Shown in pieces: positions 1 through 64,000 of a DNA stretch of 64,000 nt. Each line of letters begins with the position of its first letter. The stretch's first letter is position 1. Both the position numbers and the translations under genes were made by a program. This DNA is from Cornus controversa (Eukaryota > Streptophyta > Magnoliopsida > Cornales > Cornaceae). The stretch covers positions 31,184,001 through 31,248,000 of the forward strand of contig CM048845.1 in the NCBI GenBank assembly GCA_026545225.1, in the 5' to 3' direction. Below the pieces are notes generated by a model. That model had not been told where the DNA came from and did no database searches. It saw only the letters and a list, made by a program, of their open reading frames with translations.

Positions 1-346
1 TTTCTTGATTCAGTTACTAGAGGGCGTTAAGTACCTAGCCTTCTAGTAATCTTACAAAATAAGTACCCACAATTAAGGATTGCATGACTCCAATGTTAAA
101 ATGTGGCTAGTTTTGATTTAAATGATTTTGCTATAAATCTACTCTATTAGTTCCCTCTCCATGCATAGATGATGCCGCTCTAGAACTGTTACTATCCATC
201 TTAATGCAATCACTCTTTACAATCCACTTCTTTTAACTTATAGAAACAATAATCCATAAAATCAGTATATACAATAACAACTAATAATTCTCTCTCCCTC
301 TCTCTTAACTTTCTTGCGTTGTAGGAGTGGATGCATGAGACCGACC
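1..346. other. Unassigned flank left of the first CACTA
   Basis: AT-rich sequence with a short CT-rich run near 290-305. I see no coding region, RNA gene or repeat structure. It is the left flank of the transposon that starts at 350. Confidence 0.5.
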
Positions 347-1094
347 ATACACTACAAGAAAGAAGGCCTTTTACGAGAGGCAAAAAACATCATTAAAAGA
401 TATTCACAGCGCGAACTAGGCCCACGTCTATTAAGGTCCCGTAAATACTCTTAATTTTCTACGACAAACAATAAACTTCGTAAAAAAGTAAAATATTACC
501 CGTCAAAAAATATTTTGTCTACGCAAAAAAATTATATACGAGAGACATAATTCCTCGTTAATAATTCATTTACGTGCTACATGGCCCCTCGTTAATAAAT
601 CTAAATATTCACGATACACAGCATGAACTCGTGGAAAAGTTTTCTATTTGTTTTCTACAAGGAATGTTCTTTTATTTACGAGGTTTCTTGCCCCCCGTTA
701 ATAATATATACTTTTTTTTTTATAGTAAAAGCACCCTCAAATGCTAGGTACCTATTACTCATCCACACATAACCTGTATTGCCAACAATTCAACTAAACA
801 CTATGCAATGCTAACAAAACTCACATAATTCCAATAACTTAACCAATACATTAAAATACATCATTAAATATATCAAAAGACTAAAGATAGTTTCACAATT
901 CATCAATAACAGTCAACAATGTATTGAAAGTATCCTTCTTTTTTAATTTCTATATAACATTACTTTATTTATTTTTGTTAATGCTTGGAATTGTTTGTCT
1001 GATGAATTGGAGTAATTACATAAATTTCATTTCTAGTGGCATTTTTCTTTCTTTAGTTGCTGCCTTGTTATTTATTTTTCTGCTTGAATGGTTT

Positions 1095-1526
1095 TCTAAA
1101 GTTATATTTATAGAGTTAGTGATAGGACGTGGTTTGGGGCATACACCTAACGATGGTTGGGGGCCAACTCCTACAAAAGTCCATGTCAAAGATGGAAACA
1201 AATCAAAATGAGATGCGAAAGCAAATAGCCATGCTTATCCAGCACGTGCAAGTTCAAAATTCCAATGGACAGGTAAATCCAATAGCATTTGTTGTCTGCA
1301 AGTATGTGTTCTTCCTGTCTCATTTACGATATGGTGTCTGTGTTTCCTTTTAATTATAGCTTAATTACATGATAGTGATAGACATGTTTCCTTTTAATTA
1401 TAGCTTTTCTGGTTTAAAACTGTGAAGAATATTCAAAACTGTCAACTAATGTCTAATTTGTATTTCATTATAGGTTGTTGATTCTTCTTATGCTCCCAAT
1501 AGCTCTCGACAAACTTTTTCTACTTG
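1095..1526 (+). pseudogene. TNPA-like (Transposase_24) remnant of the CACTA
   Basis: A plus-strand frame reads VIGRGLGHTPNDGWGPTPT followed by a short helical stretch (METNQNEMRKQIAMLIQHV). The glycine-rich G-x-G-x-GPTPT pattern followed by a coiled coil resembles the C-terminal part of plant Transposase_24 (Ptta/En/Spm) proteins. A GT donor after GGACAG (about 1272) and an AG acceptor before GTTGTTGATTC (1474) suggest two exons, the second ending in a stop near 1526. The N-terminal part is missing, so the gene is not functional. I place it by motif only. Confidence 0.45.
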
Positions 1527-1639
1527 AGGTAATTCATCAACCGTAAGAATCATCAAAATGGTTATACATGTTACTAGCATGTTTTATATATGATTGTTAT
1601 GTTACCTTAGTAACTAATTGTCTTCCTTGAATATGTAGG

Positions 1640-2540
1640 TTCCATCGAAGGAAAACAAGAAGGAAAAGCAAAAAAAAGAAGAAAAAAAGGACAGAGAAAT
1701 GATGGTTCTGGGAAGCATCATCTTGATCCAAAAAATGATGCTAAATGTCTTTCAAAAATCCAAATATACATGCTGAACATACCTACAGTTAGTAGATTTC
1801 AAAGGATTTGATTAAGTGTTAGTTCTATGGATGCAATAGCATGTTATACTCATACACACGACACTTTGCACACTCAGTTTTCACACGATGAATGTGCCTT
1901 ACATTGATTACATGTTTTTTTAGGAAGATGAACTTTTAAAAGTCAATTTATAGTGTTGTAATTTTATTTATGCAAGGCTTATTCTTCTTGCAAACCTGGA
2001 ATTGGAAAGTGTCAAATCAAGGAAGAAGAGGTGGCTGAGAATGGTTACCAATCTGATTTTTGTGATGACAAGCTGAATTCTGCTTCTGAGCAACAACTTA
2101 AGATTCAGAAAAAGTAATTGAATTGGTACTTGAAATTGGTATTCTAACAGAATTAACTATCACAGATTATAAACAAGATGAAGAGCAACCAGCAGAGAAT
2201 AAAATCATCAATGAAAAGAGGAGGAAACAAAGAATTCAGAGAGAAATGGAAGTGTGATGGAGAAGAAAGCAAAGTAATCAAACAACATGCATCTCAACCA
2301 TCCAGCAAAAGGCATGGCAAACTTGCTGTCACCATGTCCGTGTTCTCAACTCCAGTCCCATAATCACAAAGACACTATAAAAGAATCCGAGAAAATTCTG
2401 ATATCTGCGGTTGAATTGGAGAAAGAGGAACCTGGGCAGGATCTTCCACAATACTATATCAAAACAACAGTTGTAGAAACTGAAACTCTGGTGCACCAGT
2501 CCACTAAGACATTTGAGATTGTTGGTTGTGGAACATAAGA
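1640..2540 (+). pseudogene. Exon-like segments inside the CACTA, unidentified
   Basis: Three lysine/glutamate-rich stretches read like exons. About 1640-1790 follows an AG. About 1978-2116 contains KPGIGKCQIKEEEVAENGYQ and ends in a stop. About 2160-2540 contains KIINEKRRKQRIQREMEV and then a second frame, ELEKEEPGQDLPQYY. Frames change between and inside them, so no continuous product exists. They could be the tail of the element's own TNPA-like gene or captured host exons. I do not recognise the protein. Confidence 0.3.
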
Positions 2541-5500
2541 AAGAATGAGACGGCTCGGTATTGAATCAACACTAGAAGGACATATTTCTATCTGTTAAAC
2601 TTTTTGTTTCTATTTGTAGTTGAAATTGAAGATGACTAATATTATTCTATTATAAACAATTAAAGGTAATATTTGGAGTATACATACACACGCACTCACA
2701 CATTTGATTGGTTAGTTCCATGCTTGAATTTTTTTACAGAGCTCACTGGAACGTGTGTGTGTACGTATGTGTGTGAGCGAAAGAGAGAGACTTACTTCAA
2801 TTTGTGGCATTTGTACGCCAGCTCTAGAGGTCACAATATTAGCAAAGACATTAAATGTTGGTTTAAGAACATCTGTAGCTGGTCCTCCGTTGGACCCAAA
2901 TTCATTAAACCTAAAAAGATAAACACATCATTAAACTAAAACAATACAAGTAAAAATGCATAAGTGTAAAATTGGATGAACCATAAGATAAAGTACTTTG
3001 AGCACTAAATTTTATCTTTCCAAGTGAACTGTCTCCCCTCTCTCATATTCCCACAAGGAAGCCTTATCACCTTAATTATCTTAAAGAACCCTATCTCCTA
3101 TAACTTACATTAATATAGTGGCTACTTAGGAAATAGTGTCCAAATTTTTTAATGAACTCAGTATGAAGATGTGATGGATAAATTCAAACAAATAGACAAA
3201 TAGTTTCACACATAAAAATTAACACAAATTTATTTTTGATCAGCTTGTATGATAGGACAGTTTGTAAGACAATCATAATCTAAGAATTTAGTGTATAGGA
3301 TATTGATAAACAATGAATAGAGGAGGAGCTAATACTAACTAACACCCAGCTATACACCCACCAAAACAATAACAAACTAGTCATTAATGAGTTTTCCCAA
3401 GCTTCAAAATACCAAACCAAATCAATAAGGTCTTTACTCAATTTCATTCTGAATTTTGCAATGCCATGAGTAAATTTCAATAATTCATAACCAGATAGCT
3501 TTAGGATATGCATCACACTATTGCCCAAATAGCATTACTGCCAGCTAAACACAAAATGATAACACAATAAATTAAATAGGCTAACTTCCACAAGCTTCTC
3601 AAATGTAAAATCAGAATTAGCAAATATATAGTAGACAAAAAATAAATCAAAAAAACCACAGGGCATTCATATTTTTATAAAATTTAAAATCACTCAAGAT
3701 CCAAACAATGCAGAGACGAATCTGAATCAAAGCATCCAAAAAGCTACTAGATCCAAGCAAATCTTCAGCGACTTAACTTATAAATCAAAGAAACTATTTT
3801 CTTTTTTGCTCCAAAAATAAAAATAAAAAAGGAAGCCAGAAACGACGAGAACCCCATAACTATTCTAAATCAAACCTCGACACATGCAAGACTGACCCTC
3901 CTTCTCTCTATATATATAAGTATATGTATCTTACTCAAGTCATCTCTTAGCATTATAATGAATGCCAGTTAACAAGGCTGAAATATTTTTCATAGAAACT
4001 AGATAAGAAGAAGAAATAGGTAACTAGAAGTTATAGTTTTAATAGGTGAACCTCAATCTAATTGACCTTGTTGTTGATCATGGTTTTCAAAATTCTTTCA
4101 ACAGACCAAATGGAAATAACTAGACAATATGAAACATCCATTACTAAAGATAGGGAAATATATATATAGATATATATATATATATACATATATATAAAAC
4201 CTTGATAGAGAGCAAGTACCAACCTTTTCAGCAAGGTTAATGCAATCTCTTTTGCACAGTCAATAAGAGTTCAATTAATACAATATATATATCCTTTAAC
4301 AACTTAGAACTCACCAATTAATTATATGATAGAAGGAGGAGAGTCTTATCCAACACCGTTAACATCAGCAGTTGTAATAGCCACCAAGACTGAGCCTGTC
4401 ATGATCTGTCTACTAATTATTCCAAAGAAAAAGAAGTTGTAGGTGGCAAGAGAATGTATAAATAGAAAAGAAACAAAAAAGATGAAGTAGTGTGTTTCAT
4501 CACTCCTCTAGTAGTGGATGGAACAGAAATCTGTGAACTAGTCTTCACAAACTTGAACCAAACAGTAGAAAAAGAAAACACAATTCAGAAGGCAATTTTA
4601 TTGGAAAAGAAATAAAGAAGAATCATAATGACCTTTGGGGAAGATTTGAATGAGTTTGGTGTCTCCATGATTAGCTGATGAGTTCTGAGTTCAACTGAAC
4701 TGAATTTGTATGCATATAAAAGATGTCGGGATGTTTGAAGACTTGTATCTATCTTTGGTGGTACTTTAATTTCTGGTCTGTTGGTACATCGCAACATGTT
4801 TAGAAAATTTTGTGCTATGTTGCACCAAACTCTCTAATTAAACCTCCCTCTCATACATATTAGTCTTACCATACTATTCACAGTTTCTTCAAATGTCCTC
4901 TTTAATAAAGACAGTGCAATTAGGCTCCTGCTATCTACCTTAACAACTTGATTATCTTTATTCTAAGCATTGAATAATATGATAGTTTGATTACTGATTA
5001 GGCAAGCACAATGCATTGCAAGGAGTACAATAATTGAGTGAAAAATTGTGTGTGCAATTTCTATAAATTCAATTTAATTTTGAACATAATATTGAAGACT
5101 GATTTAAAACCTAAAACCTGAAAGAGCAGAGACTATCTTCATGGCCTTCAACTTTTCTTTGTCATCATGCAAATCCAATTTCAAGACAACTTCTGCCAAA
5201 ACACCATATCAAAATCAGAACCTACCAAGCTTCTCAACAATCAAACAAATCAGAGTAAACAAGACACTGATCAAAGCCAAAGAGTTCAAGTAAGAACACC
5301 AAAAAAATTAATTCAGAATCAACCAAGCTTAATCATTAGACCAGAAAATCACTATATTCATATGATGCCCAACCAGAAAACCAAGCTTAATTTTAAGTAT
5401 GGTAAATGTTAATTTCACTGCGACTTTATAATTCACATGATGCCCAACTCATTTTTCCACTCATAACTTTAATCTAGAAAAAAAATTCTATATAAATATA

Positions 5501-5990
5501 CAGGAAATCAAAGCATCTCAAATTTAATACAAACACCCCCATACAATTCCATTTCATGTCACCAAAACTATTTTTCAGGCTAGCCACATAAATTCACACA
5601 AAATTATATATAGTATATGGTTCCATTTTTTGCTTCTTCAAGTTCTACTTGTTGCTCACAACTTAAGAGATCGTAAGGAAAATAAATGAATATCAACAAC
5701 CTAGTTGCTATAATCCAAGAAAAAATAAATTGAGATGTAAATTAAAAAAAAATACCTTCAAACATAATCCATGAGATTTCACTCAATTTTTGACCTCGAC
5801 TGAGCAAAACACCCAATTTAGGTCTTTGTGAAGTACCTAATTTTCTAGATGTAAAACCATAATTTTCTATGATATTTGATCGGCAAACCAACAATGTCAA
5901 CCAATATATATAAGTCTGTCTGAATTACCTTCCAACGCAGTCCTATATCTGCTCAGTTTTCTCGCACTTTCAGAGGAATTTTCTAGACTC
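2541..5990. other. Non-coding interior of the first CACTA
   Basis: AT-rich DNA without a credible coding frame. It holds a (TA)n run near 4160-4195 and a Gln/Asn-rich open frame at 5167-5412 that looks like composition rather than a gene. A purine/pyrimidine-biased leader-like stretch begins about 5990 and continues to 6400. Confidence 0.4.
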
Positions 5991-6704
5991 GACCTCTTCG
6001 GTTCTACACTGCAATTTCAGAATCTTTCTTGTAGAGCATCGGTCTTCATAACTATTAGGGTTTGAGGCTTCAAAATTGCTAACACTCCTCACCGTTAACC
6101 ACCTCAAAACCCTAACTTCAATTGAAGATGACAAATTAGATCTCAAATCATATGAATATACACACGAAATTGGATCAGCAATGAGAACAGAGTTTTGGGG
6201 AACAGTAGAAATAGATCTCGAGAAGTTCTTCGTCCAAAGAAGATAAGAGAGGGGAGAGTGTTAGAGAAGAAATTCAGATGTATAATAAACCTAGAGGGAG
6301 GATCAAGATAGAGTGAGAAATGAAATTGTGAAGGTCGAGTTAGAGGGAATGGCGAAATTGAGAGCGGGAATGGCAAAATTGAGACCGGGGATTTTTTTTA
6401 GAGATTGACGTCAAGCCAGAAACCCGTAGAAGGAAAATTTTAATTATTTATTAACGGAAGATTTTTCTCCCCGTTAAAGTTTGACAAATAACTCGTTAAT
6501 ATATGCATATATTAACGAAATTTTTTAGGGACCGTGGAAACTTTCTTTGATGAGGATTTAACAAAAACGCCGTGAAAACTTGAGATTTTATCAAGGAATG
6601 ATGAGGGGCCTCTTGTGAACCCTGTAAAATATACTTTTTATGAGCCAAAACATATGTGCACCGTGAATACTCTGTCGTAAAAGCCCACTTTTCTTGTAGT
6701 GATA

Positions 6705-7635
6705 TCCTCATTTTATTGACTTTTGTTTTATCTTGATTCTTGTTATGATGAGGTGTTTTTTTATGGATGTCTTTTTTCCTATAAGCTTTTGGATTGATTA
6801 GAAGGGAAAATATATCTTAATACTTAATTAGATCAGTACTCCATATGGGCTAAGATTGTCTGTTTGGTTCAGAGTCATTTTCTAGGAAAATCAATCTTGC
6901 TTTTTGTTTTGTATTTAAGTTAAATGTGAAAAGATTAATTAAACATATTCACCCACCTTGAATACCTAAAAATAATACGTGTTGCATATGCAAAACGTCA
7001 TATTGATACAAAGCAAATATATTAAATAGAATTCTATGATTCTTTTTTCCTAGTTTATGTTCATATATACACTTGAGTGCTATCTATAGACCATATATCT
7101 TTGGAACCAAAATAGGAGACACAAATGGGGAGTTGGGTATGGTTGCACTCTTCTGAAACAAAATTAGTCATTAATAGAGAACCAGTTTCTAAATAACCAA
7201 AATGCAAGCAAACCTGAATTCAAAGGGGGTAGAAAGTTTGAGACTACTTTTTGTGATGGAAATTAATCAATTTTGCTTCCAAAGTTGTTACATACATACA
7301 TTGAATACAGATCAAACACTGCTAAAATATTCTCTGTACCAACAAGAACATTTTTTATTTGAAATTCAAATATTGCAGGTCTCACATTATTAATATGCTT
7401 TTTTCCAACCTCATAAATGCATAATGAAAGTTCTAGATTCGCTTCTGTGAGTTTTTTCATCTTTTATTATCTTTTAAATAAATATACCAACCTCCTTTGT
7501 GTTGGGTTGTTGGCAAATTCAATGCCAACTTCAATGAATATTATATACTCTTTTGTAGGACATCTTCACAACAATTAACCTGAGCACAACCCATTTGGTT
7601 TATTGCTATATTATATTTATACTCCATTGTTGTAG
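6705..7635. other. Unassigned AT-rich DNA
   Basis: No coding region, RNA gene or repeat architecture could be supported between the first CACTA and the pyrophosphatase exon. Confidence 0.4.
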
Positions 7636-7701
7636 GTTACTAAGATAACAAAAAGAAGTAAAGTCAAATACGAACTTGACAAGAAGATTGGTCTGATTAA
7701 G
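7636..7701 (+). pseudogene. Exon fragment of soluble inorganic pyrophosphatase
   Basis: The 66-bp stretch translates to VTKITKRSKVKYELDKKIGL plus IK. This matches the conserved plant soluble pyrophosphatase segment (G)SKVKYELDKxxGLIKV, which lies just before the active-site region. It is bounded by an intron-like acceptor (TTGTAG before 7636) and a GT donor (7702). A glycine normally found before SKVKYELDK is replaced by arginine. The next exon (RxLYSSVVYPHNYG in the family) does not follow, so only this exon is present. The enzyme hydrolyses pyrophosphate in the cytosol, but this fragment cannot. Confidence 0.7.
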
Positions 7702-8639
7702 GTATAATTTCTTCACAGATTTGAAATGAATTGAACATTAAGTACCAAATTCCCATTTGTATATACTTTCTTTTGCAGCCAAAAAAAAAAGTGTGCTTAA
7801 TCTAGAGATTAGAGTACTATTTTGTTGCTTTTCCTTGAACTCAAGATGTTGAAATTAGGAATTAATTGTAGTAGTAATTTCTTCTAGAGTTGTTCATGTT
7901 AGTTAAGAGTCCTTCTTTATGTTCCTTTATTTTTTCTTTTCATTTGATGGACGTTAAATATGCTTTATTGATCTTTTAGTTAGCGTTCAAAAAAGTGTCT
8001 TTGTTGGACTTAGAGTATATGTCAGTTGTTTATATATACTTTTCATTAGTGTATTCAGTTATAATATTATGTTAGGCTAAAATGCATGCACCCTAAAATC
8101 ATCTTTCAGTACTCTTAATCTAATTGCATTTGATAGGAATGGTTTCATTGATTAACAATAAAATCTCTTGAAGTTCATTCTCATTCAATTTTTTTCCTTT
8201 TCTTTTCTTTTATTTTATTTATTTATTTCTTCGGAGGGGGGTTATACATTATGAATTTATATTATATTATATTATATTATATAAGTTAATAAATTAAAAA
8301 ACTTCAGTAATGATTTAAGATTAAAAAAGTTGTGGCTATCTTGTAGAAGTGATTTGCTTTTGTGATCCATAATAATGTTATGTAAGTACCCGAGGAAGCC
8401 TAATAATCAATATAACTGCTTAATAGCCTTGATTGAAACAAATAATGCTACTATTTGTGCTTTATATTGCTTAGTTATTTAGACTGATGTGGGATCCACC
8501 AGCTAATGCAATGGTGTAAAAGTATTTATTCTAACAATTTGTAGAACCATATGGATATTGAGTGACACAAGCCATGACTTTCTTAATTAGTTTTGTCATT
8601 TAATTATTTATCAAACTGTACTTAACTTGAGCGAGATTT
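7702..8639. other. Unassigned AT-rich DNA
   Basis: Contains a pyrimidine-rich run (8185-8235) and a (TATAT)n run near 8255-8282. I see no gene. Confidence 0.4.
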
Positions 8640-10530
8640 CAATTCAAATAAATTCAATATGTTGAATCTCCATTCTTCTTTATCTACAGGTCTATATTTT
8701 TGGAACCATTATCAATGAAAACAATGAAAGGTAGTGACAAAATCATTCATTGTGAAGAGTTATGTCTCAATCTAATGTCATGGATCCCCTTACCAAATTG
8801 CATTTGTCAATAGAAGTTTCAGGTCAGCAGATTCACTTGGTAAACTTGCTCCATTTATTAGTTGTTTAGCATTCCTGCATCCCAGCATTATGGTTTTTAT
8901 TATATATAGATATTGATAAGACAATAGAAGTACATTTTCTGATGAATACGATTTTATGTAGTCATGTCTAGCCCTTTTTTCTAACAAGATTTCCTACATC
9001 TTTGATGGTTCTTTGAACTTGATTGTAGAATTAGTTAAATTGAACCTGGCTCTAGAATGGTATTGTGATAGATGAAGATAATCTTTAGGGATTGTTACCA
9101 AGTGATCCTTATTATTATTGTTATGGTACCAATCTATTCTTAGATTCCAAAAATACAAATCAATTTAGATTAATTTAACTCAGATTTGTGATCCTTCTAC
9201 TGATTCAAGCTCATTCCTAAAATTTGATATGTCAAAACCCTCAATTAAGTCCATTTATAGCTACTGTCACAATGTACTTCCTGTGTGTTAATATATTTTG
9301 GTCTTGAATGCCTATTAAATGCTTAGATTGCAAATATTTGAGCTCAAGGAATCTTTTGTTTGTGTTGCTGGGGTAACCACTTGAAGGTTGTTCCAAGGGA
9401 TTATCCACTACTATTTCCTAAATAATTGTTTATAGGCAACTTTGAAATTCACTCATTTGCAGCTCAGTTTAAAGACCAAAATTCTATAAAAAAAAAAAAG
9501 TGTTTTCACTGTCAACTCATGCTTTTGATTGATGCTTGAGGATGCACTCTGAATGTGCATGTTCTAATTCATGCTTCAAGTCTGCTCAAGTACCTTCTTC
9601 CCTAGAATTTTAATTGAAAATATTTTGAACATACAATACCTTGGTAGTGCACTATTCATTATTGGTTTAGTAATTTCTTTTGTTTCCATATGTCCAAAAA
9701 GGGAGTTGATTCGGCCACAGTTGATCCTAACAAGTTTAGTTCACCATACAAGAGTTAAATTAGATTGAAAAAAGATGGTTTTGAAGCTAGATCAATTTTA
9801 TCATGTCTTGAACCTAATTTGGTAACTTATTGATGCTGTTAAGATTAATTAATATGTCAATAACATATATATGATCCCTGTACTTCTAAAAATAGGCCTT
9901 GGACTTAATGAAACCATACTATAAGGTCCTAGTTGCTAATAGAAAGACTTGGGCACATTTTTAAATCGAATGAGTAAAACAGTTCACTTAAAACTCAGGA
10001 CAATGGCCCACTAAAATACTCATAGCTTTTATTTTGTTTGACCTGTGTAAGTGAAACTTATACCATTGGAAATATGACTTCAAGAGCTTATTTTTAGACT
10101 TAAATTTGACCTGATTTGAATTTATAATGACCAAGTTATTGTCTATCAAAGTTGGTAAATCTGCTTAGCAAAAACTCAGGACCACAGCACACTAAAATGG
10201 TTATATCTTTTTTGTGATTGACTTTTTTGAGTTAGATCCATACCATTGGAAGGAGGACTTCAAAAGCTTCAATTTAGACACAGAGTTAGCCTAGTTTGGA
10301 TTTAAAACAAGTGAGATATGGTCTTTTGAAGTTGGCATATACATGCAGGCTGACCAAATTGGGAGTAATGAAATAAAAATCCAAACAGTCCCTTATTCAC
10401 CCCAACGGTCAGAAATGGCTAGTTTTTAATTGGCCTACATATACCTAATGTCTTGACATTTTGGTGTGTAAGAGTACAGTCCAAATTCACCCACCCCCTA
10501 TCAGGTCCAACAATTGGTATCAGAGCCTCA
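8640..10530 (+). mobile_element. Copia-type LTR retrotransposon remnant (polyprotein end, LTR, primer site)
   Basis: Near 8760-8795 a plus-strand frame reads VMSQSNVMDPLTK, like the xxxADPLTK motif close to the end of Copia polyproteins. At 10512 sequence ending in CCAACA is followed by TGGTATCAGAGCC (10515-10527), the tRNA-Met primer-binding site typical of Copia elements. An LTR of roughly 1.7 kb may therefore lie between about 8830 and 10512. It contains a diverged duplication of about 175 bp (9985-10340). The element is a broken, old fossil. The order polyprotein end, LTR, primer site suggests an LTR shared by two copies. The polyprotein call rests on one short motif. Confidence 0.4.
9985..10340 (+). 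repeat. Diverged tandem duplication, about 175-bp unit, two copies
   Basis: Both copies share AAAACTCAGGAC at the start, CATACCATTGGAA (or TATACCATTGGAA) in the middle, then GACTTCAA and an AGTTGG tail. The first copy runs from about 9985 to 10162, the second from about 10163 to 10340. It probably lies inside the LTR of the Copia-type remnant. Confidence 0.6.
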
Positions 10531-13500
10531 ACTCCAGAATAGTCTTAACCGGCTTAGAGTAGATACATGGTAAACTTTGTAGGAACTTTTCTTGTTTACG
10601 CTTCTTGACCTATAGACCTCCATGGTTCATTGGAACCATTTATAACCATTAAAAGGCTTAAATGAAATTATATCTGCCGAACTGTTCATAGTTATTTTAG
10701 TACACATTGAGCTATTATTTGATGATTTGCTATAGATTGGTACTAAATACTAATCCTAGCAAATGCATTTTATAACAATATATCTATTGTTACTGAGCTA
10801 ATATTGAAATAGAGGCTGCTCTGGAATCTTACATTTGTAACCTTAGTTTTAGGCCTATAACAGAAGTTGTCATGTTTTTAGTGCATATGAGAATATTTCA
10901 ATTTACTTTATAAGTCTGGTCAAACTTGTATTTTCCCAAAATTAGCATTAAAGCATTTTTTTTGGCATCTTATAGTTAGTTGATGCACCTTATTGCTTAG
11001 TTTTGGTCCAAAGTGTTGACTATTTTATCTAGGTGAATTGTATGGATGTCATTAGTGTTTTATCAACCATATTTAATCATGTTTAAGGTGTTCATGATGC
11101 ATTAAAGTCCTGCTAATAGCTGCATTATTAGTTGCATTACTGAAGTTCAATTTTAGACAAAAAAAATATACATTACTTAAGGACTGTCGTGTGGTTGCTT
11201 TTATTGCTGGTTGATGTTTGAGATTTAAATGTTCATTTGCAAATTTTAAATCACATTCTAAGCTTGATCTTGTTGTTGAATTGCATCAATTAGTGCTAGA
11301 TCCATATTTACTTGTTTAAACCTTGATATACCAATACTGAAAATCAAAACCAAGAATACTCTATTTTTTGATCCAAATACAATACCACTTTAGCTTCATA
11401 GATTACGATCAACACCTATACAATGCATTATTTGCAAGTTGTAGCTAGTAGAATATGTATATTTATGATGACTAGGCTGGTCTCCTTGATTTAGTAACGT
11501 ACAGAAAAGCTTGTATGATCTTTGACAGTAAAGTAATCTTTAGCCAGCATAGTGAACAATGCAGCAGGCTGTTCTAAGAGCTCTAGTTTGAACCTGTGCT
11601 AATTTTGGCAAAACAGCAGCTAAAACAAGATTTAATATAGGAAATGAAGCTTACTTATATACCTTTAACCCTTAAATAGCACACAACAATATAAACACCA
11701 TTTGAAAAAGACGTTGACAATAATATATGATCAAAAGAGAGCTTCCAGCTAGTCACAAATATGAGGAGTTTAATATAGTGAAAGCATAATCTATATGACT
11801 AAATGCAACTACTAGAATAGTAAAGACATCCAAACATTCAATTTGCACACATCTGTCAACCCTTAGATCAAAATGAATAGTGAATAGTACCTACAACAGC
11901 TAGCTATGGGGTATAAGAAATTTATCCTATGCTAATTCTGGGAATGTCTAAGCTTGAGAAAACTTATAATGTGTATTGTTACATGCTCATATACATCAAC
12001 CATTTCAAATATATCCCATCAACAAAGTCAACTTCAGAACAATTGTTTTTAGTGAAAATTTGTTCACAATTGAGCTTTAGGAAATAGATTTTAGTGTAGT
12101 ATTAATTCTCCCTTCTTGCTGGCACTAAAAAGTCACAAATGGTGTTTTACACTTGCTGAGATAGCCTAATTTAATCCAGAAACAAAATAGAGCAATCTGA
12201 CTGTGCTATGCCTTTATAAAGTTCTTTGACACAAAAAAACTAAGCTCTATGTGTTCAATTTTGAAATAAACTTTTTTTGCTTTATCTAACTTCTGCAAAT
12301 ATGATTTAGAATTGTCTAAATACACTTGCTAGGATCAATTGTAGCAGCCCAAGACCTTTATAAATGTTTATGATAGTGCATATGGATTTTGATAGCAAAA
12401 CTTGTTCAAAAATAGGAGATTATGATGAACAGAATTCAAATGAACATCAAGCTGGCACTGAACAATCACAAAGACTATCAATTTCAATTCAGTATAATGT
12501 ACTAAGATCACTTGAACTTACTTAGCAGCAGTAGTTGCACATTTTGAAACAGTTGACATCACATTTTAGCCTTATTAACAATGAACTAAGCAACTAATAG
12601 GGTATAACAAGCTTAAGATTGATTCAGTCCTTGGGCTACTTTAGGTCTAATTGACTCTTAGAATTTTAAATGACATTAGCTCAAGCATTTGCCAGATATT
12701 GTAAATCAACCCTTGAAATATCTGAAAGCAATTTTTATGACAAAAACCACACATGGCTCAAATATTAGCTTTTAGATTATGAAACTCAAGAAAGACCTCT
12801 AAATACCAACAATGACCACAAAACTAAGTATCTCTATCTAGAATATGCATGTACGAATCATGATGATACTTAAACATTCAACACAGGCCAACACAACAAA
12901 CAGATAGTTATGACAATAACAATATAAATCTAAACAGTAAGAACCAAAAGCTAACACTATGATAAAAGTTTTAGTAGCCCAAAAGAAACTTAGAAATTGA
13001 TTTTATATAAATAAAATATAGATGTTCATTACCATAATTAGGCTCAGATTGTAGTGCATATACTTACTGAACCAGTTATAGCCATAACAGTAGCTTTAAG
13101 TGTCCATATTACCAGCTTCAAAATCTGCAAAGTAGCCTCCGACTGCTATGCACCAAAGACCTTATTGACGTTCATTTCTAGGCTTGAGATGAACCATGGA
13201 GCTGCCTAGCTAGAAACTTCCATTTTCGCTCTCACAGACCTCTCAACAAAAGTGCTGCTCTTGTGATATTGATTTTTCATTCAAAGTTTGTCTTACTAAT
13301 AGCACACCTAGTTCATATACACTCTTAATACATATAGGAATATCCAAGCTAACGAGCTTTAATTATCAACACAATATGTGAAATGCATGATCTCTTAAAC
13401 AGGCTAAGGACATTGGTTGTTAATAATATCTTAAGTTATTTAATTGTTGATTTCTCATCATGTACTACTTAATTTTTCCTCTTCATCGTAACAGGGCATT

Positions 13501-13532
13501 GATATTGATTAAATGCCAAAGCAACATACACT
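10531..13532. other. Unassigned AT-rich DNA, possibly decayed retroelement interior
   Basis: Follows the primer-site motif at 10515, so it may be the interior of the Copia-type element, but I can read no gag, protease, integrase or reverse transcriptase. No host exon was recognised. Confidence 0.35.
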
Positions 13533-13537
13533 TGTTA

Positions 13538-16500
13538 TGTAAGGACCGGAATAATTTTGACCGGTTCCAGGTGAATTTTGACCAGATTAAAATTTTTTCG
13601 GATTAATTAAATTTCGAAAGGATGTGGATGTTTATGTTTCCATATAAGTGGAAGGTGTGTCTATATATATATATATACATACATACATATATAGTACATA
13701 TATTTATTTTTTTAATTATAAATATATGGGTGTACATGTGTGTACTTATAAGTAGATGGAGGAGAATGTTTTTGTACAAGTATATGTGTAGTATTATGTA
13801 TATATATATATATAATATGTACATATACATATATATGTGGAGGAGGATATTTGACTAATGTGTGGACCAAAAGATAAGAAGAGGATAAGAAATGAGAGGA
13901 GGAGAGGGAGTCTGCCAAAAAAGAAAAAGAAGAAAGAAAGAGAAAAGAAGGAAAGAAAAGAAAAGAAAAAGGAAAAGAAGAGAAAGAAGGAGGAATCGGG
14001 GAGAGAGAGAGAACCGAGAGGAGAGGAAAGGAGGAGGTGGCTCGGGGTGGCTCCCGGTGGGGTTCGCCTGGGCGACGGCGAAGGCGGTACTCCGGCAACG
14101 GCTGGGGGTGGCGGTTGAAGTGGGCCGATGGTAGGTGGTGGCGTGAGGTGGTGCCGTAGATGGGTTTCTTTGGTGGTTACGTGGCGTTGAGACACGACTG
14201 GGTCGTGTCTGGGTTGGCTGAGGGTGGCCGGTGAGGTGGTGTTCCGGCGGTGACCGAAGGCGACTCACCGTTAGAGGGAGCGAGAGAGGAGTTACGATGG
14301 TGACAGCGACGGCTTGACGGGACTGTGTTTGGTCCTATTGCGGGTGATGGCAGCGGCTGGGGATTTCTTGGCCGAAGTTTGTGGATTTGTTAGTAGTTGT
14401 CCTAGTGGACGATTTTGGGCCCTCTTTCGGTAGGATCGGCTCGGCCGATTGGTTGAATCGTTGCATCCGTTGAGGTGAGTTGATGGGATTAATTTTGGGT
14501 TTCTCCTTGGTTATTTTCGGTGGGGTTGGTGTATGTGCCGAGAGGGAGCGAGTCAGCCGTGGAGGGTGGTTGGTGGTTGCGAGTGGCTGCCATGGGAGGA
14601 ATTGGGCACTCACGGCTGTTTGGACAGCCTATTTTGGTGGTTCCATGGGTTGAGTTCATGGCTAGTTCGTGGGTTTTCTTTGGTTCAATTATGGTGTATG
14701 GTGGTTCCATAGGTGGTGTTCTATGATGGGTAATTCCGGCTAGAGAAGTGGGTTCCTTCATGGCAAGTGGTTGAGTATGGCCGCTAGTGGTCGACGTTGT
14801 GTGAGGTGGCTCATGGTGGCGTGGGCTGTTCAGTTTTGGTGTTGGGCTTTCGTAGTTGATGGTGGTGGTGAGTTGGTTATTCGGTGCCGGTGACGGTGCT
14901 CGGACAATAATGAGACTCGCTGCCATGAGAGGTGGTAGTGTGACCGTGGTAGTTTCGGTTGGCTTTTGGTGGCAGTTTGACTCAGTTGTGGAGGTGTTTT
15001 TGGTAGTGGGTTCGGACGGTGGTATCAGGCTATTCACGGTTGTTTGGACAGTCTGGTTTGGTGGTTTTGAATGGTACCGAAACTTGTGGGTCATGCATTT
15101 GATATATATATATAGTGGTGGTGATACATATGTATATATATATGGATGATGGTTTGTGCATTGGGCTTAGGCCTTGAGTTTGTGTTAGATTTCCAATGGA
15201 ACTAGAAGTGGGCCGAACTTGATTTATTGATTGGGTTTGGTATAGCTTGAGATTGAACTTGGACAGTGGGTGATTTGAAAAAGGAAATGGATTGTGAGAA
15301 GATGGTGAGCTTGGGCTGCCAACTTGGATTAAAACTGGGTCAATTGAAAATGGTTTATGAACTGGGCTCCTAACATAAATTGGACCAAGCATGGAAATTG
15401 AAAAGGAAGGGAAAACGGTTCAGTTGGATTAGTGGTGTGGACTACGGCATTGGGCTGGATCGAGATCGGGTCTGGACCGCTTTGCAGATGCGGACTTAGC
15501 GAAGGCGGGACCCAAGGCAAGTTGATTCTTGCCTCTATCTCCTATGTATATTTTAGTTATGTTGGTTAATTTTTACATATGTTCTTAATTTGATCATATG
15601 TGGTGTTTGTATATATATGTGCATATATATATATATATAAAGGTGGATATTGTTTATACATGGGATGTGAGGATATATATATGTGTGTGTATATACATAT
15701 ATGTGGTGGGAAGGAAAGCATGTTATACCGTTTAAATGCCTGTGCATTGTATCTGAATTTGCTGCTTGTTGAGTAGGTGATGTGGTATTTGATTTACATT
15801 GTTCATGTAAATGCTTCTATTCATATATGTTTTCTATACATATTGGTGTCGGACGTGTATTGCCTTGAGCATGTTTTAAATGATTTTCATAAGTGATGTG
15901 TAGTAGATTTTGTATGTTCATATGTGCTAGAGTAGCCATATACATTGTTGGTTCATGCATACTAGGAGGAGCATGGTCTTAAATATCATGATATATTTAA
16001 GTGCATGTATATTTTTGAGAATATGTGAGGATGGACCTGCTGCAGCGGTGATAGTATGGTTCTGCATACCTTGTTGGGCCTTTGAGCTCACCCCCTCCTA
16101 GGTTTTGCAGGTATTGCTGATTACGGAGTCAGTTGGAGAACTGATGGTACTGATGGTAGAGGTGGTGGTTAGATTCCTTAGAATCTAGTTTATGTCCAAA
16201 ATATTTGATGATGTTGTACATTTGGATTACATGTAAGGAGCGATTATGTAGATTCAGTTCCTTCAGTTGTATTTTATTCATGTGATGTATGTATATAATA
16301 CGGACATTCAAGGACTGAAACATGTATATTTTTGAATGTATTATTTATGTTATAGAAGTGCTGGGGGGACACGTGCCCAGAAGTGTCCATTTTTATTGTT
16401 AGATATAAATGTTGGGGGGACACGTGCCCAGAAGTGTCCATTTTTATTGTTAGATATAAATGTTGGGGGGACACGTGCCTAGAAGTGTCCATTTTTATTG

Positions 16501-16771
16501 TTAGATATAAATGTTGGGGGGACACGTGCCCAGAAGTGTCCATTTTTGTTGTTAGATATAAATGCTGGGGGGGACACGTGCCCAGAAGTGTGCATTTAAA
16601 TTGAATGCAGGTATAACATGCCAGGATCTGATTATTTAGAATGGGTCATACCCAATTTTCGTGAAAATAATTGGAAATTGAGATTGTATGATCAGGTGGT
16701 GGTTGTAGCGTGAGGGTGATTACACGGGGTTCACACCTCGATTTCTAAACCTCGGGAATCGGGGCGTGACA
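13538..16771 (+). repeat. Left LTR of the LARD
   Basis: From the 5' side it holds (TA)n runs (about 13664-13850), a purine-rich strand (13870-14035), a GC-richer segment with many GGTGG motifs (14035-15080), a block AAGGCAAGTTGA (15514-15525), a block GAGCTCACCCCC...TTTTGCAG (16084-16110), and a five-copy 51-bp tandem array (16360-16590). It ends GGGGCGTGACA. Confidence 0.92.
16360..16600. repeat. 51-bp tandem array in the left LTR, five copies
   Basis: Each unit contains GGGGGGACACGTGCCCAGAA then GTGTCC and an AT-rich spacer with GTTAGATATAAATG. GGACAC and GTGTCC form an inverted pair around a CACGTG core, so each unit could fold as a hairpin and carries a G-box-like palindrome. The same array is in the right LTR. 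Confidence 0.9.
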
Positions 16772-16790
16772 GAATGGTATCAGAGCGCTA
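16772..16790 (+). other. Primer-binding site (tRNA-Met)
   Basis: Directly after the left LTR the sequence reads GAATGGTATCAGAGCGC. TGGTATCAGAGC complements the 3' end of initiator tRNA-Met, the primer used by most plant LTR retrotransposons. Confidence 0.9.
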
Positions 16791-17989
16791 GGTTGGAATA
16801 TCTAGGGACGACGGGTGATGGACATATCATGTGTATGGTTGAGAATATTGGATTACTTACCTGATGCCATAATGGTATCTATCAGAGCTTAACCGGGTTT
16901 GAATACCTATGAACGACGGAAAAGGGTTAAGCCACGTGTTAGATTGGAAGGATTTGATTATTTTTGGATTGCTATTCGAATATTAGGTTAGAGACCTTGG
17001 GTATCAAGTCATGGGTATAAATACCTAAGAACGAGGTGTAATAGTCCAATTATGTGATAGATTGGAGTTATGAGATGACGTGTAAATTGTCATGTCTATG
17101 GTGTGGATACTTGGAATAAATGACGAGAAATGATTGTGAACTCATTTGAGGATGAGGATTGAGGCATCTTAGTGTGTACAGAAGTACTAGAGGAAACTGG
17201 GTCATGCATTCATGCTTGCTCAGGTAGAGGACGTACCGGAACCATGCGTGGTTAGGGGTACTTTCCTAGTGTTGGCCCGAGGGCTGGAATATTGGGTTGA
17301 TTAGATGCATTACATCCCATATCATACATTTTATGTGCTTATTTGATTTAACATGCTATGTGTTATATGTTATGTGGAATATGTGATTCATATGACTGAG
17401 TATTTGTATTTTAGTGTTTCATTTTCGCATTGCATGACTTGTAGTGACATGTAGTCACACCTAGAAATTTTGGTTTTGAGAATTAGCAAACCTGGGCTTC
17501 GAGCGGATTGTGACACTGTGATGAACTTTTAGACTATGAGTCTAGGATTGATGTAGTTGTGTTACAGTATTGCAATGGATTTTGGACTATGCCAGAATGG
17601 CATGATAGTTGGGAAACCATGATTGACAGTGATGGAACTGAAGTTGGAAGGACAAGTATGGCACGTTGCCGGGGTTGGGCTAACGAGGGAAAACAGCCCG
17701 GCCGGACATTTTTCTTTGATTAGTGCTTCTCTTACGATGTGTCAGGTCCAAGTGATTGTGGAATTGATTCGATGAGGTTTAACAAATAAGGAAAGGAAAT
17801 TTGAGTATTGTGAGTATAGAAAATTTTGCTCATAAATGAGTGTATGATTGAGATTGTGATGACAAGAGTAGGTTAGTTTAAACCGCTCTTGAGGTTGTGA
17901 GTTCCGGTACATGATAGAGTACTTGAAGGAACATGTGATATTCTTGGAAGGGTGCAGACCCTAGGATGATCATTGTGATGCTGTCATTG
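16791..17989. other. Non-coding interior of the LARD, left part
   Basis: No frame long enough or similar enough to gag-pol. Spaced motifs such as GAATACCTATGAACGACGG and its variants occur near 16800, 16905 and 17025, an irregular low-copy repetition. Confidence 0.5.
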
Positions 17990-18975
17990 AGACGCAATTT
18001 TGTCTACTGACACATCAGTTAGAGGATCGGTCTCATGTGGACACAGTTTTGTCTGTTGACCCATCCATTGTGGAGACCCTTGTCATTGAGGTGCAGTTTT
18101 GTCTATTGACAAGGTGGTGGTTACTCTGGGCACAGTTTTGTTCATTGTCCCATTTGAGTGGTGTTATCAATTAGACGCAGTTTTGTCTATTGGCACACCA
18201 ATTGAGGATCGGAGTCGTATGAACGCAGTTTTGTCTATCGACCCAATCATTGTCACTTAGACGCAGTTTTGTCTATTGACAAGGTGGTGGTGACTCTGGG
18301 TGCAGTTTTGTCCATTGTCCCACTTGAGTGGTGTTGTCAATTGGACGCAGTTTTGTCTATTGGCACACTAATTGAGGATTGGAGTCGTATGGATGCAGTT
18401 TTGTCTATCGACCCAATCATTGTCACTTAGACGCAGTTTTGTCTATTGACAAGTGGTGGTGACTCTGGGCGCAGTTTTGTCCATTGTCGCATATGAGTGA
18501 TGCTGTCATTTAGACGCAGTTTTGTTTATTGACACAGGTGGTGACTCTGGGCGCAGTTTTGTCCATTGTCACATTTGAGTGATGTTGTCACTTAGACGCA
18601 GTTTTGTCTATTGGCACATCAGTTGGAGGATTGGAGTCTTGTGGACACAGTTTTGTCTATCGACCCAATCATGGTCATTTAGGCGCAGTTTTGTCTATTA
18701 ACACAGGGGAAGGTGACCCTGGACGCAGTTTGTCCATTGTCACATTTGTGGTTGGTGTTGTCACTTAGATGCAGTTTTGTTTATTGGCACATCAGTGGTG
18801 GGGGATGCAGTTTTGTCTATTAGCCCATCTATTGTTGTCATCACTATAGACACAGTTTTGTCTATGGATGTAACCCTTGGATATTGTGATTTTCATTGAG
18901 GGGCTGTTTAGCCATTTGGCACACCCAATGGTGTACTTATTGTCATTGAGACGCGGTTTTGTCTATTGACATACT
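17990..18975. repeat. Tandem array of a GACGCAGTTTTGTCTATTGAC core, about 20 copies
   Basis: The core GACGCAGTTTTGTCTATTGAC and close variants recur every 38-50 bp through the block. A higher-order unit of about 170 bp is visible (compare 18174 with 18344). No open frame spans it. It sits in the middle of the LARD interior where a polyprotein would normally be. Confidence 0.9.
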
Positions 18976-20953
18976 TGTTGAGGTGTGATTTTCATCATGA
19001 GAGACAGTTTGGTCTATGGATGTACCATTATGGGTAGGGTGACCCTGAGGGATTGAGTTTTTGATTGTCATATGAGACTATATGGTTTGTGACATGACTA
19101 GTCCTGATGTGATTGTTATCAGAAGTGACATGGGACATAATGTTATTGTGATGTGTGACGAGACAGTTAGAGTGTGACTTAAGCACACTAGAAGGATTGT
19201 CATTAAGAATTTCGAAAACTAAAATTGCGTGAGCATGGTGGTTGATTTGAGAAGGATTTGGAAGCCTAGGTAGAGGTTTAGAATCGAACGAATTGTGATG
19301 TTGAAATAGACATGTTGTGATAGACTTTGAGAGTGAGAGTCTAGTGGTGATAAAAATGGTATGATTTGCCTTGGAGTTTTTCAAACCGAGAGTTTGGTGA
19401 TTCCAGTCTGTGTTGAAATCTTGCATGACTAGTGAGGACTAAGAGTCAGTTAATTGACTAAGACTATTGATGGTATTATGACATCAGAATTCTAAATAGA
19501 GTGTGTCTAAGAGGGGTTATTGAGATAGTCGGATGAGGACTCAGAATTGACCTAATTCTTGGAGTTAGCGGACATGTGATGACTTTGACGATGCATTGGC
19601 GATGCATCGTAATGCCTAGGTGCTGATTAATGCAATAGTAATGCATGGAAGGATTTGTTGGGTCCTAGACGAAATAGTCAGGATCTTGGGGTGTCAAGTG
19701 AGATGCTGGATCTTGGGGTCTCAAGTGAGATGCTGGAAATGAATGGATAAATACCCGAGCAGTCAAAAACGTCCGTTGGGATTAATGGACGAGTAAGTCA
19801 GATTCATTCCTTGGGGAATGAGATTGTGAAGTTAAGGGCATGTAAAACCCTAATCTTGGCATTAAATGCCAATGGAGTGTAGTCCACAAAAATGGACAGG
19901 ACTGGATGATTTGTTTTGACAAGTGCACTCCTTATGTGCCTTGATCTTAGTGATGCGCTGTGGTGTACGCAAGATTAATATAGTGATATCATGGTGTGGA
20001 TATGATTATAAGACAATGATGAGTTGATAATGGATGAGGATCCTGACATATGGTAGCTAAAGTGAGGATAGTTTCTTGTCGTGAAAGGGAAGAGGTGGAC
20101 GTGTGGACGCAGTGGGTTACGGCCACTGTATGGCTGTTGTTTGGCTACTGTAGGTGACCTCTAACTCTCATTGGTAAGGGTTATCTAAAGTGAAATGCTA
20201 ATATAAAAAGGAATTCTCTCTAATTGTCAACTGGTTCCTTGGTGTGAAGAATGAAAATGGGAAATAGTTCTCCTCTTGAGTATTGAGATTGTGAAATCAG
20301 TGGGATGTAAGATCCTGGACTTGGCATTGAATTCCAGTGGGTTGTAGTCTATGAGACTGGGCAGAGTTATGTGGCTTGCTGTGGCAAGTACACCGCTTAT
20401 GTGGTTTGTATCGGCAAGTACACTGTCATGTGCCTTGCTGGTGAGTGCGCTTGTGATGTGCATTAGATTGATGTGGTTTGTGTTGTGATGATGCCCAAGA
20501 TATTAGACTAAGCCGGGAATAGTATGCCAGATTGAGAGTCATGTTTGACAATGATAGAATGACTTTGAGTATTGATGATCCCAGATGATAGGGACGTATC
20601 ACTGTGAGTGATTGGTATGATTAGTCGAGGATGTTGCCTTAGACTAGAGATAGAGATTGACTGGATAGGTCTTGAGGTAGAGACTGTGGACTCAAGCAAG
20701 CAAGTGCTTCGGGAATTGTGAAAGTGAACTGTACATGGGCTTAGGAGTCACTCAGCTATGTCACGGAAGTGGTTATACTGCTTTAGAGCAGTCGATGCAC
20801 TGTTGTGCAAGACTTGAGTGTTATGAGTTAGGTGTTGCAAGTGCAGCGCCTAGGGTATGTGGAAGAGATAGTGACGATCATTGGAGGGAATGATGTCCGG
20901 TATGGATTGGTTTTGAAAAGACCTTGAGTATGCTAATTTCGAGGACGAAATTC
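18976..20953. other. Non-coding interior of the LARD, right part
   Basis: No polyprotein frame. The final block TTTCGAGGACGAAATTCC (about 20938-20955) is the conserved sequence preceding the polypurine tract in plant Tekay/Del elements, which ties this element to an autonomous relative. Confidence 0.5.
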
Positions 20954-20955
20954 CT

Positions 20956-20970
20956 TGAAGGAGGGGAGGT
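20956..20970 (+). other. Polypurine tract
   Basis: GAAGGAGGGGAGG immediately precedes the right LTR; this is the plus-strand primer of reverse transcription. Confidence 0.85.
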
Positions 20971-21087
20971 TGTAAGGACCGGAATAATTTTGACCGGTTC
21001 CGGGTGAATTTTGACCGGATTAAAATTTTTTCGGCTTAATTAAATTTCGAAAGGATGTGGATGTTTATGTTTCCATATAAGTGGAAG

Positions 21088-21126
<39 letters not shown>

Positions 21127-21239
21127 CATACATATATAGTACATATATTTATTTTTTTAACTATAAATGTATAGGTGTACATGTGTGTACTTATAAGTAG
21201 ATGGAGGAGAATGTTTTTGTACAAGTATATGTGTAGTAT

Positions 21240-21275
<36 letters not shown>

Positions 21276-24125
21276 GTACATATACATATATATGTGGATG
21301 AGGATAGTTGACTAATGTGTGGACCAAAAGATAAGAAGAGGATAAGAAATGAGAGGAGAGGGAGTCTACCGAAAAAGAAAAAGAAGAAAGAAAAGAGAAA
21401 AGAAGGAAAGAAAAGAAAAGAAAAAGGAAAAGAAGAGAGAGAAGGAGGAATCGGGGAGAGAGAGAGAACCGAGAGGAGAGGAAAGGAGGAGGCGGCTCGG
21501 GGTGGCTTCCGGTGGGGCTTCGCCTGGGCGGCGGTGAAGGCGGTACTCCGGCAATGGCTGGAGGTGGCGGTTGAAGTGGGCCGATGACAGGTGGTGGCGT
21601 GAGGTGGTGCCGTAGATGGGTTTCTTCGGTGGTCACGTGGCGTTGAGACACGACTGGGTCGTGTCTGGGTTGGCTGAGGGTGGTCGGTGAGGTGGTGTTC
21701 CGGCGGTGACCGAAGGCGACTCACCATTAGAGGGAGCGAGAGAGGAGTTGTGACGGTGGCAGCAACGGCTTGACGGGATTGTGTTTGGTCCGATTACGGG
21801 TGATGGCAGCGGCTGGGGATTTCTTAGCCGGAGTTTGTGGAGCTACTAGTAGTTGTCCTAGTGGACGATTTTGGGCCCTCTTTTGGTAGGATTGGCTCGG
21901 CCGATTGGTTGAATCGTTGCATCCGTTGAGGTGAGTTGATGGGATTAATTTTGGGTTTCTCCATGGTTGTTTTCGGTGGGGTTGGTGTATGTGCCGAGAG
22001 GGAGCGAGTCAGCCGTGGAGGGTGGTTGGTGGTTGCGAGTGGCTGCCATGGGAGGAATTGGGCACTCACGGCTGTTCGGACAACCTATTTTGGTGGTTCC
22101 ACGGGTTGAGTTCATGGTTGGTTTGTGGGTTTTCTTTGGTTCAGTTATGGTGTATGGTGGTTCCATAGGTGGTGTTCTATGATGGGTAATTCTGGCTAGA
22201 GAAGTGGGTTCCTTCATGGCAAGTGCTTGGGTATGGCCGCTAGCGGTCTACGTTGTGTGAGGTGGCTCACGGTGGCGTGGGCTGTTCGATTTTGGTGTTG
22301 GGTTTTCGCAGCTGATGGTGGTGGTGAGTTGGTTGTTCGGTGCCGGTGACGGTGCTTTGACAGTAATGAGACTCGCTGCCATGAGAGGTGGTAGTGTGAC
22401 CGTGGTAGTTTCGGTTGGCTTTTGGTGGCGGTTTGACTCAGTTGTGGAGGTGTTTTTGGTAGTGGGTTTGGACGGTGGTATCAGGATGATCACGATTGTT
22501 TGGACAGTCTGGTTTGGTGGTTTTGAATGGTACCGAAACTTGTGGGTCGTGCATTTGATATATATATATAGTGGTGGTGATACATATGTATATATATATG
22601 GATGATGGTTTGTGCATTGGGCTTAGGCCTTGAGTTTGTGTTAGATTTCCAATGGAACTAGAAGTGGGCCGAACTTGATTTATTGATTGGGTTTGGTATA
22701 GCTTGAGATTGAACTTGGACAGTGGGTGATTTGAAAAAGGAAATGGATTGTGAGAAGATGGTGAGCTTGGGCTGCCAACTTGGATTAAAACTGGGTCAAT
22801 TGAAAATGGTTTATGAACTGGGCTCCTAACATAAATTGGACCAAGCATGGAAATTGAAAAGGAAGGAAAAACGGTTCAGTTGGATCAGTGGTGTAGACTA
22901 CGGCATTGGGCTGGATCGAGATCGGGTCTGGACCGCTTTGCAGATGCGGACATAGCGAAGGCGGGACCCAAGGCAAGTTGATTCTTGCCTCTATCTCCTA
23001 TGTATATTTTAGTTATGTTGGTTAATTTTTACATATGTTCTTAATTTGATCATATGTGGTGTTTGTATATATATGTGCATATATATATATATAAAGGTGG
23101 ATATTGTTTATACATGGGATGTGAGGATATATATATGTGTGTGTATATACATATATGTGGTGGGAAGGAAAGTATGTTATACCGTTTAAATGCCTGTGCA
23201 TTTTATCTGAATTTGCTGCTTGTTGAGTAGGTGATGTGGTATTTGATTTTCATTGTTCATGTAAATGCTTCTATTCATATATGTTTTCTATACATATTGG
23301 TGTCGGACGTGTATTGCCTTGAGCATGTTTTAAATGATTTTCATAAGTCATGTGTAGTAGATTGTATGTTCATATGTGCTAGAGTAGCCATATACATTGT
23401 TGGTTCATGCATGCTAGGAGGAGCATGGTCTTAAATATCGTGATATATTTAAGTGCATGTATATTTTTGAGAATATGTGAGGATCGACCTGCTACAGCGG
23501 TGATAGTATGGTTCTGCATACCTTGTTGGGCCTTTGAGCTCACCCCCTCCTAGGTTTTGCAGGTATTGCTGATTACGGAGTCAGTTGGAGAACTGATGGT
23601 ACTGATGGTAGAGGTGGTGGTTAGATTCCTTAGAATCTAGTTTATGTCCAAAATATTTGACTTTCAAGGACTGAAACATGTATATTTTTGACTGTATTAT
23701 GCGTGTTGTAGAAATGCTGGGGGGACACGTGCCCAGAAGTGTCCATTTTTATTGTTAGATATAAATGTTGGGGGGACACGTGCCCAGAAGTTCTATTTTT
23801 ATTATTAGATATAAATGTTGGGGGGACACGTGCCCAGAAGTGTCCATTTTTATTGTTAGATATAAATGTTGGGGGGACACGTGACCAAAAGTGTCCATTT
23901 TTATTATTAGATATAAATGTTGGGGGGACACGTGCCCAGAAGTGTCCATTTGAATTGAAAGCAGGTATAACATGACAGGATCTCATTATTTAGAATGGGT
24001 CATGCCCAATTTTTGTGAAAATAATAGGAAATTGAGATTGTATGATCAGGTGGTGGTTGTAGCATGAGGGTGATTACACGGGGTTCACACCTCGATTTTT
24101 GGACCTCGGGAATCGGGGCGTGACA
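20971..24125 (+). repeat. Right LTR of the LARD
   Basis: Direct repeat of 13538-16771 with the same order of parts: (TA)n runs, purine strand (about 21326-21487), GC-richer segment, AGGCAAGTTG block (22971), GAGCTCACCCCC...TTTTGCAG block (23535-23562), 51-bp array (23712-23960) and a CGTGACA end. Confidence 0.92.
23712..23960. repeat. 51-bp tandem array in the right LTR, five copies
   Basis: Counterpart of the array at 16360-16600, with the same CACGTG-centred inverted pair per unit. Confidence 0.9.
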
Positions 24126-24130
24126 TGTTA

Positions 24131-25089
24131 TATTCTAATTACAAATGCTTGAGTGATATAACAAAATAATAAGAATGGGTAGTGTAGTGACTTAATGTGT
24201 GAATTAGCGTAATGATTTAATCATGCTGAAATAAATGATTTCAGATGTGGTTTAGCTATGTAATTGAGTTTTAATGTAGTCTTTGAGTTTTATCTTTTGT
24301 CTAGGACAACAAAAGTTGACCACACCATTAACAGAGTCAATTAAGCCAATTGATTTCTTCTACTTATTTATGTTGTGTGATACACTTGTATGGTAACAGG
24401 TATATCCTAGAATACCATAGCAGGCTAGCATCCTACATAGATGAAAGATACATTGGATATCTTTTTTCTCTCACAAATTTTACTCTAGGAGGTGTCAAAG
24501 GCAATTTTGAAAAATTTTGCCACTATGGAAGCTATATCTTATGCCAGTGGTAGCTTTAACCACGGTTTTGTATGATTAGATCTGTTGGGAACTCATATAA
24601 GCTGCCAAATCATCAATCTTACCAAAAGGGATCTTTTGTGCATGCACCTCATGGTTGGCTACTTGAACCCTTTTAAATGGCATTATTAGAATACTAAAAT
24701 TAAGACTTGTGTGATGCATGTACTTGCTTGGATTTTGTGGTGTCATGTAGGTACCTTCTTGGATTTTGTGGGAAAGTGTGCTAGGTTTTTGAATTGATTA
24801 TGTGTGGATCAATTGTTTAATAGAAGTGCCTGGAAATTGAAAGTGTTTTACAAATGGATTTCCTTTTTTGATATATTTTGGCATATAGGTGGATTATGAA
24901 AATGTACTCCTTTAGTCTTTTGATATGTTAATGATATATTTAATGTATTGGTTTAGTTATTAGCATTAAGTAATGTGTGCATATATTCTTGGGTTTTGTT
25001 GGTTTTATTATGTTTAGTTGTAATTGTTCGAAATACAGGTCATGTGTGGATGATTAGGTAGAATTTTAGGCTGCATGTTTTTATTAAAA
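24131..25089. other. Unassigned DNA between the LARD and the orphan CACTA end
   Basis: AT-rich and continuous with 13537 before the LARD inserted. I see no recognisable exon. Confidence 0.4.
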
Positions 25090-25506
25090 AAAAACTATAT
25101 TTTATTAACGGGGGGCACAAAATCCCGTTAATAAAAGGACATTCGATGTATTAACGAGGGGCTAGTATGCCCTAAAAGAATTATTTACGAGGGATTATGC
25201 ACCTCGTTAATAAATTTATTAGGTAGACAACAAACATTTAGACGGGGTGTATTTTACTTTTTTACGAGCGCCCGTATATGACATAAATTAAATATTAACG
25301 AGGAAATCTTCATCTCGTGAGTAAATTTATTACATTGACAAAACATATATTGTTGGGGAAAAATCTTACTTTTCACAAAGTTAATTTTTACCCGTTAGAA
25401 ATTTAGAGTATTCATGGGACCGTAATAGACGTGAGCCTTCTGTGCGCCGTCAATGACTTTTCACGGCGTTTTTGGCCTCTTGTAAAAGGCCTTCTTTCTT
25501 GTAGTG
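25090..25506. mobile_element. Orphan CACTA terminus
   Basis: Ends CTTCTTTCTTGTAGTG at 25506 and is followed by ATA. The preceding 400 bp carries repeated TTAACGAGG/CTCGTTAATAA motifs. Its reverse complement lines up block by block with 350-750 over about 400 bp, much further than the short TIR shared with 6701. It may be the same-side end of a second element in opposite orientation, or the true partner of 350. No other partner terminus is visible in the window. Confidence 0.65.
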
Positions 25507-25509
25507 ATA

Positions 25510-26789
25510 TCATTATTTCTCTACACTTCGTACAAAAATAAAATCTACGAAAACTTTACTAAAAATTGTATAGTAATAAACAGGATCGATCTATTCTCAA
25601 GTGAGATTCTGAATGAACCTAAATTCACACACTGATTTACGGGATGGAAATGAAAATTTTTTAAAACATTTTTTTTATGTTGGAATTATAATGAAATAAA
25701 TAAAATTAATACTAATAAAGTAAATCTCAAGGGAAGGAAATTCACCACCACAGATCCACATAAATAAATTTTCTACTATTCTTATATAATTTTTCCTCGA
25801 ATAACCAATACACTTCACCAATTCAATTACAACTTGATAAGATGAAGGAAAATATGGAATAAAAAAAATAACTTGATTATATATGAGAGAGACATTTTTT
25901 TACTTAATCTGATGCACATTGGCTAGGTAAAAAGAGGGAGGTATTATTCGAATTACCATTATTTGTCAGACACGAAGAACCTTCCCTCTAATTTTTGAAA
26001 ATAAAAATTCAGAATAGAAAAATAAAAAAATTCTCTTGGATGTAAAATTATACATGAATGTAAAACTTATTTATATTTCACCATGGTGGCTTCATCATTC
26101 CATTGAGAGGAGTGTTTACAAGAAAAGAAAATAAATACAAGAAAATATTTTCAACTACACTTTATTTTTATCTACAATTTCTAACTCATTCACCAACCCC
26201 TAAGACTCCCTATTTATAGAGTTAGAGGAGAATGATTTAGGTGGGAAAATAAAATTTATAATACAAAAAATTGAAATACATAATTTTAAATACAAAATCT
26301 AAATTTGAATTTCTAAGATTTGATCTCCATATCTTTAATTTGAATTCTGGACTGCTGATGTGGCCATGTAAAAAATATATATATTTTTCAAAGTTTTGAA
26401 CTTTAGACCTTTTACCTATAATTTTTCTTATGTTCATCTTTAGTTATGTATATCCATTTCAACTCTCTTTTGCTACTTTTGTTCTCATTTAGAAATCAAC
26501 ACCTGTAAACATAAAATACAAAAATAACAACATTTAAATAAAGTAAAAGAGTAATTAAAGTCTTATTTTGATATATAAAATAACAAGTTTTGTGCACTTA
26601 TCAAATTACCCCCAAACATCAAAAAATGGTAATTCAGACTCAAAGATTTTTTTTCTCCATTAATGTGTATAAATCAAGAATAACTAATCATTCCACTTGA
26701 GTAAGTAATAAGAATTAAAAGAAAAGATTGAACACTATTCAAAAGTTAAAAAAATCCATTACTATTCTTGGCTCAGAGTGTATGTGTGA
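25510..26789. other. Unassigned AT-rich repeat-like DNA
   Basis: No credible coding frame. The composition and the phrase GTGCACTTATCAAATTACCC (26591-26610) resemble common non-coding plant repeats, but I cannot assign a family. Confidence 0.35.
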
Positions 26790-27074
26790 ATAGCCACCAA
26801 TAATATTGATGAAGCTTTCATCCCGAGCTGGTCAAATGCCAACCTGTAAAAAGACAAAATAAAGGTAACCGGAAAGACACCGGCGTGGTGCTAGCCGATT
26901 TCACTCTGACGCTCAAGTCAGATATTAGAAAGGTTTTGAAAGTTATAAAGGCACTCAGAGAGTATTAATTGCGTACCTTAGTATATGGACTATCTATGTA
27001 TTTATAGTGGTCAAATGGGATTGTTTCCTAGTAGGAGACTGGCTCTTCAGTTCCCCAGACTTATCTAGAGATAG

Positions 27075-30000
27075 TGTAACACCCTTGAACTATGTTTCCT
27101 TTTTGTCTTCATCTCATTAGGATTCAAAGGTAATTTTTGGACCTTGTGGGCGTAGCAGTGTAATTATGAATATGTGTATATATATATATGAATATATATA
27201 TATATATATGTGTGTGTGTGTAGATATATGTAGGCTATATATATTATGTCTTGTGAGTGAAGCTTTGACTTTGGATGACAGTGGCAGACAATTTGGTGCA
27301 TGGTTGACACATGGAGACTTGGGCTGTGTAGATATTGTATTAAGTGATGTATCAAGCATATCTTTTTTAAGAACCAAAGGACCAAAGGTTGTCCGCTAAA
27401 AATAAGAAAAAGGGAAAAAGAGTGGGTCTGTAGAATAGAGAGAGAAACAGAGAGAAGGAGAAGAGAAGAAGAAAAAGAAAGAGAAGAAGAAGAGAAAGAA
27501 AGAGAAGAAGAAGAAGAAGAGGAGAAGAAAATCTTCATTGAGGCAAGTTGAACCTTGTCTTTGTATTTCTATATATATATATAAATATATATGTATATAT
27601 GATTTAAAGTTTTATAACTTTTGAAGTCAATATGTTGGATTGAGATTTTAGATTTTTGCTAGATTAGAGTATGAGATTGCGTCTATGCATGATTATATAA
27701 ATTTATATGGTCCTAAAATATGATCTAGTTAAATATAGCAGAATTCTAACCTTTGTTTGATTGTCACAAGTTATGTTTTGGGTTTATTAATATGACTTCC
27801 AGTAGGTTGTTGCATAATACGAGTACACTAGTAGTTGCTTGCATCATATGAGAATGTTCTTGCATGTTGAATTGGGTGGGGCAAAAGTTATAGTTGGGTG
27901 TATAATATTGCTTGGCAATGGTGGTTTGTGTGGTTGCTTGATGATGGTGGATAACATGGTGATGAAAATGGGTCCTCGCGATGGTGAGGCTGGAAGAGGA
28001 GTGTTTGGCAGCCATGGTGGTAGTTTGGAGTAGTCGAAATCTACCAAAAAATTTGGTGGGTGGCTCAGCAAATGGTGGTTGTTCATGGCTTGTGTTGGGT
28101 TTTCACGGTTTGGGTTTGGAGGACATGCATGATAGTTTTGGATCCTTGGGCGATTCACAATGGTGGCTGGTAGTTCATGGTTTCGCCATGGAATGGGCTA
28201 CCGTGGGCGGCTAGGTGGTCCAATGGTGGAGCTCAGTTGGGGTTTAGCCATGATGGTTGGGTTCATGGTTGGCTTCCATAGTTGTTAATTGGAGGTGGAC
28301 CGGTGGTGCTGAAGGGACTGTACATGGATGGTTTGGCAGCCATGGTTCTAACTTTATAGGCTTTATTGGTGGCTGGTTTGTAAGTGCAGTTGGGTTTGAC
28401 CGAAGGTGTGTATGGTGGTGCCGAAAGGGGCTGCCATGGTGGATTCATGGGTGGCTCACAGGTTGATGTTTGGGTAACTTGTGATGATGGTTTGTATGAG
28501 AGTTGGCAAAGACTATTGTAGGTGGTGCTTTGGAGTTGAAGACTCCATAATGATCCGTTTGGTCTTGAGTTCTCAATTGAGGTTTAGTAGAGTGGATTTA
28601 GTTATGATTTATGATTGAATATGACATGGGAGTTGGGCTGATTTCTGGTGGGCCCTTTTATGATGTTGTGAATTTGATTGACCAATGGAAATGGGCTGCC
28701 CATGTGCAAGAATTGGGTTGAAACCAATTGGGCTTTGTTTTGGGCTCATTATAAATGGTTGCATGACAATGGACTGGGCCGAAATTAAGATTGGGCCCAA
28801 TGTCATTTAAAAGAAATTTAACGAATTTCTTTTGGGCTGAAATAGAACTTGGAGAAAAATGTTTCTAATGCTCCATTAATTACGAAAATTTATGAAATCT
28901 TTTGTTTTAACGTAATAGAGCTTGTTAAGTTAGAATAGCTGGTCCTAAGGATTAAAGATTTGGTTAGCGACGTTTTAACCTTTATGAACACACACAATTC
29001 ACTCATTTAGTTTATTAAATGTGAAAAGCATTTAATAAATTATAAAATATTTTATGTTGGTAAAGAACACTTGTTTCCTTTTATTTAGAGTGAATTAGGA
29101 AAAAATATCCTTTAAGCTCTAAAAATTGTGAAAAATCTTAGAGTCGTACATTTTGGCATAATAAACTTAATTATGCTAAAATAATTAAGTTTAGAAAATC
29201 TTGTATGGTGAAATCTTAAAGTGATTAATTAATGTAATTAGTGATCACATTAAGAGAACGATTTGATTTATTAAATGTTAAAAGCATTTGGTAAATCAAG
29301 AAAGCTTGAAATCTTGAAAATGTGTTAAAATTCTTAAAGAATTTCTGAGGTATGGTCAAGGACCTACCTATGGGGTGTGCACAACCCATTTGTTATGGCC
29401 ATTGGGCGAAGCGTGCCCTTATTGTGTGGACGTGGTCCGGGACCATCTGGGTGAGTAGACGTACAAGCCCAGCCACATGTGCGAGCTTCCTTAGTCCGGG
29501 ACTATGTGATGCGCACCATTGGTTTGCTAAGCATGCCATCTATTTGAGGGGAGCCCAGGGCTCATGTGAGGTTATGTTAAGTTAATCTAGACGATTAGCT
29601 TAACAAGGAATTGTTGAGAATACGGTTACTGTGTGTGAAAGAAATTGTGGATATGATAATTAACTAGAGTTTAATTATCATAAGAAAAAGTTGTGAATCT
29701 AATCAACAAAGATTGTTGTACGAGTCCTTATATATAGGAATTTAAGGCAATGTCAATTTGTTGAGCAATGATAGTGTTTTGCAATTCTTGCTGAGCTTGT
29801 TGAGCTCACCCCATTTTATTTTTCAGGTACCGAGTGAATGGAAGCGCGGTACAGGACGATGGAGGCCATTTACATGTAAATTTCTTAGCATGTAATTATT
29901 TTTTGTTGTACATAATTGTCTCTCAGGATGATGAATGAAGTCTCCAGATGAAGTTTTTGTAATAGATGATCTAGATGATCACTTTTTGATTGTAATATGT

Positions 30001-30107
30001 AAAATTTTTAGATTGATGTATGGTATGACGGACGTTGTATTTCAAGTCGCACACCAAATTCAAGTGCCGGACTAGAGTTTCAGGTATTGAAATTTGGGGG
30101 CGTGACA
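27075..30107 (+). mobile_element. Solo LTR, Ty3/gypsy-like, family shared with 32024-35341
   Basis: Starts TGTAACACCC and ends GGGGCGTGACA. The 5-bp target duplication GATAG lies on both sides (27070-27074 and 30108-30112). The length is 3033 bp and there is no internal region, so it arose by recombination between the LTRs of a full element. Parts in order: (TA)n run, purine-rich strand (27400-27535), AGGCAAGTTGAACC block (27541), GGTGG-rich segment, a block shared closely with the other solo LTR (29350-29585), and GAGCTCACCCC...TTTTTCAG (29802-29826). Confidence 0.92.
29352..29585 (+). other. Conserved block in the solo LTR with a 77-codon open frame
   Basis: An open frame of 77 codons containing GHWAKRALIVWTWSGTIWVS is matched by a frame of the same length in the opposite solo LTR (32547-32780), with most residues identical. 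The rest of the two LTRs is less similar. It may be a conserved nucleic-acid block rather than a protein, since LTRs of this type encode nothing. Nothing in it resembles a known domain. Confidence 0.5.
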
Positions 30108-30597
30108 GATAGAGAAGTCCTGGTCAAAGTAGATTTCTTATCCATGTCACCTTGAACTCAACCTCCCCGTTGTACGTTTCACAATTGGAGTCAAATACTC
30201 TATCAGATGCGCCTTGTTCATGAGGGTCGCTCATCGGGCCTTAGGAATACTTTGGTTGGCCCGTCATGTTGTAGAAACAGACTCCCATTATTAGAAATTT
30301 TGCTAACCTTCCATTTTGGCCCATGGATTCCGAACCCGACCCTGTTAAGCTCCTAAGATGGCTAGCTTGGGCTAGCCTTTGGGGACTAGCTCAGGGTGGG
30401 CCTAGTGGCCGGACTTGGCTGGCTTTTAGGGACCAGCCTTAGCCGGCCTACTTTTTGTGAGACTTCTCTCTCTCTGAGGTGTCCTCTGGTTCCTTAAGAG
30501 AAAACCTTTATTATATAATCCTACAAAAGAACTTACGCAATGGACTCACCTTGCTGTTGGATAAAATTCCTTTCGGCGGGCTGTACTCTATAAGGTC

Positions 30598-30905
30598 AAC
30601 TGACCATGTTCTTAGAATTTACTTATTCCATCTTTTTCATTAAATATCCCCTTTAAAGGTGTTCCCCTGTGGGGTTCCTTGACAATGCTCTTAGGATTAA
30701 TTCACTGCACCTTTTTCGTTAAAAGCTCTCTTTCGAGGTGTGCCCCCGTAGGCCTGTTTGACAATGTTTTCGGAATTAATTCATCTCGCCTTTTTCATTA
30801 AAGGCCCTCAGTTAGAGGTGTGTTCCCATAGGGTTGTGCCCTCGTAGAGCTGTTTGACAATGTTTCTCGGAATTAATTCATCCTGCCTTTTTCATTAAAG
30901 GCCCT
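30598..30905. repeat. Tandem array, 80-95 bp unit, four copies
   Basis: Each copy carries GACAATGTTTTCGGAATTAA or a variant, then CCTTTTTCATTAAAGGCCC. Copies start near 30600, 30680, 30760 and 30856. Confidence 0.8.
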
Positions 30906-30977
30906 TCGTGGAGGTGTATGCAAGTTGAGTTTAAATGTGAGCTCGCTCCATTAATAATCGTAGGCCACCATTGTTGA

Positions 30978-31230
30978 TGTCCCCTTAATAAGGGAAAGTT
31001 TGTGGTTCGACCCTTTAATAAGGGAAGATTCGACTCAACCCTTTAATAAGGGGAGGTTTGCTGCTTGACCCTTTAATAAGGAGAGGCGTCAACTCGACCC
31101 TTTAAGAAAGGGAGAAAATAGGCTCGACCCTTTAATAAGGAGAGGCGTCAAATCGACCCTTTAAGAAAGGGAGAAAATAGGCTCGACCCTTTAATAAGGG
31201 GAGGAAATAGGCTTGATCCTTTAGGCAATT
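30978..31230. repeat. Short tandem array with a near-palindromic CCCTTTAATAAGGG core
   Basis: About nine copies of CCCTTTAATAAGGG or CCCTTTAAGAAAGGG, separated by GAGGCGTCAACTCGA or GAGAAAATAGGCTCGA spacers. The core is nearly self-complementary, so each copy can form a small hairpin. Confidence 0.85.
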
Positions 31231-31350
31231 TTTCTTCTAGAGTTTGGGCCAATATGCCCTCGTCTTTAACTGCGGTGGGTTCTGTAATTTCTTTTCTAAT
31301 ATAAACGGTTTTAACACAAATAAAATCTTATTATATACGTCAAGAAAAGA

Positions 31351-31701
31351 AATTAAGTAAACAGTAGGGTAACATCCATGTACACAAATTAAGATTTAAA
31401 AACCTCAAATCTCTTTTTGTAAGATGATTTTTAGAGAAATTATAATACTTTGACGCATGTACAGAATATTATTATTCAATATCGATTCAAATACTTGAAT
31501 CTTTGTACCAATCAACAAAATCAATATAATATACCAATTTTCCTTCAAAAATTATATCACCTGAAGCATTACATGGATGCATGGGTCATCCTATTAAAAT
31601 ATTTTTCTCCTCCCACTCTTTGCACATTGGGATTTTTTTTTTCCGGTGCATTGAATTGTTTAATGAATTGATTGCCTTTTCTAGCATGCATATTATATAT
31701 A

Positions 31702-31745
<44 letters not shown>

Positions 31746-32018
31746 TCTGTTATGTAATCTACCAAATTAATTGTATGTATGGAATTTAGAATCCAATCAG
31801 ACTGTAATTTGTGTTTTAAACCTTTAAGCATATCATTTGGATTTACGTACCTGGGCCTGGATGAAACATGGCATCTATTCAACACTAATCCGGAAGCCAA
31901 TCAATTGAACAGTATCAATGACATGAGTCTTCCCTATCAGTAGTATAACTCTCTTCACAACGACACATGGCCTCTCAAATGTCTTGTAGGAAATCGCTGC
32001 AGTAGGTCACACACAGAG
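31351..32018. other. Unassigned DNA with a (TA)n run and an open minus-strand stretch
   Basis: (AT)n occupies 31704-31737. On the minus strand about 31995 to 31850 reads ISYKTFERPCVVVKRVILL and onward, with one interruption, and ends at a GT. This may be another host exon fragment, but I do not recognise it. Confidence 0.3.
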
Positions 32019-32023
32019 AATTG

Positions 32024-34413
32024 TGTCACGCCCCCAAATTTAAATACCTGGAACTCTAGTCCGACACTTGAATTTGGTGCGCGACTTGAAAAACAACATC
32101 GTCATTCTTACCATACATCAATCCAAAAACTTACATATTACAATCAAAATGTGATCGTCTAGATCATCTATTACAAAAACTTTATCTGGAGACCTTATCC
32201 CTCATCCTGAGAGTCAACTATGCACAACAAAAAATTACATGCTAAGAAAATTACATGTAAACAGCCTCCACCGTCCTGTACCGCTCTTCCATTCACTCGG
32301 TACCTGAAAAATAAAATGGAGTGAGCTCAACAAGCTCAGCAAGAATTGCAAAACACTATCATTGCTCAACAAATTGACCTTGCCTTAAATTCCTACATAT
32401 AAGGACACGTACAACAATCTTTGTTGATTTCATTCACAAATTTTCTTTCTTATGATAATTAAATGCTAGTTAATTATCATATTCACAATTAGTTCACACA
32501 TAGGAACCGTGTTATCAACAATTCCTCATTAAGCTAATCATCTCGATTAACTTAACATAACCTCACAGTGAGCCCGGGCTCCCCTCCAATAGATGGCATG
32601 CTTAGCCAACAAGTGGTGCGCATCACATAGTCCCGGACTAAGGAAGCTCGCACATGTGGCTGGGCTTGTACGTCTACTCACCCAGATGGTCCCGGACCAC
32701 GTCCACACAATAAGGGCACGCTTCGCCCAATGGCCATAACAAAAGGGTTGTACACACCCTATAGGTAGGTCCCTGACCATACCTCACAATTTCTTTAAGA
32801 ATTCTTAACATATTTTTCAAGATTCAAGCTTTTAGGATTTACTAAATGCTTTTAACATTTAATAAATCCAATCACTCTCTTAATGTGATCTCTAATCACA
32901 TTAATTGAACACTTTAAGATTTCACCACCTAAGTCTTTTATAAACTTAATTATTTTAGCATAATTAAGTTTATTATGTCAAAGTGTACGACTCTAGAGCT
33001 TTTCGTAATTTTTAGAGCCTCAAGGATATTTTTCCCTAACTCGCTCTAAATAAAAGGAAACAAGTGTTATTTAACAACATAAAATATTACATAATTTATT
33101 AAATGCTATTCACATTTAATAAATTAAATGAGCGAATTGAGTGCATTTCCAAAGCTTAAATCATCTCTAACCGAAACTTAATTCTTATAACCAACTCTTC
33201 TAACATAACAAGTTCTAATGGGCAAAAACAAATGATTTTTATAAATTTGCACAATTTGGCGCCTTCGAGAATTTTTCCCTAGAACCAACTAATCTAGCAT
33301 AATTAGTTCAAAAAAGCAAAAACATAGCATTTCGGAATTAAACGTAATTTATGGAGTGTCAAAAACATTTTTCGTTCAAGTTCTAAAATTCAGCCCAAAA
33401 AGAGAATTCATGAAGTTTCTTTTAAGAGACTTTGGGCCTATTTGTAATTGCAGCCCAATCCAAAAACAAGTCACCATTTAAATCTCTTTAAATGATGCTG
33501 GGCCAATTTATGATTTCTGGCCCAATCCGGTTCACCAAACAAGACTCATTAGACCACAATCCAATTTCCAATCTAAGCCCAACCCAAAGAAAATCAAGTT
33601 TCATCAGGGCCTTTCACCAATTTCAATTATATTACAATACTACACTACAAGCACACCACCACACCATGGCTGCCACCCTCACAGCCGAGCCATGCACACC
33701 ATCTCAAGCATCCCATGAAGCCAACCTCCAACTAAAACCACTAGTTTCGGCACCCAGCAAAAATCACCTCCAAGACCCATATTCAAAAGTCTAGAGCCAT
33801 GCATCTCAATCCACAACAAGTATATCATATATATAAAAAACAATTAATTAAACAACCATATATATATATATATATCTAATGCATAAAAAATGTATAGACC
33901 AAATTCTTACCAACACATCCCTTCTCCATCACCATAGGCTACCACTAGGCAGCCGAAGACCCAGCAAAGTCACTACCTTCGGCCCCAACTGGAATCACCA
34001 TTGCAGCTACCATTAAGCTCTTCCACCTATCATGGCTGCCGACCTTAACAAGCCAAACCCCCAGGCATCACCATTGCCGAAGCTCACCACCATGGCAGCC
34101 ATCTCTAGCCACCTCAAACTAGACCCAAATCAGCCGAACACCATGGATTTTTTTCACCTTCAAGCCACCACCTACAACAGCCATTACCATGCTTCAACCG
34201 AAACCACTACCAACCAACATCTATGTTCGGAACCATGTGAACCCACCACTCCAGCCGCTTAATCCATCACAAGAACCACCATGAGTCAACCTTGCTGCCA
34301 TACACCACCATACCCACAGTCAGCTGCCACCCTCACAACCGAGCCATGCACCTACTACCATGGCCAAGAAACCAGACCCAAAACCAACTGAAACTAATAA
34401 AATCCCATATATA

Positions 34414-34460
<47 letters not shown>

Positions 34461-35191
34461 GTCTATACACATATCAACTTTAAAAACATATTGGTACAAC
34501 CAGAAAAGAAACTCTCAACAATTATGGATGAAAACAAAAATGAAAACTACCACTTAAATCATACATGCAGTTGGTTAACTATATATATCTATATCTATAT
34601 TAATATATAGAAATGAAGACAAGGTTCAACTTGCCTGTAGCTGATTCAATCTTCTTCTCCTCTTTTTCTCTTTCTTCTTTTCCTTCCTTTTTCTTTTTCT
34701 TCTTCTTCCTTCTCTCAGTTTCTCTCTGTCTCTGCTCTACAGAAAAATAACTCTTTCTCTCTCTTTCTTGATTATATCGAAAGCCTCCCCTATTCTCCTC
34801 TCTCTTACTACACTCCTTATTTCTTTTTCTTTTTTTTCTCCACTTAACCCATCCACTGGATTCGAATCAAGCAATTCAAATAGAGGAATTGTTAAATGTG
34901 GCAAGTGTCACTCATGCAGAGTATGTCTGCCACTTCCTTTTCACCACAGACTTCAGTCACAAGGATACTACATATATATATCTTTTCCATTTGCTACAAT
35001 AGCCCCTTGATCAAGACACACATGTCAACCATGCATTTGACCATCCCTAACCTCCAATCAAGTTTAAAAGTTCCTGTCATTTCCTGCAATTTAAACCACT
35101 TAACATCAGCCTGCCCCATGCATCAGACCACCAACTACTCCACATCTTACTATGAAAAGACTATACATATATGTATATATATATATATATG

Positions 35192-35234
<43 letters not shown>

Positions 35235-35341
35235 AATAACCCATGTGCATCTCTACACATATAACCCTCCAATCTCTTAAAAATTACATTTGAATCCTAA
35301 GGGGATGAAGACAAAATAATTCCTAGTTTAGGGGTGTTACA
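32024..35341 (-). mobile_element. Solo LTR, Ty3/gypsy-like, opposite orientation
   Basis: Read on the minus strand it starts TGTAACACCCC and ends GGGGGCGTGACA. The target duplication AATTG is on both sides (32019-32023 and 35342-35346). The length is 3318 bp, with no internal region. Same family and part order as 27075-30107: (TA)n runs, purine strand (pyrimidines on plus at 34650-34760), AGGCAAGTTGAACC (34623-34636), shared 77-codon block (32547-32780), and GAGCTCAC...TTTTTCAG (32304-32334). Confidence 0.92.
32547..32780 (-). other. Conserved block in the second solo LTR with a 77-codon open frame
   Basis: Counterpart of 29352-29585; the frame contains the identical GHWAKRALIVWTWSGTIWVS stretch. 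See that entry for interpretation. Confidence 0.5.
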
Positions 35342-35346
35342 AATTG

Positions 35347-36115
35347 TGTTTGGGTTTTAAACACTAGCTGTTTGTTCACCATATGCCCAAGTGACGGTAA
35401 GCGGTGGTTCTCTCGAATTGCAATTTGAAATAGATTTGCACGAAACCAATAGACATATCAAAATAGTGGAAGATATGGGTTCCCTCAATTTTTATGGTTT
35501 AGAATGGAATATACAAGCCTTGGGTTGCTCCGTTTGATCGATCGTCATAGTGGGTGTTGTCGCTCTATTAATCACTGCCATGGAAGAGATAGGCCTATTG
35601 CAATGCATGAGTTATTTGCCACTAGCAGGTCACCAAATTCATAGGTGGATACTGTCCGTCCTCTCTTGGATCAATACTTGATGGTGCTTGAAAAAATGTC
35701 CTTATTCATCATTGTTTGGTGTATCGCAACAGAACACCGTGTCTGGGTGGACAGTCACAATTTTTGATGATTTTTCTGAAGTTCATGCATTTGATATATG
35801 GGTTCCAATGATGAGCAAGCTCTAAACCACCTTATGAATTAATTCATGTGCAGAGGCTGTGATGGAAGAGTTTAGAATAGAGCTTTCTCATACGGGTTCA
35901 ACGATGACTGTAGCTTCATCAAAAAGAAAAACATACAGAGAAGAAAATCTCCCCCCAGTTGTGTGGTTTCTTTTCAGTAGAGGGAAAAAGAATAATAATC
36001 AAAACAAACAAATTTTCAATTTATATTGATCAATCACACCTCCATTAAGATGGAAAAGAAAAACAATAGGCAACTATGATGCTATCTCTCAAAAGGTTGC
36101 ACTAGTAATCTTGCT
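35347..36115. other. Unassigned DNA with one open plus-strand stretch
   Basis: About 35388-35535 on the plus strand is open and reads QVTVSGGSLELQFEIDLHE then onward to LNFYGLEWNIQALGCSV. It looks protein-like but I do not recognise it. The rest shows nothing I can name. Confidence 0.3.
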
Positions 36116-36562
36116 TTAATAATATCCAACATTCCTCTTTGTAACAGCATAGCTCCTGCTTCTTGCAAACAAGAAATCACGCTTCATGCTAATTTCTTCC
36201 TCCTCAAAATCACAAGACTTGTCTTCATCAATTGTTCCAATCTTTCCTAACCCAACACTATAACTCCTCCCTATGCAGTTCGGACCCACCACCAGTGTCG
36301 CTGACCTGGTTGCCGATGGCTGTCCAACTCCACCATCGTCATAGATACAGTTCGAAAAAGCTCCCTAATATAATCATCATCTTTATTTCTCAAAAAATTC
36401 TTACGTAAGTTGGCCATTTGTGGAGCTGGACAGCCCATCACAATGCCATAGCCTACCTTTCCATCGAAATTGACCATGCTCTCAATGTAAACGTCTATAG
36501 CCTTGCTTAGAAATCTGGCAGGTGCGCCAATGTATTGCCTCAACTTGCTCTACTTGTGTCAT
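36116..36562 (-). pseudogene. Broken gene of a small plant-specific family of unknown function
   Basis: On the minus strand an ATG at 36562 opens MTQVEQVE. A second frame continues with RFLSKAIDVYIESM and GKVGYG (about 36535-36285), and a third with RSYSVGLGKIGTIDEDKSC and an acidic tail, ending at 36116. Together these match, by memory, a small plant family with a KA(R/I)D.YV...GRVGYG N-terminus and an S.GIG.I(D/E)ED C-terminus. Two frame changes (near 36545 and near 36290) break it. About 145 codons is the expected size. A TATTTATATA box lies 126 bp upstream. It seems to be a recently broken host gene rather than transposon cargo. The biochemical role of the family is unknown to me. Confidence 0.6.
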
Positions 36563-36687
36563 CTGCTTCTCATTGCTTTGTGAACAAGTACTTACAATTG
36601 CTAGAGATGGTAGAGGTTGAAGACTAAGAAGAGCAGGTATGGTTAGAATGGAAAGCTTATGATTGGAGATGGGAAGAGAGTCATGGG

Positions 36688-36697
36688 TATATAAATA
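36688..36697 (-). promoter_or_regulatory. Possible TATA box of the broken plant-specific gene
   Basis: TATTTATATA on the minus strand, about 126 bp before the ATG at 36562, a plausible distance for a plant core promoter with a leader of roughly 95 bases. Confidence 0.3.
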
Positions 36698-36699
36698 GG

Positions 36700-37680
36700 T
36701 GATTTGGGTTTGATTCTTGATGTGTTTCTTTCTTGGAATGACATTTTTTGAAGAGGACTATTATGGAGTCACTTTAATTTCTCTGGATTTTTTCAAAGGT
36801 ACAAGACTTTCAAGCCAATGCTATAGGGCCTACCATAGTAGGCCATTTTTATAAACAAATGAAAGAAACACCATACCAAATGAAAATAAAATAGTTGTAA
36901 TAAAGATACATAGTTGACTTATTGAATTCTTGTAGACCTCTATATTAGTATCTACTAATTTGTGCAGTCTCACTCTTACATGACACATTTTGTGTCTACT
37001 GAAATTAAACCCTTGCACTGTCTGTATATCTGCTTAGATTCCGATGTTTGGCCCTTTGTTTGACTCAATACTGTTCTTAAGGTACTCTTATTGGTACAGC
37101 AGTTTTAACATATATCTAACTATTCATAGCAGCATTATTTCTATCATCAGTGAGTGTTACTTTAACACTAAAGGTGTATTGGTACAGCATCTCCCCCCTT
37201 AGACAGTTTTACTTTCTTCATCTAGATGCTTTGAATCAATTCATTACATTATTAATTACAATCTACAATAACAATGTTAATGAAGTCAAGAGTTGTACTG
37301 GAACATCAAAATCAGTGAAATATAAGAATTCAAAATGATGATCTTCGTTAAAGTAAATGAATATATGTATTACTCACATATATATGTACAAAACATGCAG
37401 GAATAACACAAGGAACACCAAATAAAAAGGCAAGTGAATCAGAAATAAAAAAAAACTAAAACAGGTAATACCAATGAAGTTGGCATTGAATTGCGTTTTT
37501 GTTTTTCTGTCTAATAGAAAATCAAGTTCAAGGTCGTGGACTTTCAGGAGTTATGTCCCGAAAAACCTGCAATCTGTTTCTCCTCATCAATCTTATACCA
37601 CTCCCTGAAGTGCGCTCCCTTTCATTAGACAGCAAAGAGTTATGACCTTCAAAATTCAAGGCCTTCTTCGGCAATGGTCA
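36700..37680. other. Unassigned intergenic DNA
   Basis: No exon recognised. Contains short AT runs and nothing with clear repeat structure. Confidence 0.4.
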
Positions 37681-37920
37681 CTAGAGAGAACTTGACAGAC
37701 TTTGTTGCAATTGGGATCTCAGAAACGGGTCCTTAATTACTAGAACCAATTCAAAATATGAGATTCAATGGCTTTAGTGGTGTTTTCCATCTTGTTGATG
37801 GACAGTTGCAGTCATTGACCTTTGGTAGTGAATATAAATGGAAAAGTGGGGAGAGAGATTATATTTTGGACTCGAGAGTCTCTCAGAGAAGCCGATGCCT
37901 AGTAATACGAATTACAACAT
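37681..37920 (+). pseudogene. Glutamate receptor-like (GLR) fragment, ligand-binding region
   Basis: A frame reads NLTDFVAIGISETGP, a TAA codon, then LLEPIQNMRFNGFSGVFHLV and DGQLQS. Plant GLRs have (G/A)(V/I)SxxGPxLLExI then RFxGLSGxFxLVxGQLQS in the extracellular amino-terminal (ANF receptor) domain. After DGQLQS the frame changes; GER and then LSEKPMPSN in another frame continue the family pattern (GER....W.PE.GLS). The in-frame stop (37732-37734) and the later frame change make it non-functional. Only this piece of a receptor of about 900 residues is present. Confidence 0.7.
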
Positions 37921-38297
37921 CAATTTCTTTGTTTTTGTTTTATGTTTTTTATTTTATGCTGCGATAGCTATAGTTGCAGTAAAAATGGCCAAGACATATG
38001 GTTTCATATATAAAACCCAATTCAATGACACATGGCAGTCACTCCCAATTTCAATTTTACATAACCCAACTTAACAACACGTGGGAGTGGCTTCATATAC
38101 CAAACAACCCAACTTAAAATACATGGCATCAATATGTATATCAATATGTATAAAAGGCTTGCATCAATTTGTATACGAAAGTAATGACACGTGCTTCAGT
38201 GGATTCTGACAAGTTTTTTTTTTTAAATTACTTCATCACTAGATTTAACGAAATTTGGGCAATAATGAGATTTTAATTGCGAAAAGAAAAAAGGACA
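37921..38297. other. Unassigned intergenic DNA
   Basis: Contains three near-repeats of CCCAACTT/CCCAATTT with ACACATGGCA or ACACGTGGGA between about 38015 and 38125. No coding frame. Confidence 0.35.
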
Positions 38298-39063
38298 CCT
38301 GATGTCATACCCCGGATTTTTTGAAGAGAAATTCGAAATATGAAAAACAAATAAAAATAAAATTAAAATAAAAGGAAGAAATGAAAATCTAAAGTCTCCA
38401 AACAGTCCCTTTATATATAAACTTTATATATAAAGTTCTGTATAAATGCTATTACATTGGAAGATAATATTAAATATATTTCTTCCATACAAATCCTCAA
38501 AAATATACAATATTTCAAAAATTAGACAGAAGCGAATTCTAATGGTCCCACACTGCTACCTCTTCGACCGGTACTACCAAGTTCCGTAAATTATTCCCAT
38601 GTCAGCAACCTAACCTGTAAAGTCTGAGAGTGGGTGAGTTCAAAGCTCAACAAGGATATGCTGAACAATCTTTCATTGCCGCAGCAAGTTGACTTTTGCG
38701 TCATAATCTCAAAATAATTTAATGTATATATAAATAAGTAAATACCATCCAATATTACAATTTAATCCTAGAACATTTAACATTCAATGAATTTAAATCG
38801 ACAAAAACATATCGACAAGTACAAGCAACCATATACAATTTGTGCACATAACCTGACATAATATAAATGCACCAATTATACATCAACAAGTACAAATAAC
38901 AATTACCATTGTATACATAAAATGACTTAATTTAAATGCACAATTTAGTCAACGAGCACATTTAATTGTACAGAAAAGTTAACTAACACACACATGCGCA
39001 TTAACAAATAATGCACATAAAATAATACACCAATTGCACTGAAGTATTAAAACACGCGAATAA

Positions 39064-39255
39064 ATTACAACACAATCACCTTTATCAACCACGATTTAAA
39101 TTGCAAAAACATAATTTCAAATAAAGCAATTTAAATTCCCATGTCCATAGTCATCATGTAAATAAATTATAACACAAACACCCTTATCAACCACGATTTA
39201 AATTGCAAAACATAATTTCAAATAAAGTAATTTAAATCACCATGTCCATAGTCAT

Positions 39256-39262
<7 letters not shown>
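39064..39262. repeat. Tandem duplication, about 100-bp unit, two copies
   Basis: Both copies contain TTATCAACCACGATTTAAAT, AACATAATTTCAAATAAAG and CCATGTCCATAGTCATCA. They lie inside the LTR at 38303-41170. Confidence 0.85.
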
Positions 39263-39312
<50 letters not shown>

Positions 39313-39318
39313 TAATGC
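39256..39318. repeat. (AT)n microsatellite
   Basis: Near-perfect AT dinucleotide run. Similar runs occur at 31704-31737, 34424-34458, 35180-35226, 39852-39897, 40738-40776, 42170-42203, 47781-47825, 48845-48879 and 52902-52929. Confidence 0.9.
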
Positions 39319-39849
39319 AAGTAAGTATTTAAAAATATTAACACATCGAATTTATATATATATATTTATATATATAAATTCTATACACATTAAATCACGT
39401 ATGCACATATATATAAAACATACGTAAATTAAATATAGGCGAATAGAAGAGAAGAACAAGTATCAACTTGCCTCGGTTTATTATATTCGACAGCCCGCGA
39501 ATCCATAGCCGTTTGGATCATCCTGTAGCGGTTCAATGTGAAAGTCCAATTAATTGGGCAGCCCAATCCAAGTCTAATTTAATTGATCCAAATTCAATTA
39601 AAATTGTGAGCCCAAATTTTTATATAAATAATAGGCTCAAGTCAAAATGAAGCCCAAACAATTATCAAGGTTTACTGTCCCAAGTCCAATGCTCTAGTCT
39701 ACAATCTAGACCCAATGTTAAACCAATCCAACTTTAAGGCCCAAATCAAACAAATTCAGCCCAAATCACAATTTCAGCCCATTTGTCATCTGCCTAGCCC
39801 AATTCCAATTAATTGATCCAACTTTATATTCACCATAGTGAAACCCCAC

Positions 39850-39899
<50 letters not shown>

Positions 39900-40736
39900 A
39901 AAAAAACTTTACAACAATAACATTGTCAATTGCCGAATTCTCGAGCAAATCAATCTACTTGAGAAAGCAAACATTGAAAACCAAACCAAAGTTCTAGTCA
40001 TACATATCTATCATGTATCTAAGTATAATATAATTTCTGCAATGTAAAACAAGAACATATGAACTGACCTACTTGAGAACAACATTGGTGTCGATAATAA
40101 GAAATGATGGAGGCAGACGAACCCAAGCCCACCATGATCACACTTTCGGCTTCACCACCAACTGCTGCCACCATCATCATGGCCAGCCTTCCAATCGCAA
40201 CCCATAACAGCCAAACACGCATGCACCCACAACAGCCACCTCACATAACCACGATCAGCCACCATGGTTGCCGAAACCCAAACCGAATGCCACCATGGAG
40301 CACTTCGGAGCCTTGGTTGCAACCACCTACAGACGCTAAAAGGAAGACCGACCTTCCGCAATGGACCATCATGAAAGCCATGGCAGCCGCGTTGCACCCA
40401 CGTTTGAAGGGCACCACCCACGATTCCTCACTGCCAGCCATGAACCCCGATGACGGAAGCCACAAGGGAGCCTACAGCCGCTGCCCGCTCTCTATCTCGG
40501 CTTTTTTTTTTTTTTTCTCTAGCTTTCTCTCTCTAGGGTTATTTTCTTCTTTCTCTTTCCCCCTTTTCTTTTGGCCCATTCTCCTTTTTATCAACTTTCA
40601 AAAGATATACACGTATTAAAAACAAGCCCACTCCCAGCAAGGTTTCGTATCTACTATAAATACCACTTTTGGTCCACTAGATTCAACTAAAGTCATCATC
40701 ATACATACAATATATGTATCTCACCACAATGTAATT

Positions 40737-40778
<42 letters not shown>

Positions 40779-41170
40779 ACCATGAATATATATATCTCTA
40801 TTTATATATAATTATATACTAATACCTATCCACAATATATATGTATCCATCCGTATATAATTATTTATATATATCCACTATATAAATAATTATATATATA
40901 TATACAAATAATATAATCCAAACTCAAACCCGAATTCTCACTAATCCAATTCAAAAAGAAATTTAAAAGACTAACAGAAAATACAAAAGTCTAGTCCAAC
41001 CTAAAATAAATAAATAAAATAAAACAATCTAAAACATTTAGCATTTAAGACACCCAATACTAATTTAAACAAGTAAAACATTTAACATTTAAAACACTAA
41101 ATCAACAGTTTAAATAATTAGAAAAACACCAAATTAAAATTACGTAACCTCAAAATTACGGGGTATTACA

Positions 41171-41715
41171 CTAAAACTTATTGACGCTTTTTTTTTCCGA
41201 AAAAAAAAATCTCAATGTGAGTGCTTATTTGTTATAAAGAGCAAACTATATGTTCACTTTCTCACAACCAAATACAAGATAAGAACGCAAAATCTAAACA
41301 AGTCAATTACATATATACATGAAAATCAGTAATATACCATATTACACTTTTTTCCCCCTAAATATACCATATTAGAGCAACTCCCGTGCCTTCTTTAAAT
41401 TTGGTTCTCTAGATTTAAATTATGTGCAGCCACATCATCATTTTAGCTAATCACGTCATCATTTTAGCTACCTACATGATTTCAGAATTTGACTCTACAA
41501 CAGCTTCTCCAGATTTCTGCTAGTCAAAAATAATAAAAAAAATTTTAAAATTAAGTCAGAACATAGCATATGTAGTACTCAAATTGAAACTCTCGAAATT
41601 ATCTTTCTAACAAAAATGGTTTCATTAAAAAATTCAAGTTGTAGTAAAAGTTATAGAAGTTTATACATATATATATATATGTGTATATATATATATACAC
41701 GCGTGCACCAAAAAT
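41171..41715. other. Unassigned AT-rich DNA
   Basis: Contains a tandem pair of CATCATTTTAGCTA phrases near 41435-41471. No gene seen. Confidence 0.4.
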
Positions 41716-41950
41716 CATTACAAGAAATTAAGGTTTTAGAGACAGTCTTTTAAGGACAGGCCAAAAACCGTCACTAAAAGTCCTATTTTTTAGGGACGGT
41801 AACCCTTTATCGTCACTATAGCACACCCTTTAAGGACGGTACAAAAAATCGTCACTAAAAGTCCTATTTTTTAGGAACGGTAACACTTCGCCGTCACTAT
41901 TCACACCCTTTAAGGACGGTACATTAAATACCGTCACTAAATGCTAAGAA
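41716..41950 (+). repeat. CACTA left terminus and subterminal repeats
   Basis: Starts CATTACAAGAAATTAAGG; the fourth base differs from canonical CACTA. Then come alternating TTTAAGGACGGTA and CGTCACTAAAAGTCC motifs, at least three pairs up to 41945. Such motifs are the usual binding sites of CACTA-encoded proteins. Confidence 0.75.
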
Positions 41951-41972
41951 GTTTTCGTCACCAAAATTTTCA

Positions 41973-42010
41973 GCGGGAAATATAGCGCCATAGCTTTCCT
42001 TATCGCGCCA
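41973..42010 (+). promoter_or_regulatory. GC-rich E2F-like motif cluster near the CACTA left end
   Basis: GCGGGAAA (41973-41980) matches the E2F consensus TTTCCCGC in reverse. TAGCGCCA (41983-41990) and TCGCGCCA (42003-42010) follow within 40 bp. They stand out in an AT-rich setting and lie where the transposase promoter is expected. Whether they bind E2F is inference. Confidence 0.4.
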
Positions 42011-42167
42011 TACTCTTACATTATTCTTAATATGTTCTTCAGTGACTATCGAGAGAACTAGTATCTTCAGAGAGCTTTAGTGATAGGGTTTTGTTTCATT
42101 CTTCAAAGATCTTGAGAGATCTTCAGAGAAAAGCGTAACCCCGTTCGATTTCATCTTTCAAGTCATT

Positions 42168-42205
<38 letters not shown>

Positions 42206-42882
42206 AAACCCTCTTCGTTCTTAGTCAGGTTTCACCTCTTCGATCTCTTCCATCTTCAAAGTTATTTAATTATTTTGATTTTTTTGGATCTTTCGCTGGT
42301 TTTTTTGATGTGATGATGCGAATACGTGTGTTTAGGGTTTGCAAATTGCAACTTAGAGAGAGACTCTGCTTGAAGCCCTGAAAGTTGTAAACGAAGATAG
42401 CCCTAACCCGCAAACCCCAATCTCTCTCTTACATCTACCGTGAAGCCCTAGATTTCTCTCTTTTGTATCCATCGGATCCCTTTCTATCTCTATCGAAGCC
42501 CCAATCTCTCACTCTCTGTGAAGTTACTTCCCTCTCTCGGTTCAATCTCTCACTCGCAATCCAGTTGCAGAGCTCTTCTGACAAGCAATGGAGCCCTAAT
42601 TGAACGAATTTACAAGGTATTAATTTCTTTCTCTCTATATCTCTCTTGCTATATATACATATTTGTTTGTATCTCTCTCTCACACACACACATAAACATA
42701 AACGCACACACAAGAACACAATCTCAAAGAGTGAGTTTGCTCAATGATTGTGACAAGTAGAGTATGCTGAGAGTGATTTTTGTCCTCAATTTATTGTTTT
42801 ATTTTATTATTATTTTTCTTTAAGTTTATGATTACAAAGAAACTGAGTGTTTTTTCTCACTCACTGGCTGTGTTTATCGAAG
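42011..42882 (+). other. Leader-like region of the CACTA
   Basis: Rich in CTTCA, CTCTCT and GATCT motifs, typical of plant 5' leaders. It has an (AT)n run (42170-42203) and a possible donor (ACAAG|GTATTA) near 42616. No coding frame that I recognise. Confidence 0.35.
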
Positions 42883-43013
42883 AAGCTAGGAACTGTCAGA
42901 GGTTATGCGACACAGAGTGGAAAGGGGGTGAATGCCCAAAGCCTCAAGATTGATGGGATTAAAGATATAATTGTTGTCTCTTATGATAAAGGTGGCGTGG
43001 ACAACTCCTCGTG
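42883..43013 (+). pseudogene. Exon fragment of INDH/NUBPL (mitochondrial Fe-S P-loop protein)
   Basis: Reads GTVRGYATQSGKGVNAQSLK then IDGIKDIIVVSYDKGGVDNS. INDH proteins have a mitochondrial presequence ending near RGYA, then GLK(I/L)xGVKDIIAVASGKGGVGKSST. The Walker A GKGGVGKS is degraded to DKGGVDNS, so ATP binding would be lost. A GT donor follows at 43014. The intact protein delivers Fe-S clusters to respiratory complex I. Only the start of the protein is present, on the same strand as TNPD. Captured-exon status is inferred from context. Confidence 0.7.
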
Positions 43014-44575
43014 GTAATGTTGCGCTATTCTTTTTATTATTATTTTTCTTTATCATGATTTGGATATTTGAAATGGGTTTTTTTCTGGATGATTAGTTAT
43101 GGCGCAATATAAAAATTTAGTGAGTCTTGATAATGCTAATAGGCTTTTTGGCTTATGGTTTAAGTAATTTTAAGGTATTTTGGTGTAATGCTTATCTTTT
43201 AGTGATGCAATGTCCTCATTTTGAGAAGTTATGAATTGGGTTTTTGGGAAAAGATGAAATTTTTATGTTCGTCAACCCCCTTTCTCTCACAAGACACACA
43301 CACACATATATAAATAGGACAAGCAAGTAAATGAAAGGAATAAAAAATTACAAAAGATCACCATTGGTTACTCCATTAATTCAAATGTAATATTTATTAA
43401 TATTGGATCAATAGTCTATCAGAAATCTCTTTTGTGATATGTTATATCTTTAAGCAATTTATTTCTTTCCTTCTCTTGTCAGTTTGAGGTGTTGATTCAA
43501 GTGTTTTTTTGGGAGAAACAGTTGGGAATCATATATTCTGATGTAGCTAAACATGCCACTGATTTAAGCAACTATCAGTTTCATTTTGGGCATAGATAAT
43601 AGTCAAAGAGCAAAAAAGCGAAAAAGATTTTGGAAGAAGAGGTAGGAAAGTAACAAATTAATAGTTGTGCTTATTGGTAATAGTATATGTATGTATCATG
43701 TTGGAAGCTGTAGAGTTAGCCTACTGGATGACCAAAATTTTTATGTGATGTTAATTACTAAGCTAAAGGTGACCGAGTTGGTAAAGAAAGAAGGGGTAGA
43801 AAGGGAGGAAGGTAGGTTCGACTGATGTGTGGGTGTTTGATGAGGTGGATCGGCTAGTTGGTGCTTGGTGTTTGATGAGTGATTGGCTTAGGGTTGATGT
43901 TGGGCAAGTGAGGTAGGTGAGAGGAGGTTGGTTTCGGCTGAGGTGTGGATGTGGGTTGTGGTGATGACTGGCCGTGAGTGAGGGAAGTGGCATAGTGTTG
44001 AGCCATGGTGAGGTAACTGGTTCGGCTTTGGTAGGTGATAGTTTGCTGCCGAAGTGGGTTTTGGTGGTTAAATAATTCATTTCCTTCCTATCTGCCCTTA
44101 CCAAACATATATTTGGAAGAAAAAAAAAATGACAACAAAAGATCATGTACAGTGAAGCAAATGTACAAAGACACTGTGTTTGAAGAATGCACTTGCACAA
44201 CAATTAACAAAGATTTAATTAATGCATTAAAGAACATGGGTGATGAGAATAAACTATCTGGTAGATGAAAATTAATGATTGTGAATATACTATTTTTTTA
44301 GCTTTTATGACTTTCAGTAGATCCTCAAATAGGCATCTCACTTCAAATACAGTGATTTGCAGTGCAGGTAAAACCAATGGGCTCTATGGTCAGTTTTTCA
44401 TTTTTAATTGTATGAAGTGATATTTTCTCTCGACTTTATATTATAATTTTAGGTCTGTCCTGTTCCTAATATTTTAGAGATTTTGTCGTATTATACAATT
44501 CCAAATAGCCCTTACCTTATGCAACTATTGTGAAAATTCTGAAAATTGAGATGATGAATTGGTAAAAAAAAAATA
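43014..44575. other. Unassigned interior of the CACTA
   Basis: Includes an exon-like stretch 43488-43650 bounded by AG and GT (reads FEVLIQVFFWEKQLGIIYSD, then stops) that I cannot identify. A GGT-rich segment lies at 43780-44060. No RNA gene seen. Confidence 0.3.
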
Positions 44576-44578
44576 TTA

Positions 44579-44669
44579 GCAAGTATGAAAATGCAGGTCC
44601 TAGTTTAGCAAACCAATTATTTAGCAAGTATGAAAATGCAGGTCCTAGTTTAGCAAACCAATTATTTAG
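44579..44669. repeat. Perfect 45-bp tandem duplication
   Basis: TAGCAAGTATGAAAATGCAG and the next 25 bases occur twice in a row without a difference I can see, implying a recent duplication. Confidence 0.9.
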
Positions 44670-44980
44670 CAAGTACTATAGCTACCTTATCAGCCCCCTA
44701 TTAGGGTAAGGTTTGAAGCATCCTCAAAATCCTATATGGCTGAAAAACGCACCATACATGCATACATGTCATAGTTTAAACTTCCAAAAAGATACAACTC
44801 AGCGGTGTCAGATTACCAGACATGCTTACCATTAAGTAACTAAATTACATACAGCAATTGGTTATTGACTTGGATAATCCTCCCGTGCTCCCTATCTGCA
44901 TAACCAACTCTGCACATCCCATGTCAATCTTCTACGGTGTCATGGAGTTTACTGTGGTGGTAGTTCGACATGTAATCATG

Positions 44981-45420
44981 TCACCACTTTGCCTGCGACT
45001 GCCTAGCCAATGGGTTCCCTCTTCTCTTGCGATTGTTCAATATAGGCAATGCATCATCTACCATTTCCTCTTTCTCCACATTCTCCACCTCCTCTGCCCT
45101 TGATGTCTGTCCCTTCATGCCCAGATGGTTTCCACCTCTGACATCCTCATGCTGCACTTTCTCAGTTTCTGAACAGCCCTGCTTTCTCTCCTGCCTGATT
45201 TTCTCATCCCCTGCTGCCAGTTCAATTCCCTCTTCCAACTCCTTCTCAATGATATCATCTTCATTCATCAGCTCCCTTTTCCAGAGGTCCCCACAAGACT
45301 TTTTCCTTTTCTCAAGTGCCGCCTTCACCTTGTCAATCATTTTAATAGCATCCTGGGGTGACTGGCCAAGTGGACCTTCCCAAAACTGCATATTCCAATT
45401 TTCTTCAATGGATTGCGTAG
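44981..45420 (-). pseudogene. Open minus-strand stretch, unidentified, acidic and lysine-rich
   Basis: An open frame on the minus strand runs from inside the LIFEGUARD exon to 44981. The part outside that exon reads QSIEENWNMQFWEGPLGQSP, then KMIDKVKAALEKRKKSC and ELEEGIELAAGDEKIRQERK. Composition is protein-like, but I recognise no domain. It could be a captured host exon or a gag-like/ORF1-like piece. The antisense frame is also open, so the evidence is weak. Confidence 0.3.
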
Positions 45421-45592
45421 GGAAGGTCATTTTGGAATCTGTGATCTTAACAACTGTGGTGGTTGTGAGTCTTACTGTGTACACATTTTGGGCTGCAAGA
45501 AGAGGCCATGATTTTAACTTGGGCCCTTCTTGTTTGGTGCTAATATGGTGCTTATGGTTTATGCCTTTATTCAAGTTTATGCCTTTATTCAG
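45421..45592 (+). pseudogene. Exon fragment of a LIFEGUARD (BI-1-like) gene
   Basis: After an AG acceptor (45419-45420) the frame reads KVILESVILTTVVVVSLTVY, TFWAARRGHDFN, then in a shifted frame FLFGANMVLMVYAFIQ. LIFEGUARD/TMBIM proteins have GKVILExVILTxVVVxSLTxY, TFWAA(R/K)RGHDFNFLGPFLFGA and VLMVFxxIQ, two transmembrane helices of the seven. A one-base loss near the LGP motif shifts the frame. A 20-bp segment (GTTTATGCCTTTATTCA) is duplicated at the exon's end before GT. The intact protein is an ER or tonoplast membrane regulator of cell death. Confidence 0.75.
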
Positions 45593-46170
45593 GTGGCCAG
45601 TTGCAATGGCTTTCATGACTTATTAATTCAGCATTATTTTGTTGCATGTTTGTTAAAATAGTTAGTAGTAATAGATCGAATAGTCAGATCAAATCCCACC
45701 TTCATCCAGATCCACCACAACCACAACCCTCCTATGCCTGGGGTTCCTTCTTATGGGTTGTGTTTTGTTGCTTTGCTTGGCTGTTTTAGGTTTGTGTGGC
45801 TTGCTGCTTCTATGCTTTGATGTCTTTGGCTTTAATTGTGAATGTTTTGGTGCCTGGCTGTGGCTGGTTTGCTGCTCTATGGTGATTGGTTTTTTTTAGC
45901 TGGTTCGGCTTGGTCTTCTTTCACTTTAATTTCTTGCATCTTTGGCCTCTATGTAAAGACTAAAGTGCATGATAAAATACAAATTATGTTTGCTGCTTCT
46001 TGTTGGTTCATAGCAATTGGAACCCCCAAAAAAGTAAGTGTTGCCAGTCCTGCATGCTAGAATTGTGTTATGATTCAATTTGATTTGAGTTCCTTCTTGG
46101 AATTTTCATGTGTTCTTCAGCTGATCGAATAGGCTATTCACATGTCTAATTGTCTTTTTCACAGAATCAT
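45593..46170. other. Unassigned interior, with one membrane-like open stretch
   Basis: A plus-strand frame near 45905-46045 reads LISCIFGLYVKTKVHDKIQI then MFAASCWFIAIGTP. It is hydrophobic and might be another membrane-protein exon, but I cannot identify it. Confidence 0.3.
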
Positions 46171-46341
46171 GGTAACTTGCTTTGCATTTCTTCCCCGGTC
46201 CTTGTCAACCAGCCGGAATGCAGCGTCTGGGCCATTGATTTCTAGTACAGAGTAGTTGGGGTTCTCCATGGCCACTACCACTGGAGTTCCCTTTCTAGTA
46301 TCCTTTGCCCACCACTTAAAAATATCTGTTCTTAGACCCAT
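46171..46341 (-). pseudogene. N-terminal fragment of a cellulose synthase-like C (CSLC) gene
   Basis: Starts at a true ATG (46341) and reads [43 protein letters not shown], then NAKQVT. CSLC proteins (xyloglucan backbone glucan synthases of the Golgi) begin with [29 protein letters not shown](D/N)GPDxAFRPVxKxRGKNAKQ(V/F)TWVLLLKAH. Similarity stops after QVT and is followed by an unrelated TGA-containing tail, so about 57 of some 690 residues are present. Upstream sequence (46342-46650) is leader-like. It is opposite in strand to TNPD. Confidence 0.85.
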
Positions 46342-47470
46342 ATTTGACACTCAACTGAACTCAATTCACTCACAAAGGCAACACAATAATAGCCAAATAT
46401 GCTAAACCCAATAAGCAAAAGCTAAGAACTTTAAACCTTAGAATTACCCAGATCTCAAAATGAAGAAAATCACAAACCCATTTGAGGTCTAACCATTTAA
46501 AACAGAACCAGCACTCAAAAACCTCAAATAAAGAAGAGAACTTCCAAATTCATTGTATAAAAATTGAATAACAAACTCACAAATTCAATTCATGTCTAAC
46601 TACAAAAGAACAGATCCACACAAATTCAAAAACCCCACTTCAATACTCTCTGCATTCTACATTGATCATTTTTTTTATGCAATTCAAAAGTCATTTTACT
46701 TGATTAAATAATGATAACAATCATTTGTATGCATTTTTTTTTTTAAGATTAAACAGCCATTGGCATTACTAAAACAATGTTCATTGATGGTTGTTTTAAT
46801 TTAGGTATTCAATTGAGTATTTGTTTTAATTTAGGAAAAAAGAAAGTGTTATGTCCATAGAGATTTTATTTTATTTTTGATCAGGTAAGTACTTAACCAA
46901 TGGAGAATTGGGTTTCTAAAAGTTGCTGTGTCCAAAACTGACTTGTATTAACCAAGGCAGTCTATTAGATTGGGTGGTAAATAGTGCAAAACTGACTTGT
47001 ATAACAGTCACTTGTTTATTTTTGGTTGTATACTATTTTACCTACCTATTTTATATGAAAATTATTTGGAAATATAACATGGACATGACAAGAAGTCCTG
47101 TCCATATTCTTATATGGACTCACATCCAGCAATTCTTCTTCTGATTGCTTTGTGTTTTTGTGCACATGTATATATATACGTGCTAATGTGTGTGTAGGAC
47201 TTCGACTGAGATTACTCTTTAAGGGCCATCACAATCACATGGTGGTCCTTTGTAAACCTTTCATAAAACGAATTGTATTGATAGGAAGAAAATGAGTTCT
47301 AATGTGAAAATCCCATGGGTTGTATAAACACATTTAGCTGAATCCATTAAAATAAATTGTATTCTATCGTGATTATGATAAGTGACAATGCACTGAATTT
47401 TGGTCTTCTAGACCGTTAAAGAAAAGTTTTATTTCGGAAGGATTTTTACTGTGATAGCTATGTATTGCAG
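46342..47470. other. Unassigned interior between the CSLC and UXS pieces
   Basis: The first 300 bp may be the CSLC 5' leader/promoter, captured with the coding start. The rest is AT-rich with no frame I recognise; AAACTGACTTGTAT occurs twice (46935 and 46988). Confidence 0.35.
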
Positions 47471-47545
47471 GCCATTTGCAAACAACCATTGACTGTATAT
47501 GGTGATGGAAAACAAACATGAAGCTTCCAATATGTCTCTGACTCG
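47471..47545 (+). pseudogene. Exon fragment of UDP-xylose synthase (UXS)
   Basis: Between an AG acceptor (ATTGCAG) and a GT donor (GTATGT) the 75-bp exon reads AICKQPLTVYGDGKQT, TGA, SFQYVSDS. UXS (UDP-glucuronate decarboxylase) proteins have AI(R)KQP(M/L)TVYGDGKQTRSFQYVSDLVDGL in the C-terminal half. The Arg codon after KQT has become TGA. The intact enzyme makes UDP-xylose for xylan and xyloglucan. Exon boundaries are exactly preserved, implying a genomic-DNA origin. Confidence 0.85.
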
Positions 47546-47763
47546 GTATGTCATATTAATTTATGTTATTTTTCCTTACCTGCTAATGTTTTAACCAGGG
47601 ACCATTTCAAATGCCTGTTGGTTATGCATTAATTTGATGTCTACTTCCTTTTCCTTTGGGTTTTTTTTAGTGTAATATAATGTTCGCATGGTACACTCAA
47701 CAACTCTACTAACCTAGCAAAATTGTAAACAAAGGATTAAAACCTTTGAATAAATTGAGAAAC

Positions 47764-47778
47764 ACACACACACACACA

Positions 47779-47825
<47 letters not shown>
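47764..47825. repeat. (AC)n followed by (AT)n microsatellite
   Basis: ACACAC run to 47779, then about 45 bases of AT dinucleotides. Confidence 0.9.
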
Positions 47826-47828
<3 letters not shown>

Positions 47829-48140
47829 ATGGAGTATTATAACGTGGATTGAAAATGTGTGCGCATGTGCATGAGCTTAAAAATGCTCATCCTAACTATT
47901 TCCCATATGTAAAAGTACTGATTAACAAATGACTTTTGAAAGTTATAATTTTATATATTTGAACGACATTTAAATATTTAAAGTTACATCTTCTCCAATC
48001 CTTTAAGCTTTTAGATTTGTTAACATTTTGCAATTATTATTTTTAGGTAAGAATAAACATGTAAGGAATAATTAGGCAAGTATAACACAGGTTGAAAGCA
48101 ATTATTGTTGTGTGTATGTAAAAAATATAGATAGACTTAC

Positions 48141-48307
48141 CAACACAGAGCTTTGTCAATAATAACGGGGTCTAGAATGCAACCCTGTCCACTTCTTATG
48201 CCGTCCCCTTTTGTACCACTTTGGGCAAGAACATTCATAACTGCCCTCTTTGTTATGACAAGTATTTGTGCAGTCATTGAGGTCTGAATTCTGACATTCA
48301 TCAATAT
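48141..48307 (-). pseudogene. EGF-calcium exon of a wall-associated kinase (WAK) gene
   Basis: On the minus strand, after an AG acceptor (TTTTCAG), the exon reads DIDECQNSDLNDCTNTCHNK, EGSYECSCPKWYK, then in a shifted frame KGDGIRSGQGC, and ends at a GTAAGT donor (48140-48135). This is the calcium-binding EGF pattern DIDEC...C...C.N..GSY.C.CP.GY.GDG...G.GC of WAK ectodomains. A one-base shift after WYK breaks it. No transmembrane or kinase exon is nearby. Confidence 0.7.
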
Positions 48308-48365
48308 CTGAAAACGATCAAACTGATGATAATTAAGCATATATGGCCATAACAAAAGAACTTTA

Positions 48366-48572
48366 TTCATCCTTCAATATTCCAGAAGCATCAACATATT
48401 TCCTTCCATCGGTCTTGAGCTCAAAGTCCTTGCTTAGATAAAGAGTCCAATTTCCATATCTCACTGATTTTGGCATCGGCCATATGTTAAGGCGCTTAGT
48501 ATCAACAACAGATACTGAAAGGACTTGAAGGAATAGTCCAAGAAGAAATCTTTGGATCACTATCTTCCCCAT
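48366..48572 (-). pseudogene. N-terminal fragment of beta-hexosaminidase (GH20)
   Basis: A true ATG at 48572 opens MGKIVIQRFLLGLFLQVLSV, a signal-peptide-like start, followed by NIWPMPKSVRYGN, LYLSKDFELKTDGRKY and VDASGILKDE. Plant HEXO proteins have (V)NIWPMPKSVxxGxxxLxLSxDFxLxTxGSxYxDASGILKD(A/G)FxR. Similarity ends at GILKD and a stop follows two codons later. About 67 of some 540 residues are present. Upstream sequence up to 48690 looks like a leader with a possible TATA (TTTATATGC) near 48660. The WAK EGF exon lies only 58 bp downstream on the same strand. Confidence 0.85.
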
Positions 48573-48692
48573 TTCAAAATTCTAGCAAGCAAAATCAGAG
48601 AAGACTGAGAAATCAAACTCTATAATATTAAACGGAAAGATTTTGCAAGAGCTGTGAGCATATAAATCAAAGCAGGTGCAGAGGGAGAGGGA

Positions 48693-48842
48693 GGGGGGGG
48701 GGGGGTTTCAAAACTCTATTAATAGTACTTATTTATGTATGGTTATTAATGGTGATTTTATATAGAAAAATTAAGGCTGACCCCCCCAAATTTTTTAAAA
48801 AATCCTATTTATGGTTACCTATTTAAAGGTACTCTATTCTAA

Positions 48843-48882
<40 letters not shown>

Positions 48883-49106
48883 TGTTATGAATTAAAGAGA
48901 GAAGAAAAAACATGCTCCATATTTGACAATCTCATTTATGGATTGTCAACTTTTCTTCTCTCCATTTTTTCTTCTCATATAATTTATAGACATGCTCCTA
49001 AAAATACACATTAAAAATGAATTGAAAGAAAAATTGTTATAATTATTTTATCTTATTTTTAAAATTTTATTTTATATTACTAGTTTTGCCCCCCCCCCCC
49101 CCCCCC
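48693..49106. repeat. Segment bounded by oligo-G and oligo-C tracts
   Basis: G13 at 48693-48705 is followed by TTTCAAAACT; C18 at 49089-49106 is preceded by AGTTTTG. The two sides are therefore weakly inverted (G-run, CAAAACT). The inside is AT-rich with an (AT)n run and has no gene. It may be a small inverted-repeat element or chance homopolymers. Confidence 0.35.
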
Positions 49107-49493
49107 AAAATAATAATAATAATACCTGAATCAAAGGTCCATAAACTTGAAAGAAAGTCCTTAAAAATTACACCACCATAGAGAAGAAGGCGGGAGATAA
49201 ATGATAAAATTTCCTTTTCTACTATTTACCTCTTGCATTTTAGTGACTAAATTCTAATGGGATGGAAATTCATATAGACTGATTCGTCAGTAATATATTT
49301 GGCTTGCATATACAATTGTAAAAGTATCAAAAATAAAGAAGAAAAGATACATTGAATATGCAAATATGCTGCTAGAAGAATTTAGGGGTTGCCAGTCGGT
49401 CATGCTGATCAGTAACTAAGTTTCAAGAACAAAAATAACTTGCAGCATTCGATACAGAGTAAGCCCATTCAGGGGAAAGTAAAAAGTGAGTGG

Positions 49494-52400
49494 TTTTTTT
49501 TTTTTGAAAGTTAAGCTGGTCAAGTTTATTAACCAAAAACGGCAAAGCCATACATCCTACGAGGGGCATACCCTCAAGAAATATCACAAATTTAAATGAA
49601 ACCCCCACACCCACCATAGGAAAGAAAACCACATCAGGAACCATCCTATGTCAATAAGACTAACCCCGGCCCCTACACACAACAGAAACCCACTCCTTTG
49701 CTAGACATATGGAAAACAGCCCAGATTCAAAGGAATCTTCACAACTAGACAGCTTTGCGATCACATAAAACCATAACAAACGTTGGGCTACACCCACATC
49801 TTTAGCCCTTACAAACAACATGTGCAATCATAAGAACCCAGCCACAATCCAATCCACCCCATAAACCATCCATTCTTTGCTAAAACTTGGAAATCTCGCC
49901 TGGGAATTATAATAAAAGTAGATCAAACTATATGAAATCTGATTCCCATTATCATAATCTGTATTAATAATGCACTTCCTCAAACCTGACTGCCATAAGC
50001 CCATACCATCATCAATCATTGTTTGTGTGATTACCCTAGCATCAATTCTGCCATATAGAGTTTGGAAGATTCCACTCCTCTTGGATCCATAAATGCATTC
50101 AATTTTTATCAAAATTAGAAAGGGAGAAAAGCCGAAATCTTACATTCTGGATAATATCATTGATGATGGTTGCCTCAGTCCTATACTCCTCTGCATAATT
50201 CCTCTTGTTTCTTTCTCTCCAAACCTCATACACCGTAGCAGCAAAGGCTAATCTGTTAATATCAGCAACCAGAGACCTTCCTTTCAGTACCATTGCAGCC
50301 CACTGTACCATAGCAGTCCACCCCTCTGGCCATTGCATCCAGCATTTGCTTCTTATTGCATTCCATATCCTGCGAGTAAATCCACATTCAAAGAATAAGT
50401 GCTCTCTATCTTCTATAATATGATTGCAAAAAACACAGCAGGTGTCTGAACAAATCCCAATTTCATCATCCTACTCTTAGTCCACAATCGATCCTGAACC
50501 ACCAGCCAAAGTAAGAGGGCATGCTTTGGAATAGCATGCTTGAACCATACTATGTCCCTCCTTTGAAACTTTGCTCTGTTTGTGTCTGAGAAACTCCCAG
50601 GTTGATTTAATTGTAAAGATAACCTTACCAGGCACCCACTGAATCTTATCCTCCTGAGAGGAGTTAGGCTTAAACTCAATAGGAATACTATTTCTCAAGT
50701 TCATCCATTCCATTGTGTTTGTAACAAGCCAGTGCCATTCACTTCCTCTAATAACATCAGCTACTGCAGCATCTGTGCCCAGCCCTGAGTCTCTAATAAT
50801 TCTGTTATGATACTTCAATTCTATAGGCCCATCTGGAAGCCAGTTATCATACCAAAGAGAGGTTAACAGCCCATTTCCAACCTTATGATAAACAAGTCTC
50901 AAAGTGCCCCTCATTTTCAGAATTTTCCTCCAAGTCCATGAGCATTCTGTTGGAATCTTGAGAGTCGAGAAATTTCTGTTTGTTATCAAATGAGTTTGGA
51001 CCCAGGCCACCCATAGAGAATCTGAGTTAGGTTGAATGACTTTCCACATATGCTTAGCCATAGCTGCTGCATTCCACACCTCAATATCTTTAATTCCCAG
51101 ACCCCCTTCTAATTTGGGCAGACAAATATCCTTCCAAGCCACTTTATTACCCCCTTCACTCAAACTTTGACCTTTAAACAAGAATCTTCTCATGATGGCA
51201 GAGATTTCTTTCATAATAGATTTTGGCAACACAAAGGTAGAGGCCCAATAGACTTGAACAGAAAACAAAACAGAGCTTATTAGTTGCATCCTTCCAGCAT
51301 AAGATAGATACCTACTAGTCCATGATCTAACTCTAGCAGTAATTCTGTCAACTAGGGAACCACAATGCTCCTTCTTTAGCTTAGATGAAAGTAGAGGGAC
51401 TCCCAAGTATTTAACTGGACGGCAACCAGCAGAAAAATTCAGTTTAGATATGATTTGAGCATAATAGTCTTGATCTAATCCTGAATGAAACATCACACTC
51501 TTCGAAAAAATCGGCATTAATCCAGACATAGCTCCAAAAGAATGGAGAGCACCCTTTAGAACCCTTATAGAGCTCACAATTCCAGCTGAGAAAAGCATCA
51601 GGTCATCCGCAAAAATCAAGCTAGAGATTTTCTGATTAGAGCACTTCCAATGATAGTCAAATTCTCCCTGTTCAATCTGCTGCTTTAATATACCTGTCAA
51701 CACCTCCATCCCCATAACAAATAAATAGGGGGACATAGGATCACCTTGTCTTAACCCTCTCCCATTCTCAAAATATCCTTCCAAGCTGCCATTCAAGTTG
51801 ATGGAAAACTTAGCAGTTGTCATACAGGTCATAATCCACTTTCTAACCTGCTCTGGAACTTTGAAGGCTTTTAGTGTAGCTTCCATGAATCTCCATGACA
51901 CAGTATCATAGGCTTTTTTAAGGACCACCTTCATTGCAATCCTTGCTGGCTTATTATTTCTGTGATAATTCCTTAGCAATTCCTGAGCAAGCAGTATGTT
52001 GTCTGTGATACTTCTACCAGGAACAAAAGCCCCTTGATTACTGCTTATAGATGAATCCAGAACAGGTTTTATCCTATTAGCTATGATCTTAGCAATACAC
52101 TTATATAACACATTGCACACTGATATAGGTCTGAAATCACCAACAAAAGTGGGATTTTGAACCTTAGGAACTAAAGTGATAATAGTAGAATTCACCTCCT
52201 TCAAAAGCTTCCCTGTTGAAAAGAAGTTTAGAATAGCTTTAGTAACATCAGCCCCTATAATATGCCAGGTTCTCTTGAAAACCCAGAGCTTTATCATCCT
52301 TCAAAGAGAGGAAAGTGTCTTGAACCTCCTCTTTAGTAACTTGCCTTTGCATTCGTAGAGCTTGTTCATCTGTTATAGGCTTTGAAATGTACTGTTGCAA

Positions 52401-52662
52401 ATCAAACATTCCTTCATCTTCACTTTGCCTGCTCAGGAGTTTCTTATAAAAATTTATAATTTCAGTAGCTATATCACTTTTCTGATCAATCCTATGCCCA
52501 TCATCTGCAGTGATTGACAAAATAGCATTGTATTTTCTTCTTTGGGTTGCTTGTTTATGAAAGAAAGGAGTATTCTTATCCCCCAAGTGAAGCCATTGAA
52601 TTCTGGATTGTTGTCTAAAAAAAGTTTCTTCAGCTTTCACCATTACCTGATAGTTAAAAAAA
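49494..52662 (-). mobile_element. L1-type LINE, 5' truncated and inactive
   Basis: Read on the minus strand the element starts inside ORF2 and ends with GCTTAACTTTC followed by an A-run (T-run on plus, 49494-49505). Imperfect flanking repeats (AAAAAGTGAGTG at 49481-49492 and AAAAAGTTGAGTG at 52663-52675) look like a target duplication. ORF1 and the endonuclease are missing. It is inserted between the hexosaminidase fragment and the TNPD gene. The frame changes visible in ORF2 indicate an old copy. Confidence 0.85.
50099..52643 (-). pseudogene. LINE ORF2 remnant: reverse transcriptase, zinc-binding region and RNase H-like tail
   Basis: The first frame (52643-52248) has QSRIQWLHLGDKNTPFFHKQ, the linker before the polymerase. 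A frame change near 52290 leads to a 606-codon frame with LVPKVQNP, DFRPISVCNVLYKCIAKIIA, NQGAFVPGRSITDN, KVVLKKAYDTVSW, GLRQGDPMSPYLF, FADDLML and KYLGVPL, the ordered RT motifs. In motif A the usual KVDLKKAYD has valine in place of the catalytic aspartate, while FADD is intact. Further frame changes near 50600 and 50400 separate the zf-RVT part (WFKHAIPKHALLLWLVVQDR) from the terminal part (VYEVWRERNKRNYAEEYRTE). The protein cannot function. Confidence 0.9.
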
Positions 52663-52898
52663 AAAAAGTTGAGTGTTTTTAACCTTTTTTTTTTTTTTTG
52701 GTTGATTTGATGAGAGAATGTCCACTATTTTGGGTGCAAAGAAACAAATATAAACATCAATGCTACTCAGTCTTGTTCATGTGTCTGGCTAAGATAAGGT
52801 GAGTTTCTATCGTTAAATATAAAATGAAGACATCAACAACAAAACACTCATCAAATTTAATTTTCTTTCCTTCTCCTTAGCTTATAATTAAGAAGAAA

Positions 52899-52929
<31 letters not shown>

Positions 52930-53200
52930 ACCAGAATATTTAAACGATGGAAGCATATATTATGCATATTTGCCTTGCAAAATTTGATTTAAAATGCTTC
53001 CTATTTTTGTTTTTAATCTTTAGTCAAATTATACTTTGTGACATGTTAGGGCTTGCTAGAGAATTAATTAGCAATTGCACAGAAATCTGCACATCTGAAG
53101 TTCAATTTTTTGTGTGCTTGATTCTATTAAGGGCTTTAATTACTGAACCTTTTTCTATGAAGGTCTGAAACAACATTTCATGTTTTGTACAGCTAGTTAC
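52663..53200. other. Intergenic segment before TNPD
   Basis: A-run, T-run and an (AT)n run (52902-52929). It probably contains the TNPD leader or an upstream intron; an AG precedes the ATG closely (CAGCTAG near 53194). Confidence 0.4.
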
Positions 53201-56200
53201 ATGGATAAGTCTTGGATTCATCATCACACTAGGGGTAGTCAAGAGTATTTTAATGGCATACAACAGTTCATTGAGGTGGCTAGTCGTGATACAGACTCGG
53301 CCGGTAGGTGTCGATGTCCATGTTGTCGTTGCAAAAACAAATCCTATCTTCTAATTAAAGATGTTGAGAAGCATCTTGATAAGGTTGGGATTGACAAAGA
53401 TTATACCAATTGGATATATCATGGGGAGGTTTGTTATAACAACAATAATGTTAATGTCAATGCTAATGTTAGTGTGGAAAATGTCCATGATGAAGACAGA
53501 ATTGTTGATAATGTATTTGAGTTATTGGATAATGTACAGATGGGAAACTTTAATAATGATGAACAACAAGAAAATTCACCTGAAGTTGATGCGGGAGGGG
53601 GAAGTTTTGATAGATTGCTAAATGATGCACAATGTGAATTGTGGGCAGCTTGTAAAAAATACTCTAAGTTATCAGCGATATTGAAGTTGTTTCATGTGAA
53701 GGTTATAAATCAAATGACGAACAAAGCTTTTGACATGATGCTTGAGGCATTTAAGGATATGCTTCCTGACACCAATGTGTTACCAAAGTCTCATTACGAG
53801 ACTAAAAGCTTGTTGCGTGAGTTGGGTCTCGGATATGAGTGTATCCATGCATGTAAAAATGATTGTGCTCTATTCTGGAAGGAGAATGAAGATAAAGAAA
53901 ATTGTCCACAGTGTGGTGAGTCAAGGTATAAACCTCACGAAGGAAAGGGTAAGAAGATCCCTCAAAAGGTTCTTCGACATTTTCCTTTAAAACCAAGGCT
54001 TCAACGATTGTTTATGTCAAAGGATACAGCCTTAGACATGCGGTGGCATAAGGAGAAACGTGTGAAGGAGACAAATGAGTTAAGACATCCAGCTGATTCA
54101 CAAGTTTGGGAAGATTTTGACAATAAGTATAATTGGTTTGCAGCAGATTCCTGTAATGTTCGTCTTGGATTAGCAACTGATGGATTTAATCCTTTTGGTG
54201 ACATGAGTAATGCCTATAGTATGTGGCCTGTGATGATTGTGCCCTATAATTTACCACCTTGGATATGCATGAAGGAAGCATATATGTTTATGTCGCTACT
54301 TATTCCTGGTCCAAGATCGTCTGGTAATGACATTGATGTGTATCTGCGACCGTTGGTTGATGAGTTGAAAGAATTATGGACAGATGGTGTGATGACTTAT
54401 GATGCTTATAGTAAATGCAACTTTAAAATGCATGCGACATTGATTTGGATCATAACCGACTTTCCCACCTATGCAATGGCTTTCGGATGGATGACAAAGG
54501 GTTATCTAGCATGTCCAAATTGTAACAAAGAAACATGTTCTTGTTATTTGAGTCACGGACGGAAGATGTGTTATTTGGGAAGTCGTATATTTTTGCCATT
54601 TGATCATGCTTTTAGGAAGCGTTATAAACAATTTAATGGTAAGAGGGAAGACAGAGTGCCATCGAAGCAGTTGACAGGTGATGAAATTCTAGAACAACTT
54701 AACCTCATACCTGAGGTTATTTTTGGAAAGGGACCAAATAATAAGAAACGAACTCGTGAGGATTTTGAACTTAATTGGACAAAAAAGAGCATTTTCTTTG
54801 AACTCCCTTATTGGAAAATGCTTTTGCTACGACACAACTTGGACGTAATGCATATAGAGAAAAATATATGTGATAATGTGTTGGGGACATTATTGGGCAT
54901 CGATGGAAAAACAAAGGACACATTCAAAAGTCGGTTGGATTTAGCAGCAATGGGGATTAGAAAAGAACTCCACCTTATGCGAAAAGGTGAAAAATTTGAG
55001 ATGCCACAAGCACGTTACACATTGTTAAAGAATGATAAAAGACAACTTTGTGAATGGCTAAAATTAGTTAAGTTCCCAGATGGTTATGCATCGAACATAA
55101 GTCGATGCGTGAATGTTCAGACTTGTAAGATATCTGGATTGAAAATTCATGATTCACACATTCTCTTACAGCGTCTCCTTCCTATAGGGATACGAGGGTT
55201 TTTAGATTCGGATATTTGTAACGTAATAGCAGAGCTTGGTTTATTTTTCAAGGAGTTGTGTTGTCGAACCGTTAAAGTTGATGTCTTAGAGGCAATGGAA
55301 AGAGACATCGTCGTTATACTATGCAAGTTGGAGATGATATTTCCTCCATCGTTTTTTGACATAATAGTGCACTTGGCTCTGCATTTGCCTCGTGAAGCCA
55401 TCATCGCAGGGCCCTCACAATATCAGTGGATGTACCCCATTGAAATGTGTTGAATATTTTTAGTACACCAAAAATTTACATTCTTTAATGACAGTTTTTA
55501 TTTTTGACTTGCATTGAATTATTTTTTATTATTTTAATTTGTCTAGATTTTTGCACACACTCAAACGGTACGTGCGTAACAAAGCACGTCCTGAAGGATC
55601 CATTGCTGAAGCATACGTGGACAATGAGTGCCTCACATTTTGTTCAAAGTTTCTTCGAGGGATTGAGACACGATTCAATCGAGAAGAGAGAAATAGTGAG
55701 GGAGACTGTAACAATGGTTGGTCCACTTTTTCAGATCTAAAGCAAGTGGTTCGACCTCTAGGGGCACAAAGTATGGAGATATTGAATCGTGCAGACATGG
55801 GCATGGCTTGATCGTATGTGTTAAGGAATTGTGAAGAAGTCATGGAATGGGAAGAGTAAGTAACTTATTGTATATCAGATCTTATCAGTTTTTTTGAATA
55901 TATTGTCAATTTCTAAATACATGTATACAATTGTATTTTAACACACTGTAATTATTTAGTAAACACAAGGCAGCACTGACGATAAATAACCCACGCAATG
56001 TTCCTTTAAGACATGCAAAAGAATTCCCGAGATGGTTCGAAACACAAGTAAGTCCATCATGTATATATTTGACATACTTAAATCAAATTATTTTATTTAA
56101 TTTAAATGATGTGCCATTATGTATTTAGATAACACATTAAATTTTTTTTAATAGATAAAGGAAATGCGTCATCGTGATAAGGCAACAACTTGTGATGATC

Positions 56201-56918
56201 TGTATTCATTAGCCTGTGGACCTGATACTCGAGTAAATCGATATTCTGCATGTATTGTAAATGGAATTAGGTTTCATACTAAGGAAAGGGAGCGACATCG
56301 ACGGACACAAAATAGTGGTGTGCTAGTGAAAGGAGAAACCCAAGATTACTATGGTGTCCTGACAGATATCATCGAGTTGCAATATCCTTTGGGGAGACAA
56401 GTTTTTCTTTTCAAATGTGATTGGTTTGACGTTCGAACTGGCATACATAGAGATGCTTATTTCACGAGTGTAAATGTAGCCAGTAGAGCATACAAAGATG
56501 AACCGTTTGTACTAGCAAATCAAGCAAAACAATGTTTCTATGTCAAAAATAATAAATTACAAGGGACATGGGAGGTAGTTCAAGATATAACAAACAGAAA
56601 CTCGTTTGATGTACCTGAAGTAGAGGATGAAGCCAGAGTAGATGATGAAATGGGGGCATTGCAGCATATCAAGAGAATGAACCAAGCATCATGGATATTG
56701 TTGTTGAGGCAGATTTGGATATGGATCCACTCCCTTTAAATAGGGACTACTTGGAGGGTGAAACTTTTGATGCTGAAGTGATTGAGAAAAGTAGTGGTGA
56801 AGCACCAACTAATGATGAATTTTGGCTTGTCGAGGATGAGGGAAATGACATTCAAAACAGTTCAAATGAGGAACCAGATTTACTGTCTGAAGATGACATT
56901 GATTTGGATGACACCTGA
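53201..56918 (+). pseudogene. CACTA transposase TNPD, four exons, nearly intact
   Basis: The start is ATG 53201 (MDKSW), the usual TNPD start. Exon 1 (53201-55446) has the Transpos_assoc zinc motif (CRCPCCRCKNK, residues about 40-55), the Transposase_21 core with LGLATDGFNPFG, MYVMWPVM-like NAYSMWPVMIVPYNLPPW and NLDVMHIEKNICDNVLGTLL, and a DUF4218 region ending WMYPIE. Intron 1 is GT 55447 to AG 55546; exon 2 (55547-55855) begins FLHTLKRYVRNKARPEGSIA. Exon 3 (55960-56047) reads HKAALTINNPRNVPLRHAKE. Exon 4 (from 56155) carries DUF4216 (YYGVLTDIIELQYPLGRQV, FKCDWFDV) and an acidic tail. Defects seen are an in-frame TGA at 55809 in exon 2 and a frame change near 56650-56690. TNPD binds the element's ends and catalyses excision in the nucleus. 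Confidence 0.9.
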
Positions 56919-57230
56919 AGCTTGTATTGTTGAATTTGTATTTTATTTTTTGGTTTTGTGATAGATACATTTATGTGATCTATTTAGTTCTATTACTTCG
57001 TTTTATCTAATGATATGGATTCTGTTTTCCTTTTCTTGTAAGACAACATTGTCTTGACATGGTTTATAGCATTATGACGTGCTATATGAATATCGTGCTT
57101 GATTTTCCACTGGTAGGATTATAAACAACACTATATTGAAGTTTTGGATTGTTTGTCAGTCATTTTTTGCTTATGAAAAATAGAAAAGAAGTTTTGAATT
57201 GTCTTCTTTCTGAATTAAAATTGATTGCAG
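56919..57230. other. 3' region of TNPD
   Basis: T-rich sequence following the TNPD stop; no gene. It ends at the TTGCAG acceptor of the next exon fragment. Confidence 0.4.
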
Positions 57231-57390
57231 GATACTGCAACTTTAGGTGTTGGCATTGTAAGATACCGTGGTTACATTGCCACTGTGAAAGTAGAGGGGA
57301 GAGTGAATAAAGAAGTGAGTTCTCCACTAGAAAGCCTTGATCTTTTTTATCAGCCTGAAGGTGGTGCCAATGCCCTGAACATTAACAGGT
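57231..57390 (+). pseudogene. Exon fragment of a clustered-mitochondria (CLU/FRIENDLY) gene
   Basis: Bounded by TTGCAG and by AACAG|GTTTTT, the exon reads [40 protein letters not shown] and [12 protein letters not shown]. The GVGIVR.CGYxAxVKVEG and [13 protein letters not shown] patterns are characteristic of plant CLU/FMT proteins, which control mitochondrial distribution in the cytosol. The frame is open throughout, but only this exon is present out of a protein of about 1400 residues. It lies 312 bp after the TNPD stop, in the same orientation. Confidence 0.75.
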
Positions 57391-59152
57391 TTTTACTGAC
57401 TGCTATATCATGTTAAAAGAGTACTATGTATATGGACATATAACACTTGCATGTTTATGTAGTTTTTCATGAAGCTGGATATTATGATTTTATTAGTTGT
57501 GAACTTGTAGATATACTACTCATGTTGAAGAATTATAATTATATATCATGTAGAGTTTTGAATGTCAGTCAATCGATTGAAGCTTGGGACACTTACAGTA
57601 TGATAGTACTAGTTCAGGGATGAGACTTCCAAGTTAGAAACATTTACCTTTTGCTTCATTTTTATACGTGTTTTGGAACTTTATTTTTTCTTTTTCATAA
57701 TTTGATAATTTAAACACCTCCTAGAGGAAGAGTACTTGTCAGCTAAAACTTTTTCAAAGTGGAAGAGTACTAGAAGTATTGAATTGATTTATTTCATATG
57801 CTGGTTGTAATGAGGATCTTGGTTCCCAAAACCTATACATGCCTGGTAAGATTAGTTTTATTTGTTCTAGGGTTTTTGCATTCTGGATTTTAGGCCAGTT
57901 TCCACCAGATTAGAGGTTATATTCAGGGATCTATCACCTATATATTCAAGGCTTCTTGAAAATGGTTGCACGAGTCTACTCCCATTCATGAACTTGCATC
58001 ATTCTCTATGATGAATGGTAATCTTCTCTCAGTTGTACATCCCAAGATTTGGAAGTCTAGGAAGGAATGTCATGCAACGTTAGTGAGGGCTATCCCGTGA
58101 ATGAAAAGGTTTCTCAGCATTATGTATGCTGCAAGCAACCAAGCAGCTTCAGGTGAGAGCTTCCTTCGGATAATAAATCTAACTAACTGACAGAGGCCAA
58201 TATTCAAGTTCATTGAGATTCAAATTTCCAATCCCATAAAGGCGATACCCATCCGCCTGGATGGGTATGGTGGTAGGCATAACCTTTGTGTCTGCACAAT
58301 CCAAATGTATTTTGGATAGCCAAGGGTAAAGCACAAGGGAGTACAAACTGAATGGGTTCCCTGTAGGTTTCAACCACTCTCTACTACCTTGTTCAACCCT
58401 AATCCAAATCTCTCCAAATTAGGGCAGTTTGCAGGATGAGCTACTACTACTGCTAGTGGAGTCAAAAGCTCGCCAATTTAAAGGGTATTTTGCAAAGAAT
58501 TCTATTAAACTATGATCTTTTTGTAGATAACTCTTTTGTAATTTCTCCTCTCTTTTATTTTATTTTATTTTTTATTTCTAATTCATCCATTTTTACTTCC
58601 ATTTTCTGTGTGGTTCTGCTACTCTTCAAGTTATTCTCCAATTTGCTTGCAATTTTTTACTACCATATTAGTGATGAAAAGGATCAAGATTAACTAAAAT
58701 GTCTCACTTGTGATATGATGTGTACTAAAATTTTGTTTCAATTAGGATTTTATACTTTTTATTACAATTACTATGATTATGTGTGTCTGTGTCTACAGAG
58801 AAAGAGAGAGTTCTGATTTTGACAGAGAGGAAGCTAATCTTTCGAATTAATCAGCTAGGATAATGGGTCAGTGGTAGTCCAGGTAATATCTTCTTTCTTC
58901 TTTTCTCACTTTTTATCACCCTATCATGTTATTCTATGTATTAGGTTCAATTTCTGTTGAAATGAAACAAATGCATAGACTTGAAATGGCAATGCTTCTT
59001 TGGTGGTGTGTTTGCATTTAGAGAAGCATCAGGGTTGAAGGTTCTAAATGGCTCATTCATGGTCTCTCTCTTCGGATAGATAATATATATATTGCAAAGG
59101 ACACTAGTGTTAGTTATACATATAAAGAAAGGATATTCAATCTGCTCTGAAT
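57391..59152. other. Unassigned DNA
   Basis: Mostly non-coding. A minus-strand open stretch at 58179-58373 reads LSKIHLDCADTKVMPTTIPI and onward; it might be another exon fragment, but I cannot name it. Confidence 0.3.
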
Positions 59153-59197
59153 GAATTTATTACATATAGGCCTCAGCAACCTTTTGTGCTTGAGTCT
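59153..59197 (+). repeat. 45-bp direct repeat, copy 1
   Basis: GAATTTATTACATATAGGCC and the following 25 bases recur without a visible difference at 60958-61002, 1.8 kb away in the same orientation. Confidence 0.9.
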
Positions 59198-60957
59198 AAC
59201 CTTTTCTAGTTTCATTTTTTCTTTTTCTTTTTTGTGTGGGCTAGCTACTATGGCTTCTACTTATCAAACCTTATTTTGGTTTGTAATATTTTTATTCCTC
59301 AAAACTGAGTAGATAAAGCCAAAAAAAAAAAAGTAAATCTAGCTAGCTAGTTGGTCGCATATCTCATCATGATCATGCATGTTCACACATTTTTTTTCTT
59401 CCGATAAGGACATCTTCACAGAGAATTGTTGACTGATGATACATATATAAAAGTCATGGAAGACATATTATAGTTTCGGCTATGAACTAGATTTGAAGTT
59501 AAATTATATATCTTCATTCTCTTGAGTTTAAAATTATACAATTTGGTAATTAAGTACTTCAGAAGATTAATTTCATAGGAAACTGTATATGGTTGAAATG
59601 GTAGAATAAGATCAAGATATATACGATTCATGATTCACATAGTTTTGACAACTCGCTTGTATTGAAATATATCAGAAAGGAAATGAAGTAGTTTAATCTA
59701 AAGCAGGGAATTTCTGCAAGCAGCCATTTATGACCTTTTTTTTTTCTTCTTTCAATAAGGCTGTCATTTGTCTACTTTGATTCAACTATATATATCAATT
59801 TATGTAGATTTCTCATTAATTGCAATTTTCACAAGTATGTAATAAAGAGAAGGATATGTAGATATGAATCTTATCAGCATATTTCACTTTGTAATTCTAC
59901 ACACTGAAGAAAATATAAAGAGATGATAATGGAATCAATAGAGGGTAACATACCTTAATACTATGCCAATCCTTTGCCATACCATAGTTGCTAGCACAAA
60001 AATGAAATGTCCCTAAACTGGTTTAAAGTCAATCTCATTGGATCCACAAGTAATTGGAATTACAGATGAAAGACTGTTTTATACATATTACTGTTCTTGA
60101 GAAACTGCTTTTGGAGTAAGAACATGTCCTAGAAAATTCAAGAATTAAGAAGGAAATTATTTTAAGAAGGGCATTGTGTCCTAAAAATGACTGATTAGTC
60201 TTGGTTTGACCTCAACTTTTTATCAACAGAGAGCTTGATTATCCAGTAAATAATAATAATAATAAATTATTAAATATTCAGAAATAATTTATTTCCTGAA
60301 GCTGTTAGATTATACCTCCTATGTGTTATTGCTTCAATCGACTTTGATTTGATTGTAGGGTTTGTGATTTAAGGCTATCATCAAGAGCAGTAGAAGAGCT
60401 AATATGGAAAAAGTTAATGCACTTCTTGTGCTGTGTGAGTTAAATTTATTTGGAGGCCATCTGTTTGAAAAACTGAATTCGGTCTCTTTTTAACGTATTC
60501 AATCCGATAGCTATGTGTTTGTTTAAATTCCTAGGCGGCTGACAAGCTTTACCGGAAAACATGAGCAAAATGAGTGAGGATGTGGTACTTGAGAAAAATT
60601 GATGCTTAAGATCGAGTCTGATGGAACACAAGGATTGCAGGGTGTGGACAGTGGATGCATGGACTTGGCGAGAATGCATTCTCTAGAAATTTTGATGATA
60701 TGGTTAAAACTGGATGGATATTTATGTGTTTTAGGGTCGTTGGCTTTTTGATTGGATAATAAGAGAGTTTAGTTGTCGATCTTTTTGACCGTTCTGGGCA
60801 GAAATACTTGCAAATGGGGGAATGGAGGATTCTGCAGAATCTCACAATAAGTTTTTGAGAAGGAAATATGAATGTGTACTATTAATTTATAATGTATGTG
60901 CATATGTTGCAGTATGTATTTATGTGTTCGCCGGTGAATATCCTTTCTTTATTGCTG
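59198..60957. other. Unassigned DNA between two 45-bp direct repeats
   Basis: No gene recognised. A poly-T/A-rich composition prevails; open minus-strand frames near 60446-60845 look like chance. Confidence 0.35.
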
Positions 60958-61002
60958 GAATTTATTACATATAGGCCTCAGCAACCTTTTGTGCTTGAGT
61001 CT
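60958..61002 (+). repeat. 45-bp direct repeat, copy 2
   Basis: Match to 59153-59197. Both copies end CTTGAGTCT, after which the sequences differ. Confidence 0.9.
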
Positions 61003-61301
61003 ATGATGGAATTCAAGATAATATCTAATGAATGAATGGACCATTTCTGGAAATTTAACAGCTAGCTCATTATGGCATTTTCGTTTGCTTAAGCATGTGT
61101 TATGGATTAAAATTGCATAAGTTTGCATCTTCTCAATTTTGTTTTGGGTTTATCTTGACCCTCTTTAGCTCCTATTAATAATAGCTTGATAATCTGTTTT
61201 TCATTTTGGTAACAGTGAGTTGGCACTTTGCAACTTTTATTTTCATGTTTTATTTCTTCATGTGATTTACTATATATTTACTCTGATTGGATGCGTTGTA
61301 G

Positions 61302-61419
61302 AGTAGAAGCCAGAAATGGTGAACTTACCAACTTTGAAGTGCTTCAATTTCTTCAATGTAAAGGAGCTAGAAAGGATCACACACGGGTTGTTGCTACATT
61401 GACACCATCCGAGCTCAAG
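61302..61419 (+). pseudogene. Exon fragment of RNA polymerase III subunit RPC9
   Basis: After a TTGTAG acceptor the frame reads VEARNGELTNFEVLQFLQCK then GARKDHTRVVATLTPSELK and stops at a GT. Plant RPC9 (CRCP homologue, Rpb4 fold) starts MKI(I/V)KANAGALTNFEVLDFLRSRGAxKDxTRVxAxVAPSE(F/Y)KVYDYL. The exon is open but alone; neither the ATG exon nor the next exon was found. The intact subunit pairs with RPC8 in the Pol III stalk in the nucleus. Confidence 0.7.
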
Positions 61420-62149
61420 GTTGGATATTTTTATCTTTTCAGATTTGTCTAGTTTTGCTTCTTTGAAAAGTAATTGACACCTGTATGTATGAATTTGTAT
61501 ATGTCTCTACCGGTAATAACTCCATAATCATTGTTTCTAAGACACAATTCAACCTTGTTAATTGAAAAGAAGAATCTTTACAGAAGTACCTTGATTTAGA
61601 AATCCAACTCCTATCCAAATTCGTCTCCTTCAACTGTTACCTAGAGATGGTGCAATTGATGGCACTATAGAGACAGGGCCATAGAGATGAGAATCTACAA
61701 AGTATACGCAAGTAGGCTTTCTAATAGGGCCAAAACAAAAGCTTAAAAATATAAGGTGTAAACATTATGAAATGTTCAAATTTATTTACAAGAACAGATT
61801 TTGAATCATATATCTATTTTACAAAAATAAGCTAAACATATTTAAAAAGAAAAAGAAAAAATGCATAACAATAATTTAGAAATGTAATCCTTTTATCTTG
61901 ACTCATGGTGGTTGTATTTGTTTTGCACTAAAAAGTGACTCGTATGAGATCTTGTATATGTTGAAGATGAGAGCCTTTTCAATTAGTACAAAACAAGTAG
62001 CTTACTTTAAAAATAATATGAACTTCTGGCACTTGTCCATTGCAGTTAACAAAATGGATTCCCAATGGATCAACCTTTCAGTAATCTATTTCCACATTCC
62101 ATTATAGTTAACAAGTTACAATTCATAGTCCAATAAATATGGAAGCATC
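61420..62149. other. Unassigned AT-rich DNA before the gypsy LTR
   Basis: No exon recognised; no CACTA right terminus seen. Confidence 0.4.
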
Positions 62150-62924
62150 TGTAGATACATAAATTTTGTGATAGTCTTATCACCGTCTGATGGATCAACA
62201 AGTCAAATACTCCTGGTCAATTAAATTCCATGATTGCGGGTCCCATCGACGAACAAGTGTCAAAATCTTGAAGGTGCAGGCCTTCAAACAAATGTGTGAC
62301 AATTCAAATTTAAATTTGAATTTATTTCCATATAAAAAAAGATAAAATCTCTTTATTAATGAAGGTTGCCACAATTAATGGGGAGTTACCAAATTAAACT
62401 CTCACCATTTGGCCTATAAATACAAGGTCACCCTACACATTCAAGACAGAGACACAAAGAGTTCAAGAGAACACAAAAGCTCTGCCGAAGCTCTGCCTCA
62501 ACCAACACTCGAAGTTTTGAAGACGAAGAACATCAAGCACGTCACACAAGTGCTGTTCTACTTCAAAGACCTTCAACCTTCGAAGTTCTGAAGACGAAGA
62601 ACATCAAGCACGCCACACAAGTGCCGTTCTTCTCCGAAGACCTTCAATCCACCGTTCGAGATCAAGCTCTATCAGCCCTCGATCGAAAATCCAGTCAAGC
62701 CTTCCTCAATCCTGAAGTTTTGAAGAAAGCTCGTCACTACCGGTTCAAGAACAAGCTTTCGAAGCCCTTGTACCAAACATCAAGGAGATTGAATTAGAGG
62801 AAGATTCTTTATTGTAAAAGAATCGACCACAGAGAATTGTACCCATTTTTCTCAAATTAATAAAATCGATTGTTTGTTACTCAATTTCGTTCCTAGATTT
62901 TCGGACACGAAATTTGTGTGTACA
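62150..62924 (+). repeat. 5' LTR of the gypsy element
   Basis: Starts TGTAGATACATAAATTTTGT and ends GTGTGTACA (TGTA...TACA ends). It contains a TATA box (TATAAATA, 62415-62422), a polyadenylation-type AATAAA (62859-62864) and a diverged tandem duplication of about 75-80 bp (62505-62650) with GAAGACGAAGAACATCAAGC in both copies. Confidence 0.85.
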
Positions 62925-63010
62925 AATTTCTGGCACGCCCGGTGGGACCTCTCTGCCTCTCATCTCTATCTCCTTAATCAATTTGTCAACGATTTTCCTC
63001 GCTTGCATCG

Positions 63011-64000
63011 ATGACCCCCAAGAAGGTTCAACTCGGTCAAGGCTCAAAGAGTGTTGTCAAGAACGTTGCCGTTGCAACAATCAACAACTCTCTCGGTAAG
63101 AATGTTATGGCTCCATCAAGTGGTAGCAGCACCTCTACTGGACCAACAACTCGCAGCAAAACAAAGACAACTACTTCTCTAGCACAGAAACAAAGCGGGG
63201 CGGATGTCAACTCAACCAAGCCGGCAAGTGCAAAAGCTCATCAGCCATTTATCACCCTCGAGTCCCTGAGGATGATGAACTTCAACACCACAAGTCTTGA
63301 AGTTTCTCCAATTTCTGAAGGCTCTTTTTCGAAAGACATGTCACCTCGCTCATCTCACTCTATGTCGAATTCTAATTTGAGTACGGGATCTCGCTCAGTT
63401 TCCTCCCCTGGATCTCCGAGAGAGTTAATTTCTCCAAGGTATTTAGATTCCCAGACGCAATCACAATCGACCAACATGCAAATTATGATGACCGATACAG
63501 CTTCGGTAGAGGAACAACTTGCGACCATGGCTCCTGCTATTGAAAAGCTCACCAAAACCGTCGAAGAAAAAGACTTGCAGATTGCTTCCCTCATGAATAG
63601 GTTGGAAACTCAAAAATCTAAGGAGTCAAGTTAAGAACTCTCACACCCTCCCGGTTTCACACCACAAGGGACCATGGCAAACAAGGCTCACCATGCAAGC
63701 GCATCCGAGCAAAGGGCAAATCATCCCAGTTTTGCCCCCTCTATCGCTTCGTTGTCCGTTCAACAACTTCAAGACATGATCACTAATACGATCAGATCAC
63801 AGTATGGCGGTGTTTCTCAAAGCTCGCTCATGTATTCGAAGCCTTACACAAGACGAATTGACAACATGAGGATGCCAGCTGGGTATCAACCTCCCAAGCT
63901 TCAACAATTCGATGGAAAGGGCAACCCTAAACAATACATCGCTCATTTTGTCGAAACTTGCAATAATGTCGGAACTGAGGGTGATCTTCTGGTAAAACAG
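63011..64000 (+). CDS. gag region of the gypsy element (partial)
   Basis: The region opens with ATG 63011 (MTPKKVQLGQGSKSVVKN), Ser/Thr-rich and low in complexity, with a coiled-coil stretch (EEQLATMAPAIEKLTKTVEE) near 63510-63570. It continues towards the retrotrans_gag domain at 63880-64000. Gag forms the particle in which reverse transcription takes place. The remainder of the polyprotein lies outside the window. Confidence 0.75.

Follow-up and report, generated by a model that had tools for sequence, protein, structure and literature searches.

A transposase-bearing CACTA element of Cornus controversa carrying pieces of many unrelated host genes

Do the host-gene exons that surround a CACTA transposase gene in Cornus controversa belong to a single transposon, and where did they come from? 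The locus lies on contig C1, in a stretch of 64,000 nucleotides (the window; positions without a contig name count from its first letter). A sequence-only reading had recognised pieces of eight host genes on both sides of the transposase gene TNPD and had assigned them all, expressly as an inference, to one element reaching at least to 61419. All eight pieces are readable (Table 1) and the assignment to one element held, but the right limit was too short: the CACTA (En/Spm) element spans 35,447 bp, window positions 41716-77162, with its right end beyond the window (C1:31261162). We consider it very probable that this is one 35,447-bp CACTA in which a mosaic of host DNA accompanies TNPD and what is probably a second gene.

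Paired termini, shared subterminal repeats and flanks that are contiguous in relatives of the flanking repeat support 41716-77162 as a single CACTA insertion. Of the 13 bases at the left end, one departs from CACTACAAGAAAT, and an independent copy (L023) reads CACTACAAGAAATTAAGG. Sites matching the left-end sequence with up to two mismatches number nine in the window against 3.7 expected, and the left-end subterminal motif occurs there once, with 0 expected. The same subterminal repeats stand at both ends (41749-41941 and 76622-77142), and the 24-base terminus, allowing one mismatch, has 78 genomic matches, compared with 0 for the reversed pattern. No right terminus was found near 57 kb; the partner of the left end is the perfect terminus at 77162.

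The element is inserted in an older MITE-like repeat. Its joined flanks have 21 genomic matches, nine of which run across the join, and the empty sites fetched among these flanking-repeat relatives all lack the 35.4 kb (7/7). A search beyond 64 kb for a right end with a 3-bp duplication had been proposed; the terminus is there, but the second AAT lies six bases past the end (AAT on the left; TAATTT and then AAT on the right, a six-base filler). AAT is present at the insertion point in three of the seven empty sites. Among six terminus pairs of relatives checked for target duplications four match and two do not, and a third pair (C10:33.90) has its flank in common with those two; three relatives bounded by both CACTA ends have perfect 3-bp duplications (AAA, ATA and TGT).

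Table 1. Features of the element and its cargo in window coordinates, with donor loci and percentage identity
Feature	Position	Strand	Evidence or donor
Left CACTA terminus and subterminal repeats	41716..41941	+	terminus CATTACAAGAAATTAAGG, one base off
INDH exon fragment	42889..43011	+	protein match
Captured segment, gene not identified	44064..44538		C8:43253141, 94.1%
Cyclin T1 gene, last exon and 3' part	44621..45396	-	C5:66665864, 93.2%
LIFEGUARD (Bax1-I) exon	45403..45582	+	C6:63543969, 94.0%
Captured segment	45621..46174		C3:69303494, 95.9%; S-locus-type receptor kinase frame about 1 kb away
CSLC 5' region and first codons	46172..46661	-	C1:97097983, 98.8%
Captured segment	46948..47380		C9:51436440, adjoining LRR frame, 93.3%
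UXS exon with both intron flanks	47375..47948	+	C4:68490185, 90.8%
WAK EGF exon	48089..48367	-	WAK cluster C10:34.45-34.48 Mb, 87.9%
HEXO3 first exon and upstream region	48365..49497	-	C6:44.62 Mb, 91.5%; 98% over 48365-48640
Nested LINE, in captured HEXO3 upstream DNA	49498..52662	-	RVT_1, zf-RVT
Captured HEXO3 upstream region, remainder past LINE	52663..52935	-	94.4%
TNPD transposase gene	53147..56918	+	Pfam: Transpos_assoc, Transposase_21, DUF4218, DUF4216
REC1/CLU exon	57231..57398	+	protein match
Captured segment	57806..58454		C3:75826146, adjoining protein kinase gene, 87.9%
Captured segment, gene not identified	60187..60833		C1:91483027, 93.6%
RPC9 exon (61302-61419) with flanks	61160..61492	+	C1:18396468, 94.6%; name by reading alone
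Nested Ty3-like retrotransposon, in-window part	62296..64000	+	broken frames; extends to at least 70354
Probable second CACTA gene, TNPA-like	about 74400-76440 (frames 74.6-76.2 kb), outside window		by reading
Right CACTA terminus	77139-77162 (C1:31261139-31261162), outside window	-	perfect terminus

TNPD had been called near-intact. It has four Pfam domains (Transposase_21 at E 6.7e-96, with three accompanying domains), but its second exon contains an in-frame stop, and the gene is therefore probably not functional. The probable second gene also has in-frame stops, and a Pfam search of its frames at 74.6-76.2 kb gave no match. Three copies (L019, L028 and L029) are uninterrupted across the insertion point of the nested LINE. 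For the Ty3-like retrotransposon (62296 to at least 70354), a second LTR was looked for and none was found.

Tool support for the eight named sources is uneven, and the first count missed the cyclin T1 exon, the ninth named gene; nine named genes beside TNPD agree with the earlier judgement of an unusually rich case. The HEXO piece matches residues 1-68 of beta-hexosaminidase 3 (82%, E 6e-29; best of 20 shuffles 0.002), the CLU piece matches REDUCED CHLOROPLAST COVERAGE 1 (83%, E 5e-20; best of 20 shuffles 0.057), and the INDH piece matches Cornus florida INDH with 62% over 88% of its length (E 3.4e-4; one of three candidates matched), or E 9e-10 by tblastn at 42889-43011 (best of 20 shuffles 0.29). 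For the HEXO3, REC1 and INDH pieces alike, the best protein matches are from Cornus florida. Pfam scans of the cargo covered three frames of 42700-43100, six frames of 41717-50200 and the three plus frames of 52700-62300, and above cut-off returned EGF_CA (WAK piece, E 3e-7) and the TNPD domains, nothing else, most single exons being shorter than a profile needs. The LIFEGUARD piece (Bax1-I, E 0.0034) and the last cyclin T1 exon (44981-45396, minus strand; CycT2-like_C, E 9e-4) fall below their cut-offs. PDB searches of two of the six frames of the left part yielded EGF proteins for the minus strand but no useful match for the plus strand, and the RPC9 piece had no match in Pfam or PDB. As to a Helitron Rep/helicase gene, Rep was not listed in the scans of the six frames of 41717-50200 and the three plus frames of 52700-62300, where DnaB was sub-threshold (E 0.23).

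The parental loci were sought in the genome, and 12 donors were located on eight contigs (C3, C4, C5, C6, C8, C9, C10 and, 13-66 Mb from the element, C1), with 88-99% identity and 6,784 bp of the element covered; INDH and REC1 are not among them. Further exons or domains are present at several donors: the LIFEGUARD parent at C6:63.54 Mb is multi-exon (Bax1-I, E 1.5e-26), the WAK parent has GUB_WAK_bind and EGF_CA, and the UXS parent has an Epimerase match and what we take to be its preceding exon, located through its motifs. The CSLC parent exons give weak glycosyltransferase-2 matches just below cut-off, the name CSLC coming from reading alone. For HEXO3 the whole gene is present (C6:44.62-44.64 Mb); the match at C6:44.62 Mb is this parental locus, which rules it out as a further CACTA copy. 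At loci without a recognised gene, we infer that the direction was from donor to element. Captured pieces occur in both orientations. They retain intron and upstream DNA, and copying therefore took place at the DNA level, not through mRNA. Both donors are known at three joins, where three bases (46172-46174), an imperfect six (47375-47380) and three (48365-48367) are shared; the join at 61164 was left out of this count, the donor there being set against a family copy and not a second donor.

A search for other copies had been proposed, and the arrangement does recur elsewhere. One genome comparison scored 40 of 430 candidates and another 40 of 604; among the matches listed, independent loci on C2, C6, C7, C8 and C10 share blocks and joins with the element. 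The relatives include those at C2:68.71, C7:11.04 and C8:25.78 Mb. At C6:22.77-22.81 Mb, taken as one element with about 23 kb of its interior unread, the UXS, WAK, HEXO3, REC1 and RPC9 blocks recur along with TNPD (47116-49495, the TNPD start, 55451-58476, 58475-59125 and 61158-61477). The relative at C10:14.217-14.226 Mb contains 46672-49497 with a gap, TNPD and 55419-57994. RPC9 and REC1-side blocks are found in at least three relatives bounded by both CACTA ends.

How might the pieces have been acquired? Excision would leave a break, and its repair could copy from an ectopic template, adding host pieces, with template switching at a few matching bases. Such excision-repair copying with template switching is what we infer as the likeliest capture route, at about an even chance. 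That the donors have diverged unequally (88-99%) suggests serial addition of the pieces but does not prove it. More tentatively, and with somewhat less than even confidence, the transposase-bearing lineage could be a cumulative collector: rounds of excision and repair would splice further host segments in next to the element's own genes, and the template switches would then be recorded donor by donor, possibly in order of time (88% to 99% donor identity); nine unlinked donors tile the 5.4-kb stretch 44064-49497 almost wholly.

Alternatively, the pieces were not captured in this lineage but brought in by other mobile elements (a Helitron, a Pack-MULE or another CACTA) that inserted into the CACTA, which we regard as unlikely. 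The block 45400-47465, from LIFEGUARD to the UXS intron, belongs to a dispersed repeat present at at least six other loci, four of them alike over 5 kb at about 98.5%; their flanks agree mutually but not with this element, and part of the cargo may therefore have been assembled within another repeat. A 670-bp piece (61480-62149) is likewise shared at 99% with at least five loci, and at four of them an end with the sequence CACTACAAGAAAATTG lies no more than 4 kb away. Composite elements exist: at three loci a 4.3-kb copy lies next to a partial TNPD gene, the 1.7-2.05-kb flank being the same at each. Against nesting, donor pieces directly adjoin one another, the UXS-WAK-HEXO3-TNPD order is conserved in the relatives on C10 and C6, and in one copy (L030) UXS directly abuts the CACTA right terminus. 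An assembly artefact or random segmental patchwork is very improbable: near-identical copies at C1:30.74 and 30.90 Mb (99.4% over 9.8 kb) have both flanks in common, so the assembly contains a duplication of the region and these two full matches are ruled out as separate insertions, but the independent recurrence of blocks and joins on five contigs speaks against an artefact. Decayed local host genes hit by a CACTA insertion are ruled out, to near certainty, by the dispersed donors and by the empty sites, which lack the whole element.

Termini, donors and recurrence uphold the earlier comparison with captured-exon CACTAs such as Tgm-Express1 and the Tpn1 family, and the element is a CACTA with captured genes, of a known kind yet unusually rich and transposase-bearing. 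According to the accessible parts of the sources cited here, Tgm-Express1 of soybean likewise has CACTA ends around exon/intron fragments of several unrelated host genes, with five fragments in 5.7 kb against nine named genes beside TNPD in 35.4 kb here (PMC1947982). The Tpn1 family of Ipomoea nil also carries captured host sequence, with 3-bp target duplications and a longest member of 40.6 kb, but capture is described there for non-autonomous members, whereas here fragments lie on both sides of TNPD (PMC5105172). Host gene pieces within transposase-bearing CACTAs are shared with Cactavine of grapevine and with Chenopodium, whose cargoes are, unlike this patchwork, a PPR piece or ULP domain (PMC2528002) and Neprosin or AP2 pieces (PMC8978399), respectively. 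Pack-CACTAs of Arabidopsis, rice and maize similarly hold DNA of several loci in one element, the number of loci rising with length (PMC8903248); our element has host gene DNA between CACTA ends, but Pack-CACTAs are defined as lacking a transposase match, and TNPD is present here.

This family bears on how terminal-inverted-repeat transposons acquire pieces of unlinked genes; one review describes, in the part available, a single acquisition route for Pack-CACTA and allows that an alternative, undiscovered route may exist (PMC13317346). A single assembly contains this family's donors, joins and sister copies, and join homology, capture order and later spread are therefore directly readable. At the protein level the cargo is most likely without function; it might give rise to transcripts or small RNAs. 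False genes are likely in annotation near such elements.

The window covers C1:31184001-31248000. The left CACTA end, at 41716, reads CATTACAAGAAATTAAGG, with repeats of the type GGACGGT/CGTCACTA directly inside it. In 60 kb searched from window coordinate 62001 onward (58 kb of it past the window, in the same numbering), the 13-base CACTA end has a single exact match, on the minus strand and ending at 77162, inside which lie the same subterminal repeats; the remaining matches there carry two mismatches each. On its two sides, the host DNA flanking the element is arranged as inverted arms that align at 75% over 283 columns. Using the two flanks, joined, as a genome query, we obtained 21 matches, with nine relatives of this host repeat spanning the join, and all seven that were fetched are uninterrupted at that point. 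Because the ends are paired and these empty sites run uninterrupted across the join, the 35,447 bp from 41716 to 77162 are one insertion, which supports the one-element status that the sequence-only reading had inferred for its fragments. Compared with the empty sites, the element flanks hold nine extra bases, a second AAT plus TAATTT adjoining the right end; AAT stands at the insertion point in three of the seven, and a target duplication is probable. Two loci, C1:30.74 and 30.90 Mb, match over the full length and have the element's flanks on both sides; they were set aside as duplicates, not independent insertions.

The element contains nine gene pieces (INDH, cyclin T1, LIFEGUARD, CSLC, UXS, WAK, HEXO3, REC1/CLU and RPC9): all eight unrelated host-gene pieces previously read around the transposase gene TNPD, and cyclin T1 in addition. 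Cyclin T1 was identified by reading, together with a Pfam match below threshold, and RPC9 by reading alone, Pfam and PDB searches having returned nothing for it; for three pieces the best match is a Cornus florida protein. A search of the 771.7-Mb genome for the parental loci located twelve donors, covering 6,784 bp of the element, nine of which nearly tile 44064-49497; for INDH and REC1 no parent was found, and no recognised gene underlies the match at five of the twelve. Further exons or domains of the same gene occur at the CSLC, LIFEGUARD, WAK, UXS and HEXO3 donors, the HEXO3 exons lying in order and covering protein residues 1 to 529. The capture order we infer comes solely from how far the donors have diverged, and selection acting at the donor loci also affects that divergence.

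Donor loci, nested insertions and family relatives of the element (contig positions in Mb)
Feature	Position	Detail
Donor, no gene named	C8:43.25	94.1%
Donor, cyclin T1	C5:66.67	93.2%
Donor, LIFEGUARD	C6:63.54	94.0%
Donor, no gene named	C3:69.30	95.9%
Donor, CSLC	C1:97.10	98.8%
Donor, no gene named	C9:51.44	93.3%
Donor, UXS	C4:68.49	90.8%
Donor, WAK	C10:34.47	87.9%
Donor, HEXO3	C6:44.62	91.5 and 94.4%; 98% over 276 bases
Donor, no gene named	C3:75.83	87.9%
Donor, no gene named	C1:91.48	93.6%
Donor, RPC9	C1:18.40	94.6%
LINE	49498-52662	L019, L028, L029 continuous across insertion point
Ty3-like retrotransposon	starts near 62296	gag match
Relative	C2:68.71	TSD AAA
Relative	C8:25.78	TSD ATA
Relative	C7:11.04	TSD TGT
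Relative	C10:33.90	TSD TTT; flank common to C1:35.70 and C10:9.39
Relatives	C1:35.70, C10:9.39	TSDs do not match

TNPD (53147-56918) had been called near-intact; it does retain four Pfam domains, but its second exon has an in-frame stop. A probable second gene, close to the right end, resembles TNPA-type genes when its frames are read; it too has a stop, and it matched no family in a Pfam scan. The element is probably unable to mobilise itself. One of the loci continuous across the LINE point, L028, is the HEXO3 donor; no second LTR of the Ty3-like retrotransposon was found between 60 and 80 kb.

Genome-wide, the terminus pattern has 78 matches (35 forward, 43 reverse) and its reversed control none, and the TSDs match in four of six end pairs read. 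The C2, C8 and C7 relatives, their interiors read in part, enclose matches to 60850-61164, to 61158-61477 (RPC9) and to a stretch that starts at 56950, spans the REC1 exon and reaches 58476 in C2 and ~57510 in C7 and C8. Other copies of the arrangement were sought, and its blocks recur with TNPD at two loci. C6:22.77-22.81 Mb holds UXS, WAK, HEXO3 and the TNPD start, then ~23 kb unread, then the TNPD end, REC1, RPC9 and a right end carrying a different flank; C10:14.217-14.226 holds blocks of UXS, WAK, HEXO3, TNPD and REC1. Matches to the INDH stretch (42700-43113) occur at 95-96% in at least seven further loci, six of these seven with a family terminus within 10 kb.

Intron flanks are kept around the UXS, REC1 and RPC9 pieces, and therefore the copied material was DNA. 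Both donors are in hand at three joins, where their alignments overlap by three bases at 46172-46174 (GTA), by six, imperfectly, at 47375-47380 and by three at 48365-48367. These overlaps fit template switching during repair of the excision gap, although so few joins make them suggestive only. Rubin and Levy reportedly described capture by excision-gap repair with template switching, in which host pieces would be copied into the gap under repair; the available excerpt of PMC8978399 refers to them for the mechanism. Capture in this family could also proceed by a second route in the literature (excerpt of PMC13317346), in which neighbouring elements excise aberrantly. At C10:33.90, C1:35.70 and C10:9.39 Mb, a 4.3-kb family copy sits beside part of a related element's TNPD, with a 1.7-2.05-kb flank, including the TNPD part, common to all (>99% identical) and differing far flanks. 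These three loci may represent a composite element that uses its outer end to move.

CACTAs with captured genes are a known kind; the novelty lies in how rich this one is, in a host element that bears a transposase and in the map of its donors. The accessible portions of the open-licence literature describe no CACTA with as many sources, and an excerpt of PMC8903248 reports maize Pack-CACTAs with several loci, giving no maximum.

A dispersed repeat at six loci (L020-L022, L024-L026), ~98.5% alike over 5 kb in four of them, carries LIFEGUARD, CSLC, UXS-intron and, by reading, S-locus-kinase-like pieces. Stretches 61480-62149 and 73420-73906 (beyond the window) have 96-99% matches at loci near ends reading CACTACAAGAAAATTG. 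A second CACTA (350-25506) has ends related over ~250 bp (75%) and a matching TSD, ATA; ATA also follows an internal end at 6701, as though both an inner and an outer end could be used. Inside it, direct repeats of ~3 kb (13538-16771 and 20971-24125; 94-96% identical) probably represent the two LTRs of one large retrotransposon. A long inverted pair (28752-30107 and 32024-33480) is 88% identical over 1.27 kb, beyond which the similarity continues more weakly.
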